DNA from: Polytrichum commune
Lineage: Eukaryota; Streptophyta; Polytrichopsida; Polytrichales; Polytrichaceae
Reading direction: 5' to 3'
Assembly (NCBI GenBank): GCA_950295325.1
Contig: OX485808.1
Location: forward strand, 33,004,527-33,068,526
Length of the DNA stretch: 64,000 bases
Shown here: in pieces, positions 1-64,000 of the stretch
How the letters are laid out: every line of letters begins with the position of its first letter
Numbering within the stretch: position 1 is the stretch's first letter
Notes under the pieces: model-generated
What the model saw: the letters and a program-made list of their open reading frames with translations, nothing else
The model's database searches: none
Told to the model about the DNA's origin: nothing
Translations under genes and position numbers: made by a program

Positions 1-53
1 CATTACAACCCTAAAATCTGATATGTATGAGTATATTGTGCATTCTCATATGA

Positions 54-331
54 CCTTCAACCAAGACCAAAATCAACTTCAGGGGGTCCGAATATATGAG
101 GCACCTGAAATTTCTGGCCATATTGCCTCATCCTCAACCTTGCAGTGTGTAGACAGGCCATTTTCAAGCACCAAAGTAATCAAAAAAAGACCCCCGAGGG
201 GGGTGCCGTTAGCGGCACCTCTCGGGGGCACCACATTCTATCCTCACAATCCGAACTTCACTAGCATATCAAGCATCATGTTCTGTCCTTCAACCAAGAC
301 CAAATTGAACTTAGGGGGTCCGAATATATGA
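54..331 (+). repeat. Pair of ~46-bp direct repeats
   Basis: Positions 54-99 and 287-331 are near-identical, both beginning CCTTCAACCAAGACCAAA and ending in GGGGGTCCGAATATATGA, 233 bp apart. The spacing holds no gene. The pair looks like a degenerate tandem array or the remains of a duplicated LTR segment; I cannot tell which. Confidence 0.6.
191..228. repeat. GC-rich hairpin between the direct repeats
   Basis: Arms CCCCCGAG...GGTGCCG and CGGCACC...CTCGGGGG can pair around a TTAG loop, with two extra bases in the left arm. It stands out from its AT-richer surroundings. Function unknown; it could be an RNA hairpin of a decayed element or simply a palindrome of the kind seen elsewhere in this window. 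Confidence 0.55.
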
Positions 332-332
332 A

Positions 333-1340
333 CCTAAGTCTCCGCTGGACACTTCGGGTTCCATCCTCGGCCTCCAAATCCTACCTTACCTTACAATCAA
401 ACCCTCAAGAACAAAACCCTTCCACACCCTCGGGGGCACCCTAGAGCTCCAAAAGATTCCCTCAATTTTGAAAGTTGACTTCACTCCTTGGCTTTACCTT
501 CAAACCCTAAACCCGTAAACCTTTGGACCCACTCGGGTGCACCCTAGGGCTCTAGAAAGATTCCCTCAATATCGAAATTTGACTGCACTACTAAGCCATA
601 CAATCACTTCCGGAGGGGTGCCCTTGACGGGTCCTATTCTTTGGCTACTCTAAGCCCACCACTTTTTGGGCTAACTTCTATTCCGCGTCTAAATCTTTCA
701 AAATTGTCAAGTTTAGGGTCCGAGGAACCAACCTTCTGGTTCCATCAAGCTCGTCTCTTCAACCTCTTCCTCGCCACTCTCCTCCTGCGATGCTGGATTG
801 GATGCGGGATTGGATTATGTCCCCACATCCTTTGATGCTTCTCGACACTGTGATCCTGGGCTCTTGGATTTTGAGGGACCCAGAGATTCGTCTATCGTCG
901 ATAATGTTTTGTTCTCCTCAGTGTCGTCAAAATCTAAAACTTTGTTAATTCCACTAGTGTCATATGTTTCATGCGCCACCTTCTTCCTCCCCATCCTGCT
1001 CGACTTCAATTTCTTAGTGCTACTGAAATATAACTTCCCTCTCTTCTTTCTCCTCTTGATAGGGGCCTGCATGTCACGTGTCACCCTTCCTGTGCATGTC
1101 TACTCCAACACTCGCAAACCCTCCCGTCAATCAAACACGTCTTACGCCTCTCATAAAATTCATAACTTTTGACACTAAGTGAAAGGATATGAGTTTCACG
1201 AAATCTAAGACAAGACTTTCCAGGTGTGACATTCCTTTATTTAATGCCTAATTGGGATTTCATTATACTTCCTATTCCTGTCCTGAAACGTCATGCCTAA
1301 TTATGATTTCAGGCTTTATATCGGCGCCAACTAATAATAT
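333..1340. other. Non-coding stretch with a ~101-bp duplicated motif
   Basis: No convincing gene. Two copies of a sequence of the form 'CTCGGG(G/T)GCACCCTAG(A/G)GCTC...GATTCCCTCAAT' lie near 429-492 and 531-592. From about 1225 two copies of TGCCTAATT(A/G)(T/G)GATTTCA occur (near 1247 and 1293). The open frames here are short and lack recognisable motifs. Confidence 0.5.
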
Positions 1341-1349
1341 GTAATTGCC

Positions 1350-1550
1350 TGTCAAGTAGTATGTCTACCATGACTTGGACTCTCTTATTTAGTATATCGT
1401 GACAGCGTTACAAATTTTAAAAATATTAATGTTACTCTCGTTTAGAGTACCTCCGTCATGTGGAGCTTGTGCATCGCAGTTCTCTTTTGGCAGCACATTC
1501 CTAATAAATAGGTAGCCCACAATGTTGAGATTCCTCTTTCATATTTCCAT
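1350..1550 (+). promoter_or_regulatory. Upstream region copy 1 (duplicated promoter)
   Basis: Two blocks of this region recur upstream of the transposase gene: TGTCAAGTAG(T/A)ATGTCTACC at 1350 and 2259, and the AATAAATAGG-containing block at 1498-1550, matched at 2439-2488. The AATAAATA element is a plausible TATA box, and about 225 bp of leader would follow to the ATG at 1731. The paired arrangement suggests that the two genes of one element are driven by paralogous promoters. Confidence 0.5.
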
Positions 1551-1730
1551 TGTAATACATTCTAATCCTTCATGCTACAGTTTGTCACAATTTACATAAA
1601 TACATATTGACTCTATATTGATCTAACAGGTTATCAAATATTCTAAGTGCATTGGTGTCTACCCTAAGTGTATATAATACCCGATTACTTGTACCCATTC
1701 CTTCATGTAATCTACTCATATTCTTCTCAA

Positions 1731-2150
1731 ATGGGTACTGACGCAAGTCCCCCCAACCTTCCTCCATCAGGTGCTCCTAGTTCCTCTGGAATTCACACCA
1801 AGTTGACCATCGATGGTTCTTCAGACGTCAACATCATTAAGATTGCCAACCCACATGACTGCTCAGTTCCTCCGGCTGTCGTCGTTCACACTCCTCAACC
1901 ACATACTCCATCTTTGCAGGCAGATGTTGCAACGCTGAAAGAGGACAAGTCTACTTTACAAACTCATGCCTATTCTAGAGCAGGGGTTATTAAACCGGGC
2001 ACTTACTCTAGATCCCTGTTTAGGAATGCCAAAGGTCATAAACTCGATTGCGCAGCATGCACTGCAGTTCATAGTTTGGGGATTGACCATTGTCATAAAC
2101 ATGACGGTGACAAATATGGCAAAGGGCCCCATAAGCGTATTCGTCGTTAA
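1731..2150 (+). CDS. Small Cys/His-tailed protein, first gene of the MULE-type element
   Basis: The ORF from the ATG at 1731 gives about 139 residues beginning MGTDASPPNLPPSG. I do not recognise the family. The first two thirds are rich in Pro, Ser and Thr. The tail is basic with clustered cysteines and histidines (CAACTAVHSLGIDHCHKH), which could bind zinc, and ends in KRIRR. An earlier frame extension lacks an ATG, so 1731 is preferred; an upstream non-coding exon is possible. The gene has an upstream region duplicated in front of the following transposase gene, so I infer that the two belong to one mobile element, as accessory and transposase genes. It could also be a decayed, no longer functional gene. 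Confidence 0.4.
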   Translation: MGTDASPPNLPPSGAPSSSGIHTKLTIDGSSDVNIIKIANPHDCSVPPAVVVHTPQPHTPSLQADVATLKEDKSTLQTHAYSRAGVIKPGTYSRSLFRNAKGHKLDCAACTAVHSLGIDHCHKHDGDKYGKGPHKRIRR

Positions 2151-2258
2151 TAACAATGTTGCATTCTAATGTTTGGAATTTCCTATTCATGAGGTACTAT
2201 CATGTTTAGTATATATGCATGTTATTGGATTCTACTATTTGAAAATAAATACTATCTT

Positions 2259-2488
2259 GTCAAGTAGAATGTCTACCATGACTTGACTGATATAATTTGG
2301 TATATCTTGACAGCCTTTCTGCTCCCTTTCAGACTCGGTTTAGGGTGGGTCATTTTTAGAAGTATTTATACATGCTTTCCTTCATCTTTCATCCGTCATT
2401 TGGATCTGTCCATCATTGTTGTCTTTGGCCATTCATTTCCAATAAATAGGTTTCCCACAATGTTGAGAAACCTCTTCCATATTTCCAT
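2259..2488 (+). promoter_or_regulatory. Upstream region copy 2, before the transposase
   Basis: This region matches 1350-1550 in two blocks (2259-2314 and 2439-2488), including the candidate TATA element AATAAATAGG at 2441. The match supports starting the transposase at the ATG at 2517, because the longer frame upstream would run through the promoter-like repeat. Confidence 0.5.
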
Positions 2489-2516
2489 CACCGCGCAAGG
2501 CCTCATTCCCCTCATC

Positions 2517-5500
2517 ATGGCTCATGTGCCTGCTAACGGAGAAGTCGGTATGGCAATCCTCAGAGCCGATGGAGAGAGAGTCCCACTTACCTTTCGCATG
2601 GATGACAACGGACTAGCTTACGTGACGTCCCAACGTCTAAGTATTCGGTTCGGTTTCAGAGCGGACACTATTGTTGTTGACGAGGATATTTTTGATGTTG
2701 TCACGTCTGAGCTTACATATACCCTAGGTCGCATTTCGCATCGTGATGAGAACAATAACATGTTTTGGACTCTTCATCCAGGTAGTTACCGAGTCTATGG
2801 CCTCACTGAATCTCAGATGGCTGCTTCTACTGAGATCCTCACTCCTCGCTCTTCTTCTACCTGCACCATTCAAACTCCTATGCCACGTGATGTGAAGGTC
2901 AAGCTCGAACCCGGTCTCGAGACGCCTATTGTAAACAACTCTAGAGTAGAATCTGTAATTACACTTTCTTCAGATGACGAGGTCAGTCCCACCAAGCCCC
3001 CGCCTCAGGTTATAGTTGGTGGGGACGCTCCTAAAGTACATCCTTTGTCGCAAGATACTGTTAGCATAGTACCATTATTAAAACAACTTGCAGCAATGCC
3101 GGGAAAAAAAAACATTCTTAAAAAAATAGACTACTCGGTGATTAGACACGAGAGGGTAGAGTACCTTCCTGCTCTGTTCGATGGTGCTGTCATCTTCGAG
3201 TTGCCACCCGTTGGTCACACGGCCGCACGGTCACAGGCCAAGTCTATGCAGGGAATGGACAAGCGTTACGACGGCCATGTGTGGACCAAGACCATCACCA
3301 CCAACATCACAAACGACTTTGGTTTGTCCTTCCGTTCTTCCGCCTGCGTTGGACACCTGCGTTGCAAGAACAAGGAGTGTGAATATCTGTTCCGCCGACC
3401 TCGTATTTTCGAAGTCAACGAGACAGAGTTTGAAGGTTGTACCCTCCAAGCCTTTGTAGTGGATCAAACACCCCCAACTGAGTCCACGCTTGTTTGCAAG
3501 GTATGTAAAGAACCCCCGGCATGTATTTCCACATGTGGAGCTAAGATTTATTATGTTGCTGGGAAAATCAACCATACAAGAGCATGTATCCACATAGGAA
3601 CACATGATCACCCAGTCAAGGTGGGCGACTACAGAGACACTAAGGCTGAGATCAGTGGCCTAATTGAAGAACAGATCGAGAAGACTCCCCAAGCTACCAA
3701 GAGTGCAGTGGTGTTGGAGGCTAGCAAAGTTCCAATTGGCAACTATCTTCTTCAACCCGATGACGCGCCACCAAAGAAGCTTACTCTAGAGGAACTTGTT
3801 CCTGTACTTGACCGCTGCAAGGACATGGCTTCCCCAAACATCCGCAACAAGGTCATGAGTTTCTGTTTCCTTAGAAGGTATGGTGTCATGGACTCTATCA
3901 CCAAACTTCGTGGAATTAGTTTATGGGCCTTTGTTCAGGAGAACAAATTTCCCGGTCAAGGGGCTGATCTTGACAAGGTTTTTGTCTTCAAGATGTCGGA
4001 AGTCGGGCCTGGTAGTGGGGTAGATTTGGTGAAGCGTATGCAGCCTGGGGAAGATCTGGAGAATGCCTGGATGATGTTCGACCATGTGAAACGTGTAAAA
4101 CAATGGACCACCATGGCATGCCACGTGTACGACTCCACATATTGTCGTGTCATGACCATTGCAAGTTGTGACATGCAATCTGAGGATTGTGATGCCCAGA
4201 TCGTTTTCTGGAAAAATCTCAATGCTGTCATGGAAAGAAATGGCGTTGTCAAGCCCAACTTCAAGGGTTTCATGGCCAACAGCGCCCAGGCCAACTGGAA
4301 TGCAGTTCGGGTCATATATGGCAACGGGAAGAAGGAGGACCGCATGGACGACCGTGAGAGAACCTGTCAATTTCACTGGACCCAGTCTATGGTTAAGTAT
4401 ACGGAGAAGTACATTCCCGAAGAACTCTGGGAGCAGCACAAGAAGATGTGCCACCAGTATAGGACGGCGAGGACCATGGACGAAGCGGAGAGTATGTACC
4501 ACGGGCTACGTGCATGGTGGGTGTCGGCCGGGGCAGTGACAGAGAATGCCCTAAACAAACTAGAGCTCTGGCTTGCATTCTAGCACTACCGTTATCGCCA
4601 ATGGGGAGGCTTCATGACTGGGGTATGTTTTTCCAATACACTTCATATTGTTTTCTTTCTTTTCACATTACTCCAATCTGAAAGAACTCTTCTCTAATCT
4701 CTACTTACTTGCACTATGTACTTGCAGAAATTTTCAGAAGAAGAACTAGCAGAAATGCCTTCATGTAATCTAGCTGAAACAATACACAACAAGTGGCTTC
4801 AAGCGTCTGGAAACAGCGGCGGTGACCTCTACGTTGCTACAGTTGACGACTTTGTTCGAGGCTTCTTACAGGTTGTCAATTACTACCAGTTCTTGAAAGG
4901 TGACGTCGGCGGTACAGGCCCTACGAAGAAAGAGCTCAAACTAAGGATGGCAGAGCGCAGGGCGAAGCAAACAGGTAATCCTTTAGTCCTTGAAGACCCC
5001 ATGTTGGACATGCCTGGAGCAGAAGAGTTTTGTACCCGTGTTCCTTGCATGGCTGGAGAAGAGGTATTCGGGTCCACGAAGCGGAAGGCAGATCTACCTC
5101 TTGGAGCTGAAGAGGAGTCTCATCGGCCTGACAAGGTTAACTTCTCACATCCAAGAGGTTCAGGTCGTGCTCTGAGGGCTCGTCCTGTGCAGATGCCCAT
5201 CATTCTTGAAGATACTGAAGATGATACTGACGTCCAAGAAATTCATCCTCAGCCTGAGCCTGATAGCATCCCTGCGTCCCCGCCCAACGAGGGGGGGATC
5301 CGTCATGTCAGTGCTGTCGAAGAGACAAAGGTTAACGTCAAGGAGTGGCACATATCAAGACTTCCTAAGACCTCGGCGAAGTGTTGTTGGGCCCAGAGAG
5401 TTGTCACGAAGAAGAAATGTACTGAGAGAATTGTGAGGGGTGCCAATTCGACCGCCGCGCCTACCTACACCGGAGTTTGGACTAACATACGCAAGAATTT

Positions 5501-6215
5501 ATCAGAGAGGACAAAATTCTTCTTTTGTTCCGATGACATCGACCGCTGTGTGAAGGGCACAAGGCGCAAATGGGTTGCTAAGCACTCAGCAGACCATGAA
5601 ATGCCGCCGATACCAGACGTTTGGCCGGTGAAGCTAGGCACAAACCTCAAGCCTACCGAAATTCTTGCACTTGAAGCAGCTGGATTCCAACTCCCACTTA
5701 AGAAGTCGGTCTCTCCAAGACGATTGTTCTCTTCTGCCCCACCGCCTGCAAATCTTAGCGCGGTGCCCATTCCTGCAGAAGCAGACCGCTACCCTGGCAA
5801 GAGAGACGGCAAGATGGTCAAACGCACTGCCACTCGCCCAAATCCCGCGCAGCGACTCTCCATGGCCTCCTCCGACTCTCTGAATGCTTGCATCCGTTCC
5901 ATCACTATGATACCTCATCCAGGACATGGCTGCATCATCGGGCTAGATTCGGGTGTTTCTCCTGCCATCACACAGTATCAGGTCACCATCAGCTCTTTCG
6001 TGGGTTGCACTTGCCCTGCATTCAAGAAAACGATGACTAAGTTCAGAGGGAGGACCCAATTCTCTTATTGCAAGCATGTGTACTTCATTCTTTTGAAGGT
6101 TTGCCACCGTGATCCCGAGGCAGAGCTTTTCATTCACGCGCCTACCTTTAGTTTCAACGAGGTCAAGCTAGTCCTAGAAAGCGGACTCTTGACTCACCAT
6201 TTGGCGAACAACTAG
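2517..6215 (+). pseudogene. MULE-type transposase, two exons, broken
   Basis: Exon 1 is 2517-4622 and exon 2 is 4728-6215, with a 105-bp phase-0 GT-AG intron (4623-4727). Together they give about 1197 codons. Residues ~283-366 hold a Cys/His cluster (CKNKEC, VCKVC, then IHIGTHDHP) like WRKY/GCM/FLYWCH zinc folds, a probable DNA-binding domain. The catalytic region follows: a candidate first Asp at ~539 (VYDSTYC), then ANSAQANW near 588 and the MULE-type Cys/His motif TCQFHW. Exon 2 ends in a SWIM zinc finger (C1129, C1131, C1150, H1152). An in-frame TAG at 4581-4583 (codon 689) interrupts exon 1, and the reading frame continues correctly past it into the intron. From my memory of the family, Asn588 stands where an Asp is expected. 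The copy is therefore probably inactive. Motifs VKLEPG and VITLSSDDE resemble a SUMO acceptor and a SUMO-binding motif. Confidence 0.75.
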
Positions 6216-6425
6216 GAGCCAACCTACAAACAACCTAGATTCTTTTCAATGGACGGTGGCCACTCAAAATTCCCTTGTCATTACATGTACTGAGTCAGCA
6301 AGACAATATTCATATTGTTTTTTCCAATAAAAAGTGTTTTGTCATTCAGACTATATAGACTATGCACGGCTACCGCATGTTACTAGCAGCTTAGGCAGAA
6401 AATAATTATTTACAAGACTGCCTAA
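6216..6425 (+). terminator. 3' region of the transposase with poly(A) signal and hairpin
   Basis: AATAAAAAG at 6328 is a plausible poly(A) signal about 110 bp after the stop codon. Further on, TTAGGCAG (6391-6398) and CTGCCTAA (6418-6425) form an 8-bp inverted repeat that could be near the element end. I could not find convincing long terminal inverted repeats. Confidence 0.4.
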
Positions 6426-6992
6426 ATTTTCTGTAAATACATTCAAGCATCAACAATTTAAGATACATGACGTTTCTCTTCGGCCTCCAGCGCATTCAAG
6501 TGACTCTTCATCTGTAGCTTCACTCCGCACGGCCACATACGATAATTGCTAAAGTCCAAGCTATAGAGTAGACTCACATATAAGACAAAGAGAAAAGTGA
6601 TGAATAAAAACGAAGGAAGTTCATTATTATGATTCCTTTGTATTTTGATTGACTCATTCTTCAATTATACCAATCTCCGAAAATCCATTTTCATTGATTT
6701 TTTCTTGTGATCATCCTTGGTTTTAATAATTCAACCACCTCACGGTTTCCAAACTTAATGAGACCATTCCAAATTCAAGGCCATTTTTTAAATTTTATGA
6801 CATATACATCCCACGGAAATAGATCCAATTTTTTACTATTATTGGCAGATTCTAGAATATTCCAAGTATATTTTTGTCTATTTTTTAAATATCCTAATTT
6901 TAGTCTTGCAAGTTTACTATTTTTATTTCATCTACGCTCTCCGCTCTCCAAATCTACGCTCTCCGCTCTACGCTCACATACAAGTCTCGTCC
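6426..6992. other. AT-rich non-coding stretch ending in a CTCCGCTCT repeat
   Basis: No gene is supported. At 6933-6981 a short repeat of (T)CTACGCTCTCCGCTCT ends CTACGCTCACATAC, and the same string occurs at 40683-40722. In this copy it lies directly beside the truncated gene fragment that starts at 6993, so it may mark the edge of a mobile element. Confidence 0.45.
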
Positions 6993-8294
6993 TGTGGAAG
7001 GCATTGGTGGTTTGGTCTGACAACGAGACCGTACTAACCGACATCTCACGCTTCTTCAACATGGGGAACAAGAAGAGGGCGTACCAGGCATCCTGGATTC
7101 GGAACATCATGGCCTCGAGGGAGGTGTGGGAATTTTACGGCAGGCCTCCCAAGGAAAGGGAGAATGCTAAAGACAAGAACCCAAAATGGGAGGTGAGTAT
7201 GTTTGGGTCGATCGACCCAAACTCTTGCATTGTTTACTTTTTTTCGTCAGGTTTATAGTTTGGGTCGATCGACCCAAACTCTTGCATTGTTTACTTTTTT
7301 TCGTCAGGTTTATAGTTTGGGTCGATCGACCCAAACTATAACATTGTTTACTTTTTTTCTTCAGGTTTATAGTTTGGGTCGATCGACCCAAACTCTTGCA
7401 TTCGCAGTTTTCTAACGTGTGTTATTTACTTCATGTGCAGGACTTCAAATACCAGATAATCAACAAATTCTCCTCGATTGACAACGCTTCCCACAAGCAG
7501 AAGAAGTACAACGAGCTAAGAGGAGAAATTTATTTGATCACAGCGTCTGACTCCGTGTGGGGGAGATGGAAGAGTGTTTTTGAGAAACACGAGACGGGGG
7601 ACCTCATCGATCCCGACACCGGCATGCTCTTCAACCAGACTGCGCGCTTCAAGCAAATGAAGCCTCTGGTGAGGGAGTTCTTCAGGGCTCTTCAAGGTCT
7701 CTCGGAGACAGAGATGGGAAAGGCGGCGTCCCACATCCTTCACGTGCAGCCGACGGCGAAGAGATGCTGGGTCCACCCGAAGATCGTCTTCATCAAGCCC
7801 AAAATCTTTGTCCCTTCATGCTACACCATGAAGGAATGGACGGAGAATAGGAAAAAGAAGACGACCATCGTCCAGGAGCTGCACAAGCTAGTGCCGGAGA
7901 GAAAGCTCATAGTGGACGGAGAGGTCGACGAGGCGCACTGGAGGGCATTCAAAGCCGACTACAAGTTCACCAGTGCGTCCATGGCGGTACTCATCAGGGA
8001 GGCGGGAGACGACTTCCTGAAGTCCAAGCTTGTGAAGGGGGGGAGGAACCGGGCGCTTCCCGAACACTCCACGCGTACCTTCTCCAACTTTATAAAGGAG
8101 AAGAAGATCGTCAGCTTCGAGGGCGACGCCTACTTCAACTTGGTCACCCTCGAGCCTCTCAAGATCCAAGGATGGCCGGGCTCTGATGCCAGGAAGGCTA
8201 TTAGGACAAAAGCCGGGGACCGCTTTCCCTTCGGAATGATAGACTTCAGGAACATCCCTGGAGCCTCATTCGAGGGCACAATGAGCACCCCGTT
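6993..8294 (+). pseudogene. Fragment of a ParB/methyltransferase-like gene (copy of the 42751-47170 gene)
   Basis: Two exons, 6993-7192 and 7441-8294, joined by a phase-0 GT-AG intron (7193-7440). The encoded protein is nearly identical to the middle of the minus-strand gene at 42751-47170, starting at its WKALVVWSDNET and ending at EGTMSTP. Both ends are abrupt: homology starts at 6993 and stops at 8294, where unrelated LTR-like sequence begins. The fragment lacks the DGQH core of the ParB-like domain and the downstream methyltransferase-like motif. The open frame is intact within the fragment and has AAG where the other copy has an in-frame TAG. It is most likely a transduplicated or truncated copy without independent function. 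Confidence 0.8.
7202..7392. repeat. Intronic array of four 20-bp palindromes
   Basis: TTTGGGTCGATCGACCCAAA occurs at 7202, 7259, 7316 and 7373, an exact 57-bp period. Each unit also carries CTTGCATTG, a T-tract and (C/T)(G/T)TCAGGTTTATAG, which resembles a 3' splice site. The array fills most of the 248-bp intron. The equivalent intron at 45711-45844 has only two palindromes, so the unit number changes between copies. Confidence 0.9.
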
Positions 8295-10431
8295 GTGGTA
8301 CTTTTGGGCCACCCCCTTTCGAGGGAGCCTAAAAGTATCACACAAGCCCTTCGGTGAAGGTGGCCTGCATTTGCAGGCGCCCAAGCCAAACCCGGATGAT
8401 AGGTGTATAACGTGAGTAGGTAGATTTTTAAGGGAGATTAAATATGCGTCGTAGTACCTCCGGAGGTTGGGCCTTAGTTTTTTACTAGTGTGGCTTTAAA
8501 CTCCACTAACCAATTTCATATCTAGTTCTAACCTTAACCTACAACCTATTCTACGCGCAGACGCACCAGCCTTGAAACCAAGGCAATCCTAATTTGTGAA
8601 TTGGGATGGTTCTCATACACCCAACCGGGTGTGACTCATACCACCCTAACTCAAGGAATGGAATAACGACAATTTGATGGACCATTCAATTCTTCCTATT
8701 TCTTTATTTAGTTCTATTTAGTTTTCTAAGCGGGGGAACTTGGCCTAAGTCCCACCCTTCACACAAATTCCTTCTTAATTACTTACTTTTGTTTGCACGT
8801 CCTAACTCACTACATTAACATATTAGGCATCACCCCTTACCTGGTTGGTGCACCCCTTACCTCGGAACCTTCTAAGGCCTCGTACAGGTCCTTTGAAGGT
8901 CGAGTAACATCTCAAACCCTTCGGACATCAATGGTTCGAAGGGTGGTGTCACTCTACCGAGTTAAGTTTCCGATTCGGGTCTCTTGCCAACAAGGGTTCA
9001 CGATTTATTTTGTATGTTTTGATTGTTAAATGTGTTTACACTGGATAGACCACGAAATGTAACTCAATGGGACCAGGGTGACGGGCAACCTGTAGGTTCA
9101 ACCTGTTGCGTAATCTTCATAAATTGGGGTCATTACTCCCAATCTATGGGGCCAACAACATAATAGTGGATTCGCGGGTCATTAATCCCACCTTTCCACC
9201 AACAACATTCAGAGTGGTCGTGTCGGTGATTAATCCGACTTACCACACACGAAACTTGCTAATAAATGAAGCTACTACCACAAAACATACCAAGGGCCCC
9301 GAAAACAATGGAGTTGGATATTCCCTTGGCGGTCAAGTGGTCAAGCCACTTGACCTTACGAGATAGGTGAGTGGGTTTATAGATGCGTACCTTAGCCGCG
9401 CTCCCTCCAACCCTAAATGGAAGGCTAGCGTTAGTAAATTTACCTCAATTCTCCTCGGTTGATTTGGGCTCGATGTAGGCCGAGCCGCTACCTCCTTCCT
9501 TGCTCCACTTCCCTAGCGTCGACCTTGCCTTCTTCTTTGTAACTAGTTTGGTAGTAAGCGTATCTTAGTTAACAATTAAAATATAAAGTATTTATTCTGC
9601 ACTGTAATTTAATCCTAAGAATAATATTTATACTTAGTGCACCTAATTATCTTTCCAATGATCTAAAAATCACTTGAATCGGATAAGAAATGCAAAAGTT
9701 ATGAGGGTTGGAAGTGTGAGGTCGATTCAACCGACCCTTCCAACCCACCTATCTAACTTCTAACTTCAAAAATTCATAGCACCTTCCTTACTACTTGGAT
9801 CTAGGCTTTCCTTATACTATTGGAAAGCTATGAACAAGCTCTAACTAGAAAAATTATGACATCAGCAGGTTAAGCTAATAAAAATTCAGCAGACTCCTTG
9901 TAACACAACAGTCAATCAAGAAGACTTAAACTATGTATTTCACCTTCAACAATTCATATCTAATTCAAATCTTACTCAAATCAAACGTTCTGTATGAATC
10001 TGGAGAGATATTAAAAAGATGTATTTGATAAAAATATGTGATTAGAAAGGTAAGCCGAAGTGAACCCAGCAGGTCCTCTGTAATGCAGCAGTCAACCAAA
10101 AGTTCTCAAACTATGTGTCCCATCTTGCATAATTCATATCTGATTCAAATCATGCTCAAATCAAATGTTCTAAGCCATTTTGGAAAGCTACACAAAAGTT
10201 CTACTTGGGAAAAATATAACTTCTTGGAATTAAAATTATTATTAGGCTTGCAGGTCTGATCCAGCAGCTGCTACCCACAAGACCACCCAGTTTTTTCTAC
10301 TCCATCTTTGGAAATTCATAACTAATTGTCATCTTAACCAAATCACAAATGGGAAACGGCTATGGATAGCTATAGGAAATCTCTCTAAGAGAAAAATGAT
10401 AAGTATCTTGTTCTAGCTTTTGAACTAAGCC
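8295..10431. other. Non-coding, LTR-like and repeat-rich stretch
   Basis: The sequence starting TGTGGTACTTTTGGG at 8294 cuts off the preceding gene fragment and may be the start of an LTR, but I found no matching end or target duplication. Between about 9765 and 10340 four diverged units repeat about every 182 bp, each containing AATTCATA(T/A)CT(A/G)ATTC-like text (near 9765, 9948, 10130, 10313). No coding region is supported. Confidence 0.45.
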
Positions 10432-10436
10432 TTCAG

Positions 10437-10627
10437 TATTGGAAAATGGTGTTAGGTTGCAACGGTGACATTGTCCCATATGGGTTGTCTACGCTGGTCC
10501 TAACCCATACATATAAATAAAGGCATAAGGGGAGGAGCTTATCACTCTCTCCATTGTATGCAACCATTGTGTATTGTGTTCTTGCTTCCACGCTGATCTC
10601 TTTGCTTCTTCCTCTCATTTCCCAATA
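10437..10627 (+). repeat. 5' LTR of the Copia element
   Basis: Starts TATTGG and ends CCCAATA, giving 5-bp inverted ends. It contains TATAAATAAA at 10512-10521 as a probable promoter element. It is identical to 18423-18613 except for one A/G difference near its start. Confidence 0.95.
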
Positions 10628-10641
10628 GGTTATGGGCCCAC
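10628..10641 (+). other. Primer-binding site for a half-tRNA (initiator Met)
   Basis: GGTTATGGGCCCAC lies immediately after the 5' LTR. It is complementary to the anticodon-region sequence GTGGGCCCATAACC of plant initiator methionine tRNA as I recall it, not to the tRNA 3' end. This is the Copia-type arrangement, in which an internally cleaved tRNA half primes minus-strand synthesis. Confidence 0.8.
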
Positions 10642-10888
10642 TTTGCTTTAGAGGTAGGAGATCGACTTAGGAAGAGTTTGGAGAGGGCCGGATCTGATTG
10701 GAGGTGCTTTAGAGTTGTTCTAGGACTTGTGGAGGAGTCTTGAAGCTTTTGAAGCGCCTTAGAGCATTCTTGGAGGAGTGGACCAGCGTGAGGGACCTTA
10801 GAGGAGTGTTTCTACATTCTAGATCTCTTTAGGTTTATGTCCACACCATTTCCAATGCTTAAGTGTATATCAGATCCGTATTTGAGTT

Positions 10889-11825
10889 GTTGAAGGCCAT
10901 TTGAGTGCCAAAGGGCTTAGATAAGCTCTTTGATGTGTTTTGGAGTTTTAGTGCATCTAACCGGATCATTTAGGTGCTGACTTGAGTGTTTAGTTCATTT
11001 CTACACTAGATAGAGGGCATTCAAGCGCCAAAGGGCTTAGATAAGCTCTTTGATGTGTTTTGAAGTTTTGTGCATCTAACCGGATCATTTAGGTGCTGAC
11101 TTGACATATTGGTTCATTTCTACACTAGATTGAGGACATTCAAGTGCCAAAGGACTTAGATTAGCTCTTTGATGTGTTTTGGAGATATTTTGCATCTAAC
11201 TTGAGAGGAAAGGTGCTGACTTGACATATTGCTTCATTTCTACACTAGATTGAGGACATTCAAGTGCCAAAGGGCTTAGATTAGCTCTTTGATGTGTTTT
11301 GGAGATATTTTGCATCTAACTTGAGAGGAAAGGTGCTGACTTGACATATTGCTTCATTTCTACACTAGATTGAGGACATTCAAGTGCCAAAGGGCTTAGA
11401 TTAGCTCTTTGATGTGTTTTGGAGATATTTTGGATCTAACTTGAGAGGAAAGGTGCTGACTTGACATATTGGTTCATTTCTACACTAGATTGAGCATATT
11501 CAAGTGCCAAAGGGCTTAGATTAGCTCTTTGATGTGTTTTGGAGATATTTTGCATCTAACTTGAGAGGAAAGGTGCTGACTTGACATATTGCTTCATTTC
11601 TACACTAGATTGAGGACATTCAAGTGCCAAAGGGCTTAGATTAGCTCTTTGATGTGTTTTGGAGATATTTTGCATCTAACTTGAGAGGAAAGGTGCTGAC
11701 TTGACATATTGGTTCATTTCTACACTAGATTGAGCACATTCAAGTGCCAAAGGGCTTAGATTAGCTCTTTGATGTGTTTTGGAGATATTGTGCATCTAAC
11801 TTGAGAAGAAAGGTGCTGACTTGAC
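10889..11825 (+). repeat. 120-bp tandem array in the Copia leader
   Basis: About eight head-to-tail copies with a 120-bp period, each carrying AGCTCTTTGATGTGTTTTGG (near 10924, 11044, 11165, 11285, 11405, 11525, 11645, 11765). The 5' copies are more diverged and the later ones nearly identical, as expected of unequal exchange or replication slippage. The array sits in the untranslated leader between primer site and gag. Confidence 0.9.
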
Positions 11826-14800
11826 TGTTGGAGAATATTGGGTGATAAATCAACTTTGTTTTGGCCATTTCTAACTTCCTTGAGGGTTTCTAAGCCCTTG
11901 TACTACATTGAGTGAGTGGGAGCTTGCATTCGGTTTGAAAATGGCTTCTAGGGAAAACGATGGACTTATATCGGTTGACAAGTTCGGTGGCGAGAACTTC
12001 AACCTCTATAAGTTCAAATTGGAGATGGCCATGTCCACCAAAGATCTTTGGGAGATCGTGGATGGTTCGGAGTTGCCACCACCTTCTACGGCGAGCGACG
12101 AAGTGAAGAAGGCGTACGAGCGACGATGCAAGAAAGCCTTCGCCATCATTGCCATGAGTTTGGTGGACAAGGAGTTGGCGCACATCAAAGGATGCAAGGG
12201 ACCCGCGGAAGCGTGGAAGACCTTGTGCAACATCCACGAAACCAAAAGCTTGTCCAACATCTTGTTCATAAGGCGCAAGTTCTTCACCATCAAGATGGAC
12301 GAGGGCGACGACATCCTCACGCACATCAACAAGGTAAAATCTCTTGCGGACTGTGAGCACAAATCCCCCTCACCCTTAGATTGCGTCCTAGTCCGGGTGA
12401 GGGTTCATGAGCCACATTCGAGTTAGCAATTCACAAGTGCACACAAGGAATAGATTGGGAGAAGTGGTGTGTATAACACCTTTCTTTCTTTTTATTAAGA
12501 CCCGCAAGCACTTACAAATGCTTGAGTCACCTTACAATGTCAACCTAGCCTTAACCATAAGTCCTACACTAATCCTTGACACACTATCATGCCGTACCCT
12601 TAATAGTTCCCTGCACCTCTACCAATCAACTAAGTATTTGCACCACCTTCTCACACCCAGCCAAACCTTTAGCCCATTAATCAGTTAATGCTCCAGGTGT
12701 CTCGTCCGCAACCTTCCAAGGTACCTGCACCAGCCTACCATACCCTGGCAACCTTCTGTTGCATGCAACTAGAATTCCTCTTCACCCCCGACCCAACATC
12801 TCCTCTCGCAACTTTGCAAGCAGTTCCCAGACACCGAAAGGCTACCACACCACAGGGTGCCTCAGATTCCTCTGGCATTTCTCCATTCGCCTCTCTGAAC
12901 TCTCAGGTCCCTCAGCATCTCCCCTGCTCCCGTGCAACCGGATGCCCTAGTTCGTCGTTCTTGAACAGTGTGTAACCCCGGTGCAAGCGGCTTGCCAATC
13001 TCCTTCCCGTAAGGTCCCCCGTTCGTCCAAGGTTTCTCTTGTAAGCTGCTCGCCGACTTGCATCCCCTTACTTCAGCAATCTCCAGTCACAATGCCTAGC
13101 CGCCGCCCGACTCCCCACACTTTACCTCCTCCGAACTTCCCCAGCAGTAACATCAAACCATCCACCATGACGCTGCAATATTATTAGCCATGTGCCACAT
13201 CTCTTACCTTCCCCGGTGGCAGCCCAATGTCCTTCGAAGCTTCAACCCACCGGGTCAATCACCAAACTCAACCAACAGAGATGACACCTCGAATGGTCAT
13301 GCCAGGACGAATCCACCGAGGTCAGGCAGTTCCTGAACTACCTAGATTAGTGCCTAACACATTCACCCTTCCTTCATCGCTACGAACCTACCAGAACACT
13401 TCAGCACACCTCATTCACAAGGGATGCGCTTGAGTCAGTGACCCTGCCCCCATTACTCATCAGATGGGAATTCAGCAGCTCCCATCTCACCCCATAGACA
13501 CGGCGAATCACTCGGTTGCCGCCTTGTGAAGTTTAAGGGACCTCAATCAAAACCTGTAGGAATGGGGAGGTGTCGTCTTGCCGTCGCCATTGACACCAGG
13601 TGGCTTCATGAGTGCAGTTGTCTGCCACTCCCTACTCCGTTACTGGACCACCTTAGTGCACTCCTACTCTTCCACTGTGAGCAGCGGGGTTTTTTACAGA
13701 TCCTCCACTCCGACAATGGTTTAATTCCCCTGAATCCATATGCTCAACCCCTTCAGACTCCCTCCGGCTGGAGCTCGTACCGCACAGCAACCAACCTCTC
13801 TGAGTTTCCGCCTCTCCCTAGCAACCTAGCTTCCCCGTGGGCACGCCGTTGTCGAAATCACCGAGATTCACGAATCGCGACAATGCACTAACATCTATGG
13901 GTGGGTGACCAAACGAGTGCGCCAACCATTCATCCGCGACTCACTCCCCGCCCTTAAACTCGATTCCTTCCTCATTCCATGGATTCGGCCTTCGCTCCCT
14001 GCACCTCCACTCACCGCACTATTAGACGTATCCTGCCCACTCATTTACTAGCTAGTTGTGGCCTCCTCCGGCACCAGGCTTGCAGTGACCATACTCCAAG
14101 GACGCTGCCACTCATCCATCCCACGGCCACCTCACCGTGCCCGATCTGCAATGAGCCTACAACTTCCCCCTCTGTCGGAGACGACACCAGCTTCAATGAA
14201 CAGGTTGCACTACTAATCCCAGGTAGCAATGGCACCTGGTCGGTCCTCCGACCATTCCACGCTGCCAGTTCCGCCCTTCCTTCAACATCGAAATCCTCCC
14301 TCCTCCCTAGTCTCTAAGGTCGACGATCGAAAGACGCTGCCGTTGCTGCCTCAGTCAGTGCTGATCGAAGGTCGAAACTCCCGGCCTAACTTCCCACTCA
14401 TTCCCCTCTCGCCGAAGATCGTCGCTACACCTCCATCCTTACTGACCCTTGCCGCAGCCAAGATTCCACGCGACTCCTGTTTTCTCTGCCTTCTCCTTGC
14501 CCAGTACCATTCTTCACCGCCCATTCTTCTCCCTCTCTCATCTCTACTAGATTCATCAGGGCTAAAACCTCCTGCTCCGCTCTCTCCTATCCTTCATGCA
14601 TTCATTCCTCAACGGAGCAGGGCTTCGCCCTCTCTCCCCTTCTCCCTCTCTCTTCCTCTCCTACTCTCTATTCCCTACATGCATTTTTTGGCAGGGCTTC
14701 GCCCCCTTGCTACCTCTCTCTCCTACCTCTCCCTCTAAAAACTTGCATAATGAGCTCTCTACCTCCTACCTCCCGAGACCCCTCCAACCTCTACCTTTTT

Positions 14801-14945
14801 TCCCGGGTTGCCCGGCATCTTTCGGGCCGCCCGAGGAAAAAAACGGGTTGAGACCTTTTTCCCGGGCCTCTCCCTCTTTCAACCCCACTTCCTTTTTCTT
14901 CCATTGACTTCTTCTCCCCCTAGACTCATAGATAAATAAAGCTCG

Positions 14946-14967
14946 TAGATAGATAGATAGATAGATA
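14946..14967. repeat. GATA microsatellite
   Basis: About five repeats of (A)GAT(A) inside the nested insertion. Confidence 0.8.
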
Positions 14968-15060
14968 AGACAAAGTAATCCACCATACTTGTTACCAAGT
15001 AATCACGCTCATGTTGTGGTATAAGTTGTGAGTCGTTGTGGTTGTGGTCACCAAGTCATG

Positions 15061-15263
15061 TTTCCTCAGTTGGTTGAGAGAGGGAATTTGTACGACACTT
15101 AAGCGGTCCGGGTTCGATTCCCATTGAGTTCGTTTGACCGTTTAGTGTCTTACACATGACTTGGCTAGTGAATTCTAGGCAGGAAATTAGTACCCAACCG
15201 ACCGGCGCTTACCCATCCTCCTGAGCTATTCGTGTAAATATCATTCAATAAATAACGGTCATC
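15061..15263 (+). mobile_element. Possible tRNA-derived SINE inside the nested insertion
   Basis: TTCCTCAGTTGGTTGAGAG at 15062-15080 resembles an A box and GGTTCGATTCC at 15111-15121 matches the RNA polymerase III B box. The spacing is tRNA-like, but the structure does not fold as a tRNA gene. About 140 bp of unrelated body follow. GTCATG flanks the region at 15055-15060 and 15264-15269 and may be a short target duplication. Confidence 0.5.
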
Positions 15264-18200
15264 GTCATGACCCCTCCTTTTATTCTTATTAACCCTTTAC
15301 CCTTATTAACCCCTTTTCGATTAATTTTTCGGTATTTACATGTGAGTGAGATTTTTTGCTCACACGGACCAACTCACGTGCTTGGAAGTGCCTATGAAGG
15401 ACGAGGACGTGGTCATGACCTTGCTCGATAGCCTACCGCCCTCGTTCGAGCATTTGATCACCGCATTGGAGACGCGCCCCATTTCGGAGCTCAAGTTGGA
15501 CTTCATCACCGCACGTCTCATGCACGAGGTGTCCAAGAGGAAGGAGAAGGAGCCTCAAGGCGACGATGCGGCCATGTTGTCCCGCCAACATCGAGCGTTC
15601 GACAACAACGAGAGGCGCGGCGACGGCCCGAGGTGCTACAATTGTGGTAAGTTGGGCCACATTGCTCGTAATTGTCGAATGAAACGCAAGGTGAACGCAA
15701 ACATGGCAAGGGCGAGTGATGATTTTGCATTTGTAGCGAGAGATGGGGCGTCCAAAAGCTCCGCCACTAGATGGATCGTGGATTCGGGGGCCTCGCAACA
15801 CATGACGCCACATAAGCATTTTTTCGACACTTACGAACCCGTCACGGGTCGCAAAGTGTTTATGGGTGATAACGGCATGGTAGATGCCGTAGGCAAAGGC
15901 TCCATACTAGTGGAAACACGCGTGAAAGGGCGTGTGCGGAGCATTAGAATGCACGACGTGCTTCATGTGCCGAAAATGCATTCCAACTTGCTTTCGGTGA
16001 GCAAGCTCATTTCGAGGGGTTTGAAAGTGCATTTCAACTCGTTGGGATGCGTGGTGAGGGCGAGCAACGGCGAGATGTTGGGCGTGGCGTCGTTGGAGTC
16101 CAATTTGTACCAATTGGACACCAACGTGTTGAATGGGGCCGAAACGAGTTCTTTGGCGCATTCCGAGGCCAACTCGCATCCTTTGGAGCTTTGGCACAAG
16201 AGGTTGGGGCATCTCAACGCCAATAGCGTGAAAATGCTCCAAAGCATGGTGAGCGGGATGGACGTGGGAGCGGCGCAAGGCGACGTGCATTCCTTCGCAT
16301 GCGAAGGATGTGTGGAGGGCAAACAAGCAAGGCGACCATTCCCCACGGACGGAGGCACCCGCGCCACCAAGATCTTGGAGCTCGTGCATTCCGACGTGTG
16401 CGGGCCGATGAAAACGGCGTCCATCGGAGGCGCGAGGTATTTTCTCACCTTCATTGACGATTTCTCACGCAAGATTTGGGTGTACGTGCTCAAGTCCAAG
16501 AAGGAGGTGTTGGCAAGGTTCAAAGAATGGAAAACCTTGGTGGAGAGGCAATCGGAGCACGTAGTGAAGGTTCTTAGGTCGGATAACGGGGGGGAATACA
16601 TTTCAAAGGCATTTGATGATTTCTTGAGCAAACATGGCATTGCACGGCAAACCTCCTCACCTTACACGCCGCAACAAAACGGCGTGGCGGAGCGAGCCAA
16701 CCGGACCATCGTGGAGATGGCACGGTCCATGATTCATGCCCAACGCCTCGGCCATGAATTTTGGGCGGAGGCGGTGTGCAATGCGGCGTACGTACGCAAC
16801 CGGTGTCCGACCAAGGCGGTTGAAGGAATGACACCCGAGGAGGCGTGGAGCGGGAGGATGCCGCACGTGTCGCACATGCGGGTGTTCGGATGTGTGGCTT
16901 ACGCGAAGGTGCCGGATCAAAGGCGAACGAAGTTGGATGCGAAGGGCGTCAAGTGTTTGTTCCTCGGATATTGCGAAGGCACCAAGGCGTATCGGCTCAT
17001 GTGCTTGGAGACGAAGAAAATCATCAAGAGTCCAGACGTGGTGTTTTTCGAGGACAAAACGCATTTGGAGGATTGTCCAAGTGGGAGCATTGACGAAACA
17101 CCGGCGGTCAAGGTGGACATATCCGCCAAATCGGACGTGGACGAGTCGGAGGCCAACGGCGACGATCCTTTGGAGGCGCACGAGGAGCCCGACATCGAGG
17201 AGGAGGAGGATGCGAAGGCCAATATTCCGGCCACGAAATCCACTCGTAGCGCGGAGGCATCGAAACTTGACTACGGTAAGAAACCCGCAACCAAAGCACC
17301 TCCACCACCGCAACATAGCAATGAAACCATGGGCCATTCTAGGTATCCGGATAGGGCACGCAAACCGCTCGGGGAATGGTGGAAGAACCACATTCCGCCG
17401 CCCCAAGACAAAGAGCATGCAAACATGGCAACCATCGGGGAACCTAGAAATGTGAGAGAGGCCATTCAATCGAGTGATGCGAGCGAGTGGGAGTTGGCTA
17501 TGCAAGAGGAGTTCGAGATGAGCGACCTCGGCGAATTGCATTTCTTCCTCGGAGTCCATTTCGAGCGGGATAGGAGGACGCGCACCATCACCATGCATCA
17601 ACGAAGCTACATCGAAACCATTTTGGAGCGATTCGGCATGAGTGATTGCAAGCCCATCTCAACCCCGCTCGACACCAAGACCTCATTGGCCAATCTTTCG
17701 GAGGAGGAATACGATGAGCATTCACACGAAATGAAGGACATTCCGTATCAAGAAGCGGTGGGGTCGTTGATGTACGCAATGGTGGCCACAAGACCGGACC
17801 TCGCATTTGCGGTAAGCGTGGTAAGCCGGTATATGTCGAAACCGGGTCCGACGCATTGGACGGCGGTCAAACGGATCATGCGCTACTTGAAGGGCACCTT
17901 AGATATGAAGTTGCGCATCGGAGGCAATCATATTAACATCAAAGGGTATTCGGATGCGGATTGGGCCGGCGATGTGGAAAACCGTAGGTCCACGTCCGGG
18001 TACGTATTCTTTGTTGGAGAGGGAGCCGTTTCGTGGAATAGCAAACGGCAACAAACGGTGGCACAACCAACAATGGAGGCGGAGTACATGGCCATGAACC
18101 GATGCACGAGGGAGCCCATTTGGATAAGGCAATTAATGGAGGATGTAGGTTGTGTACAAGAGGAGGCCACGACCATCATGTGCGACAACCAAGGTTCTAT

Positions 18201-18422
18201 GGCATTAGCTAAGAACCCAACCAACCATGATAGGTCGAAGCATATAGATGTGCAACACCATTTCATTAGAGAAAAGATTGAAAACAAAATCGTAGAGTTA
18301 GAATATTGTCCAACGCAATATATGGTAGCGGACATTCTAACAAAGGCTTTAGCGAGAGATAGGCATGAGGGGTTAAGTGAAATAATGGGGTTGGAGAACA
18401 ATGCCACCTCGCAAAGTGGGAG

Positions 18423-18613
18423 TATTGGAAGATGGTGTTAGGTTGCAACGGTGACATTGTCCCATATGGGTTGTCTACGCTGGTCCTAACCCATACATAT
18501 AAATAAAGGCATAAGGGGAGGAGCTTATCACTCTCTCCATTGTATGCAACCATTGTGTATTGTGTTCTTGCTTCCACGCTGATCTCTTTGCTTCTTCCTC
18601 TCATTTCCCAATA
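18423..18613 (+). repeat. 3' LTR of the Copia element
   Basis: Same length and ends as the 5' LTR, preceded by the purine tract AAGTGGGAG and followed by the TTCAG target duplication. Confidence 0.95.
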
Positions 18614-18618
18614 TTCAG

Positions 18619-20130
18619 GGCATTGGCAGATGAGGTCTACAATGCCGTCACTCAAAATTCTACCATCCAACCTACCTCTACAAAAGAAGGAATCATTTTG
18701 TTGGTGTGTTAATAAACACACATTCTAACTAGGAGAGAGAGTAGAGGAGGTTCTCAAGCCTTTCTTTTAGGCCATTGAGAATGCATACTAAAGGATTTTT
18801 TCCTAACTACATTGAAGCAGGGCTTTGCCTAAGCATTAGAGGAAGAGAGAGAGCTACAAGGTGGAAGGAGGGGTTTTTAAACCCTCTCACAAAAGGGTTG
18901 GACCCCTCTTCCACCGGATCCATTTTTCAAACCCTTTCCCGAAATTTTGGCTCGGGGGTTTTCCCGGTTGAGGTTGCCACCCTCTCGCCGAGGTGGCTCC
19001 GACAAAAAACCTTTAGAAATCTTTCTAATTTTTCCGCCATCGAGTTGGCAAGGGGGCAAGTGGGCAAGTAGCCCCCTTGCTCTCTTTCTTTTTTTCTTCA
19101 AAAGTCTTCAAGCCGATTTTATCTTACGTAAAACACCTCCAATAGTCTTGTGTGCCTCACACTAACTAATAAACTAACACTTGCTTAGCTAGCATTTACT
19201 AACATTTTCTTAAAAGCTAGCATCTACTAATATTTGCTTAGCTAGCATCTACTAACATTTGCTTAATAGCTAGCATCTACTAATATTTTCTTAATAGCTA
19301 GCATCTACTAATATTTGCTTAGCTAGTTGTTTTTACTAGCTAGCATATTTTTTCTACTTTGCTATCTTCTAGCACTACTTAGTTTCATTTTGACCTTCCT
19401 TCTTTTAGGCTAAATGCTAAATGAACTAATTTTCTCTAAATTCCCTATCAATTCTAACTTTTAATGCTAACATTCTAACTAAAAGTGATCCCGCAGAGTG
19501 GTGGACCACTCAAAGGGTTCACACGTTATACCCCCAAATCTACATCACGTCATTAAACCTACTTGCGTCCTGTAACCTACATCACCCTATGTATCATAGT
19601 ACAAAAATTTGACATTGTTAAAACACAGTAGGAAGCGCGTATGTTGTTCTCTTCAAATTCGTATTGTTGTAAGGCCTGGGTATACATGTAAGTGGCGCAT
19701 GGACCTCTTGGTTCCCTAAACCTCTATGTCTTTTGACAACACTGACTTTTGACATACGGATGTTTACGGACACGCATCTGTAAACCTATGTAGTATAGTT
19801 TGTCAAAGTCTTTACGCTTGACACTGACCTCTCTGATCACAATGAGATTTACAGATGCGCGTCTATAAACCTCTGGTGTTTTTGTTGTCTGAACCTTTGC
19901 GCCGACTATCAACAGACAGATGTATCCGGATGCGCGTGTGCTTGCACTAATAATGTTGTTACATGGAGGTATACGGACGCGCGTTCGTATACCAATATGT
20001 CTTTGGCTCCACGCCATGAAAGCCACTATTGCCCACATTGTGTTTCATTGACAATAAGCGTTAGGAATATCCATGAAATTTATTGAATGAGATATTTTGA
20101 CATACTCTTCATTTGGCTCTCTTGTAGTGG
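18619..20130. other. Non-coding region with tandem and palindromic repeats
   Basis: No gene is supported. At 19168-19330 about five diverged units of TAGCTAGCATCTACTAATATTTGCT-like sequence repeat every ~35 bp. At 19762-19993 several imperfect palindromes precede the next gene. The segment 18880-19080 is richer in G+C but has no coding motif. Confidence 0.5.
19762..19993. repeat. Cluster of imperfect palindromes upstream of the 20133 gene
   Basis: The best copy is 19968-19993: arms GGTATACGGACGC and GCGTTCGTATACC with one mismatched pair. Related, weaker copies lie at about 19762-19785 and 19849-19870, all with CG-rich centres and TTTA or GTATAC outer arms. The arrangement resembles the palindrome clusters beside the ParB-like genes. 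Confidence 0.6.
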
Positions 20131-20132
20131 CC

Positions 20133-20552
20133 ATGGATTCCAACGCCGGTGATAGTGCGTTTGAGTTGTCTTCGGAAACGTCAAGCTATGGTAGCGACTT
20201 TGAAGTTGTCGTGGAATATGAAACTACAATTGGTGTCGCCAATGAAGAGGATGAATTCCTTCCACCATGTGAGGGTTATTCACGGGAACAGTGGGTTGAT
20301 CTTGATGTTGTCCTAGTCCTTGGTATGAGCGACGTTATAATGCCTTCACTATTCTTATTTTTGGCCGTCGATGCCGCCTCTGTTGTTGATTACTCCAAAG
20401 ACTCTGGGTTTGAAGACGGAGTTGTGAATAGCCCTCCTACAAAGGTAGCAAAACTCAATTACACTCCATCTCCATCTCCAACTCCCCTTCGCACTGAGAA
20501 GCACGTTCGCAACCCACGGTCGAGCATACGCCTTTGCATGGATGAACCCTGA
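20133..20552 (+). CDS. Small acidic protein related to both the 52383 and 40974-41315 genes
   Basis: From the ATG at 20133 the ORF gives 139 residues and no known domain. Two segments have relatives in this window. CEGYSREQWVDLDVVLV resembles CAGLSRASWVNLDVVLV of the DUF7869-type gene (near 52560). Further on, VDAASVVDYSK...GVVNSPPTK...PSPSPTPL resembles YDAASTIDYSK...GVVDSPPPK...SPSPSPLK encoded on the minus strand at 40974-41315. The protein is thus either a member of a shared family or a chimera. CTTGTAG just before the ATG could be a 3' splice site of a leader intron. The gene may continue into another exon. Confidence 0.45.
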   Translation: MDSNAGDSAFELSSETSSYGSDFEVVVEYETTIGVANEEDEFLPPCEGYSREQWVDLDVVLVLGMSDVIMPSLFLFLAVDAASVVDYSKDSGFEDGVVNSPPTKVAKLNYTPSPSPTPLRTEKHVRNPRSSIRLCMDEP

Positions 20553-20793
20553 ATTGATGTCAGGACGTTTACGAACGTCCTTGTCGTGCTTGTATATCAC
20601 TCCATGTATGTTCCCAAAGCTCAAAACAACACCCCCAAGGCCAAGGTGCCCAACTTTTGGCCTTCTAAAGTTTTTCTTTGATGATTTCCATGTATTAGTG
20701 CATTTCCGTGTCTTGTGTTGTCGAACGTGCATATGTAACTTGCGCCCACTTATACTAACCCACTTCATTATATAAATTTGTGGTCGTTGTTTC

Positions 20794-21073
20794 AGACCCC
20801 ACTATACTCGAATGTGGGCCGTTCATCCTCGACTTCGTCATTGGATAGGAGAACCGTAAAGATTGCTTCTTGCGAGTCCGATCATTGTTTGGCCCTCCAG
20901 AAGAATGCAAAACATTCGGTTTTGCAAACGCATTCATATTCCACTTACAATACCACATCCCACAATTTGATAGCGCGTCGGCAAATATAGACGAATGGCA
21001 CATATTCCGGACCACTGAGCAAACAAGGTTAGAGCCGCCGATCCAAGATCTTCAGAGCCATGAAGGCCATTAA
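20794..21073 (+). CDS. Possible downstream exon of the 20133 gene
   Basis: After GTTTCAG at ~20793 an open stretch reads (from about 20870) LFGPPEECKTFGFANAFIFHLQ and ends at 21073. No family is recognised. It could be a second exon joined to 20133-20552, but I could not fix the splice donor, and it may be non-coding. Confidence 0.2.
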
Positions 21074-21584
21074 AGCAAAAAAAAATGAAACGGCCGCAAA
21101 GGCTATTGCAAAAATAAAAGTAGTACGTCATATTGACTATCCAAACATATAGGTCATATTGACATACAATTAGTTGTCGCATGTACTGGTTGGTGATTGA
21201 TTATATTTCAAGGATTTTGGCCTAAATATTGGATATTCCACTTGTATTTTGTATTTCAACCGTATTCAATAAATATGATACCAATTTTGTATATGAAAAT
21301 ATTTCATATATCCCATTTTTTATTTTCGGTATGTGTAATTGCATGCATTTGAGTCTCATAACTGTATCCAAAATTGGGAACATAGCATGTTCATAGTTTG
21401 TTCCTTCCTACAAATGTGAAATTCATGTTCTTAAATAGTCTCAAAGTCATCAAAAAGTCTCCAATTACCGAATATAGTGTTTACATTACCCTTCCCCTTA
21501 ATCACTACACTTCCAACCACACTAATTAGCATCTAAATGCCAACCCAAACCTAACAACCTAATAAGTGCTCCCTTTACAACGTA
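21074..21584. other. AT-rich intergenic stretch
   Basis: No gene or clear repeat seen. Confidence 0.5.
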
Positions 21585-22547
21585 ATTCCTATCGCGCACC
21601 TCTCCATGAGGAGTGCCCAAAATACCATGGGCACAAGGGGGACCCCGGAGTGACACCCGGGACTTGTGGCGCCGTTGGTGAGAGGGCCCAAGTGATCCTA
21701 GTGTGGGTGAGGGCCCCGGGCGTTTGGAACGCCTCCCACCCACGGAGACTAGGAGACATGAGGGTATGGCCATAAGCTATGCGTAGCTTATGGCGTGGTG
21801 ATTCTAGAATGCTCAAGAACACCTCAATCGGAGGTGGGAGCTAGGAGTTATGGCCATTTGAGTGGGGCGCTGTCCCGGGACAGCGCCCTGGTACAGCAGT
21901 GCCTGGGAGTGATTCCCGGGACTGCCAAGGTTCAAACAGGCATAACTTCCTCAAGACTTGCCTGAATGGGGCAAGTGAGGAATCCATCGGCATCTACGTG
22001 AAGCGTAGATGAAGATGGAGTGGTCGCTTGTTAGCGTGAGACTTCATACAAGGAAGTTATGATGGTCTGAAGCTGCTGGGAGCTTCTAGGCCCAACAGCT
22101 AAGGGAAAATGTCTACTTGGCCCCAACTCTTGGTGGAGAGACAAGAGGTTGGTTGACGGTGGGGTAGGGGCCCCGCGTAGAGTCCTAGAGGCTTATATGG
22201 GTGAGGTGGTGTGGCCTCACCCACCCGAGGCCGAACGGCACGGCCTCCATGGGCTTTGGCCCATTGTGTGGCCATAGTTGCCTAGTATGGTTCGGGTTGT
22301 TGTAGTGTTGCTCCGGCAATGCGATGATCAACATAGGATTGGACTTCCATGGATGGAAGTCCAAATGTTAAAATGGGTTACGGATTAAGGGGTGAGTCCT
22401 AAAGGCAAAGTAGGAGGGTTGGTTCCCTCCTATGAACTCTAAGGTCTGAGGTAGGAGGAAATGCGAATTGTTAGCGCTCGTAACCTTTGCTAAAATTGAA
22501 AATTGGCAAGATTGTCAAGGGGGCTTAGTAAGGGTTGCAACAATTCC
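21585..22547 (+). mobile_element. Solo LTR A of a Gypsy family
   Basis: The 953-bp sequence 21590-22542 is flanked by ATTCC on both sides (21585-21589 and 22543-22547). It matches the LTRs at 22721-23694 and (inverted) 25854-26825. Its first bases are TATCGCG rather than TGTCGCG, so the terminal G has mutated. It contains a palindrome at 21866-21887 (GGCGCTGTCCC and its complement) and a hairpin at 21769-21794. No internal region remains, as expected after LTR-LTR recombination. Confidence 0.9.
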
Positions 22548-22720
22548 AGTCTCCCAAGTCATTGGGCACCCCTAGATCTCAACCCTCGGGCTCCAGTCTT
22601 ACTACCTTGCGGCCAAATCTACGATGTTTGGTCTGTCAAGGCACCCGTCAGTGCCCGTGAGTGTCCGTCACGGGCCCGTCAACCTTCAGTTGGGCTTCCT
22701 TGACGAATGCAGTGACCAGG

Positions 22721-23694
22721 TGTCGCGCACCTCTCCATGAGGTGTGCCCAAAACACCATGGGCACAAGAAGGACCCCAGAGTGACACCCGGGACTTGTGG
22801 CGCCGTTGGTGAGAGGGCCCAAGTGATCCTAGTGTGGGTGAGGGCCCCGGGCGTTGGGAACGCCTCCCACCCACGGAGACTAGGAGGCATGAGGGTAAGG
22901 CCATGAGCTATGCGTAGCTCATGGCGTGGTGATTCTAGAATGCTCAAGAACACCGCAATCGGAGGTGTGAGCTAGGAGTTATGGCCATTTGAGGTGGGCG
23001 CTGTCCCGGGACAGCGCCCTGGTAGAGCAGTGCCTGGGAGTGATTCCCGGGACTGCCAAGGTTCAAACAGGCATAACTTCCTCAAGACTTGTCTGAATGG
23101 GGCAAGTGAGGAGTCCATCGGCATCTACGTGAAGCGTAGATGAGGATGGAGTGGTTGGTTGTTGGAAGCAAACATCATACAAGGAAGTTATGATGGTCTG
23201 AAGCTGATGGGGGCTTCTAGGCCCAGCGGCTAAGGGAAAGTGTCCACGTGGCCCCAACTCTTGGTGGAGAGACAAGAGGTTGGTTGACGGTGGGGTAGGG
23301 GCCCCGCGTAGAGTCCTAGAGGCTTATATGGGTGAGGTGGTGTGGCCTCACCCACCCGAGGCCGAAGGGCACGGCCTCCATGGGCATTGGCCCAATGTGA
23401 GGCCATAGTTGCCTAGTATGGTTCGGGTTGTTGTAGCGTTGCTCCGGCAATGCGATGATCAACATGAGATTGGACTTCCATGGATGGAAGTCCACATCTA
23501 AGAATTGGTTACCAATGAAGGGGTGAGTCCCAAAATCAAAGTAGGAGGGTTGGTTCCCCTCCTATGAACTATATGGTCCGGGGTAAGAGGAGCTAACCAT
23601 TAGCATGGCGGAATGCGAAGGGTTAGCGCTCGTAACCTTTGCTAGAATTGAAAATTGGCAAGTTTGTCAAGGGGGGCTAGCAAGGGTTGCGACA
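22721..23694 (+). repeat. LTR B (5' LTR of the Gypsy element)
   Basis: Begins TGTCGCGCACC and ends GGTTGCGACA. It contains a hairpin at 22900-22925 (11-bp arms GCCATGAGCTA/TAGCTCATGGC, loop TGCG), a 22-bp palindrome at 22997-23018 and a second hairpin CATCTACG/CGTAGATG at 23122-23142. Confidence 0.92.
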
Positions 23695-23696
23695 CT

Positions 23697-23708
23697 TGGT
23701 ATCAGAGC
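23697..23708 (+). other. Primer-binding site, initiator Met tRNA 3' end
   Basis: TGGTATCAGAGC two bases after LTR B is the standard primer site complementary to the 3' end of plant initiator methionine tRNA. Confidence 0.93.
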
Positions 23709-23714
23709 AGGGTT

Positions 23715-25853
23715 CCAATATTTGAGCTAGCACTTTGAGGTAGACATGGCTATCAAAAATGCGGGTTATGATATTGAGCCCGGGGTTTCTAAAAGGTTGT
23801 GAGGCTCAAATTGGAACAAGGATCATGTGCAAGTGGATTGTGACCATATCATTGATTCTAATGACAATGGTGGGCATGAGGGTAGATTCGGTGAGGAAAA
23901 TGGAGGAGTGCTTTGAAAGGGCTCCCGCAAACCTCGAAAAGTATTCGGGGGCTAGAATACCGAATGCATCCGAAAGCTTGGACGGTGGTAATATTGGATT
24001 GAAATTCCAATCCAAATTGCTTAGAATGTGGTGAAGTTGGAATGGGTGCAAATGCGGCACTCAAGGCTTTTAGGCCTATGTGTGCGATTTAACCACCATA
24101 ATGAATGACACAACTAAGATTGACTAGTTGGCTAAGAAACACATCGTTTTAGATGGGGTTTCAAAAGCGGGTGGTGAATACCATGTTCAACTCCCCAAAG
24201 CTTCTTGAGGACGTATCGGGAATCTTTAAGATTTGAAGAACATTGAAGCCGATGGTCCCGAAAAGAAGTTGGGCAGCGCATCACCACAAAGTGGGTTTTA
24301 GCCGATATTGGTCCCAAAGAAATGGGCGAAAGTAGTTCGGCCCATTATACCAAGGCAAAACATAGTCGTGCCGCGGACGGAATGTTGGGAGGTGGGTTGA
24401 TCCTACCAAGGCAATTCATGTTCGTGCCGCGGACAAAGTGTGAAAGGTGGCTTTGTGCTACCAAGGCAAATCATGTTTGTTCCGCGGACAAACTATTAGA
24501 TATTGGTTTTGTGGCACCAAACCAATTTGTCCCGCAGACGGAATGTTTAAAGTTGGGTTTGCGGACCAAGCCAAGCCAAGTTGCCGAGGACCAAATGTTG
24601 GACGATGGCTTTGTGGCCAAGGCTAGTAGCCTTAAGCCGAGGCCAAGTCTCATGTGTTGACAAAGAGGCAAGCCATTCCTTCTTGAGCCCAAAACTCACA
24701 AGGGAGTTGGGGCTTGCCAATTGATAGAGCGGGCAAGCCCACCAAGGTGCGGTTTGGAAAGGGCGAACCGCATGAAACAAAGGAGGCCGCGATGCATGCA
24801 ACCTTTCAATGTGGGACATTGGATTTTTGTCAAAATTTCATAACATGTGAAATAGATGAAATGCATATCATTGTGAAGGCCGCCTTCTTTGAAACTCACA
24901 TGATAGATGTGAGGTGCAAGCCGGTGTGCTTGCGGTGCATTATGATGTTTCATAATGGCAAAGAATTGAAGTTCAAATTAACAAGGACTTCTATGGTAGG
25001 AGGACCTAAGTTGAATTTGGTCTTAATGGACCGAATGAAAAAAAAGAAAACATAATGGTCGTGGTTCAATTGGAGCAACTCCAAGGAACGTATGGGGAGG
25101 CTAGGAAAGATGGGCCTCCCCCAAACAACATTGGTGTGATGTTGGTGAGATACAAGGATGTATTCACCAATGTGTTGCCCAAAAAATTACCGCCAAGGAG
25201 TGAAAAATAACTTTGCTCAACGAGAGATTAAGTTCTTGAGGTATGTGGTGACAAAGGAAGTTGGTGGACGAACATGAAGAATGTCAAGGCAATCCAAAAG
25301 GAGAATTGGCCCTTGATTCAAAAAGGGCTTAGGTCATTTGTTGGCCTAGCCAATTAGTACCACAACTTCATTCGAGAGTTTTCTAAGGTTGCTAGGACCT
25401 TATTCAACTTATTGAGGAAAATGGCTATCCCAAGAGTGGGATGAGCCTTGTCACCAAGCCTTTGGGGAGCTCAAAAACAAGTTCTCTTCGCCGCCCGTGC
25501 TTAAGTTCGCGGACTTTGACAAACCTTTTGAGGTGCATACGGGGGCGAGTGACTTTAGCATTGGGGGATGTTGAGGCAAAATGGATGGCCATTGCATACA
25601 AGAGCATGAAGCTTGATGGTTGTCCGACCTTGTCCAACTTATGCAAGAAATGGCTATCCCAAAAGTGGGATGAGCCTTGCCACCAAGTCTTTAAGGAGCT
25701 TAAGACCAAGTTCTCTTCGCCGCCCGTGCTCAAGTTTGCGAAATTTGACAAACCTTTTGAGGTGCATACGGGGGCGAGTAACTTTACCATTGGCGGATGT
25801 TGATCCAAGATGGGTGACCATTGCATATGAAAGCAATAAGCTTAATGGTTGTC
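23715..25853 (+). pseudogene. Degenerate gag-protease-RT of the Gypsy element
   Basis: Only scattered fragments read through. Around 24340-24620 about five ~58-bp units, most with ACCAAGGCAA...CCGCGGAC, repeat in tandem within the gag region. Pol-like words appear from ~25150: RYKDVFTNVLPK, then IKFLRYVVTKE and LRSFVGLAN near 25230-25350, typical of the end of the RT domain. The segment encoding KPFEVHTGAS at the start of RNase H is duplicated. Stops and frameshifts are frequent throughout. Confidence 0.75.
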
Positions 25854-27300
25854 TGTCGCAACCCTTGCTAGCCCCCCTTGACAATCTTGCCAATTTTCAA
25901 TTCTAGCAAAGGTTACGAGCGCTAACCATTTGCATTCCGCCATGCTAATGGTTAGCTCCTCCTACCCCGGACCATATAGCTCATAGGAGGGAACCAACCC
26001 TCCTACTTTGCTTTCGGGACTCACCCCTTAATCGGTAACCCATTCCTAGATGTGGACTTCCATCCATGGAAGTCCAATCCCATGTTGATCATCGCATTGC
26101 CGGAGCAACACTACAACAACCCGAACCATACTAGGCAACTATGGCCTCACAATGGGCCAATGCCCATGGAGGCCTTGCTGTTCGGCCTCGGGTGGGTGAG
26201 GCCACACCACCTCACCCATATAAGCCTCTAGGACTCTACGTGGGGCCCCTACCCCACCGTCAACCAACCTCTTGTCTCTCTACCAAGAGTTGGGGCCAAG
26301 TGGACATTTTCCCTTAGCCGCTGGGCCTAGAAGCCCCCACAGCTTTAGACCATCATAACTTCCTTGTATGATGTTTGATGCTAACACTTGACCACTCCAT
26401 CTTCATCTACGCTTCACGTAGATGCCGATGCACTCCTCACTTGCCCCATTCGGGCAAGTGGTGAGGAAGTTATGCCTGTTTGAACCTTGGCAGTGCCGGG
26501 AATCACTCCCAGGCACTGCTGTACCAGGGCGCTGTCCCGGGACAGCGCCCCACTCAAATGGCCATAACTCCTAGCTCACACCTCCGATTGAGGTGTTCTT
26601 GAGCATTCTAGAATCACCACGCCATGAGCTACGCATAGCTCATGGCCTTGCCCTTGTGCCTCCTAGTCTCCGTGGGTGGGAGGCGTTCCCAACGCCCGGG
26701 GCCCTCACCCGCACTAGGATCACTTGGGCCCTCTCACCAACGGCGCCACAAGTCCCGGGTGTCACTCCGGGGTCCCCCTTGTGCCCATGGTGTTTTGGGC
26801 ACTCCTCATGGAGAGGTGCGCGACATTGTCGAACCTTGTTCGGCTTGTGCAAGAAATGGCTATCCCAAGAGTGGGATGAGCCTTGCCACCAAGTCCTCGA
26901 GGAGCTTAAGACCAAGTTCTCTATGCCGCCCGTGCTCAAGTTCGCGGACTTTGACAAACCTTTTGAGGTGCATACGGGGGCGAGTGACTTTACCATTGGC
27001 GGATGTTGATGCAAGACGTATGGCCATTGCATATGGGAGCATGAAGGTCCATGATTGTCCGACCTTGTCCAACTTGTGAAAGAAATGGCTATCTCAAGAG
27101 TGGGATGAGCCTTGTCACCAAGTCCTTGGGGAGCTTAAGACTAAGTTCTCTTCGCCGCCCGTGCTCAAGTTCGCCGAGTTTGATAAACCTTTTAAGGTGC
27201 ATACGGGGGTGAGTGACTTTGCCAATGGTGGATTATGCATAAGATGGATGGCCATTGCATATGGGAGTATGAAGCTCGATGGTTGTCAAAGAAGACAACC
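25419..27300 (+). repeat. Four tandem copies of an RT/RNase H junction segment
   Basis: A ~227-bp segment encoding AIPRVG...SPPVLKFADFDKPFEVHTGAS occurs four times (starting near 25419, 25648, 26853 and 27085). The second and third copies are separated only by solo LTR C. The duplication therefore probably predates the LTR insertion. Confidence 0.75.
25849..26830 (-). mobile_element. Solo LTR C, inverted, inside the Gypsy internal region
   Basis: The 972-bp sequence 25854-26825 is the reverse complement of LTRs A and B and is flanked by TTGTC on both sides (25849-25853 and 26826-26830). It interrupts the duplicated pol segment of a related element, so the family was still active after the host copy had begun to decay. 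Confidence 0.92.
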
Positions 27301-27849
27301 AACTCATGACAAAGAACTTCTTTGTCGTAGTGCATTGCTTGAAGATGTGGCGACGCTATTTGGGGTCGCACAAAGCAAAGGTTTACATGGACAATGTGCC
27401 CTAAAAGAATTTTGACATACAAGCGCAAGTGAGCGCCGAGTCATTGCGGTGGCATGATAGTTTGGCGCTTATGTAGGTGGATTTGATCAACAAACCGGAC
27501 CGTGGAAATGTGGTGCCGGATGCGCGAAGTAGACGGGAAGAGTTCCAAGCAATGAGAACCATCCAAACCTTGTGGCTAATGTGTGCCTGCGAAGGAAACT
27601 TGTGATACAAGATACGGGAGGGGTAAATTAACTACCCCAAAGCACAAAAGCTTTTAGGTGAGCTTCGCAAGAGCAAGGTGCTTAAAGAGGTTAAGTTGGT
27701 GGACGGATTGTTCAAGTGCAAGCAAAGTTGGTGTATGTGCCACAAGGCAAGTTGAGGCTATCGGTTTTGAAGGAGGAATATGATAGTCCTATTGCCAGCC
27801 ATAGAGGAGAAAAAGAAAACCACCATAGAATGGTGTCAAAGAGGTACCA

Positions 27850-29100
27850 TTGGCGGTGCGTAAAGTTGGATATAACCCACTTTGTGAAGGCGTGAATAAA
27901 GTGCCAAGTGAACCGAGCCTCTTACCAAAAGCAAGGCGGTCTCTTGCAACCGTGCCTATCCCGTCGGCGCCATGGCATAGTATGTGCATGGACTTGATCA
28001 CAAGTTTGCCGGAGTCACATGGGTATGATGCCATCTTGTTGATGGTAGAGTGGTTTGCCAAGTTGGCACACATGGTGCCGATTGTGGGAACCGCAACCGC
28101 GTTGGAGACCGCATAGCCTTTTCTCAAAGGATGGTTGAGGCACCACGGGTTGCCAAGAGTGATTGTGTGGGATCAAGATCCAAAGTTCACAAGTGCATTT
28201 TCAATGCATTTCTCTAAGGAGGTCGGAATGAAACTAAGGTTTAGCACGGCCTTGCATTCCCAAATGAATGGGAAAGCGGAGCATGTGAATGGAGTCTTGA
28301 AGCAATACTTGAGGAACTTGGTGGGGGCGGACCAAGGAGATTGGGCGGACTATGTGGGTCGAGCGGAGTGTAATTGCAGTGTAGCCACGCACTTGGCTAC
28401 CAAGGGGTGGTCTTTCGTGGTGGCTTATGGAGTGGATGCGCTCCAACCTATTAACCTAGCTCTCGAGGGGGCACATTCAACACTAGAGTTCCACCAAGAT
28501 GGTGAGGACTTGGCCAAGGATGGTAAACAAGTCTTGGAGATGACCAAGTTGGTGGTGGAGAAAGTCCGAAGGTGCTACGGAGTGCAAGTCAATGCCGGAA
28601 GACGCGAAGTGGAGAATGAGGTGGGCCAAAAGGTGTTGTTGAATGTGGACAACTTCACTTAGCCGGAAGGCCTCACTCCAAAGTTCATGTCGAAAATTGG
28701 AGCTCCATTTTCCATTGTGGAACAAGTGTTCAAGGACATATGTAATTTGGAATTACCGCCGGAGATCAAAGTGCATCCGACATTTCATGTCTCATTACGA
28801 AAGTCATTTTAGGACGACACCTTGTGGCCCAATCACAAGCAAGTGATTAGGCCACGTCCCGACCTTGTGGAGGTCATTTGGAACATGAGATAGGAGGGCA
28901 TCCTCAAGTGTAGGAAGCCCAAGTGAAAATGAAAGAAAATGTACAAAGGAGTGCTTGGTGAAATGGTGAGGATACCATGAGAAAGAAACCGCTCGGGTGG
29001 CAGCAAGAGACATGGTGAACACCAATGAATTGGTGAAGCACTTTGAAGAAACTAAGGCTAGACATTCCAATAAAATGAAGCGTAGGCATTGATGAGGACA
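27850..29100 (+). pseudogene. Integrase and chromodomain-like part of the Gypsy element
   Basis: Two frames carry the integrase core: 27850-28116 (PWHSMCMDLITSLPESHGYDAI) and 28135-28662 (RVIVWDQDPKFTSAF, then HSQMNGKAEHVNG). Further on, HPTFHVSLRKSF and the following LWPNHKQVIRPRPDLVE match the typical C-terminal end, and a degraded chromodomain-like segment follows to ~29090. Stops at 28116 and 28662, and several after that, break the frame. Confidence 0.8.
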
Positions 29101-29125
29101 TCAATCTCCTTTAGTGGGGGAGAGA

Positions 29126-29559
29126 CGCTAGTAGCACACTTAGCTTCGAGGCTAATTGCTCCACAACATGTACTTGTTCTTTGGCTTGAGGAAATAAAGT
29201 CCAAACTTTAGTGGTGCAAAGAGAAAAGTATGAGATGAGGTCCTAGTCTTGTACTTGTGCTTGGTTAGTGGAAGAGGGGGAATAGACATGCCAAACTAGG
29301 TTGGGTAAGCCGAGTAATTGGGGGCCATGGCTTGGAGGGGCCTTGGATAAAACCAAGAAACTTCTTAGTTGTGGGCTTGTCCGGGCGGGGACAAGGTGAT
29401 GGCGCGTGCTCATAAAAGTGCTACCCGCGAGCTAACGAAAGTTGGCACATGGGAGTCATGAACCCATGTCTCGAAAGAGCAAAGTGGAAACCGAGTCGGG
29501 CGGGACTTGGCATCACCCCCGTGCGATCGAGGCGGTCTGAAATGAGGTCTGAGAGGTTT
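29126..29559. other. Non-coding stretch after the Gypsy purine tract
   Basis: No LTR match and no gene seen. It may be leftover element sequence or the flank created by loss of the 3' LTR. Confidence 0.4.
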
Positions 29560-32500
29560 TTTTATTTGTTTTTAAGTAGAGTGGTATAATGTGGTTGAAT
29601 AAGATTTGAATGTGATATGTGGTTAGGGTGCTAGTTTGAGAGCTCCAAAGGGGGGCTTAGAGGTTGGCTATAGTTGAAATCCATTTGACTTTGCTTTCGG
29701 ACAGGGCTGAAGTGAGGGCTAGTATGGTTGGATTTTATGAATTTTCTGTTTAGGGTGCAAGTGGTAGAGCTCCAAAGGGAGGGCCATTGGCCTCTGTCGG
29801 ATCCGACAGCCCAAGGGTAGCCACCTTGGGGACCTCTCAAGTTTTTTTTTTTTGCTTCAATTTGGGCTGAGGTGAGGGCTGACGTGAGGGCTGGGATGGG
29901 TTTTTTTTTAAATTTCTAGCTAATGTGCTTGTGGGAGAGGGCTTAAGGGGCCTTAGATGTTGTCTTTTTGTTGAAATAGATTTGATTTTGATTATGGGCT
30001 CGGGTTGATGTGAGGGCTTGTATGGTTGTATTTTGTGAGATTTCTAGTTAGGGTTCAAATGAAAGAGCTGTGAAGGGGGGCTTGAGAGGTTAGTTCTGGT
30101 TGAAGAAGATTTGATTTTGATTATGGGTGAGGGCTGATGTGGGGGCTTAGAGGCTTGTTTTTAGTTGAAATTGATTTGATTTTGGATATGGATGAGGGCT
30201 GAGGTGAAGGCTTGTATGGTTTTAATTTCTGAATTTCTGGTTAGGGGGCTAATGAGAGAGGTTTGAAAGGAGGCTTAGAGGCTTGTTTTTAGTTGAAATT
30301 GATTTGATTTTGGATATGGATGAGGGCTGAGGTGAAGGCTTGTATGGTTTTAATTTTTGAATTTCTGGTTAGGGGGCTAATGAGAGAGGTTTGAAGGGGG
30401 GCTTAGAGGCTTGTTTTTTGTTAAAGGGCTGATGCGTGGGCTCGTATGGTTTTAATTTTTGAATTTCCGGTTAAGGTGCTAGTGGGAGAGCTCCAAAGGG
30501 AGGGCCCTAGGCCTCTGTCGGATCCGACACCCCATTGGAAGCCATCTTGGGGACCTCTCAATTTATTTATTTTGTTTCAATTTGGTCTCAGGTGAGGGCT
30601 GATGTGAGGGCTTGTATGGTTTTAATTTCTCAATTTTCTAGCTAAGGTGCTTGTGGGAGAGCTCCAAAGGGAGGGCCCTAGGCCTCTATCGGATCCGACA
30701 ACCCATTGGAAGCCATCTTGGGGACCTCTCAATTTATTTATTTTGTTTCAATTTGGTCTCAGGTCAGGGCTGAGGTGAGGGCTTGTATGGTTTTAATTTC
30801 TCAATTTTCTAGCTAAGGTGCTTGTGGGAGAGCTCCAAAGGGAGGGCCCTAGGCCTCTGTCGGATCCGACAACCCAGTGGAAGCCATCTTGGGGACCTCT
30901 CAATTTATTTATTTTGTTTCAATTTGGTCTCAGGTGAGGGCTGATGTGAGGGTTTGTATGGTTTTAATTTCTCAATTTTCTAGCTAAGGTGCTTGTGGGA
31001 GAGCTCCAAAGGGAGGGCCCTAGGCCTCTATCGGATCCGACAACCCATTGGAAGCCATCTTGGGGACCTCTCAATTTATTTATTTTGTTTCAATTTGGTC
31101 TCAGGTGAGGGTTGATGTGAGGGCTTGTATGGTTTTAATTTCTCAATTTTCTAGCTAAGGTGCTTGTGGGAGAGCTCCAAAGGGAGGGCCCTAGGCCTCT
31201 GTCGGATCCGACAACCCATTGGAAGCCATCTTGGGGACCTCTCAATTTATTTATTTTGTTTCAATTTGGTCTCAGGTGAGGGCTGATGTGAGGGCTTGTA
31301 TGGTTTTAGTTTCTCAATTTTCTAGCTAAGGTGCTTGTGGGAGAGCTCCAAAGGGAGGGCCCTAGGCTTCTGTCGGATCCGACAGCCCATTGGAAGCCAT
31401 CTTGGGGACCCAGCAGCTTCAGACCATCATAACTTTCTTGTATGATGTCTAATTTGAACAACCAACCACTCCATCTTCATCTACGCTTCACGTAGATGCC
31501 GATGGATCCCTCACTTGACCCATTCAGGCAAGTATTGACGACGTTATGCCTGTTTGAACCTTGGCAGTCCCGGGAATCACTCCCAGGCACTGCTGGACCA
31601 GGGCTCTGTCGGATCCGACAGCCCATTGGTGGCCACCTTGGGGTTCTCTCAAGATATTTTTTTTTGCTTCAATTTGGTATGGATGAGGGCTGAGGTGAGG
31701 GCTTGTATGGTTTTAATTTCTGAATTTTCTAGCTAAGGTGCTTGTGGGAGAGCTCCAAAGGGAGGGCCCTAGGCCTCTGTCGGATCTGACAGCCCATTGG
31801 AAGCCATCTTGGGGACCTCTCAATTTATTTATTTTGTTTCAATTTGGTCTCAGGTGAGGGCTGAGGTGAGGGCTTGTATGGTTTTTTTTCCAAATTTTCT
31901 AGCTAATGTGCTAGTGGGAGAGGGCTTAGGGAGCTTAGAGGTTTGTTGTTTGTTGAATTTGATTTGATTTTGCTTATGGTTGAGGGCTATTGTGAGGGCT
32001 TTCTGGGTTGTATTTTGTGAAATCTCGGGTTAGGGTGCTAATGAGAGAGGTTTGAAGGGGGCCTAAGAGGTTAGTTTTTAGTTGAAATTGATTTGATTTT
32101 GCTTTGAGAAAGGGCTGATGTGTGGGCTTGTTTTGTTTTATTTCGTGAATTTTCTGGTTAGGGGGCTAGTGGGAGAGGGCTTAGGGGGGCTTTGAGGTTT
32201 TCTTTTTGTTGAAATAGATTTGATTTAGCTTATGGGCTCGGGCAGATGTGAGGGCTTGGATGGTTTTTTTTTCTGGAATTTCTGGTTAAGATGCTAGTGG
32301 GAGAGCTTTGAAGGGGGGCTTAGAGGTTTGCTTTGGTTGAAATTGATTTGCCTTTGCTTATGGGTGAGGGCGGGTATGGTTTTTTTTAAATTTTCTAGCT
32401 AGTGTGCTAGTGGGAGCGGGCTGAAGTGATGGCTTGAGAGGTTTGTTTTAGTTGCAAATGATTTGACTTTGCTTTTGGGAGAGGTCAAATGGGTTCCCAC
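29560..32500 (+). repeat. Tandem repeat array with GTCGGATCCGAC palindromes, upstream of ParB-like gene 1
   Basis: The region consists of diverged units containing GAGGGCTTGTATGGTTTTAATTT and GGGAGAGCTCCAAAGGGAGGG. Six consecutive units repeat every 171 bp with palindromes CT(G/A)TCGGATCCGACA at 30515, 30686, 30857, 31028, 31199 and 31370. Further copies lie at 29794, 31606 and 31777. The centre GGATCC and flanks TCGGATCCGA are nearly invariant while the outer bases vary. No coding region is supported inside the array. Confidence 0.88.
31412..31605 (-). repeat. Fragment of the Gypsy LTR family embedded in the palindrome array
   Basis: This 194-bp piece matches part of inverted solo LTR C (around 26337-26530), from CAGCTT(T/C)AGACCATCATAACTT to CTGGACCAGGGC. 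Both joins fall at array sequence, and the right join lies exactly where the LTR palindrome (GCTGTCCCGG) would continue but GCTCTGTCGG of the array palindrome follows. Confidence 0.75.
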
Positions 32501-32595
32501 TTCGGAACCTTTTAAAGTGGTCATTCTTATGCATATTTTGTTCATTTGGCTGGTCTTCACCTTTGTATCTAATTGCTTCTCAGGAGATCATTGAG

Positions 32596-33872
32596 ATGGT
32601 GGGGGATGGAGAGTCTTTGGATGTTGGGGTTTGCAATGGTGCTAAGTCATCCCTTAGTGTTGAGGAGCATAAGGAGCAAGGGTCTCCGTTGTCACTTGCT
32701 GAAAATATTGGGCTTACACCAGGTAGTAGCGAACCCCATACACCCGGGATGCCACTCTGCGGCTCACCTGCAGAATCGGATGTCGGTGTTCGTGCAATGG
32801 AGTATCGGATTCGCTACAATTTAAAGAAAGATAGCTTCTCAGTTGTTGAGGGCATGAGGATACAACCGGTAGAAAAATCCTCTATGAGAATCCCCCTCTG
32901 CAGGTTGATTCACATGCCATTGGTTCGCCCAACCCTCCGCAGCGACGTTACAAAGCTCATGGCGGCATTTCAATTTGGATACCGAGCTGGGTCTGCCACT
33001 TTGTACGTGTCTACTACAAATGAGTCTGGAGATAATCGATTCATTTCTACGAAAGACAGGCGTGAATGGGGAGAGCTTTGGGTTGCAGAAAATGATAAGT
33101 TTGAGTTTTTCTACGCGCGGATAAGGACTTGATGAGCCTCAGTGGATGTATGTTCGTCGTGTATGATGGTAACCACCGCTTGCTTGCGTGGAAGGAGTGT
33201 ATCGAATCAGATCACAAGGACGATGCACTCTGGTATGAGAAGCATGGTTGCCCAGAATGTGTTGTCTTCGACACAACGGGTGGACGTGGGGACGTCCTTA
33301 ACGCAATGCACGACATCAACAAGTAAGTATGTTAGTTTTTCAAATCGTTTTTTCCTTCATTTTTTATTGGCATCTAATGGCATTTGTCTCAACCGCAACA
33401 GGGCTAACCAAACCGCTCACGTTAAAACTAGCCTCGTACACACTCTACACCGCATTCAAAAATACGGTTCGTATGATCTTAGCTACTACCAGCCATTATT
33501 GACCGAGGAGCAATTCCAAGCGTGCAAGAGCAGAGGCCCCAAGAGCCCTTGGTACCCGCTGACCCAAGACCTTATGGTGTCCTTCATTTTCAATGTAAGT
33601 CACTCCAAATTTCTCAACCTTCTACTTCGCATTCATTACTCTTAGTCATGATCTTACAATTTCAAATATATGTTCAGCAAAATATAGCCGATGCGGTAGA
33701 TGAGGCAGCCCAAATCTACAAGGAGGAAGTTCCTCCAGAGGAGCAATCTGGGAACCGGTTGGGTGAGGTATTGGACGCTGTGATTAAGAAGACGACTGAG
33801 GAACTTGGGCACAAGTTTAACAAACAACAATCAATCGCAAACCCCGCCCTTGAAAAACAGTTCCTAGAGGAG
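32596..33872 (+). pseudogene. ParB-like gene 1, truncated and frameshifted
   Basis: Exons 32596-33322, 33402-33594 and 33678-33872 are supported by GT-AG introns and by alignment with gene 2 (35539-39739). The start is the first ATG after the splice-like CTCAG at 32579-32583, and a leader exon is likely. IPLCRL...PLVRPT near 32900 and MFVVYDGNHRLLAWKECI at ~33150-33195 mark the ParB-like domain, with GNHR where ParB/Srx-fold proteins have G(E/Q)(R/H)R. A one-base frameshift lies near 33118, just before DKDLMSL. After exon LEKQFLEE a donor GTACGT follows, but no later exons are found; the palindrome array begins instead. Gene 1 thus lacks the methyltransferase-like half present in gene 2. Confidence 0.75.
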
Positions 33873-34700
33873 GTACGTTTTGGTTGAATTAAATTTGAAT
33901 GTCCTTATGGGAAAGGTCCTTATTGTTGAGGGCTATTGTGAAGGCTTCTATGGTTGTATTTTGTGAAATTTCAAGTTGGGGGGCTAATGAGAGAGCTTTG
34001 AAGGGGCGCTTAGAGGCTTCGAATTTGTTGAAATTGATTTGATTTTAGTTATGGATGAGGGCTGAGTTAAGGGCTTGTATGGTTTTAATTTTTGAATTTC
34101 TGGTTAGGGGGCTAATGAGAGAGGTTTGAAGGGGGGCTTAGAGGTTTGTTTTTTGTTAAATTTGATTTGATTTTTCTTTGCAAAAGGGCTGATGCGTGGG
34201 CTCGTATGGTTTTAATTTTTGAATTCCTGGTTAAGGTGCTAGTGGGAGAGCTCCAAAGGGAGGGCCCTGGGCCTCTGTCGGATCCGACAGCCCCAGGGTA
34301 GCCACCTTGGGGACCTCTCATGTTATTTTTTTTTTGCTTCAATTTGGTCTGAGGTGAGGGTTGGGATGGTTTTTTTTCGCATTTTCTAGCTAAGGTGCTT
34401 GTGGGGGAGGGCTTAGGGGGGCTTAGAGGTATTCATTTTGTTGAAATCGATTTGATTTAGCTTATTGTTGAGGGCTATTGTGAGGGCTTGTATGGTTGTA
34501 TTTTGAGAAATTTTTGGTTAGGGTGCTAACCAGAGAGGTTTGAAGGGGGCCTAAGAGGTTAGTTTTTAGTTGAAATAGATTTGATTTGAATGTGCTTATG
34601 GGAGAGGTCTCAAGTGAGGGCTTACTGCTAGCATTCTTTGCAGCATTTATGAGAATATATTCTCAAATTTACTTCGCCTTCTTTTTTTATTGCAAGTGTT
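33873..34700 (+). repeat. Array continuing downstream of gene 1
   Basis: The same repeat vocabulary as 29560-32500 resumes directly after the last recognisable donor site of gene 1, including one CTGTCGGATCCGACAG at 34275-34290. The array therefore lies in what would be an intron, or has replaced the 3' half of the gene. Confidence 0.75.
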
Positions 34701-34708
34701 TTTTGGAA

Positions 34709-35366
34709 GAGGCCTCAGATCCAAGGCCTCATTTTTGAGTCAGGTTGTGTGCTTGAAAAATGAAAATGTTAGGTTCATTTTTGAATTCTCTCGGCCATTT
34801 TCTGTAGTATGTATTTCATAAGGAGGGGCATTCGGAAGAGGCCTCGGATCCGAGGCCTCATTTTTGTGTCAAGGTATGTGCATGAAAAGTTAAAATGTTA
34901 TGTTCATTTTTGAATGCGCTTGGCCCTCTTGTTTTGGGTAGTGCATAAGTAGGTACTTTGTGAAGAGGCCTCGGATCCGAGGCCTCATTTTTGTGTCAAG
35001 GTATGTGCTTGAAAAATGAAAATCTTATGTTCATTTTCGAATCCTCTCGGCCTTCTTGTTTTGGGAAGTGAATAAGTATGTGTTTTGGGAAGAGGCCTCG
35101 GATCCGAGGCCTCATGTTTGTGTCAATTTTATGCTAGAAAAATCAAAATGTTATGTTCGTGTAAGATTGCTCTCGGCCTTCTTGTTTTGGGTACTACATG
35201 AGTAGGAGGTTTGTGAAGAGGCCTCGGATCCGAGGCCTCATTTTGGAGACAATGTATGTGCTTGAAAAGTCAAACTGCTATGTTCACATAAGATTTCTCT
35301 CGGCCTTTTTCTTTTGGGTAGTGCATAAGGAGGAGGTAGGAAAAGAGGCCTCGGATCCGAGGCCTC
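34709..35366 (+). repeat. Six-unit array of 22-bp palindromes upstream of ParB-like gene 2
   Basis: Arms GAGGCCTC flank GGATCC and are followed by the complement, 22 bp in all, at 34709, 34838, 34965, 35092, 35218 and 35345, with a ~127-bp period. Spacer text TTTGTGTCAAGGTATGTG and CTCTCGGCCTTCTTGTTTTG recurs. Five copies have perfect palindromes. The first has CA in place of CG on both sides, as CpG deamination would produce. The core TCGGATCCGA is the same as in the gene 1 palindromes. Confidence 0.93.
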
Positions 35367-35538
35367 TCATTCGTAGGTAGGTTAGTGCTAGAGTTGACCA
35401 CTTGACTTAGCATTCGGCCATTTCCATTTGTAGTTTGCTCTCGGCCTTGTATTGTTTTTGTGAGGATTTGTTTCTTTATAGTTACGAAGTTATTGACTTT
35501 TCTTTGTGAAATTCTCATTTTCTCCATGTTCTTAGGAT

Positions 35539-38500
35539 ATGGACTCTTCACAGGTTGCGCAATCGCAACCCCAATCTGGAGAGGATGTTGTTCTTGCGGC
35601 CCCCGCGGTTGAAGTTGAAGCTGTGCAGGTTGAGAGTCTCAATTCGCAGGGCCCATTACAAGTAGAGGTGAGTTGGATAGTTGTTGAGTAATTTGTTGAG
35701 CAAGTTTTTTGAGTTCTAGCTTTCTAAGCATGGTTTTATTGTTTGTGTTTTTGTTAGGCTCTCGCAATGAGCGAAGATGCCGTTCAAGCAGTTGCCGACA
35801 CGGATCCCGTGGTGTGTGAGCTTGAGCTTCGGAAATCACAAAAGGAGGACTCCATTGGTGTTATCCAACGCCTCCGGATTAAGCCAACCTGTAAGTCCCG
35901 CTTATCCATTCCTTTGTGCCGCTTGAGAGCCCTCCCTCTCGTCCGTCCTATCAGTGAGGTTGAGGTGCAGCGCTTGGAATGTGAATTTGTAATGGGATAC
36001 CGAGAGGGTGATCGGGTTCTTTACGTGTCTTCTTTCAACGACGTTCCCGTGGACCTCCCCATTCCCCCTGGCATTATGGCCTCTTGGAGCCCTCTCTGGC
36101 AAGAGGCCTCCGCAGAATTTGACGCCAAGCTCAAGGAGGATCCGGATCTTGCACATTTCGCCGGGAAGATGTTCTTCGTCTGGGAAGGCAATCATCGTCT
36201 CACCGCTTGGTGGAGACACATCAATAACCACCACGCCGATGACAAGAGTTGGCATATCTCGGTGGATTGCATTGTTGTTGACCCTAGAGGATACACCGGT
36301 GTATTCCTCAATGCCATGAGCGACATTAATTGGCAAGCTCATTCATTTTTTTCATTCATTTTTTATTTTTGTTTCAATTCTTTTCCATTCTTTTCACCTC
36401 ACGTTCCTCACATATTTTTTCTCAGGTCAACCGAGGATGATTATGTCAAGGCAAACATTCCGGCCAAGCTCCTTCGAATCCGCACTTTTGGGAGGTTAGA
36501 GTTGTCCACCTTCAAGGATCTTATATCGCCATCTGACTACAAAGCATGCGAGAAGATAAAGGAGAGTCGCCCAACTTGGTACACCTTGACCGCGGATATG
36601 TTCGTTAAGTTTCTTTACAAGGTATGGTTTTATGCATTCAATCATTTAGAGCTTCCAACATAGATAATTTCCATGCCGATTATATGAACTCACAAGGTCA
36701 TTTCTTGCAGAGAGACATTTCGGCTCAAGCAGACCTTGCAGTGAGGCATTACCGTGAGACCACACCCGTTGCGGAGAGGTCGGCCACTGAGATTTGGAAT
36801 GTTATGACCAAGGCCCAGGAGAGAACAATCAAAAGTATTCGGGCCCGTTCTTTTGAGAAGTACATATCCGTTGCACACCCTGACAATGGAGAGGATTTCT
36901 TTCATGAGGTACTCTTTTGAACTCAAATCACTCTTGAACGCAATTCATCCAAATCACTCTTCAATTCTATTACTCTTTTGAACTCAAATCATTTTTATTT
37001 TGTGCACAGATTGACCGTCATTTTAATGAGTTCTCTTCGACGGACATGACAATTGAAAAATTATAAAAAATTGTCACATGCCCGGTCGAAGCTTCGTTCA
37101 AAGCTAAGTGGCTTCACTGGTGGAACGCCCCCCTTTGTGAAAGGTTAGATAACAAGTTCCCCGTCGACAAGCCTATGAGGGAGAGGGCTTTGGACGACTG
37201 GCTACACAAGGCGTCCTTCTGGGCTCAAGTAAATCCATTCCTCGGCCTTCTTCATTTTCATTTTCCTCTATTCCATTTATCTCATATCTAATCATCTCAT
37301 TCTCTGCAGTTGGAGAAAGAAGTCGCGGTTGAAATTGAGACCTTAGAGGAGAGCCTCTCCGTCGACATTGATTGGGACGCATCAGAAACTATCTTGCGCC
37401 CTCGTGAGTACGTTGATCATTGGCGGATTGTCCTTTGGGACAAGGCCTTCAAGCCTTATCTCGGCGATAAGCCTGACATCGCATTTGCCAAAGGTGATAA
37501 TCTCTTGGAGTTCGAGGAGGGGGCTCTCGCTATCAAGCGTGTGGCCTATCGGTAATACATCTATCCTCCACTTTGCACCTCTCCTTAATGTCATTTCTTG
37601 CTCGTTTTGTTGGTTTTCTTACATTCTTGTTTTGTCATGTAGGTATATCATGAGAGAATTGGTTGTGAAGAATGCATTGGCCTCATCTTCCTTGCCGGAC
37701 TACCTCTCGGACTGGGTGAATATTTTTTCTAGCCTCTGCGTGTACACGACCGCGCAAACAAACAAGTTTTCCGAATTGCACTTGCAGGGTGGTGGATGGT
37801 ACTTGGATTGTGCTGCAAGATTTGTCCCCGGGGAAGAGAAGGCTTTGTTTGCTAGCCTTGTGGGTAGTGCTCTGGATAATAACATTGTTACCTTGGAAGA
37901 GCCTGACATCGTTGAGCTTCCCCCTCCTCCTCCTAAGGCACCAAGAAGAAAGGGCAGAGCAAAGAAGACCGCCACTCAAGCATCTTCCCAAATTCTCACT
38001 CGGTCTGCTTCTAAGACCCCGGTTGAGCCACCCACCCTTCCACACAGTCCATCTATCGCTCCCTCCGTTGCTCCCTCTCTTGCCCCCTCTGTTACTCCAT
38101 CTGCATTTCATCCACAATCTTTTGCCACTCCATCTCACAGTGGCACTTCTCTCCTCTCTTTGCCTCGCAAGAGGAAGGCCGCTCTCTTGGATACCAGTGC
38201 CACCTCTTCGGATGCCCCTAACATGCTTACCCTCATCGAAAATATGGACATGGTTCAACTAATGCTGGATTCCGAGGTTGCCGGAGGTCCCCTCCCCGCA
38301 TATATCCGCATCCAAGAGTTCATTGCCAAGGTTTGTATACTTGCCTTCTTCAATTCTCAATTTTTTTTCCTTTGCTTTGTTTATTTCTTTCCTTCTTGTT
38401 TTCTCATGAAGTTTCAATTGCAGGTTGGGGCAGGTCGTTCCCATGTGAACACCTCGACTACAATTCACAAGGGCCTCGATTTGCTCTTCGCCGACATTCC

Positions 38501-39739
38501 CGAGAATTTGCCGGTGCCGAACATCTCCACCGATGTTCCTGCTTGGAACAAGCTCCATGAATCATACTATGAGTGTCTTTTTGCATTTGCGAAATCTAAC
38601 CTCTATGATCATGGTGTCCTTGTTCTTGCCCATTGTGCGAGTGCCAGTGTTTCTAGGAGTATTTTCGATTGGGCACACACTTATGACTTCTACGTCGCGG
38701 AAGATTGGTTTGGAATGAATGATTTAGACCTCCAATCTCCCGTTGTTCCCTCTGGAGTGGTAAGCAAGTCTCCCTCTCTTCCCCTTCCGTATTACTTATC
38801 ATTTCAATTTCAATTCAATTTCAATTCCATTTCATTTCAATTCAATTTCATTTTCATTGTTGCAGACTCGGAAGTTCAACATCAAAGTTCTTGTTCGTGT
38901 TAACTCCGTTCTTAGAGTGCGGGAGGAGGCCATACAAGAGTATGGTTACAACCTCCAACGAGATGGATGGTTGAATACCTTCACCGATGAGAAGAGCCAG
39001 ACGATGCGCAGTGATGGGGTACCTTGGCGAGGTGCCCGTGAGAAGCATCCTGTTTTTTTTTCCATCCTTCTCGCTACTCTCACCGACAAGAATGATGTTA
39101 TTATGGACTGGCAGTGTGGTGTAGGTACGCCTTCTTTTTCAACTTCATCCTTACTTTGAATTTTCTATTATTTTTCCTTGACTAGTTTTCATACTAACAT
39201 TTTACCTCTCTTTGCTTTAGGTGGTTCGATTACAGCATGTCGCTCCCTTGAGCGGCATATTGTGGCCCTTGAGAGTGACCCCGTCATTTTCAATTCACTC
39301 CTACTCCCCATGCGCGATCCCCAGCCTGCGCGTATATCTCGCTCAGTTGCCGCACCGTCTACATCTATCTTTGATCCTCCTCAAAAGATGACCAAGAGGG
39401 CATTCGGATTCCTTTGTGCGTAAGTTTGCTTTCTATATTTTGCCATGTTTGCCTTGATTTCAAATTCTCATTTTCTAGTGTCATCATGTTTCTAATCATT
39501 TTGCTTGGGTGTTTAGAGAGCCAGCGGAGGTCGCAGTCATTCGTTGAGACATGTTTTCAAGTCCTCCGAAGCCGTTTGAGCTTCCCCCGTATGCTAGTGC
39601 AATGGCGGATTGTTTTGCGAAGGCGGAGTCCCCATCTCCTCCTCGCGTTCGTCATTTCTCGCGTGGAACACGAAATCTTTTCTTGTTAGAAGCAAATGAG
39701 GGTGAGGAGAGTGATAGGGAATGTTCTCCAAGCCCTTAG
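35539..39739 (+). pseudogene. ParB-like gene 2: ParB-like domain plus DNA methyltransferase-like C-terminus, 11 exons
   Basis: Exons: 35539-35667, 35758-36332, 36426-36621, 36711-36908, 37010-37228, 37310-37551, 37643-38330, 38424-38759, 38866-39124, 39221-39419, 39517-39739. All joins keep phase (about 1087 codons). The second intron uses a GC donor (TG/GCAAGC). Residues ~60-215 form a ParB-like domain with WEGNHRLTAW at 185-194. Residues ~640-720 are Pro/Ser-rich with a basic PRRKGRAKK. Residues 766-970 resemble amino-type DNA methyltransferases: LDLLFADIPEN (767-777) sits where DPPY is expected, and EKHP...DWQCGVGGS (942-950) with ALESDP (963-968) matches the SAM-binding region. In-frame stops TAA (37064) and TGA (39545) interrupt otherwise good exons. 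A catalytic DPPY is absent, so methylation is unproven. Confidence 0.78.
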
Positions 39740-39794
39740 TTTATCATTTTGGTTTTGGAGATTATAACTCCGTTTGTTGTTGTTATCCGGCTTT

Positions 39795-39800
39795 AATAAA
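39795..39800 (+). terminator. Poly(A) signal of ParB-like gene 2
   Basis: AATAAA lies 56 bp after the stop at 39737-39739. Confidence 0.6.
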
Positions 39801-40752
39801 AGTTGTGTGTTGGTTTTATTTTTGATATCCGGCGCAAGTTTCATTCTTTCTCTCCATTATTTCATATTCATATGTCAACCCGCATTGCATTCTTTATTTT
39901 TTCTTCATCGTTCGGATCTCTTAACTTCTAGTCACAAAACAATCTAGCTCTCGGCTCTTAGTGTGAGATCTTAGTTATAGGGGGACCATACTTTCTATTA
40001 GTGTGGATGGTTTATTTTATGGTTGTGCACACTAATCACATTGGCCGTCTTCCAATCCCAATTGCTATATAGCAATTGGAAGTTTTGTTTGGCACGCGAA
40101 CATAACCTCGTCAAACTTTTTAAATTGAACTTCATGTTGTTCTCAAAGAGCCGGCACGTCACCTCAAAAATTTCCAAGAGGATTCTAAGGTTGGACTTGG
40201 GGGATTTGTCTTTGAGGTCTTTGGCTAAGCTAAGGACTGAATTGGAAGGCTGTTATGGTGCGACGGAGTTTTATGGCATGTTCTTTGGATCATTTTACCC
40301 ATATTGGACATGCCCGGCAGATAGGGTGTAGATGGCCCTAAACTAGAGTATATAGTTATTTTAACTAACTACCCATTTTTGTAAGTCTTGAGGTTGGCTA
40401 CATTTTGTTGACCAATAAAATATTTTGTGTATGGTATTTTGATTTCAATTTGGTGACGTCAGCCCTAATTTAATATGATACATTTGAAAACATATACTAT
40501 AAGATGTTTGATAACAAATGCAATCTTCCACGCCTATAGGATCCGTTGGTTTCTCAAACAATTATGGGTTATTATGTCCACGGGAATGGGGGTACCTTTC
40601 CAAATATAGAATTCAAACTATCTCTAATTCCACGGAAATAGGCACTGCTTCTCCTAAAATTACCCAACAAAATCTAAATTTTCCGCTCTCCGCTCTCCGC
40701 TCTCCGCTCTACGCTCACATACTTGAGTTTCCCCATAGGAGACCATAGCAAA
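39801..40752. other. Intergenic stretch with a CTCCGCTCT microsatellite
   Basis: No gene is supported; an ORF at 40023-40331 has no recognisable motif. At 40683-40722 CCGCTCTCCGCTCT repeats end in CTACGCTCACATAC, shared with 6933-6981. Confidence 0.45.
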
Positions 40753-40982
40753 CATACTAAACATACCTTCTAGGATCCTTATCTTCAGCCCCTATATTAA
40801 TTTTACAAAAAAACAATGGCCCACATTTTATGTCCATCTAACTTACTTATAATGGGATTGTCTACATTTAATGGCCCCTTCATTATTTGGAATTCCTTTA
40901 TAATTTTTATTTCAAATGATTTTAATCCTCTCTATATTATGCCGCACGTCGTTTTTAAAATGCACTAAGTGACCTACCCGTG
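40753..40982 (+). repeat. 230-bp dispersed repeat, copy 1
   Basis: Nearly identical to 62554-62778 in the same orientation, from CATACTAAACATACC to CTACCCGTG. It has no coding potential. It may be a MITE or the end of a larger element; its two copies bracket about 21.6 kb. Confidence 0.85.
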
Positions 40983-41315
40983 CAAAGGGATAGGAAGGGT
41001 GCCGCTCTTCGTAGGCCGAGCGTCCATCCGCAGCCGCCGTTGAGGTGTAATATTGCCGCCGGGCCGAGAGGGGGACGTCCGGACGCATTTGCGATCTATG
41101 CCCTTGAGCGGCGACGGGGACGGAGATCGCCGGAAGATTTGCTTGGGTGGGGGGCTATCGACGACGCCGGCGTCAAGAGGCTCCTTGGAGTAGTCAATGG
41201 TTGACGCGGCGTCGTAAACGGTCTCGTAGAAGAAGCTCCCCAAGTCTGACTCGCTGACGATCTCAATCGAGGGCTCCAAACGCTGGCACAAAAATGGAAA
41301 CGAAACAAAACCCAA
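40974..41315 (-). CDS. Short acidic/Pro-Ser-rich ORF, related to the 20133 protein
   Basis: The frame read from ~41315 down to 40974 contains SDLGSFFYETVYDAAS, DYSKEPLDAGVVDSPPPK and RRSPSPSPLK. The DAAS-DYSK-GVV-SPPxK-PSPSP series is shared with the protein at 20133-20552, the best evidence that this is real coding sequence. There is no ATG I trust at the start; TTGTGCCAG at ~41284 may be a 3' splice site, making this a terminal exon. It lies downstream of the FCP1-like gene on the same strand and could even be its last exon. Function unknown. Confidence 0.45.
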   Translation of the reverse strand: MGFVSFPFLCQRLEPSIEIVSESDLGSFFYETVYDAASTIDYSKEPLDAGVVDSPPPKQIFRRSPSPSPLKGIDRKCVRTSPSRPGGNITPQRRLRMDARPTKSGTLPIPLHG

Positions 41316-41390
41316 AGGAAGAGGGTTTGATAGAGCGCGTGAAAATCAAGATACATATGAAGCATATATTACACAAAGTGGACGGGCGCG

Positions 41391-41429
41391 CACACACACA
41401 CACACACACACATACACATACAAACACAC
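41391..41429. repeat. CA microsatellite
   Basis: About a dozen CA dinucleotides followed by CATACACATACAAACACAC between the two minus-strand reading frames. Confidence 0.9.
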
Positions 41430-41437
41430 GTACTGTC

Positions 41438-42255
41438 TCAAATGAGCTTGTTAAATTTCGCGTGAGATAACAACTCTCTGTACAAATGGTCTCGTGGATC
41501 CAAGTATCTCTCACCTATGGGATTATTCCTAACAAAATTGTTTACGGGTAGTCTGCTACCCCAGAGCGCCTGGAGGTATTTACTAAGGTCTAACAAAAAT
41601 CGGTCCCAGACCTTCTCGACCGTCCACGTAGGGCAAACTATGAAGTTGGCCGTCGGGTTCAACATGTTCTTTGCGGCGCTATCGTCCACCATGAGCGTGT
41701 TCTCGCGGGTGGGGCGGACGTCGTAGGGGACGCCTATCAAGGACGGTCGCTGGTCCCAAAAAATGGGCTTCAAGACCTTGAGATATTGGGGGGAAGCGGG
41801 GTTGTTTGGTTTTTTGACGACTTTGCCGTCCTGTGTGTACAATATTCTACAGGCTTCCTGTGCTAGGACCATGCAGGGGGGCTCGATGCCCTTGAAGATG
41901 AACTCCACGACGGCATTGGTGTTCTCGGCCTTCATGGAGCTCCACACGACCACCCACCATCGTTGTTGGGCGATCTGGAGGAAGGTCCGAAGCCACGGGC
42001 GGAGGTGAACTAGCTTGCTTTTTATGAACGTGGGCGGCCCGTCGTAATTAGCGTCCTCGGGCTTGCAAAAGGGCACCGTGGGGGCCCTAGGGCAATGAAC
42101 GCACTGCACGAGGACACCGTTCAGGTCTAACACCAGGAATCGTTTCTTTGGCAACGGGGGCGGGGCGGGTAAAACCGGGGGTGCCGCCGCGCTGCCCTCT
42201 CCGCTCCTTGGAGAAGAGCGTCGGGGAGCCGCTACGCTATGCTCCGAGCCCTGCG
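41438..42255 (-). CDS. FCP1-like HAD phosphatase domain protein
   Basis: The frame from the probable 3' splice site at ~42255 to the stop at 41438 encodes about 270 residues. After a Pro/Ala-rich lead it contains FLVLDLNGVLV (the HAD motif I, here DLNG as in some plant and fungal FCP1-homology proteins, not DxDGT), then VVVWSSMKAENTNAVVEFIF (motif II region) and TLMVDDSAAKNMLNP (motif III/IV). The family dephosphorylates proteins such as the RNA polymerase II tail. The second acid of motif I is replaced by Asn, so activity is doubtful. No in-frame ATG occurs before the domain, so the start is in an upstream exon that I could not identify. Confidence 0.7.
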
Positions 42256-42720
42256 GATACGATCGAGAGAAAACGGTGGGCGACTTATGTCATGCTATGT
42301 CCAAACGAAGCATTAAAGAAACGAGTGTTCTCGGTGCAAACACAAAACCAATTGATTCATTTTGGAGGGGGTGCAACAAGGGATACAAGAGAGGCAAGAG
42401 CATACAACATACATTCAAACACAGGATACAAGTATATAGGAGTAAAAAATGGTGATTATATTGTATACAATGCTCTATGTACATCTTGATTGGGGGGAGC
42501 AGCGTTGAACGATGCGTTCAAACTAGCCTACTTCTACATCTACCAAAATTTGAAGAGACAGGCCGCCGTGATGAAGACTTCGTCGCAAGCCAGGGGTATG
42601 TGGACGAACGGATGGTTGGGGGGATGTGGCAAAGGGCGCGAGTGCCGGGGGGGCGACGTGTGCTTGAGTTTAGGGTAGCTAGGGGACACGACCAAGGCAA
42701 GAAGACAAAGACCCAGGGAG
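42256..42720. other. Gap between the FCP1-like gene and the ParB-like gene M
   Basis: No gene supported. It must contain the 3' end of gene M and the undetected 5' exon of the FCP1-like gene. Confidence 0.4.
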
Positions 42721-42740
42721 TTTGGGTCGACCGACCCAAA
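42721..42740. repeat. Palindrome just after the stop of gene M
   Basis: TTTGGGTCG-AC-CGACCCAAA, 11 bp beyond the stop codon of the minus-strand gene. Its arms match the intron palindromes; the 2-bp spacer differs. Confidence 0.9.
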
Positions 42741-42949
42741 CTGAGTGGGGTCAGTTCATTACCTCGCCTTGGTCGTGCCTTGCCGCCGTTGATGCCGGCA
42801 TCGCGTGCGCTGCCCCACCTCTATCACCGCCGCCGCCTCCGACGACGACGTGAGCCGCAACCTGCTCCTGCAAAGGCAGACTGTCAGGCCCTTGCGGGCC
42901 TTCAACATCTAGCATGGGCTCGTCCATAGGGGTCTGATCGGGGACGAGG

Positions 42950-42969
42950 TTTGGGTCGGCCGACCCAAA
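42950..42969. repeat. Palindrome inside the coding region of gene M
   Basis: TTTGGGTCG-GC-CGACCCAAA. On the minus strand it encodes part of GFGSADPNL, so here the palindrome is translated, not intronic. Confidence 0.85.
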
Positions 42970-44218
42970 CCCTACTGCTTGGCGAGGGTCGCTCTGGGAC
43001 GCTGCAACGTCGGCACTATTTGGGTCGTCCCGCTGGTGGTGTGGGGGCAAGAGGATGGGAGGCCGAAGCGTCGGGGGTGCCAACGAGCTGGAAGCTTCTG
43101 GGACGCGCCAAAGGTTGGGGTCGTCCACCTGCTGGACGGGCGCGTAAGGGCGGGCGTGAGGCTGCAGCAAATGCCCGAAGCTGAAGGACTGCTGCGGCGT
43201 GGGCCGCGGGCCGATATCCAGTGGAGGGAAGCCTGCGGGCAAGTGAGGGAATGAACTCGGGGGAGCCATCACCAATCCATGCGCCAGCATGCCCTGGATC
43301 ACTTGCGTGATCAGGTCCGCTTGGGACGGAGGTTGGGCCATCGCCCTTTGCCGCTCCTGCTCCAACAGGAGAGCCCTCAACTCCGCGACTTCGTTGCGGA
43401 CCGAGGGCTCCTCGGCGGCGCCTTTTGCAATCGGACGCACTGCTCCTCGTCCCGGAGCATCTTCGCATTGGCCTCCTCCACGGTGAGGACCTCGGGTTTC
43501 ACCCTCACATTCCCAGCGAACGCTGTGGGGGAGGCAGGATCCGACCTCAGCCTCTTCGCGAGCTCCATGTCGTCCTCGTCCTCGGAGCTTATGGCGATCG
43601 TCTCCTCCACCGCATAATCGCTATATAATTTTTTCCCCTTCAGCATTCGCCGCTCCCTGAAGGTGGCCGTCGCGTCCCTCGAATACATGTCCTTCGCGTC
43701 GGCCACCGTGAGGACGGGCACTAGCTTGCTCTGCGGCGTGGCAGCCCGCATGGCCTTCTTCCGCTGAGGGGCCTCGGATTCTTGAGTGAATCCTGTTGCC
43801 CCTTCCTCCACCTCCCCCTCCACTTTTTCTGCTTCCTCCTCCTCCTCCTCTTCCTCCCCCTCCTCCTCTTCCTCGCCACCTGCTCCCATTGACGGATTGC
43901 CCGGGTGCAACCCGATGAGCGGTTCTGGCAATTGAATGGGGGCCCACATGGCGAATTCACCCAGGTTGATTCGCCTAGCCATATCCAACGGGTTCTCGCC
44001 CCCTTCGACGATCTCTTCGACGTAGGATCCGGGTATCCAGTCGAGGATGTCCATTCTCTTCGCCAGAGCCTTCTGGGTCCTGTAGAATTGAACATCGGCA
44101 TCCTCCACATAGGAGTAGATGTTCAACCCAGACATCTGCACAATCCAATTCAATAGTATTAGTATCACCAATGAAGAATAAGGAAAAATGACACCCAAAA
44201 CAAAACAATAATAGTTAG

Positions 44219-44344
44219 TTTGGGTCGCTCGACCCAAACAATGCATGCCCTAGTTTGGGTCGCTCGACCCAAACAATGCATGCCCTAGTTTGGGTCGCTC
44301 GACCCAAACTGAGCGTGCCCCTAGTTTGGGTCGCCCGACCCAAA
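44219..44344. repeat. Four palindromes in intron 2 of gene M
   Basis: TTTGGGTCG-CT-CGACCCAAA at 44219, 44254 and 44289, and the CC-spacer form at 44325, about every 35 bp, joined by CAATGCATGCCCTAG. They lie in the intron 44136-44378 that splits the methyltransferase-like motif. Confidence 0.93.
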
Positions 44345-45758
44345 CCGTCCATATAGTTCCTTCAGGTTATTTGCTTACCATGGCTGCGAAAACCGGTTTG
44401 GAGCCCCCGAAGACATTGAAAATGCAGTCCCCTCTCTTCGTGAGGGTCCTCATCATCCGCAGGTAGAACTCCATGCGCAGCTCATCCGCGGGGTAGTTGG
44501 CGTACTTCGCCTCGTCGTACAAGCTTCTGCTGGAGCCCAACCCTTCTTGGACTTGGAAGAGCTTCTCCATCCTAGCTATGGGATGGTTTGGCACCTTAAG
44601 CAGCTCAGCTTTGTACATGAAGTACAAGCACAACACATTGACGATCTTCGTCTTCTTGTCTTTCAGCGTGTTGTACGCCCCCTCCGCTGGTGCAGCAACG
44701 TAGTGAGATTTTGAGACGGCGTACTCTGGCTGCAATTTCCGCACGATCTCGTACACCTGCTCTGCCCTCCTGTCCTCGACAATCCACAGCCAGACGTCGA
44801 CCTCCCTGAATTTGGGGCTGCCGTAATCCACAAACTTCGTGAAGAACGGCTCGTAGAACGGGGTGCTCATTGTCCCCTCGAATGAGGCTCTAGGGATGTT
44901 CTTGAAGTCTATCATTCCGAAGGGGAAGCGGTCCCCGGCTTTTGTCCTGATAGCCTTCCTGGCATCAGAGCCCGGCCAGCCTTGGATCTAAAGAGGATCG
45001 ACGGTGACCAAGTTGAAGTAGGCGTTGCCCTCGAAGCTGATGATCTTCTTCTCCTTTATAAAGTTGGAGAAGGTACGCGTGGAGTGTTTGGGAAGCGCCC
45101 GGTTCCTCCCCCCCTTCACAAGCTTGGACTTCAGGAAGTTGTCTCCCGCCTCCCTCATGAGTGCCGCCATGGACGCACTGGTGAACTTGTAGTCGGCTTT
45201 GAATGCCCTCCAGTGCGCCTCGTCGACCTCTCCATCCACTATGAGCTTCTTCTCCGGCACCAGCTTGTGCAGCTCTTGGACGATGGTCGTCTTCTTCTTC
45301 CTGTTCTCCGTCCATTCCTTCATGGTGTAGCATGAAGGGACGAAGATCTTTGGCTTCGTGAAGACGATCTTCGGGTGAATCCAACATCTCTTCGCTGTCG
45401 GCTGCACGTGGAGGATGTGGGACGCCGCCTTTCCCATCTCTGTCTCCGAGAGACCTTGAAGAGCTCTAAAGAACTCCCTCACCAGAGGCTTCATTTGCTT
45501 GAAGCGCGCAGTCTGGTTGAAGAGCATGCCGGTGTCAGGATCCATGAGGTCCCCCGTCTCGTGTTTCTCGAAAACACTCTTCCATCTCCCCCACACGGAA
45601 TCAGACGCTGTGATCAAATAAATTTCTCCTCTTAGCTCGTTGTACTTCTTCTGCTTGTGGGAAGCGTTGTCAATCGAGGAGAATTTGTTGATCATCTGGT
45701 ATTTGAAGTCCTGCACATGAAGTAAATAACACACGTTAAAAAACTACGAATGCAAGAG

Positions 45759-45835
45759 TTTGGGTCGATCGACCCAAACTATAAACCTGACGAGGATGTT
45801 TAAACAATGCAAGAGTTTGGGTCGATCGACCCAAA
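45759..45835. repeat. Two palindromes in intron 1 of gene M
   Basis: TTTGGGTCGATCGACCCAAA at 45759-45778 and 45816-45835, in the same 57-bp unit as the four-copy array at 7202-7392. Intron 45711-45844. Confidence 0.93.
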
Positions 45836-47170
45836 CATACTCACCTCCCATTTGGGGTTCTTGTCTTTAGCATTCTCCCTTTCCTTGGGAGGCCTGCCGT
45901 AAAACTCCCACACCTTCCTCGAGGCCATGATGTTCCGAATCCACGATGTCTGGTACGCCCTCTTCTTGTTCCCCATGTTGAAGAAGCGTGAGATGTCGGT
46001 TATTACGGTCTCGTTGTCAGACCAAACCACCAATGCCTTCCACACCTTTAGCTTCTCCTTTTGGTTATTGGGGTCGTCCCACTCGGTCATCAGCAGAATT
46101 TTTTTAGAGGCCTCCACACTGTGCTGGCCGTCAATCAGCCAGAAGTCGCCTTTGCATATTGCCGGCCACATTTCAGGCGTCGGCATTCTCTTCAGCCCTT
46201 GGGGCATGACAACAATTGTGTGCCTGTCATCTTTGAATTGCCCTCCCAAGATCTGAGCAACCATCCAGTCGACGTAGGTGTCCTTCTTGGCTCGGACACA
46301 CTTCTTAGGTGGCGCAAGGTGGCACTGTGCAATGTTCACCTCGAACTTGAAGTCCCTGCCCATGAAGAAGCAATGCAGGCACTTCGTCTCGAAGTTATCA
46401 TTGATTTTCTGTATCTTGCCTGCATCCACCTCTTGGCTAGGTTTCGGCATCCGCAGCTCCGGGGAAACTGGCTCGGTGGTCATGACGGAGGACTCTCTTG
46501 CCCTCTTCGACGGGGTCGTCTGCCGGCTTGCGGACGGTGTGGGCGTCTCGTTGTCAGCCGGCGTTCCTGTAGTGCTAGTCCGTCTGGAGTCTGCAGGGAC
46601 CGGACGCAGCTTCCTCACAGTTTGGGGTCTGGACGACCCTGCGCCTTCTTCCGTCGTTGCCTTACGCCTCACAGGCTGCTGCGTTTTGGCTTTGCTTTGC
46701 AGCGCCTTGTTGAGGACCGTGATAGCCTGTTTCAATTTTGTAAACCTACTTGCAACCTTCGTGTTGGTTACATTGCCATCTATGAATATGGCCTCCGGTT
46801 TAATTGTCTCAGGATCCACGCGTGTCTCCTTGGCGTAGATGGTGTCGAATGACTCGGAGAATTGGTGCATGAACATGTGGGCGTTCTGCACGGCGGAGTT
46901 CTCGAGAATTACATCCACGTAATTCCCGAGGGCTTGGACGGACGCAACCTCCCGACCTGTCAACGTTGTCCAAGTGTGGTTCTTGTGGGTCCCTACTTTT
47001 ACCACGAACAGGAGCTTGAACTGGGAGCCCTTTACAACCTGAACTGACCACGCAAGGACGAGCCCATCCTTGGGCACGTATGAGTCGTCCTGGGGAGTTT
47101 CATACTCCTGCCATATTACGTCTGACGCGAGCATAAAGAACCTTTCTCCAGGTCTCTTCTTGGGGGCCAT

Positions 47171-47640
47171 CTGTAAGTCCAAAAATTGAAACTATTAGTT
47201 TCGGTCGATCGACCCAAAGTAGTCGACAATGCATTTAACATTTGGTGGAAATGGAACAAATGTATTTTATTGACCATCCCGAATTCAAGGTTTGGGTCGA
47301 TCGCCCGAAACCTTGAACACTTGGTGGCTCGTGCTCCTTGTGTGCTGAAATAGACCTATGATGGTTCCTCGTTAGAGAGTTTGTTTGTATTGGTATAATA
47401 TATGTGTATGTACATGATTTCATCAATTTCAATTATGGGCATCTGAAGGATTCTTTGATACTTTTCTTGTTCAGACGTCGTGTTTGGGTCGGGCGACCCA
47501 AACATGAGGCTTTGTTTTGGGTTTAGGTTCACAAACATGTGGCTTTCTTTAGGGGTCAGGGTCCCAAAATGAGGACATGTTTAGGTCGAACGACCCAAAC
47601 AAGAGCCTGTGTTTGGGTCGATCGACCCAAACAGTATTAT
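47171..47640. repeat. Five palindromes upstream of gene M
   Basis: Copies at 47199 (one mismatch), 47291 (two mismatches), 47483 (spacer GG), 47580 (spacer AA, one mismatch) and 47612 (spacer AT, perfect). The region upstream of the ATG is likely leader or leader intron. Confidence 0.85.
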
Positions 47641-47817
47641 TTTAATATATTTTTTAAACTTGGCATGAAGCATATACAATGCTTATGCGTTGTGTATGCT
47701 ACAAACCATGAATTAACCATCGCACATTGTGGATATAAGAAAACACAATACCTTTCAAAGATGTGTTGCAGACACTTTGGAGTAGATCTGGTTCTGTGGC
47801 TTCCAAACAATTATAAA

Positions 47818-48180
47818 CTCTCTCAAACAACTCTTGAATCTCTCAACTAACTCCTGAATCTCTGAACCAACTCCTGAACCTCTCAACCAACTCCTGAATC
47901 TCACACACAACTACAATACCTCTGAAATGAATTCGAAATCTCTCAAGCACTCCTTAAACAACACAAACTCCCAAAACCTCAAAGATATAACCACTCCTGA
48001 ATCTCACAAAAACTGCTGAATCTATCAAACAAACCTAAAACAACACAAACTCACAAAACCTGCACCTCACAAACACTCCTGAATCTCACAAGAACTCCTG
48101 GACACTCTTCCAACTCTCTTCCAACACTCTTCCAACACTTTCCAACACTCTTGAACAGTCTTCTACTAACTTCCTTCACC
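47818..48180. repeat. Diverged short tandem repeats (CTCCTGAATCTC)
   Basis: Many imperfect copies of AACTCCTGAATCTCTCAACC-like units of about 20 bp, then CTCTTCCAACA repeats. No coding potential. Confidence 0.75.
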
Positions 48181-48540
48181 CTCACGCCCTAAAACCTTCC
48201 TCCGTGTGTTTCTGGTTTTTTCTAAACTCTTCCTAACTTCAAAGGTTGCAGAAGTGCTATTCTATTGTTCTCGCAAGAGAAAGGAGAGAAATAGAAGAAG
48301 GAAAAACAAGCAAAATGCGGAGGAAAGCGATCTAAAAGCTACGCCCAGCCTGAATCGCCACGCCGCTTCGCGAAAGCGGCGCTTCAGGAGAGGCGGCGCT
48401 TCCAAACGAGGCGCGGAGCGTATGCTTGGCGCGGAGAGAAAGAGAGAAAGAACAAAAATTTGTGACGGTTGGGGTTTTGTTTGCCTCGGGAATTGGCCCC
48501 CAACCGCATGAATAGGGTGCCCACAGGATTAGGGCACCCA
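48181..48540. other. Non-coding stretch with a near-palindromic hairpin
   Basis: CGCCGCTTCGCGAAAGCGGCG at about 48361-48380 is a near-perfect inverted repeat, followed by GCGGCGCTTCC repeats. An open frame here is basic and motif-free; I do not call it a gene. Confidence 0.4.
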
Positions 48541-51500
48541 CGGGAATAGGGATATAGGGAACCCTAAATCCTAAATTCTAAAGCCCGACTCTAAACCCTT
48601 AGCGGGCCTACCTCTTTAAAAAGGCATAGGCTATTTCCCTCATGGCATAGGTTGCATACTACAATATCAAATTTTTGTAAGTTGAAAACCTTTTGAGCCT
48701 TTAAGTTACCCGCCAATTGCCTTCAAAACTAATTTTTAGTAGGTTAAAATCCTTCATATCTTTTAATGTTGTAGGTTTTAAATTCAAAATTTGAGTACTA
48801 AGTCGTATCCTTGGCAGGAATTAAACCTGGCTAAGCCTTTCACCACGTTTGAAGGCCAAGGATTAACCATCTGTTTTTTAAAGCGTTGATTATAAGTTAT
48901 GAAAGGTTGCTAAAGTTCAAATGAGTTCAAGGGTGAAAGTCCTCACCATCTTCTGATTCAACCTCTACTCTTCCTAAGATATAGCCTAAAGATATGTACT
49001 TAGGCCAACTAATTTCCCAATTTGAAGAAGGATGAATGGCCAAAATCCTCTCTTTTAAACAAATTGTATGTAAAATTTCCTACATGTTTTTTATCACAGG
49101 TTGATATCCTATGTTCTTAAATTGTGCATAGGCTCTTTGTCCTACACTTTCAAAATTTTATAGGCTAAGTCACTTAATATTTTTTAGGCTGCATTTGTAT
49201 TAATCACTTTATTCGTTAATTTGTGATGGTTTAGGTAGGACAACCCAAACATTAGACTATGTTGTTGTGGTCCTACAATAAATATGGTTCTAAGCCCTTG
49301 AAATAATTGGATGACTTTATGGTTATATTCTCAAACCTAAGTTTGATCCAAGACTTCATGTATAACTCTACTATGATGTATAAAATGGCCCCCACCCCCA
49401 CCTCGCATCCCACCAAAGCTTTTGTACAAGTTTCTCAAGATTTCAATCCCTTGTGCTTGTGATCATTTCCTAATCCACTAGACTATTTTCGGTACCCTTA
49501 GTGTGGGTTACCATTCGGAGCTACACATTTCTGTAACATTTAATAGAAAGTATTTTTTTCATCCAAATAACATAAGTAGGTAGTATGCACACGAAAGATT
49601 ATGATCTGACTTAGTTGGTAAAAAACGATAATGTCGGTAAAAAGTTATAGCAAGACATAATTATGAAGTGCACAAGTGCACCTCTCGTTCATCCAACATA
49701 AAGCCCTTAAATAGTATGTAACTTGAACTCTGGAGTACACTAAGGTGCTACATAAAATGTGTTATTCTACAAAACTAACCATTTATATAGCCAATGCATT
49801 CTTACAACAAAACTTTATGCTAAACTAATACTTAACCCCTACTTACATGACACCATACCCTAAATTTTCCAAACACATTGAAGGCATTGGTTTCTCTTTT
49901 GTTTGACCATGTTAGGAAAACCATACAATTGCGTGATATTTAACGATGTAATCATTGACATTTAGACTTTACCAATGATGCCAACAACTCACACGATATT
50001 GAATGAATAAGAAAAAAGGTCCCACACCCCCCAACATGTGGAACAATTTAGAATACTTGAGTGTAGAGCCTATTAAATGAATACCTTCTCCAACTGCATT
50101 TTGTAAGGGTTTTGAAATGCATGATCCTTATTTGAAAATACTAACATGCTCAAGTTTTAAGTACATCCCTGAGATCGTGACTTTGATGAATCGCAGAGTC
50201 GCCAATAAACCATGGTTCACGATATATTTAATATATAGATTATGATATAAGAGTAAATCGGAGAAGCACAACATGAAATGAAGCCATTCAAGCAATCATG
50301 TTGTTATTCATTGTTCCCTCCATGTATATTAGATGATGGCGCAAGATAAAATATATGTTGTTTGTATATGGGGGCATCAGTGAACCACAACTACATTTGG
50401 TGTTTAGGGTTTAGGGTTTAGGGTTTAGGAGATAGGGTTATAACATATTAATCTATCCAATGTCAATGTATAACATTGTCTTACTCGTGAGAAGAGTCTT
50501 ATAGGAAGGTTATAGTGAAGACGATCTTGATTATGTTAATTTGTTATTTGAGACGTTTAAACGTGATATATTGATTGGTCTTGTGTTTATTCAAATAACA
50601 TGAAATATTGTGGATGTTAATAGGGGTTAGGGGTCCAACTTTGGATGTTTCGCTCACTTTAGGGAATCACATAGTCGCTAATAAACCATCGTTCATGATG
50701 TATTTAATATATGGAATGTGATGTAAACGTAAATCGGAGAAGCACAACATCATGTTGTTATTCATTGTTCTCTCCACGTGTATTAGATAATGGAGGAAGA
50801 TATAACAGATATTGTTTGCATAATATGAAGAAGAGTCTAATCGGAAGGTCATAGTAAATACAATCTTGATCATGTTAATATGTTATATGGGACGTTTAAA
50901 CATGATATCCTAATTGGTTTTGTATTTAGTCAATACGTATTTCATGTTGTGGATGTTTTAAGGGTTTAGGGTCCAATTTTGGATGTTTTGCTCTCACACA
51001 TTAGTAAACTTGAAGTGAACTTGAGGATGGATTCAAGTAACATTAAAAGATTGAACTAAAAAGGGACATTGGTAGTTAGTATCCCCTTAACAACGTCCAC
51101 ATACGTTCGTCATTGCCACACTTGCATGCGAGATAATAGAGCAAGGTTCTAGGGTTTAGGGTTTAGGGGAGACAAATAAATAATTCTATTCATCATGACA
51201 ATGGCCTCAAGCCTTGGAAACTCTCTCATAATTGCAGCCTCCAAATGGCCCAAACCCCACTTAAATAGGTTTACACTTGAAAGCATTGAATGGAGTTGTG
51301 TTCGGGTCCACATATTGGTTAAAATATACCGTCATGATACTTGAAAAAATTAATGTGGCCGCCACCCTTCCTCCCAATGGCGTATGACATATCCACACAA
51401 AATAAAAAAACCAGATTAAATATCATAGACTAAGTCATATGACGGCTGGGGTATGAGAGGGGCATTGATAGATGCGCATTTTCTACAATAAACAAAAAAC

Positions 51501-51650
51501 GGGGAATTATGTCAAGAGGTTTGAAATAATCTCTGCAAGAGTAGAAGGCGGGAAATGCATCCAATGACTAAGTCTGGGAAGCGGAGGTGGATAGTATAAA
51601 AGGGCGCACCCCCCAAAAGTCGGTCATTTTTTTCTCTTCTCCCGCTGTTG
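48541..51650. other. AT-rich gene-poor region with a tandem duplication
   Basis: No gene is supported. Two diverged copies of one segment follow each other at about 50193-50655 and 50662-50993 (shared AATAAACCAT(G/C)GTTCA(C/T)GAT, GTAAATCGGAGAAGCACAAC and GGACGTTTAAACATGATAT-like strings). Short TTTAGGG runs lie at 50402-50429 and 51151-51167. Confidence 0.6.
50402..50429 (+). repeat. Interstitial telomere-type repeat
   Basis: Four consecutive TTTAGGG-type units, the plant telomere repeat, in an AT-rich region. Too short to be a telomere. Confidence 0.85.
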
Positions 51651-51908
51651 AATTCGTAGGGAGAACTCTTAATCGGAGTTGTACTTAAAGGTTCGTGCTT
51701 GCTGCCGTTCATGAGCACTTTTTCCACAGCATGCAAGTTCATGAGCACCTATCCACAGCATGCAAGCCCACTGTGAACTTTGCAATGAGCTCAAATTCAA
51801 CACACCTCGCAATATCCTCCGCATTATACGCCGGATTTTGTGGATTTTGTGGTGTATTATTAACCTTTCCACTAGTGTTGGCGGGTTTTGAATCTGATCC
51901 TTATGAGG

Positions 51909-52181
51909 TTTGGGTCGGTCGACCCAAACCCCTCCACTACTGTTTAGGGTTTTTGTCTGACCCTGATGAAGTTTGGGTCGACTGATCCAAACTTGTCCAC
52001 TAGTGTTTAGGGTTTCAGTCTGACCCTTATCAGGTTTGGGTTGGTCGACCCAAACCCCTACCCCGGTGTATTAGAATTTCATCCTCACCCTTATCAGGTT
52101 TGGGTCGGTCGACCCAAACCCCTACCGCAGCTTGGGCGGCTGTAGGTTGACCATGAGAAGGTTTGGGTCGGTTGACCCAAA
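51909..52181. repeat. Five palindromes upstream of the DUF7869-type gene
   Basis: TTTGGGTCG-GT-CGACCCAAA at 51909 and 52100 are perfect in the arms; 52035 and 52162 have one arm mismatch, and 51972 has an AC spacer and mismatches. Units repeat every ~62 bp with TCTGACCCTTATCAGG between. Confidence 0.9.
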
Positions 52182-52382
52182 CCCCTACCAAAATATTTTA
52201 TGGAACTATTTTTGGTCTTGCGCACAGTATTGGGAGTTCACATTGTAGTTGTGTTTCAAATGTCTTTATCCTCGATGTCCCTATTGATCATGATGTCTTG
52301 TATTTTCTGATCATTTGATTCTTTTGGACCCTTACATTGTGTCCAAGTGTGTTGAGGTTTGATGTGCATGTGTGTAGGCGTA

Positions 52383-54360
52383 ATGGAGGGAGTAGGTGGA
52401 AGAGGGGATTCCTTCTTTGAAGACATGGGCAACACCCAATCTTCGTCTGGGGATGAGTTAGACATTGTCAGGGAGGATAGTTTTGATGACAGTGCAGATG
52501 AAGGTCATTTGGGGAGTCCTTCGCCATCTGCCCATTTTGCCCCATTGTGGAATGTGCGGGGCTTTCACGAGCTTCATGGGTGAATTTGGATGTGGTACTT
52601 GTTAATGACAATGGAGTTGTTGTGGCGAAGGGTATTTGTCGTAACACACATCCACAAGATTGCATTGATGAAAACCCCCTTGGCACCGAGGACGTTGGAG
52701 TTGTTATATTGGAATCACTCCTACATTCCGAAGTGAATCCAACTCATAGGTTCTCGTTGCGAAGGTGGCCGTTGAGGAATGTGACAATTGATGGGGTTAA
52801 TTTGCATGAGCATGAGCGACGACACATCCAAATCCAACACGAGTTCCAAGCAAACATTAGGCCACGCAAAGGCCTACGAGAGTACGATACATTGGCACGT
52901 CCTATTCTGTCGGCAAATGAGTGTAAACGTCAAAGGTTGCTCTGTGAGGAGTCTATTAGAGAAGTTGTCACAAAGGATTGTTGTGTACAACGTTGTTGCC
53001 AATTGTTCCCAAGGGATAAATTGAAGGCCATCTGCGAAGAAATGTGGCTTGGAGATTTCCGTCTAAGATCCACCAAAAAGCTTGATGTCCATAGGACGAT
53101 ACATGTGAACGGAGCGGGTCGCAAGGTCATCACCCTTGAAAGCATAGACATGTGTTGTACGGCATGGTACACCATTCACGGTGTGTCGAAAGCGGAATTT
53201 CATAGACAAGCCGCATATGCCAAGGAAGGCCGATGTTCCCGTCACCATGGGAACACGGCTTAAAGAAACCAAGGGAAGCAACGAGACAAGCAACAACCAC
53301 TCTAGCAACCATCATTGTCCCCCTTGCCGATGCAATGCCGCACAAAACACGCACACTTTCAACCGGTGAAAAGGTTGTGGAGAAGGTTCTTCTTACAGGC
53401 ACGAAATGGAAAGACATATTGTTGGACGTAAACGCAGTTGGCGAGAAGGCTGGGTTGGACCCTATTTCGTTGTCGAAACTGAGTGCAATAAAAAAATCTC
53501 ACTTTAGCGAATACATCACAAAAAGACGAGGCGACAAATTTGCCCGTTGTTCCAAATACGAGAAGTTGAAACGCCTTCGAGATGCACACACGATGGGGAC
53601 AGAGTCCTATGCCGCACATCAAATGAACTATTTCAAGCATATGAACATGCAAGAGGCACACCGTAATGATTACTACACAAATAGAGCTTTGTCCATCTCT
53701 AGGCCTTTGGAGGTCCTTACAATCATCCATGACAAAATGGACCATGCCAAAACAGCCTCACCATGTTTTGCAAATCGAATAAAAGCCACGGACGGCCTTT
53801 TTAAGCCTCCTGTATCGGTTACAGGTGATTTCGATAACAATTGCATTGCATTATCTAAACACAAATTTGTGCTTTTAGGTTACTTGGGGCCATAGATGTA
53901 CACCATGTGAATTTTTTGGTGTTATAGTTAAATATTAAACCATTGGGTTGGCTTTGCAGGGATGATTGCACATGGACATGGTGATGTCAAGTATGCTCAT
54001 TATGCTCTCGATTTGTATCCGGCGGATTCAAACTACACGATAGGGTCATTTGCAAAGCTTTTACGTGATTTGGAGAAACCGCCGTCCTATTCATCAAGAT
54101 TGTTATTTGAAAACTCGGGATCAACACCTCTATATGAAGCGGTCTTGAATGAAAGAGATGTATGCGTGCATTCATTGCCGGAGCCACCAAGTGAAGATGT
54201 GATTGCCAAGAATTTGCTCCCAACTCTGCATGTCCAATTGGACAATTGTGCGAAGGACAATAAAAGTAGATATGTTTTTGCATATTGGTCGTTATTGGTT
54301 GCGAAAGGCATCTTCATAGAGGTTTTTGTGTCCTTTCTATTGGTAGGCCACACGCAGTAA
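52383..54360 (+). pseudogene. DUF7869-type, transposase-like gene with frameshifts
   Basis: Start at the ATG at 52383 after a splice-like GTGTGTAG. An acidic Ser-rich N-terminus leads to a frameshift near 52553. The frame of CAGLSRASWVNLDVVLV continues to about 53256, where a second one-base shift occurs; then the frame runs to a GT-AG intron (53879-53959) and on to 54360. Diagnostic words are CCVQRCCQLFPRD, DMCCTAWYTIHGVSKAEF, and near the end VQLDNCAKDNKSRYVFAYW and FVSFLLVGHT. From family memory these match a widespread protein containing DUF7869, in which GHT is followed by an acidic HEDID-type motif; here a stop codon follows at GHTQ. I infer a transposase-like role, not proven. Confidence 0.65.
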
Positions 54361-54440
54361 GGCATGGATTTTGACACAGTAAGGGGTGTATCTTGATGAA
54401 GGTTTGCCAAAGCGCCACGTACACGTGTCTAATATTGTAT

Positions 54441-54740
54441 TCAACTTCCGTAACGAAGCCAACACGATCCACCAACATCCGCTACCCTCAAACTCTCCCA
54501 ATATTGTATGAAGCCTGATATGCCTTTACCAATATCCTCCAAATTCTTCATGGGTATTGGTTTGCAAGGCTTAGGCTCTCCGTCTGGCAACATCGTCCTT
54601 CCCTCCCCATCAACACGCCATACAAGGAGACCCTCCGGCGGGCTCCAGTCTTGAGACGTGCATAACAACTTGTATTGCATGGCGGGGACACCATCGTCAC
54701 GCACGTAGAACCGAAATTGTTGTGCTACTATTATTGACCA
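54441..54740 (-). pseudogene. Inverted C-terminal segment of the DUF7869-type gene
   Basis: On the minus strand this reads QQFRFYVRDDGVPAMQYK then TSQDWSPPEGLLVW and ends near 54441. It resembles the segment expected after the GHT motif of the preceding plus-strand gene, but is inverted and starts about 80 bp beyond its end. An inversion that separated the C-terminus from its gene is the simplest explanation. Confidence 0.45.
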
Positions 54741-54808
54741 CAGCTATTATTGACCATACTATTATTGACCATACTATTATTGACCACAGCTATTATTGAC
54801 CATGCTAA
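54726..54808. repeat. CTATTATTGACCA tandem repeat
   Basis: Five units of 15-17 bp (CTATTATTGACCACAG / CTATTATTGACCATA). Confidence 0.9.
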
Positions 54809-57100
54809 TAATAGAAACCATTTTATATGCTTGGAATCGAGGTTCACCCTTCGATTTCTTACATTATACTTCCAAGTTTGGAATTACCCTCTCCGTTCGT
54901 CACGACAAAGACAATTACAAAAATCATTTTTTAATTTAATGTATTTTTTATTTTGGAAGAAATTTTGCTTACCTCAAGCAATTTGCTTCCTCTTGCTTTG
55001 TTAATCACTCCCCTCGATCGAATTGCTAAACATAAAGACACTTCAATAATTGCAATTGAAAAACACTAAAACCCTCTAGTTTAAAAACTTTAAATTCTCA
55101 CTACCGAGTGAGTGTTTAAAGTTTGAGATCCTAATTCTTTAATTATCCCTCTACCTCTTAGTTTTCTAGTGCGGATCCTATGAACGTGATCTTCGTTTAT
55201 GCCATCCCAAGAAGGTTTAGTAGTCGCACCTTTGCCGTGCTCCTTCATCAATTGAAATTGCTTAAAATAAATACTAAATGCAAAACATACCTCTCACGAG
55301 CGCTCCGTCCTTTAATCGATCTTCACGCTTCGCTTCTCCTACCGCCTTCCAAGACTTCCGTCGCCCACTCTCCAAATTCCAAGCTCCAAGCTCGAATCTC
55401 CCGGCGGACGCACCATTTATGTCACCAAAAAGCCTCCACCTTTCAATTTTGTCCTAGCCCGAATGGAGAAGTTTATAATGACATGTAGAGATTTCTTTCT
55501 TTGTAACACAATGTATGATTCCAATCTATCGTTGGAATATACACAACTTAGCCCAGTCTATACTATGTCTTCTTACACTCCTTAATCTCGGGCAATGTCA
55601 CATCCTTGTACTTCTCTAAAGTCCACCCAGCCGCTTTGGCCACGCATGCCTTCAAAGATATCCCTCTTGTGAAGCGAGTCCTTGCCGTCGACTCCACACT
55701 ACTACATGAGTTCTCGCTTATTGATTCCATGAATTACACAAGTTTAAGTATTGATAAATACTTGTCACTTATTGTAGTTTTCTCCTCACGCTTCAACCAC
55801 TATATTGGTTTAATGAACTAATGGTTATCCCTAATGGAACCAAGCAAACTTCCTTTGTTTCCCTAGACTTTACTAGCTAATAGTGTAACTTTCCCATTAC
55901 TTCTCGGAATGTCCTGAAATTTTATTTGTAACTAGGGAGACAAAGCAAAAAACATCTCACCAATTTGTGAGCCTATCCCATTTTCTGTCCGACAGTTATG
56001 ACCATTTTAGTGTGTCAGTCTACCCAGATTTCAGAATATCATAACTTCCACTCACAGGCTCCAAAGAACTTCAAATTTTGGGAGCAATCACAAAAACTAA
56101 TTGTTTATGACCCCCTGAAATTTCAAACTATTTCCATTTTCTGCCAAAACGTTATGGCCTTTTTAGTCTGCAACTCTTGAAAACACTTCAGAATGATATA
56201 TCTCCTTCTCATCTATTCGGAATGACTTGAAATTTCTACCACAACTAGGAAACCTAAGAACAAAGCATCCCTCAAAATTTCATGCATTTCCAAGCCTTTT
56301 TCCAGGGGTTATGCCCATTTCAGCTCAAAAATGTAGGCAAAGTTCAGAATGTCATAACTGCTGCTCTAGTACTCCAAACATCCTCAGATTTTGACCATGT
56401 TCATATAAACAAGTTGTTTACTAACCCTCTAAATTTCAACAAAGTATCTTCTTCTGCTTGGAAGTTATGCCCCTTACAACCTAGACTACTCAAGAAATAT
56501 TCAAGAAATACCCAAGAAATATGAACTCAAGTACTACAACTTGAAGCCATAAAATATCTTAAAATTATTCACACCAAAACTAATTCTAACAAGAGGTCAA
56601 GCCCTCTTCAAGGCCAACTAGCCTTGGCTCTCCAACTAAAAACTAAGCACACACATGTGCTCCAATCTTGCTTCCAACACACCCACACTTATAACACGTG
56701 GGGTGCCTTGGAGCACGAAGGGAAGAGAGGATGAGTGAGGGAAGAATGAGGGATTATATAGTGAGTTTGAGGGGGTGAGCACCCTCAAGGCTCACGATAA
56801 GCCCTCGAGATCTCCTCCTACTTTGTAGGCTCTAATCCTATCTCCTAAACCTTCCTCCCTCAAATGATCAACAAGGATCCTAATTCAAACATTTAACTAA
56901 CATTGGCTTTCTACCTACCACACTTTACCAAGGTTTGTCCTTCTCCTACTTAAATCCACTCCACAAAAGCCTAATGCTTCAAACTAAGCTTTCTTCAAGC
57001 TTCACTCTTTTTATATTTTTGTGAATAATCATAAATCACCAAAACACCACTTGTAATGTTTTACAAGTGTTAACAACCAATGTGGGCATCAATTTGGGCT
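54809..57100 (+). other. Non-coding stretch, probable LTR of the following Gypsy element
   Basis: No gene. At 56031-56360 three diverged units repeat every ~155 bp, each starting CAGAATRTCATA-like. The stretch ends ATTTGGGCTCA at about 57099, which mirrors TGAGCCCAAAAT at 61298, so I infer an LTR ending there. Its 5' limit is not found. Confidence 0.4.
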
Positions 57101-60100
57101 CACAACTTGCAGGTTCTCTTCCTCGCCACCTCAAATTTTAAATCACATAAAGAGAAGTGGAAACATTAATGAGTGAAGGTAGTGAGGGGTATGTTTGGTC
57201 AAGTGAGGGTTGATCGATTCATTGGGGAATGTAACATAAAATTCGATCCCAAAAACCAAAGTTGGAATTAAGAGTAGATAGACTTACTCGTAGAAGATCA
57301 TCTAGAATTATTGAAATGGTGGGAGAAGTTGAAGTTAGGATTGAGAGTTGGTTGAATGTGGAACCTAGTGTTAGTCCATTGTTAGGAACGTTAGAGGACG
57401 AGGCTCAGTTAGAGGACGACGATTTTCACTCTAGGTAGGGCGTCGAGACACCATTAGGAACTAATCCACCTAGAGAAGACAATTCAATAGGAATTGATAG
57501 GGACATAGGAGAAGATCCACCGGTCGACATGGCACAGCAATGGAATGACGAGGGTCCCATACCGGAGGAAGACCCCATTGATCCATTGGTTAGACCGAGA
57601 GGTTTACCAATTGTGGTTTCACAAAACTTACATGCGGTAGATATGCCATCCAACCTCCCTAAGTTTTATGGAACCAAGGATGAGGATCCTTCTGGGCACA
57701 TGGAGAGGTACATCGAGAGGTTGACTAGTTCTCTTGTGACCAATCCGGGATATTGGTTGGTATGGTTTCCTACTACTTTAGAAGGTGAGGCTTATGAGTG
57801 GTATATAGACCATGCCGAGGGACATTTTAGAGGATGGGAGCAGTTGCAAAGGAAATTTTTGAATGAATTTCGGCCAGAGGTTGGTCAAAGCACGGCTTTG
57901 AGGGCATTGGCTTCGTTCAAGCAAGATAGGGAATAAGAGATTTCGGCCTACATTAGGAGGTTTGCTTTAGTGTGTATACGATTTGTGGGCACCATGCTTA
58001 ATGATGACACACTAAAGCAATTCTTCATTCAAGGATTCTTTAAGTTGGGACAATTAGGGGTGTTCTTGAGAGGAATCCTCAGACATTGACGGATGCCAAG
58101 AGAGCGGCTAGAGAGATGAAGAGCTTGGATAGAAATCATGAGAGATTGTGGAGAAGGGAAGATGAATTGATACCACAATTCATTCCCATTCGACCTAGGT
58201 TGACGGCGGGAGAGCCGGCCAAGTATGAGAATCAAGTTCCATATGCTCTTGTTGACACGGGTCTACGTCCTTTAGCAGTTAGAGAACCGGCACCACTTTT
58301 AGCATTACCGGCCCCTAGAGCGGATCCTCATCTTGACGAAGTGGAGAGAATGTTGGGTGCTAGTCAATTGGGATTTCAAGAGGCCATGATTAAGCAAATG
58401 CAAAGCCTTACGGATCAAATGACTTTGATGATCAATAGTCAACAACCGGGTCTTCCTCCTCCGGTTGAGTCGGGTAGACATGCATCGGGATTGTGGTGTG
58501 TTCAATGTGGCCAACCGGGCCACACTCGTCAGTTTTGTAGAAATGGACAAAACCGTAATCAAAGAGGAAACGGTGGTCTACCTCCACAAAACCAACGAGA
58601 TCAAGGACAACCTCAATATGGACAAGGTAATAATAAGGGACCTCCTCCTAGAGGTCAAGGTGGTCAAAACATGGAGAAGAGGGAGTTCCATCCATTTTGT
58701 GGAAGATGGCATGCAGAAGGTCAATGTTGGTCCAAGGGACAAGGTCATGGTTGTAGCAATTGTGGAGGAAACCATCCTTCGAACGAATGTCGTCAACCGG
58801 ATAAGGTTATTAGTGCGACTTACCCAGTGGCCAATCCACAACAACAAGCGAGGGACAACATGAGAGGAGCTAAACCACAAGGTGGACCACCGAATGAGCT
58901 TAGGCCACCGAATTTGTATTACGATCATGGTTATGTGAGACAAACCTTTCATCCACCGGCGGGATTGCAAACGGCGAATGGTTACATTCCGATTCAAGGT
59001 AGGCAAAGAGGTCCACAAAACTTCGACAATAGGCGGCAAGCTCCTCCTACGGATCCGGGTCCATCTAATTTTCAAAATGTAAGGTTTAAGGATGGTGTAG
59101 TGGAGTCGCATCATGATGACGCTCTTCCTCTTCAAATGGAGATTGAAGAGGAACAAGGTCAATGGCCTCCAAACACCAATGCTATCACCTATGAGTTGAA
59201 GAGTCTAGGAGATGAGGTTACTCATGAGGCACCGGCATTAGCGGTTACCACTAGGACTAGGAGAGGGAAGGCCCCCTTAGAGGTAGGAGTAGAGGGTCAA
59301 GAGGAGTATTCTTCGGATGAGGCTCCTAACCTTTCCGAATTGGATAGAATAGCTAAAGTAGCTAGAAGGGCCACTAGAGAATTAGAAAGGGAGAATTTGA
59401 TTCTTCATGATAGAGAGAGGCCTAATGTCATTCATAATTTAGAGGGTAGTGAGATGGGAGAATGGGAAGGACCAGGGATTCCTTTGGATGAGTTTGATGG
59501 TGTTGGCAATGCCAAAGTGGAGAAGTCGAGTGGCTACGATTTGTGGGCCGATCTTAGCTCACTTAAGGCCGATATTATCTTTGGACAATTGTTGGAAATT
59601 TCACCCGTAGCTAGGAAGACTCTCAAGGAAGGAATGCCAGTGACTAGGAGGACTAGGAAGGTTAAGCCTAGGATGGCGGTTATAGTTCAAATGCAAGGAG
59701 GAAGACGTGATGTCAAACCAATTGAGATTGAGGTTATGGTGGTGGACAAGGTGGTTCCTAATGTGTTAGTGGATGGAGGTAGCGGACTAAACATCTTACC
59801 GGAGCATACCATGAAGAGGTTGGGTCTTAGTCTTACGGGTCCATCACCTTTCATCATCAATATGGCGAATCAAAGTCCGGCCGTGCCTTTGGGAATGATT
59901 AAGGATTGTAGAATTAGCACCGGTGGGGAAGAGTTGTGTCACCTTTCATGTCATCAAAATGCATTCTAACAAGGATATATTTCTCATCTTGTTAGGTAGA
60001 CCTTGGTTGAGAATGTCGGATGCCATAGTGGATTGGGGAGGAGTCAAACCATCCATTACTTATGGTCCGGAGGATAATAGGGTTAAAGTTCCCAAAGGGT

Positions 60101-61300
60101 CGTTAGGTGGTTGGATTAGACAAGAGATTGTTTCATCTTCGGAAGATGAACGTGATCCCAAAGAGGATGGCAAAAATGATGAAGCATTGGTAGGGGTAGT
60201 TCATTCGGGTGGTCTAGGTCCTAGTTTCTATAATTATGGGGATGATGGAGAGTATGCCCAATGGTTGAGGAATTATCCGGAGTCGGAATTCGATGTCATG
60301 ATGACATCCCACCATGCATGTTTGAGAGATAACATTCTTAATTCACGTAATGAAAAATATTCCTTGTTAAAACCATGTGAGGTGTTCACCGAGGAAGAGT
60401 GGATTTTAGGGGGATTGACACCTTGGGTAGATAGTATGGAAGAGAGTGACGTAAGTTTAGTACATGTAGATGGAACTCAAGATGAGGAGGCTATTATGGA
60501 AGCGGAAAAGTTGGAAGAGCCTTTGCACTTCAAGACTACGTCAACGGGAATTGTGGTTGGACAAGATGTCAAGGATTATCCCAAGGTACCGGCGGATTGG
60601 TATAAAAACAATGATGAACAAGTTCATGTGACGGATGCGAATTGGAATTATGTAGAGGTTCCAATTAAAGTTGGACATTGGGTGTTAGAATGGTCATCTT
60701 GCGGCCCACAACAATGTTGGATTGAAATGCGGAAACTATGGGTGGAAGAAGGAATTAGGATTCAATTGGGATACCAACAATGCTACATCGAAATGTCTAG
60801 TGATGAAGAGGAAGACCAATGTTTTTCTAGTTCTAGAAGAAGGTTGCCTAGACATCAATCTAGTTTACAATGGAGTCTCTTAGGGTCGCAATAGGTTCAC
60901 GCCTTACCGAGAGTCAATCATTGAAACATAGGTTGACCGACTTGGAGGAGCTTGATGAGAGAAGGAGAATGGCGGCTCAACACATCGAGGCAATCCAACG
61001 TCGAAGAAAGATCATCTTCGACAAAAGACACAAAAAGAGGGCACTACAACCGGGAATGATGGTCAGGATTCAAGATGCTAGGAAACTTGATTTCCTGGGT
61101 AAATTCGATGCGGTTTGGATGGGCCCTTACCTTGTACGCGAAGTATTTCCCAACAATTTCATGCAATTGGAAACATTGAACGGAGAGAGCTTCCCAACCC
61201 GCACCGCGGGAAGTAGGTGCAAGGAGTATCGAGTTTGACGACAACTTGCCTTCGAAGCAAGAGATTCAGGATCCATCCCCCGATGGTCGCCAATTATATG
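57100..61300 (+). mobile_element. Gypsy-type element internal region lacking reverse transcriptase
   Basis: Between the putative LTR boundaries lie gag, zinc knuckle, protease and then directly the C-terminal end of integrase. Reverse transcriptase, RNase H and the integrase core are absent. This is a large internal deletion derivative. No clear primer-binding site or purine tract was found, so the exact ends are uncertain. Confidence 0.65.
57529..61238 (+). pseudogene. Gypsy gag-protease-integrase tail polyprotein, decayed
   Basis: The ATG at 57529 opens a retrotransposon gag domain (LPKFYGTKDEDPSGHMERYI, then WYIDHAEGHFRGWEQLQRKFL). A TAA at ~57934 and a frameshift near 58050 follow. The frame 58086-59969 contains a CCHC knuckle (CVQCGQPGHTRQFC, ~58497) and, near 59767, the aspartic protease signature LVDGGSGLNILPE. 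A shift near 59935 moves the protease tail (LLGRPWLRMSDAIVDWGG) to a frame ending at 60894. An overlapping frame, 60870-61238, carries the integrase C-terminal end (RHKKRALQPGMMVRIQDARKL, then FDAVWMGPYLV). No RT motif is present. Confidence 0.8.
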
Positions 61301-63194
61301 AGCCCAAAATGGTTGCTCATATTTATTTTATGTTTAGCATTTACTTAGAATTGCAATTGACATCGTTATTGAAACAACAAAAAGAATTAAAAAGAGTGAG
61401 GCGTGGTGTATAGTTATGTTTTAGGCCTTGGGCTTATTCAGTGTGGTTAATTAGAGGATTAGTGGCATTAGAGGATTGGGTGAATTAAGTTGATAGTATG
61501 TGTGTAAGTAAGGGGAAGGGCCTCGAGGTTTAAGTGTTTGAATTGGAACCTAGTGTGTTGGTTTAGGGGGTGAGGTTTTAATGGATAAGATGAGGTCATA
61601 CTAAGTAGGAGAGAGGTGAGGGGTTAAACCCTCTTGTTTTTGTGTGTGTCTCTCTCTTCTTTGTTATGTGTGGGGAGCGGGGGAGGAGCTCTCGGCTACC
61701 AATTCAGTCTTTGTGTAATGGTTGCTGCCGCTGGAGCTCTCGGCTTCCAATTCAGTCTGTGGTAATGGCTGCTGCCGCTAGCTCTCGGCTTCCAATTCAG
61801 TCTGTGGGTAATAGCTGTTGCCGCTAGCTTGGCTACCAATTCAGTCTTTGTGTAATGGCTGCTACCGCTGGAGCTCTCGGCTACCAATTTAGTCTTTTAG
61901 GCCCAGAGGGAATTGCTGGTTTGAAGACCGGGTATGGGCCGGGTATGGCCACGGGCCAAGGGCCAAGGGCATTAGGGGGAGTTGGCTCCACAATTAGAGG
62001 GTGGCCTAGGGGGATGAGCTTTTGGTAGTAAGTTGAGGGTTGGTGTGTAACTTAGTGTAGGGAGAAGGGGATAAATAGAGAAGAGCATTTTTCAATGCTT
62101 GTACTCTTATTATGGAATAAATTGGTGTGCAATAGTTGATGGGAAATGACATGTATCTTTACGAAGTTGGTAAGAGGGAGTTATGTGAACATGAATGTGA
62201 TACCCATGCCCTCACCCGGACTAGAACGCATACACGGGTAGATCACTCTAAGGCATTTTTGTGCACCACGTGCGGCTGGGGGTCTTTTGTTTTGGGGCTA
62301 TTTACCTTCAAGAGCTAAATTAAAGCCTCCCTATAATGACATAAATTTCAAAAATGGCCCATTTGTTTGCACCCTTTCATTACTTATATTGTCCAAGTCA
62401 CTGCAATTTTTTGTACTCTATATTCCTTTTAAGTAATAAACGGGCGTGGGGAAGACGACCCCAACGACGGCGCGTTCCCTTTTCATTCATTTTTGGACAG
62501 ATGGAAATCCCAATTATCATCCATCCCCGTGAGTCCTAAACCCATTTACATACCATACTAAACATACCTTCTAGGATCCTTATCTTCAGCCCCTATATTA
62601 ATTTTAAAATAATGGTCCACGTTTTATGTCCATCTAACTTACTTATAATGGGATTGTCTACATTTAATGGCCCCTTCATTATTTGGAATTCCTTTATAAT
62701 TTTTATTTCAAATGATTTTAATCCTCTCTATATTATGCCGCACGTCGTTTTTAAAATGCACTAAGTGATCTACCCGTGAACGCATAAGGGTGGGTGGTTT
62801 GGCCTCACACCAAGCTCGTGTGTCTTCAACCGTTGGAATCCCATGTTTTCGAGAGTCCCTCCTGGCCTTCCCCGAGCCCCCTTTGGCCTCAACTCCTAAG
62901 TTATCCACTTCATCCCTAACCCCCCCTAAAACGAACAACACACTAGTCTAATCCCAACATTAACTTTGGTTTCACATGATTAGCCTTCAAGGTTACTTGT
63001 ATCTAACCATGTTCCCATCAATTATACTAACCCCTAGAGGTTAATAACTACTAATCCTAGCACTTTAAATCAATTCAAATCCAAACGAAAGAAATCACTC
63101 TTTTTATATTTCTTGTTTGTGCATTGTAAGGTTAAAGCCTAAGTCCTCGATGATTTTAGGCTTAAAGACAGATGTGGACACCATTTTGGGCTCA
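61298..63194 (+). repeat. Putative 3' LTR of the Gypsy element, with insertions
   Basis: The stretch starts TGAGCCCAAAATGG and ends CCATTTTGGGCTCA, perfect 14-bp inverted ends. GGATAAATAGAG near 62069 could be its TATA element. It contains a ~52-bp tandem repeat at 61688-61898 (GGCT(A/T)CCAATTCAGTCT units, about five) and the dispersed repeat at 62554-62778. Similarity to the sequence before 57100 is limited to a few short blocks, so the pairing of LTRs is uncertain. Confidence 0.45.
62554..62778 (+). repeat. 230-bp dispersed repeat, copy 2
   Basis: Nearly identical to 40753-40982, same orientation, from CATACTAAACATACC to CTACCCGTG. Confidence 0.85.
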
Positions 63195-64000
63195 CAATCG
63201 GCCAGCAAACCTGCTTTCTTCACTCGTAATCCACTAAACTTGAGCATCTATTCAATGCCTCTTCCTCCTGTCTTCACTGACCGGTGGCCTAAGTCCCAAA
63301 TTTCAGTAGCCCTTGTGATTGTCAGTCAGATCTCTACCAAATTAACAACTGGACCAATGCTCATCGGAATTGTTGTGCATCACACAGTTGATTCAGAGAT
63401 CAATTCAATTTCACTTCCGACCTGCTCGCTTGGAGATTCCATGTGCAGACTAATCCTCACTCTGCTTCCAGACCTCAGCTCGCCCCCTCGATTCCTTCCT
63501 TCTGATCTCATCAACTACCCACCTGGCAAATTGAATTTCGTGCCTCGAAGCCCCGGCTCTTCCGAGCCCGTATTCCCCAATGTCGACCCTGATATCAATT
63601 CGGCTGTGGCTTCATCAGCCACAGTCGGCTCTTCACCGCCTCCTTCCCTACCTACTCAACCTCATTGATCCTAGCTGATTGCTTCCATTAGCCCACAAAA
63701 GTCCAGCATGCCCTTCCTGCCAAAGAGAGCCCCTCCGCAGACGCTCCCAGAAAAAAAACGAAGAGAGAAAAAACCACCGAACCGAGAGGTCCTTCACCGC
63801 TCCAGAGCCTCCTGTTCCGATCCGGATTCTCGGACCTTACCCGTTAACGGTCTGTGCCCCTAAATGAAATCAACTACTACCCTAAAACAAACACCTAAAC
63901 CAACCAATGTAACACTTTGGAATCCCATCCCTACTAATTCCCAGCCTAATTTCTACTTCATCCCATTTACTAATTCCTAACCACTTATCCTTACCCCAGG
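63195..64000. other. C-rich non-coding stretch at the window end
   Basis: Open frames are Pro/Ser-rich without motifs and resemble the composition of the 12352-15364 insertion. Nothing specific is supported. Confidence 0.4.

Follow-up and report, generated by a model that had tools for sequence, protein, structure and literature searches.

ParB-methyltransferase-like accessory genes of transposons in Polytrichum commune and their family-specific palindromes

Genes that fuse a ParB-like domain to a DNA methyltransferase have already been published from algal transposons, in the description of Ectocarpus by Dinatale et al. 2025 (PMC12477816), which cites Iyer 2011 and Petroll 2025. The passage of that paper on Sola1-1_Ec32 describes an accessory gene of a large DNA transposon, placed opposite the transposase, whose product of about 1100 residues combines a ParB-like domain with an N4mC/N6mA methyltransferase. 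The genes described here resemble it in each of these respects. The published element differs in that it has a Sola1 transposase and resides in a brown alga, and the passage mentions no palindrome arrays. Here, in contrast, the carriers have either a SWIM-like gene and 9-bp duplications or a DUF7869 gene, the DPPY motif is altered, and the palindrome arrays are family-specific.

VANC offers another close comparison. In PMC5735166, the VANC21 motifs of a VANDAL transposon are described as dynamic tandem repeats that occupy introns and the region upstream of the transposase gene, in numbers that vary by copy, and according to that paper and PMC10398659 the VANC21 protein leads to loss of DNA methylation. 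The likeness includes a transposon-borne accessory protein, short family-specific motifs arranged in tandem in introns and upstream, repeat numbers that differ among copies, and related proteins with different motifs. The position of our arrays is also VANC-like: subfamily 1a has them upstream of the gene, subfamily 1c both upstream and within an intron, and the family-2 sites lie partly in introns and partly outside the gene. VANC differs in having DUF1985/DUF287 and non-palindromic motifs of 8-9 bp, whereas ParB/Srx and methyltransferase folds are predicted here and the motifs are palindromes of 16-22 bp. Binding and demethylation have been demonstrated for VANC; the parallel drawn here is one of motif anatomy.

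Bacterial ParB, Noc and KorB, with their parS-type palindromes, are comparable as well, and one difference here is the fusion to a methyltransferase-like domain. Dinatale et al. was the only relevant paper among the literature matches listed (full text, subscription journals mostly outside), none of which reported palindrome arrays, the altered motif, or Mutator-like or DUF7869 carriers; the excerpt of PMC12636532 contains no ParB. As far as searched, the cognate palindrome arrays, the altered motif and the two other transposon classes are new.

Family-1 gene and its transposon

The window, meaning the whole stretch of 64,000 nucleotides analysed (C6:33004527-33068526 of a 407.8-Mb genome), holds four ParB-methyltransferase gene copies (Table 1). 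Two belong to family 1, one of them degraded, and two to a second family, one on each strand. The sequence-only reading had counted at least three members; several there are, but the figure was too low for the window and much too low for the genome. Its 11-exon structure was borne out, with compatible phases at every join, and the motifs that it quoted are present in the translation: WEGNHRLTAW near residue 185, LDLLFADIPEN from residue 767, EKHP, DWQCGVGGS and ALESDP. Intron 2 has a GC donor (one GC-AG intron). The DWQCGVGGS motif spans the join of exons 9 and 10, and this join, between DWQCGVG and GS, is supported because a 1c relative (66% identity in exon 2) reads across both exons in a single uninterrupted stretch, with one stop inside. 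The window copy is broken: stops interrupt its frame at residues 385 and 1024, which are absent from the sequence-only reading, and we therefore reject an intact reading of this copy. In ten further copies the 11-exon frame is free of frameshift in six and fully open in two, and we regard the gene model as established.

Table 1. Features of the window, in window positions
Feature	Position	Strand	Remarks
SWIM-finger transposase-like gene	2268..6981	+	first part related to the gene of copy c05
Second, truncated family-2 gene copy	6986..8319	+	protein 92-94% identical
Tandem arrays around subfamily 1b	29794..34290	+	CTGTCGGATCCGACAG palindromes, 10 sites, <=2 mismatches
Degraded subfamily-1b paralog	32467..33884	+	38% identical in aligned part of exon 2
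Tandem array upstream of family-1 gene	34701..35366	+	~127-bp unit; GAGGCCTCGGATCCGAGGCCTC palindromes (5 exact, 1 with 2 mismatches)
Family-1 ParB/methyltransferase-like gene	35539..39739	+	11 exons, 1088 codons; 2 in-frame stops in window copy
Family-1 gene, exons 1-4	35539-35667, 35758-36332, 36426-36621, 36711-36908	+	
Family-1 gene, exons 5-8	37010-37228, 37310-37551, 37643-38330, 38424-38759	+	
Family-1 gene, exons 9-11	38866-39124, 39221-39419, 39517-39739	+	
ParB/Srx-like domain, WEGNHRLTAW box (exon 2)	35758..36332	+	predicted fold
N6/N4-methyltransferase-like domain, exons 8-10	38424..39419	+	weak sequence matches; DIPEN replaces DPPY; DWQCGVGGS motif I
Family-1 transposon right end	40682..40733	+	TCCGCTC heptads then GCTCACATACTTGAGTTTCCC; common to 10 fetched copies with small changes
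Family-2 palindromes TTTGGGTCG-NN-CGACCCAAA	42721..52181	.	19 sites, scattered and in short arrays, <=3 mismatches
Family-2 gene	44370..47191	-	DGQHS ParB-like motif region 45803-47191; beta-class methyltransferase fold 44370-45743; one in-frame TAG
DUF7869 gene pieces	52502..54357	+	PF25273 E 2.5e-22; divergent partner of family-2 gene

Family 1 is abundant in the genome. All 40 scored matches to the DNA of exon 2 (the best 40 of 116 candidates, the window among them) have 98-100% identity, and all 150 scored matches to the exon-2 protein (the best 150 of 1280 candidates) range from 100% down to 60% identity. Ten copies were fetched with 20 kb around each, and the further left side was examined for five. 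The right ends of all ten consist of the heptad array and GCTCACATACTTGA(A/G)TTTC; the sequence beyond starts differently in each copy, with some repeats common further out. Both ends and 9-bp target duplications (GTGTAAATC and CTCGGGTGG) are clear in c05 and c07 and are probable in c10, which has satellite-like flanks, while in c03 and c04 a left end was not found among these five. The three delimited elements measure about 14.2, 16.2 and 16.7 kb. What remains of the element in the window is 34702-40733. The SWIM-finger transposase-like gene of the window has a right end of the family-1 kind at about 6981, inside the truncated family-2 gene copy.

The left half of c05 encodes, on the minus strand, a divergent transposase-like gene with 53% identity, over its first part, to window positions 2268-4580, and homology extends to the transposase-like gene in seven of the nine other fetched copies, c01 and c08 being the exceptions. 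The SWIM finger of the window gene has an E-value of 0.0023 and 17.9 bits, below the cutoff of 19.6. Pfam detected none in the c05 gene, where the CxC...CxH pattern is kept by eye, and no Pfam transposase profile matched the transposase-like genes. Target duplications of 9 bp are typical of MULEs. From these duplications, together with the SWIM-like finger, we infer that the element is Mutator-like. Its anatomy and copy number are established, and the family-1 ParB-methyltransferase gene is an accessory gene of this multi-copy DNA transposon, opposite the transposase-like gene. The proposal of an intron-rich eukaryotic family of ParB-methyltransferase genes is supported in part: the gene and its ParB-like domain hold up, the methyltransferase-like domain of family 1 has weak, concordant matches, and the family is a transposon accessory and not an ordinary gene family.

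Protein domains and the altered catalytic motif

The predicted fold of family-1 exon 2 matches ParB/Srx, in agreement with the assignment made from the sequence. The methyltransferase assignment is upheld by weak but concordant sequence matches in family 1 and by the predicted fold in family 2; catalysis, however, is doubtful, given the altered DPPY. The family-1 matches are to DpnA in the PDB (E 0.006), PHROG (E 0.0017), a CcrM model (E 0.0035) and PF01555 (E 0.11), and a two-sequence profile of this part matched DpnA at E 0.08. Used whole, the 1023-residue family-1 query had no Pfam match up to E 1, DUF1985 and DUF287 included, and the model of that length had no match among 5.8 billion proteins; single exons or uninterrupted pieces, used instead, gave 488 and 53 matches. 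Scans of IMG/VR and GTDB for relatives returned 84, 68 and 84 pattern matches, none of which was confirmed, and profiles A2 and A3 had no relevant match among PDB sequences. The ParB-like domain of family 2 was recognised by motif and its methyltransferase domain by predicted fold. Profile comparison between the two families was not significant for either domain, and the methyltransferase alignment, itself not significant, is in register at motif X/I. We take as established the predicted ParB fold of family 1 and the predicted methyltransferase fold of family 2.

Active N6/N4 DNA methyltransferases (PF01555) have the canonical motif (D/N/S)PP(Y/F/W). Family 2 resembles beta-class DNA methyltransferases (CcrM, M.BceJIV, DpnA) in predicted fold and family 1 in the motif X/I region, but both differ from them in motif IV, where neither has the canonical catalytic sequence. 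In place of DPPY, family 1 has DIPEN, identical in 1a and 1c. The family-2 counterpart is DFRNIPG, in which the D, F, R, P and G are each conserved in at least 90% of 54 sequences; the window copy of family 2 reads DFKNIPR. Between 1a and 1c, exon 8 has a dN/dS of 0.19 and exons 9-10 one of 0.17. The altered motif combined with this low dN/dS argues that the methyltransferase-like domain is maintained by selection but probably works in an unusual way, and the changed DPPY suggests that the family-1 part may be non-catalytic. In the ParB exon the same comparison gives a pS of 0.89, at which synonymous sites are saturated, and a pN of 0.19. The pS of the methyltransferase exons is lower (0.31 and 0.37), which suggests that this half has been swapped among subfamilies more recently than the ParB half.

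Palindromes of the two families

Perfect palindromes of at least 16 bp number 23 in the window, versus 0-3 in each of 10 Markov-resampled sequences. The 1a palindrome occurs at 334 sites in 11 copies, with a mean identity of 99.2% and 86% exact when up to six mismatches are allowed. To allow for the bias of choosing sites by their similarity, control 22-mers were taken every four bases from the 127-bp unit off the palindrome; these had 80-92% identity and 6-37% were exact. The 14-bp core is found 19-47 times per fetched copy (305 in total), always to the left of the gene and never within it or to its right; the arrays sit between the divergent transposase-like gene and the ParB-methyltransferase gene. 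Array copy number differs among family-1 copies, and the window array is shorter than those of the ten fetched copies. In its one degenerate site both CpGs have their G replaced by A, a pattern compatible with a link to methylation but no proof of one.

The palindromes change among the subfamilies, ordered here by identity in exon 2. An 87% relative has AGAGGCCTCGGATCCGAGGCCTCT three times along with two shorter palindromes, a 79% relative has GAGCCCTCGGATCCGAGGCCTC six times among nine related sites, and a 72% relative has the 1a palindrome twice, which shows that the protein can change while the arms stay the same. The 1c relative (66%) has CCTCTCG-N4-CGAGAGG nine times, eight of them with an ATTC centre, upstream and in an intron. 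A 60% relative has one perfect AATCCCACGGATCCGTGGGATT and no tandem array within 1.5 kb. The core CGGATCCG is kept by every sampled subfamily except 1c, which keeps CG-N4-CG, while the arms vary.

Family 2 has a palindrome of its own, found at 66 sites in 12 loci, two of which are the window copies, with 2-9 sites per locus. Its arms are kept although the surrounding sequence looks random: mean conservation is 0.94, including a centre of two variable bases, against about 0.41-0.42 in the flanks. Beyond the sites in Table 1, four more at 7202-7392 bring the window total to 23 (up to three mismatches), and some lie inside gene introns (7201-7402 and 45757-45836). In a cross-count restricted to fetched loci, in which 1b had no locus of its own, the palindromes of 1a, 1b, 1c and family 2 numbered 305, 0, 0 and 2 in 1a loci, 0, 0, 9 and 0 in the 1c locus set, and 0, 0, 0 and 66 in family-2 loci. 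No 1a, 1b or 1c site was found in the loci of another family, and the two family-2 sites among the 1a loci both come from the right flank of c05, where they lie beyond the element and beside a piece of a family-2 gene. Palindrome conservation and family specificity are established in these fetched loci.

Family 2 also has its own partner. When the best 40 of 416 family-2 candidates were compared with the best 40 of 874 DUF7869 candidates, 13 of the 40 family-2 matches, the window included, had a DUF7869 gene 8.2-15.4 kb away, and all 13 pairs were divergent. In 2000 trials of random placement the mean was 0.18 linked pairs and the maximum 3, so we consider the linkage established. For the other 27, none of the 40 scored DUF7869 matches lay within 20 kb, and ends of a family-2 element were not found. 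Two different kinds of transposon carry a similar accessory gene in a similar layout, with divergent genes and palindromes between them.

Possible functions

An intron-rich gene under purifying selection could belong to a host family of bacterial or phage origin, used by the cell and merely duplicated by transposons. We reject this very improbable reading on copy number, element ends and transposase linkage: near-identical copies lie within elements that have ends and target duplications and adjoin a transposase-like gene, and no single-copy host ortholog was present among the best candidates scored in this genome. Alternatively, the protein could be catalytically active, methylating N6-adenine or N4-cytosine in its own transposon once bound to the palindromes; the mark would then signal self or give protection. 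The replacement of DPPY by DIPEN in 1a and 1c and by DFRNIPG across the 54 family-2 sequences makes this unlikely, as do the palindrome centres, which are ATTC in 1c and any two bases in family 2.

We hold it similarly improbable that the protein has no role in silencing and acts in transposition or as a repressor, by bridging the element, regulating the divergent promoters between the two genes or limiting copy number. The placement of family-1 arrays between divergent genes, and of scattered sites between the family-2 and DUF7869 genes, would suit such a function, but family 2 and the 1c relative also have sites within gene introns, and as many as 47 would be a large number for a simple operator. 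Somewhat more probable than not, in our judgement, is a self-marking role: the ParB-like half would bind the palindromes and the transposon would thereby be marked as self, likely against silencing in the manner of VANC, with a methyltransferase-like half that is probably non-catalytic.

On this favoured account of self-marking, the ParB-like half would bind the palindromes of its own element, in the tandem arrays that separate the two divergent genes, and might spread outward from them as bacterial ParB does; the predicted ParB fold points to such binding, and perhaps to nucleotide-gated spreading. The protein would then mark the element as self and counter host silencing, a defence suggested by the VANC parallel, or alternatively it might make the array accessible to transcription and transposition. 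The methyltransferase-like half, its catalysis apparently lost, would more likely bind S-adenosylmethionine or act as a platform than methylate. More tentatively, we hypothesize that a prokaryotic-type ParB/parS-like module has been turned to self-recognition by unrelated eukaryotic transposons. In this broader scheme, which we consider possible though not probable, a ParB clamp with a non-catalytic methyltransferase would load on family-specific arrays, spread along the element and exclude silencing, and arms and protein would co-evolve, each family thus serving itself alone, in convergence with VANC.

The question of how a transposon can escape silencing while everything else in the genome stays silent is still open. 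VANC is, to our knowledge, the one well-studied plant answer to selective anti-silencing of transposons. The ParB-methyltransferase element is a second candidate answer, made of bacterial-type parts, with putative targets that are legible in the DNA and altered between subfamilies. If the predicted binding is true, these genes would provide a set of proteins that bind palindromes of 16-22 bp with differing specificities, and ParB-type DNA marking would operate on eukaryotic chromosomes.

Repeats and neighbouring elements

The family-2 region, the second set of ParB-like/methyltransferase genes, adjoins an ORF resembling NIF/CTD phosphatases, and this ORF is possibly a further accessory gene of the family-2 element. 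The ~970-bp repeat of the window carries a perfect palindrome of 24 bp, GGGCGCTGTCCCGGGACAGCGCCC, which is also present in a ~970-bp insertion within c04, a family-1 copy from elsewhere in the genome. Perhaps this repeat is a non-autonomous element bearing the putative site of a third family.

Features of the window
Feature	Position	Strand	Details
NIF/CTD-phosphatase-like ORF	41438-42289	-	PF03031, E 2.2e-14
~970-bp repeat with GGGCGCTGTCCCGGGACAGCGCCC	21592-22542, 22723-23697, 25854-26825	-	perfect 24-bp palindrome
Right end of element of the same kind as the family-1 transposon, with transposase-like gene	6935-6990		within family-2 gene copy
Tandem array	10904-11825		120-bp unit, 7.7 copies, 95% matches
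Copia-type polyprotein	15346-18438	+	single long frame
Telomere-like repeats	50402-50429		TTTAGGG-type, n=4; weakly consistent with a host of the green lineage

Divergence along the family-1 genes

Synonymous differences (pS) between the window gene and its relatives L045 and L046, a comparison of subfamilies 1a and 1c, amount to 0.31-0.37 in the methyltransferase exons (8-10) and 0.89 in the ParB exon (exon 2). This difference in between-subfamily pS suggests that the family-1 genes are mosaics.
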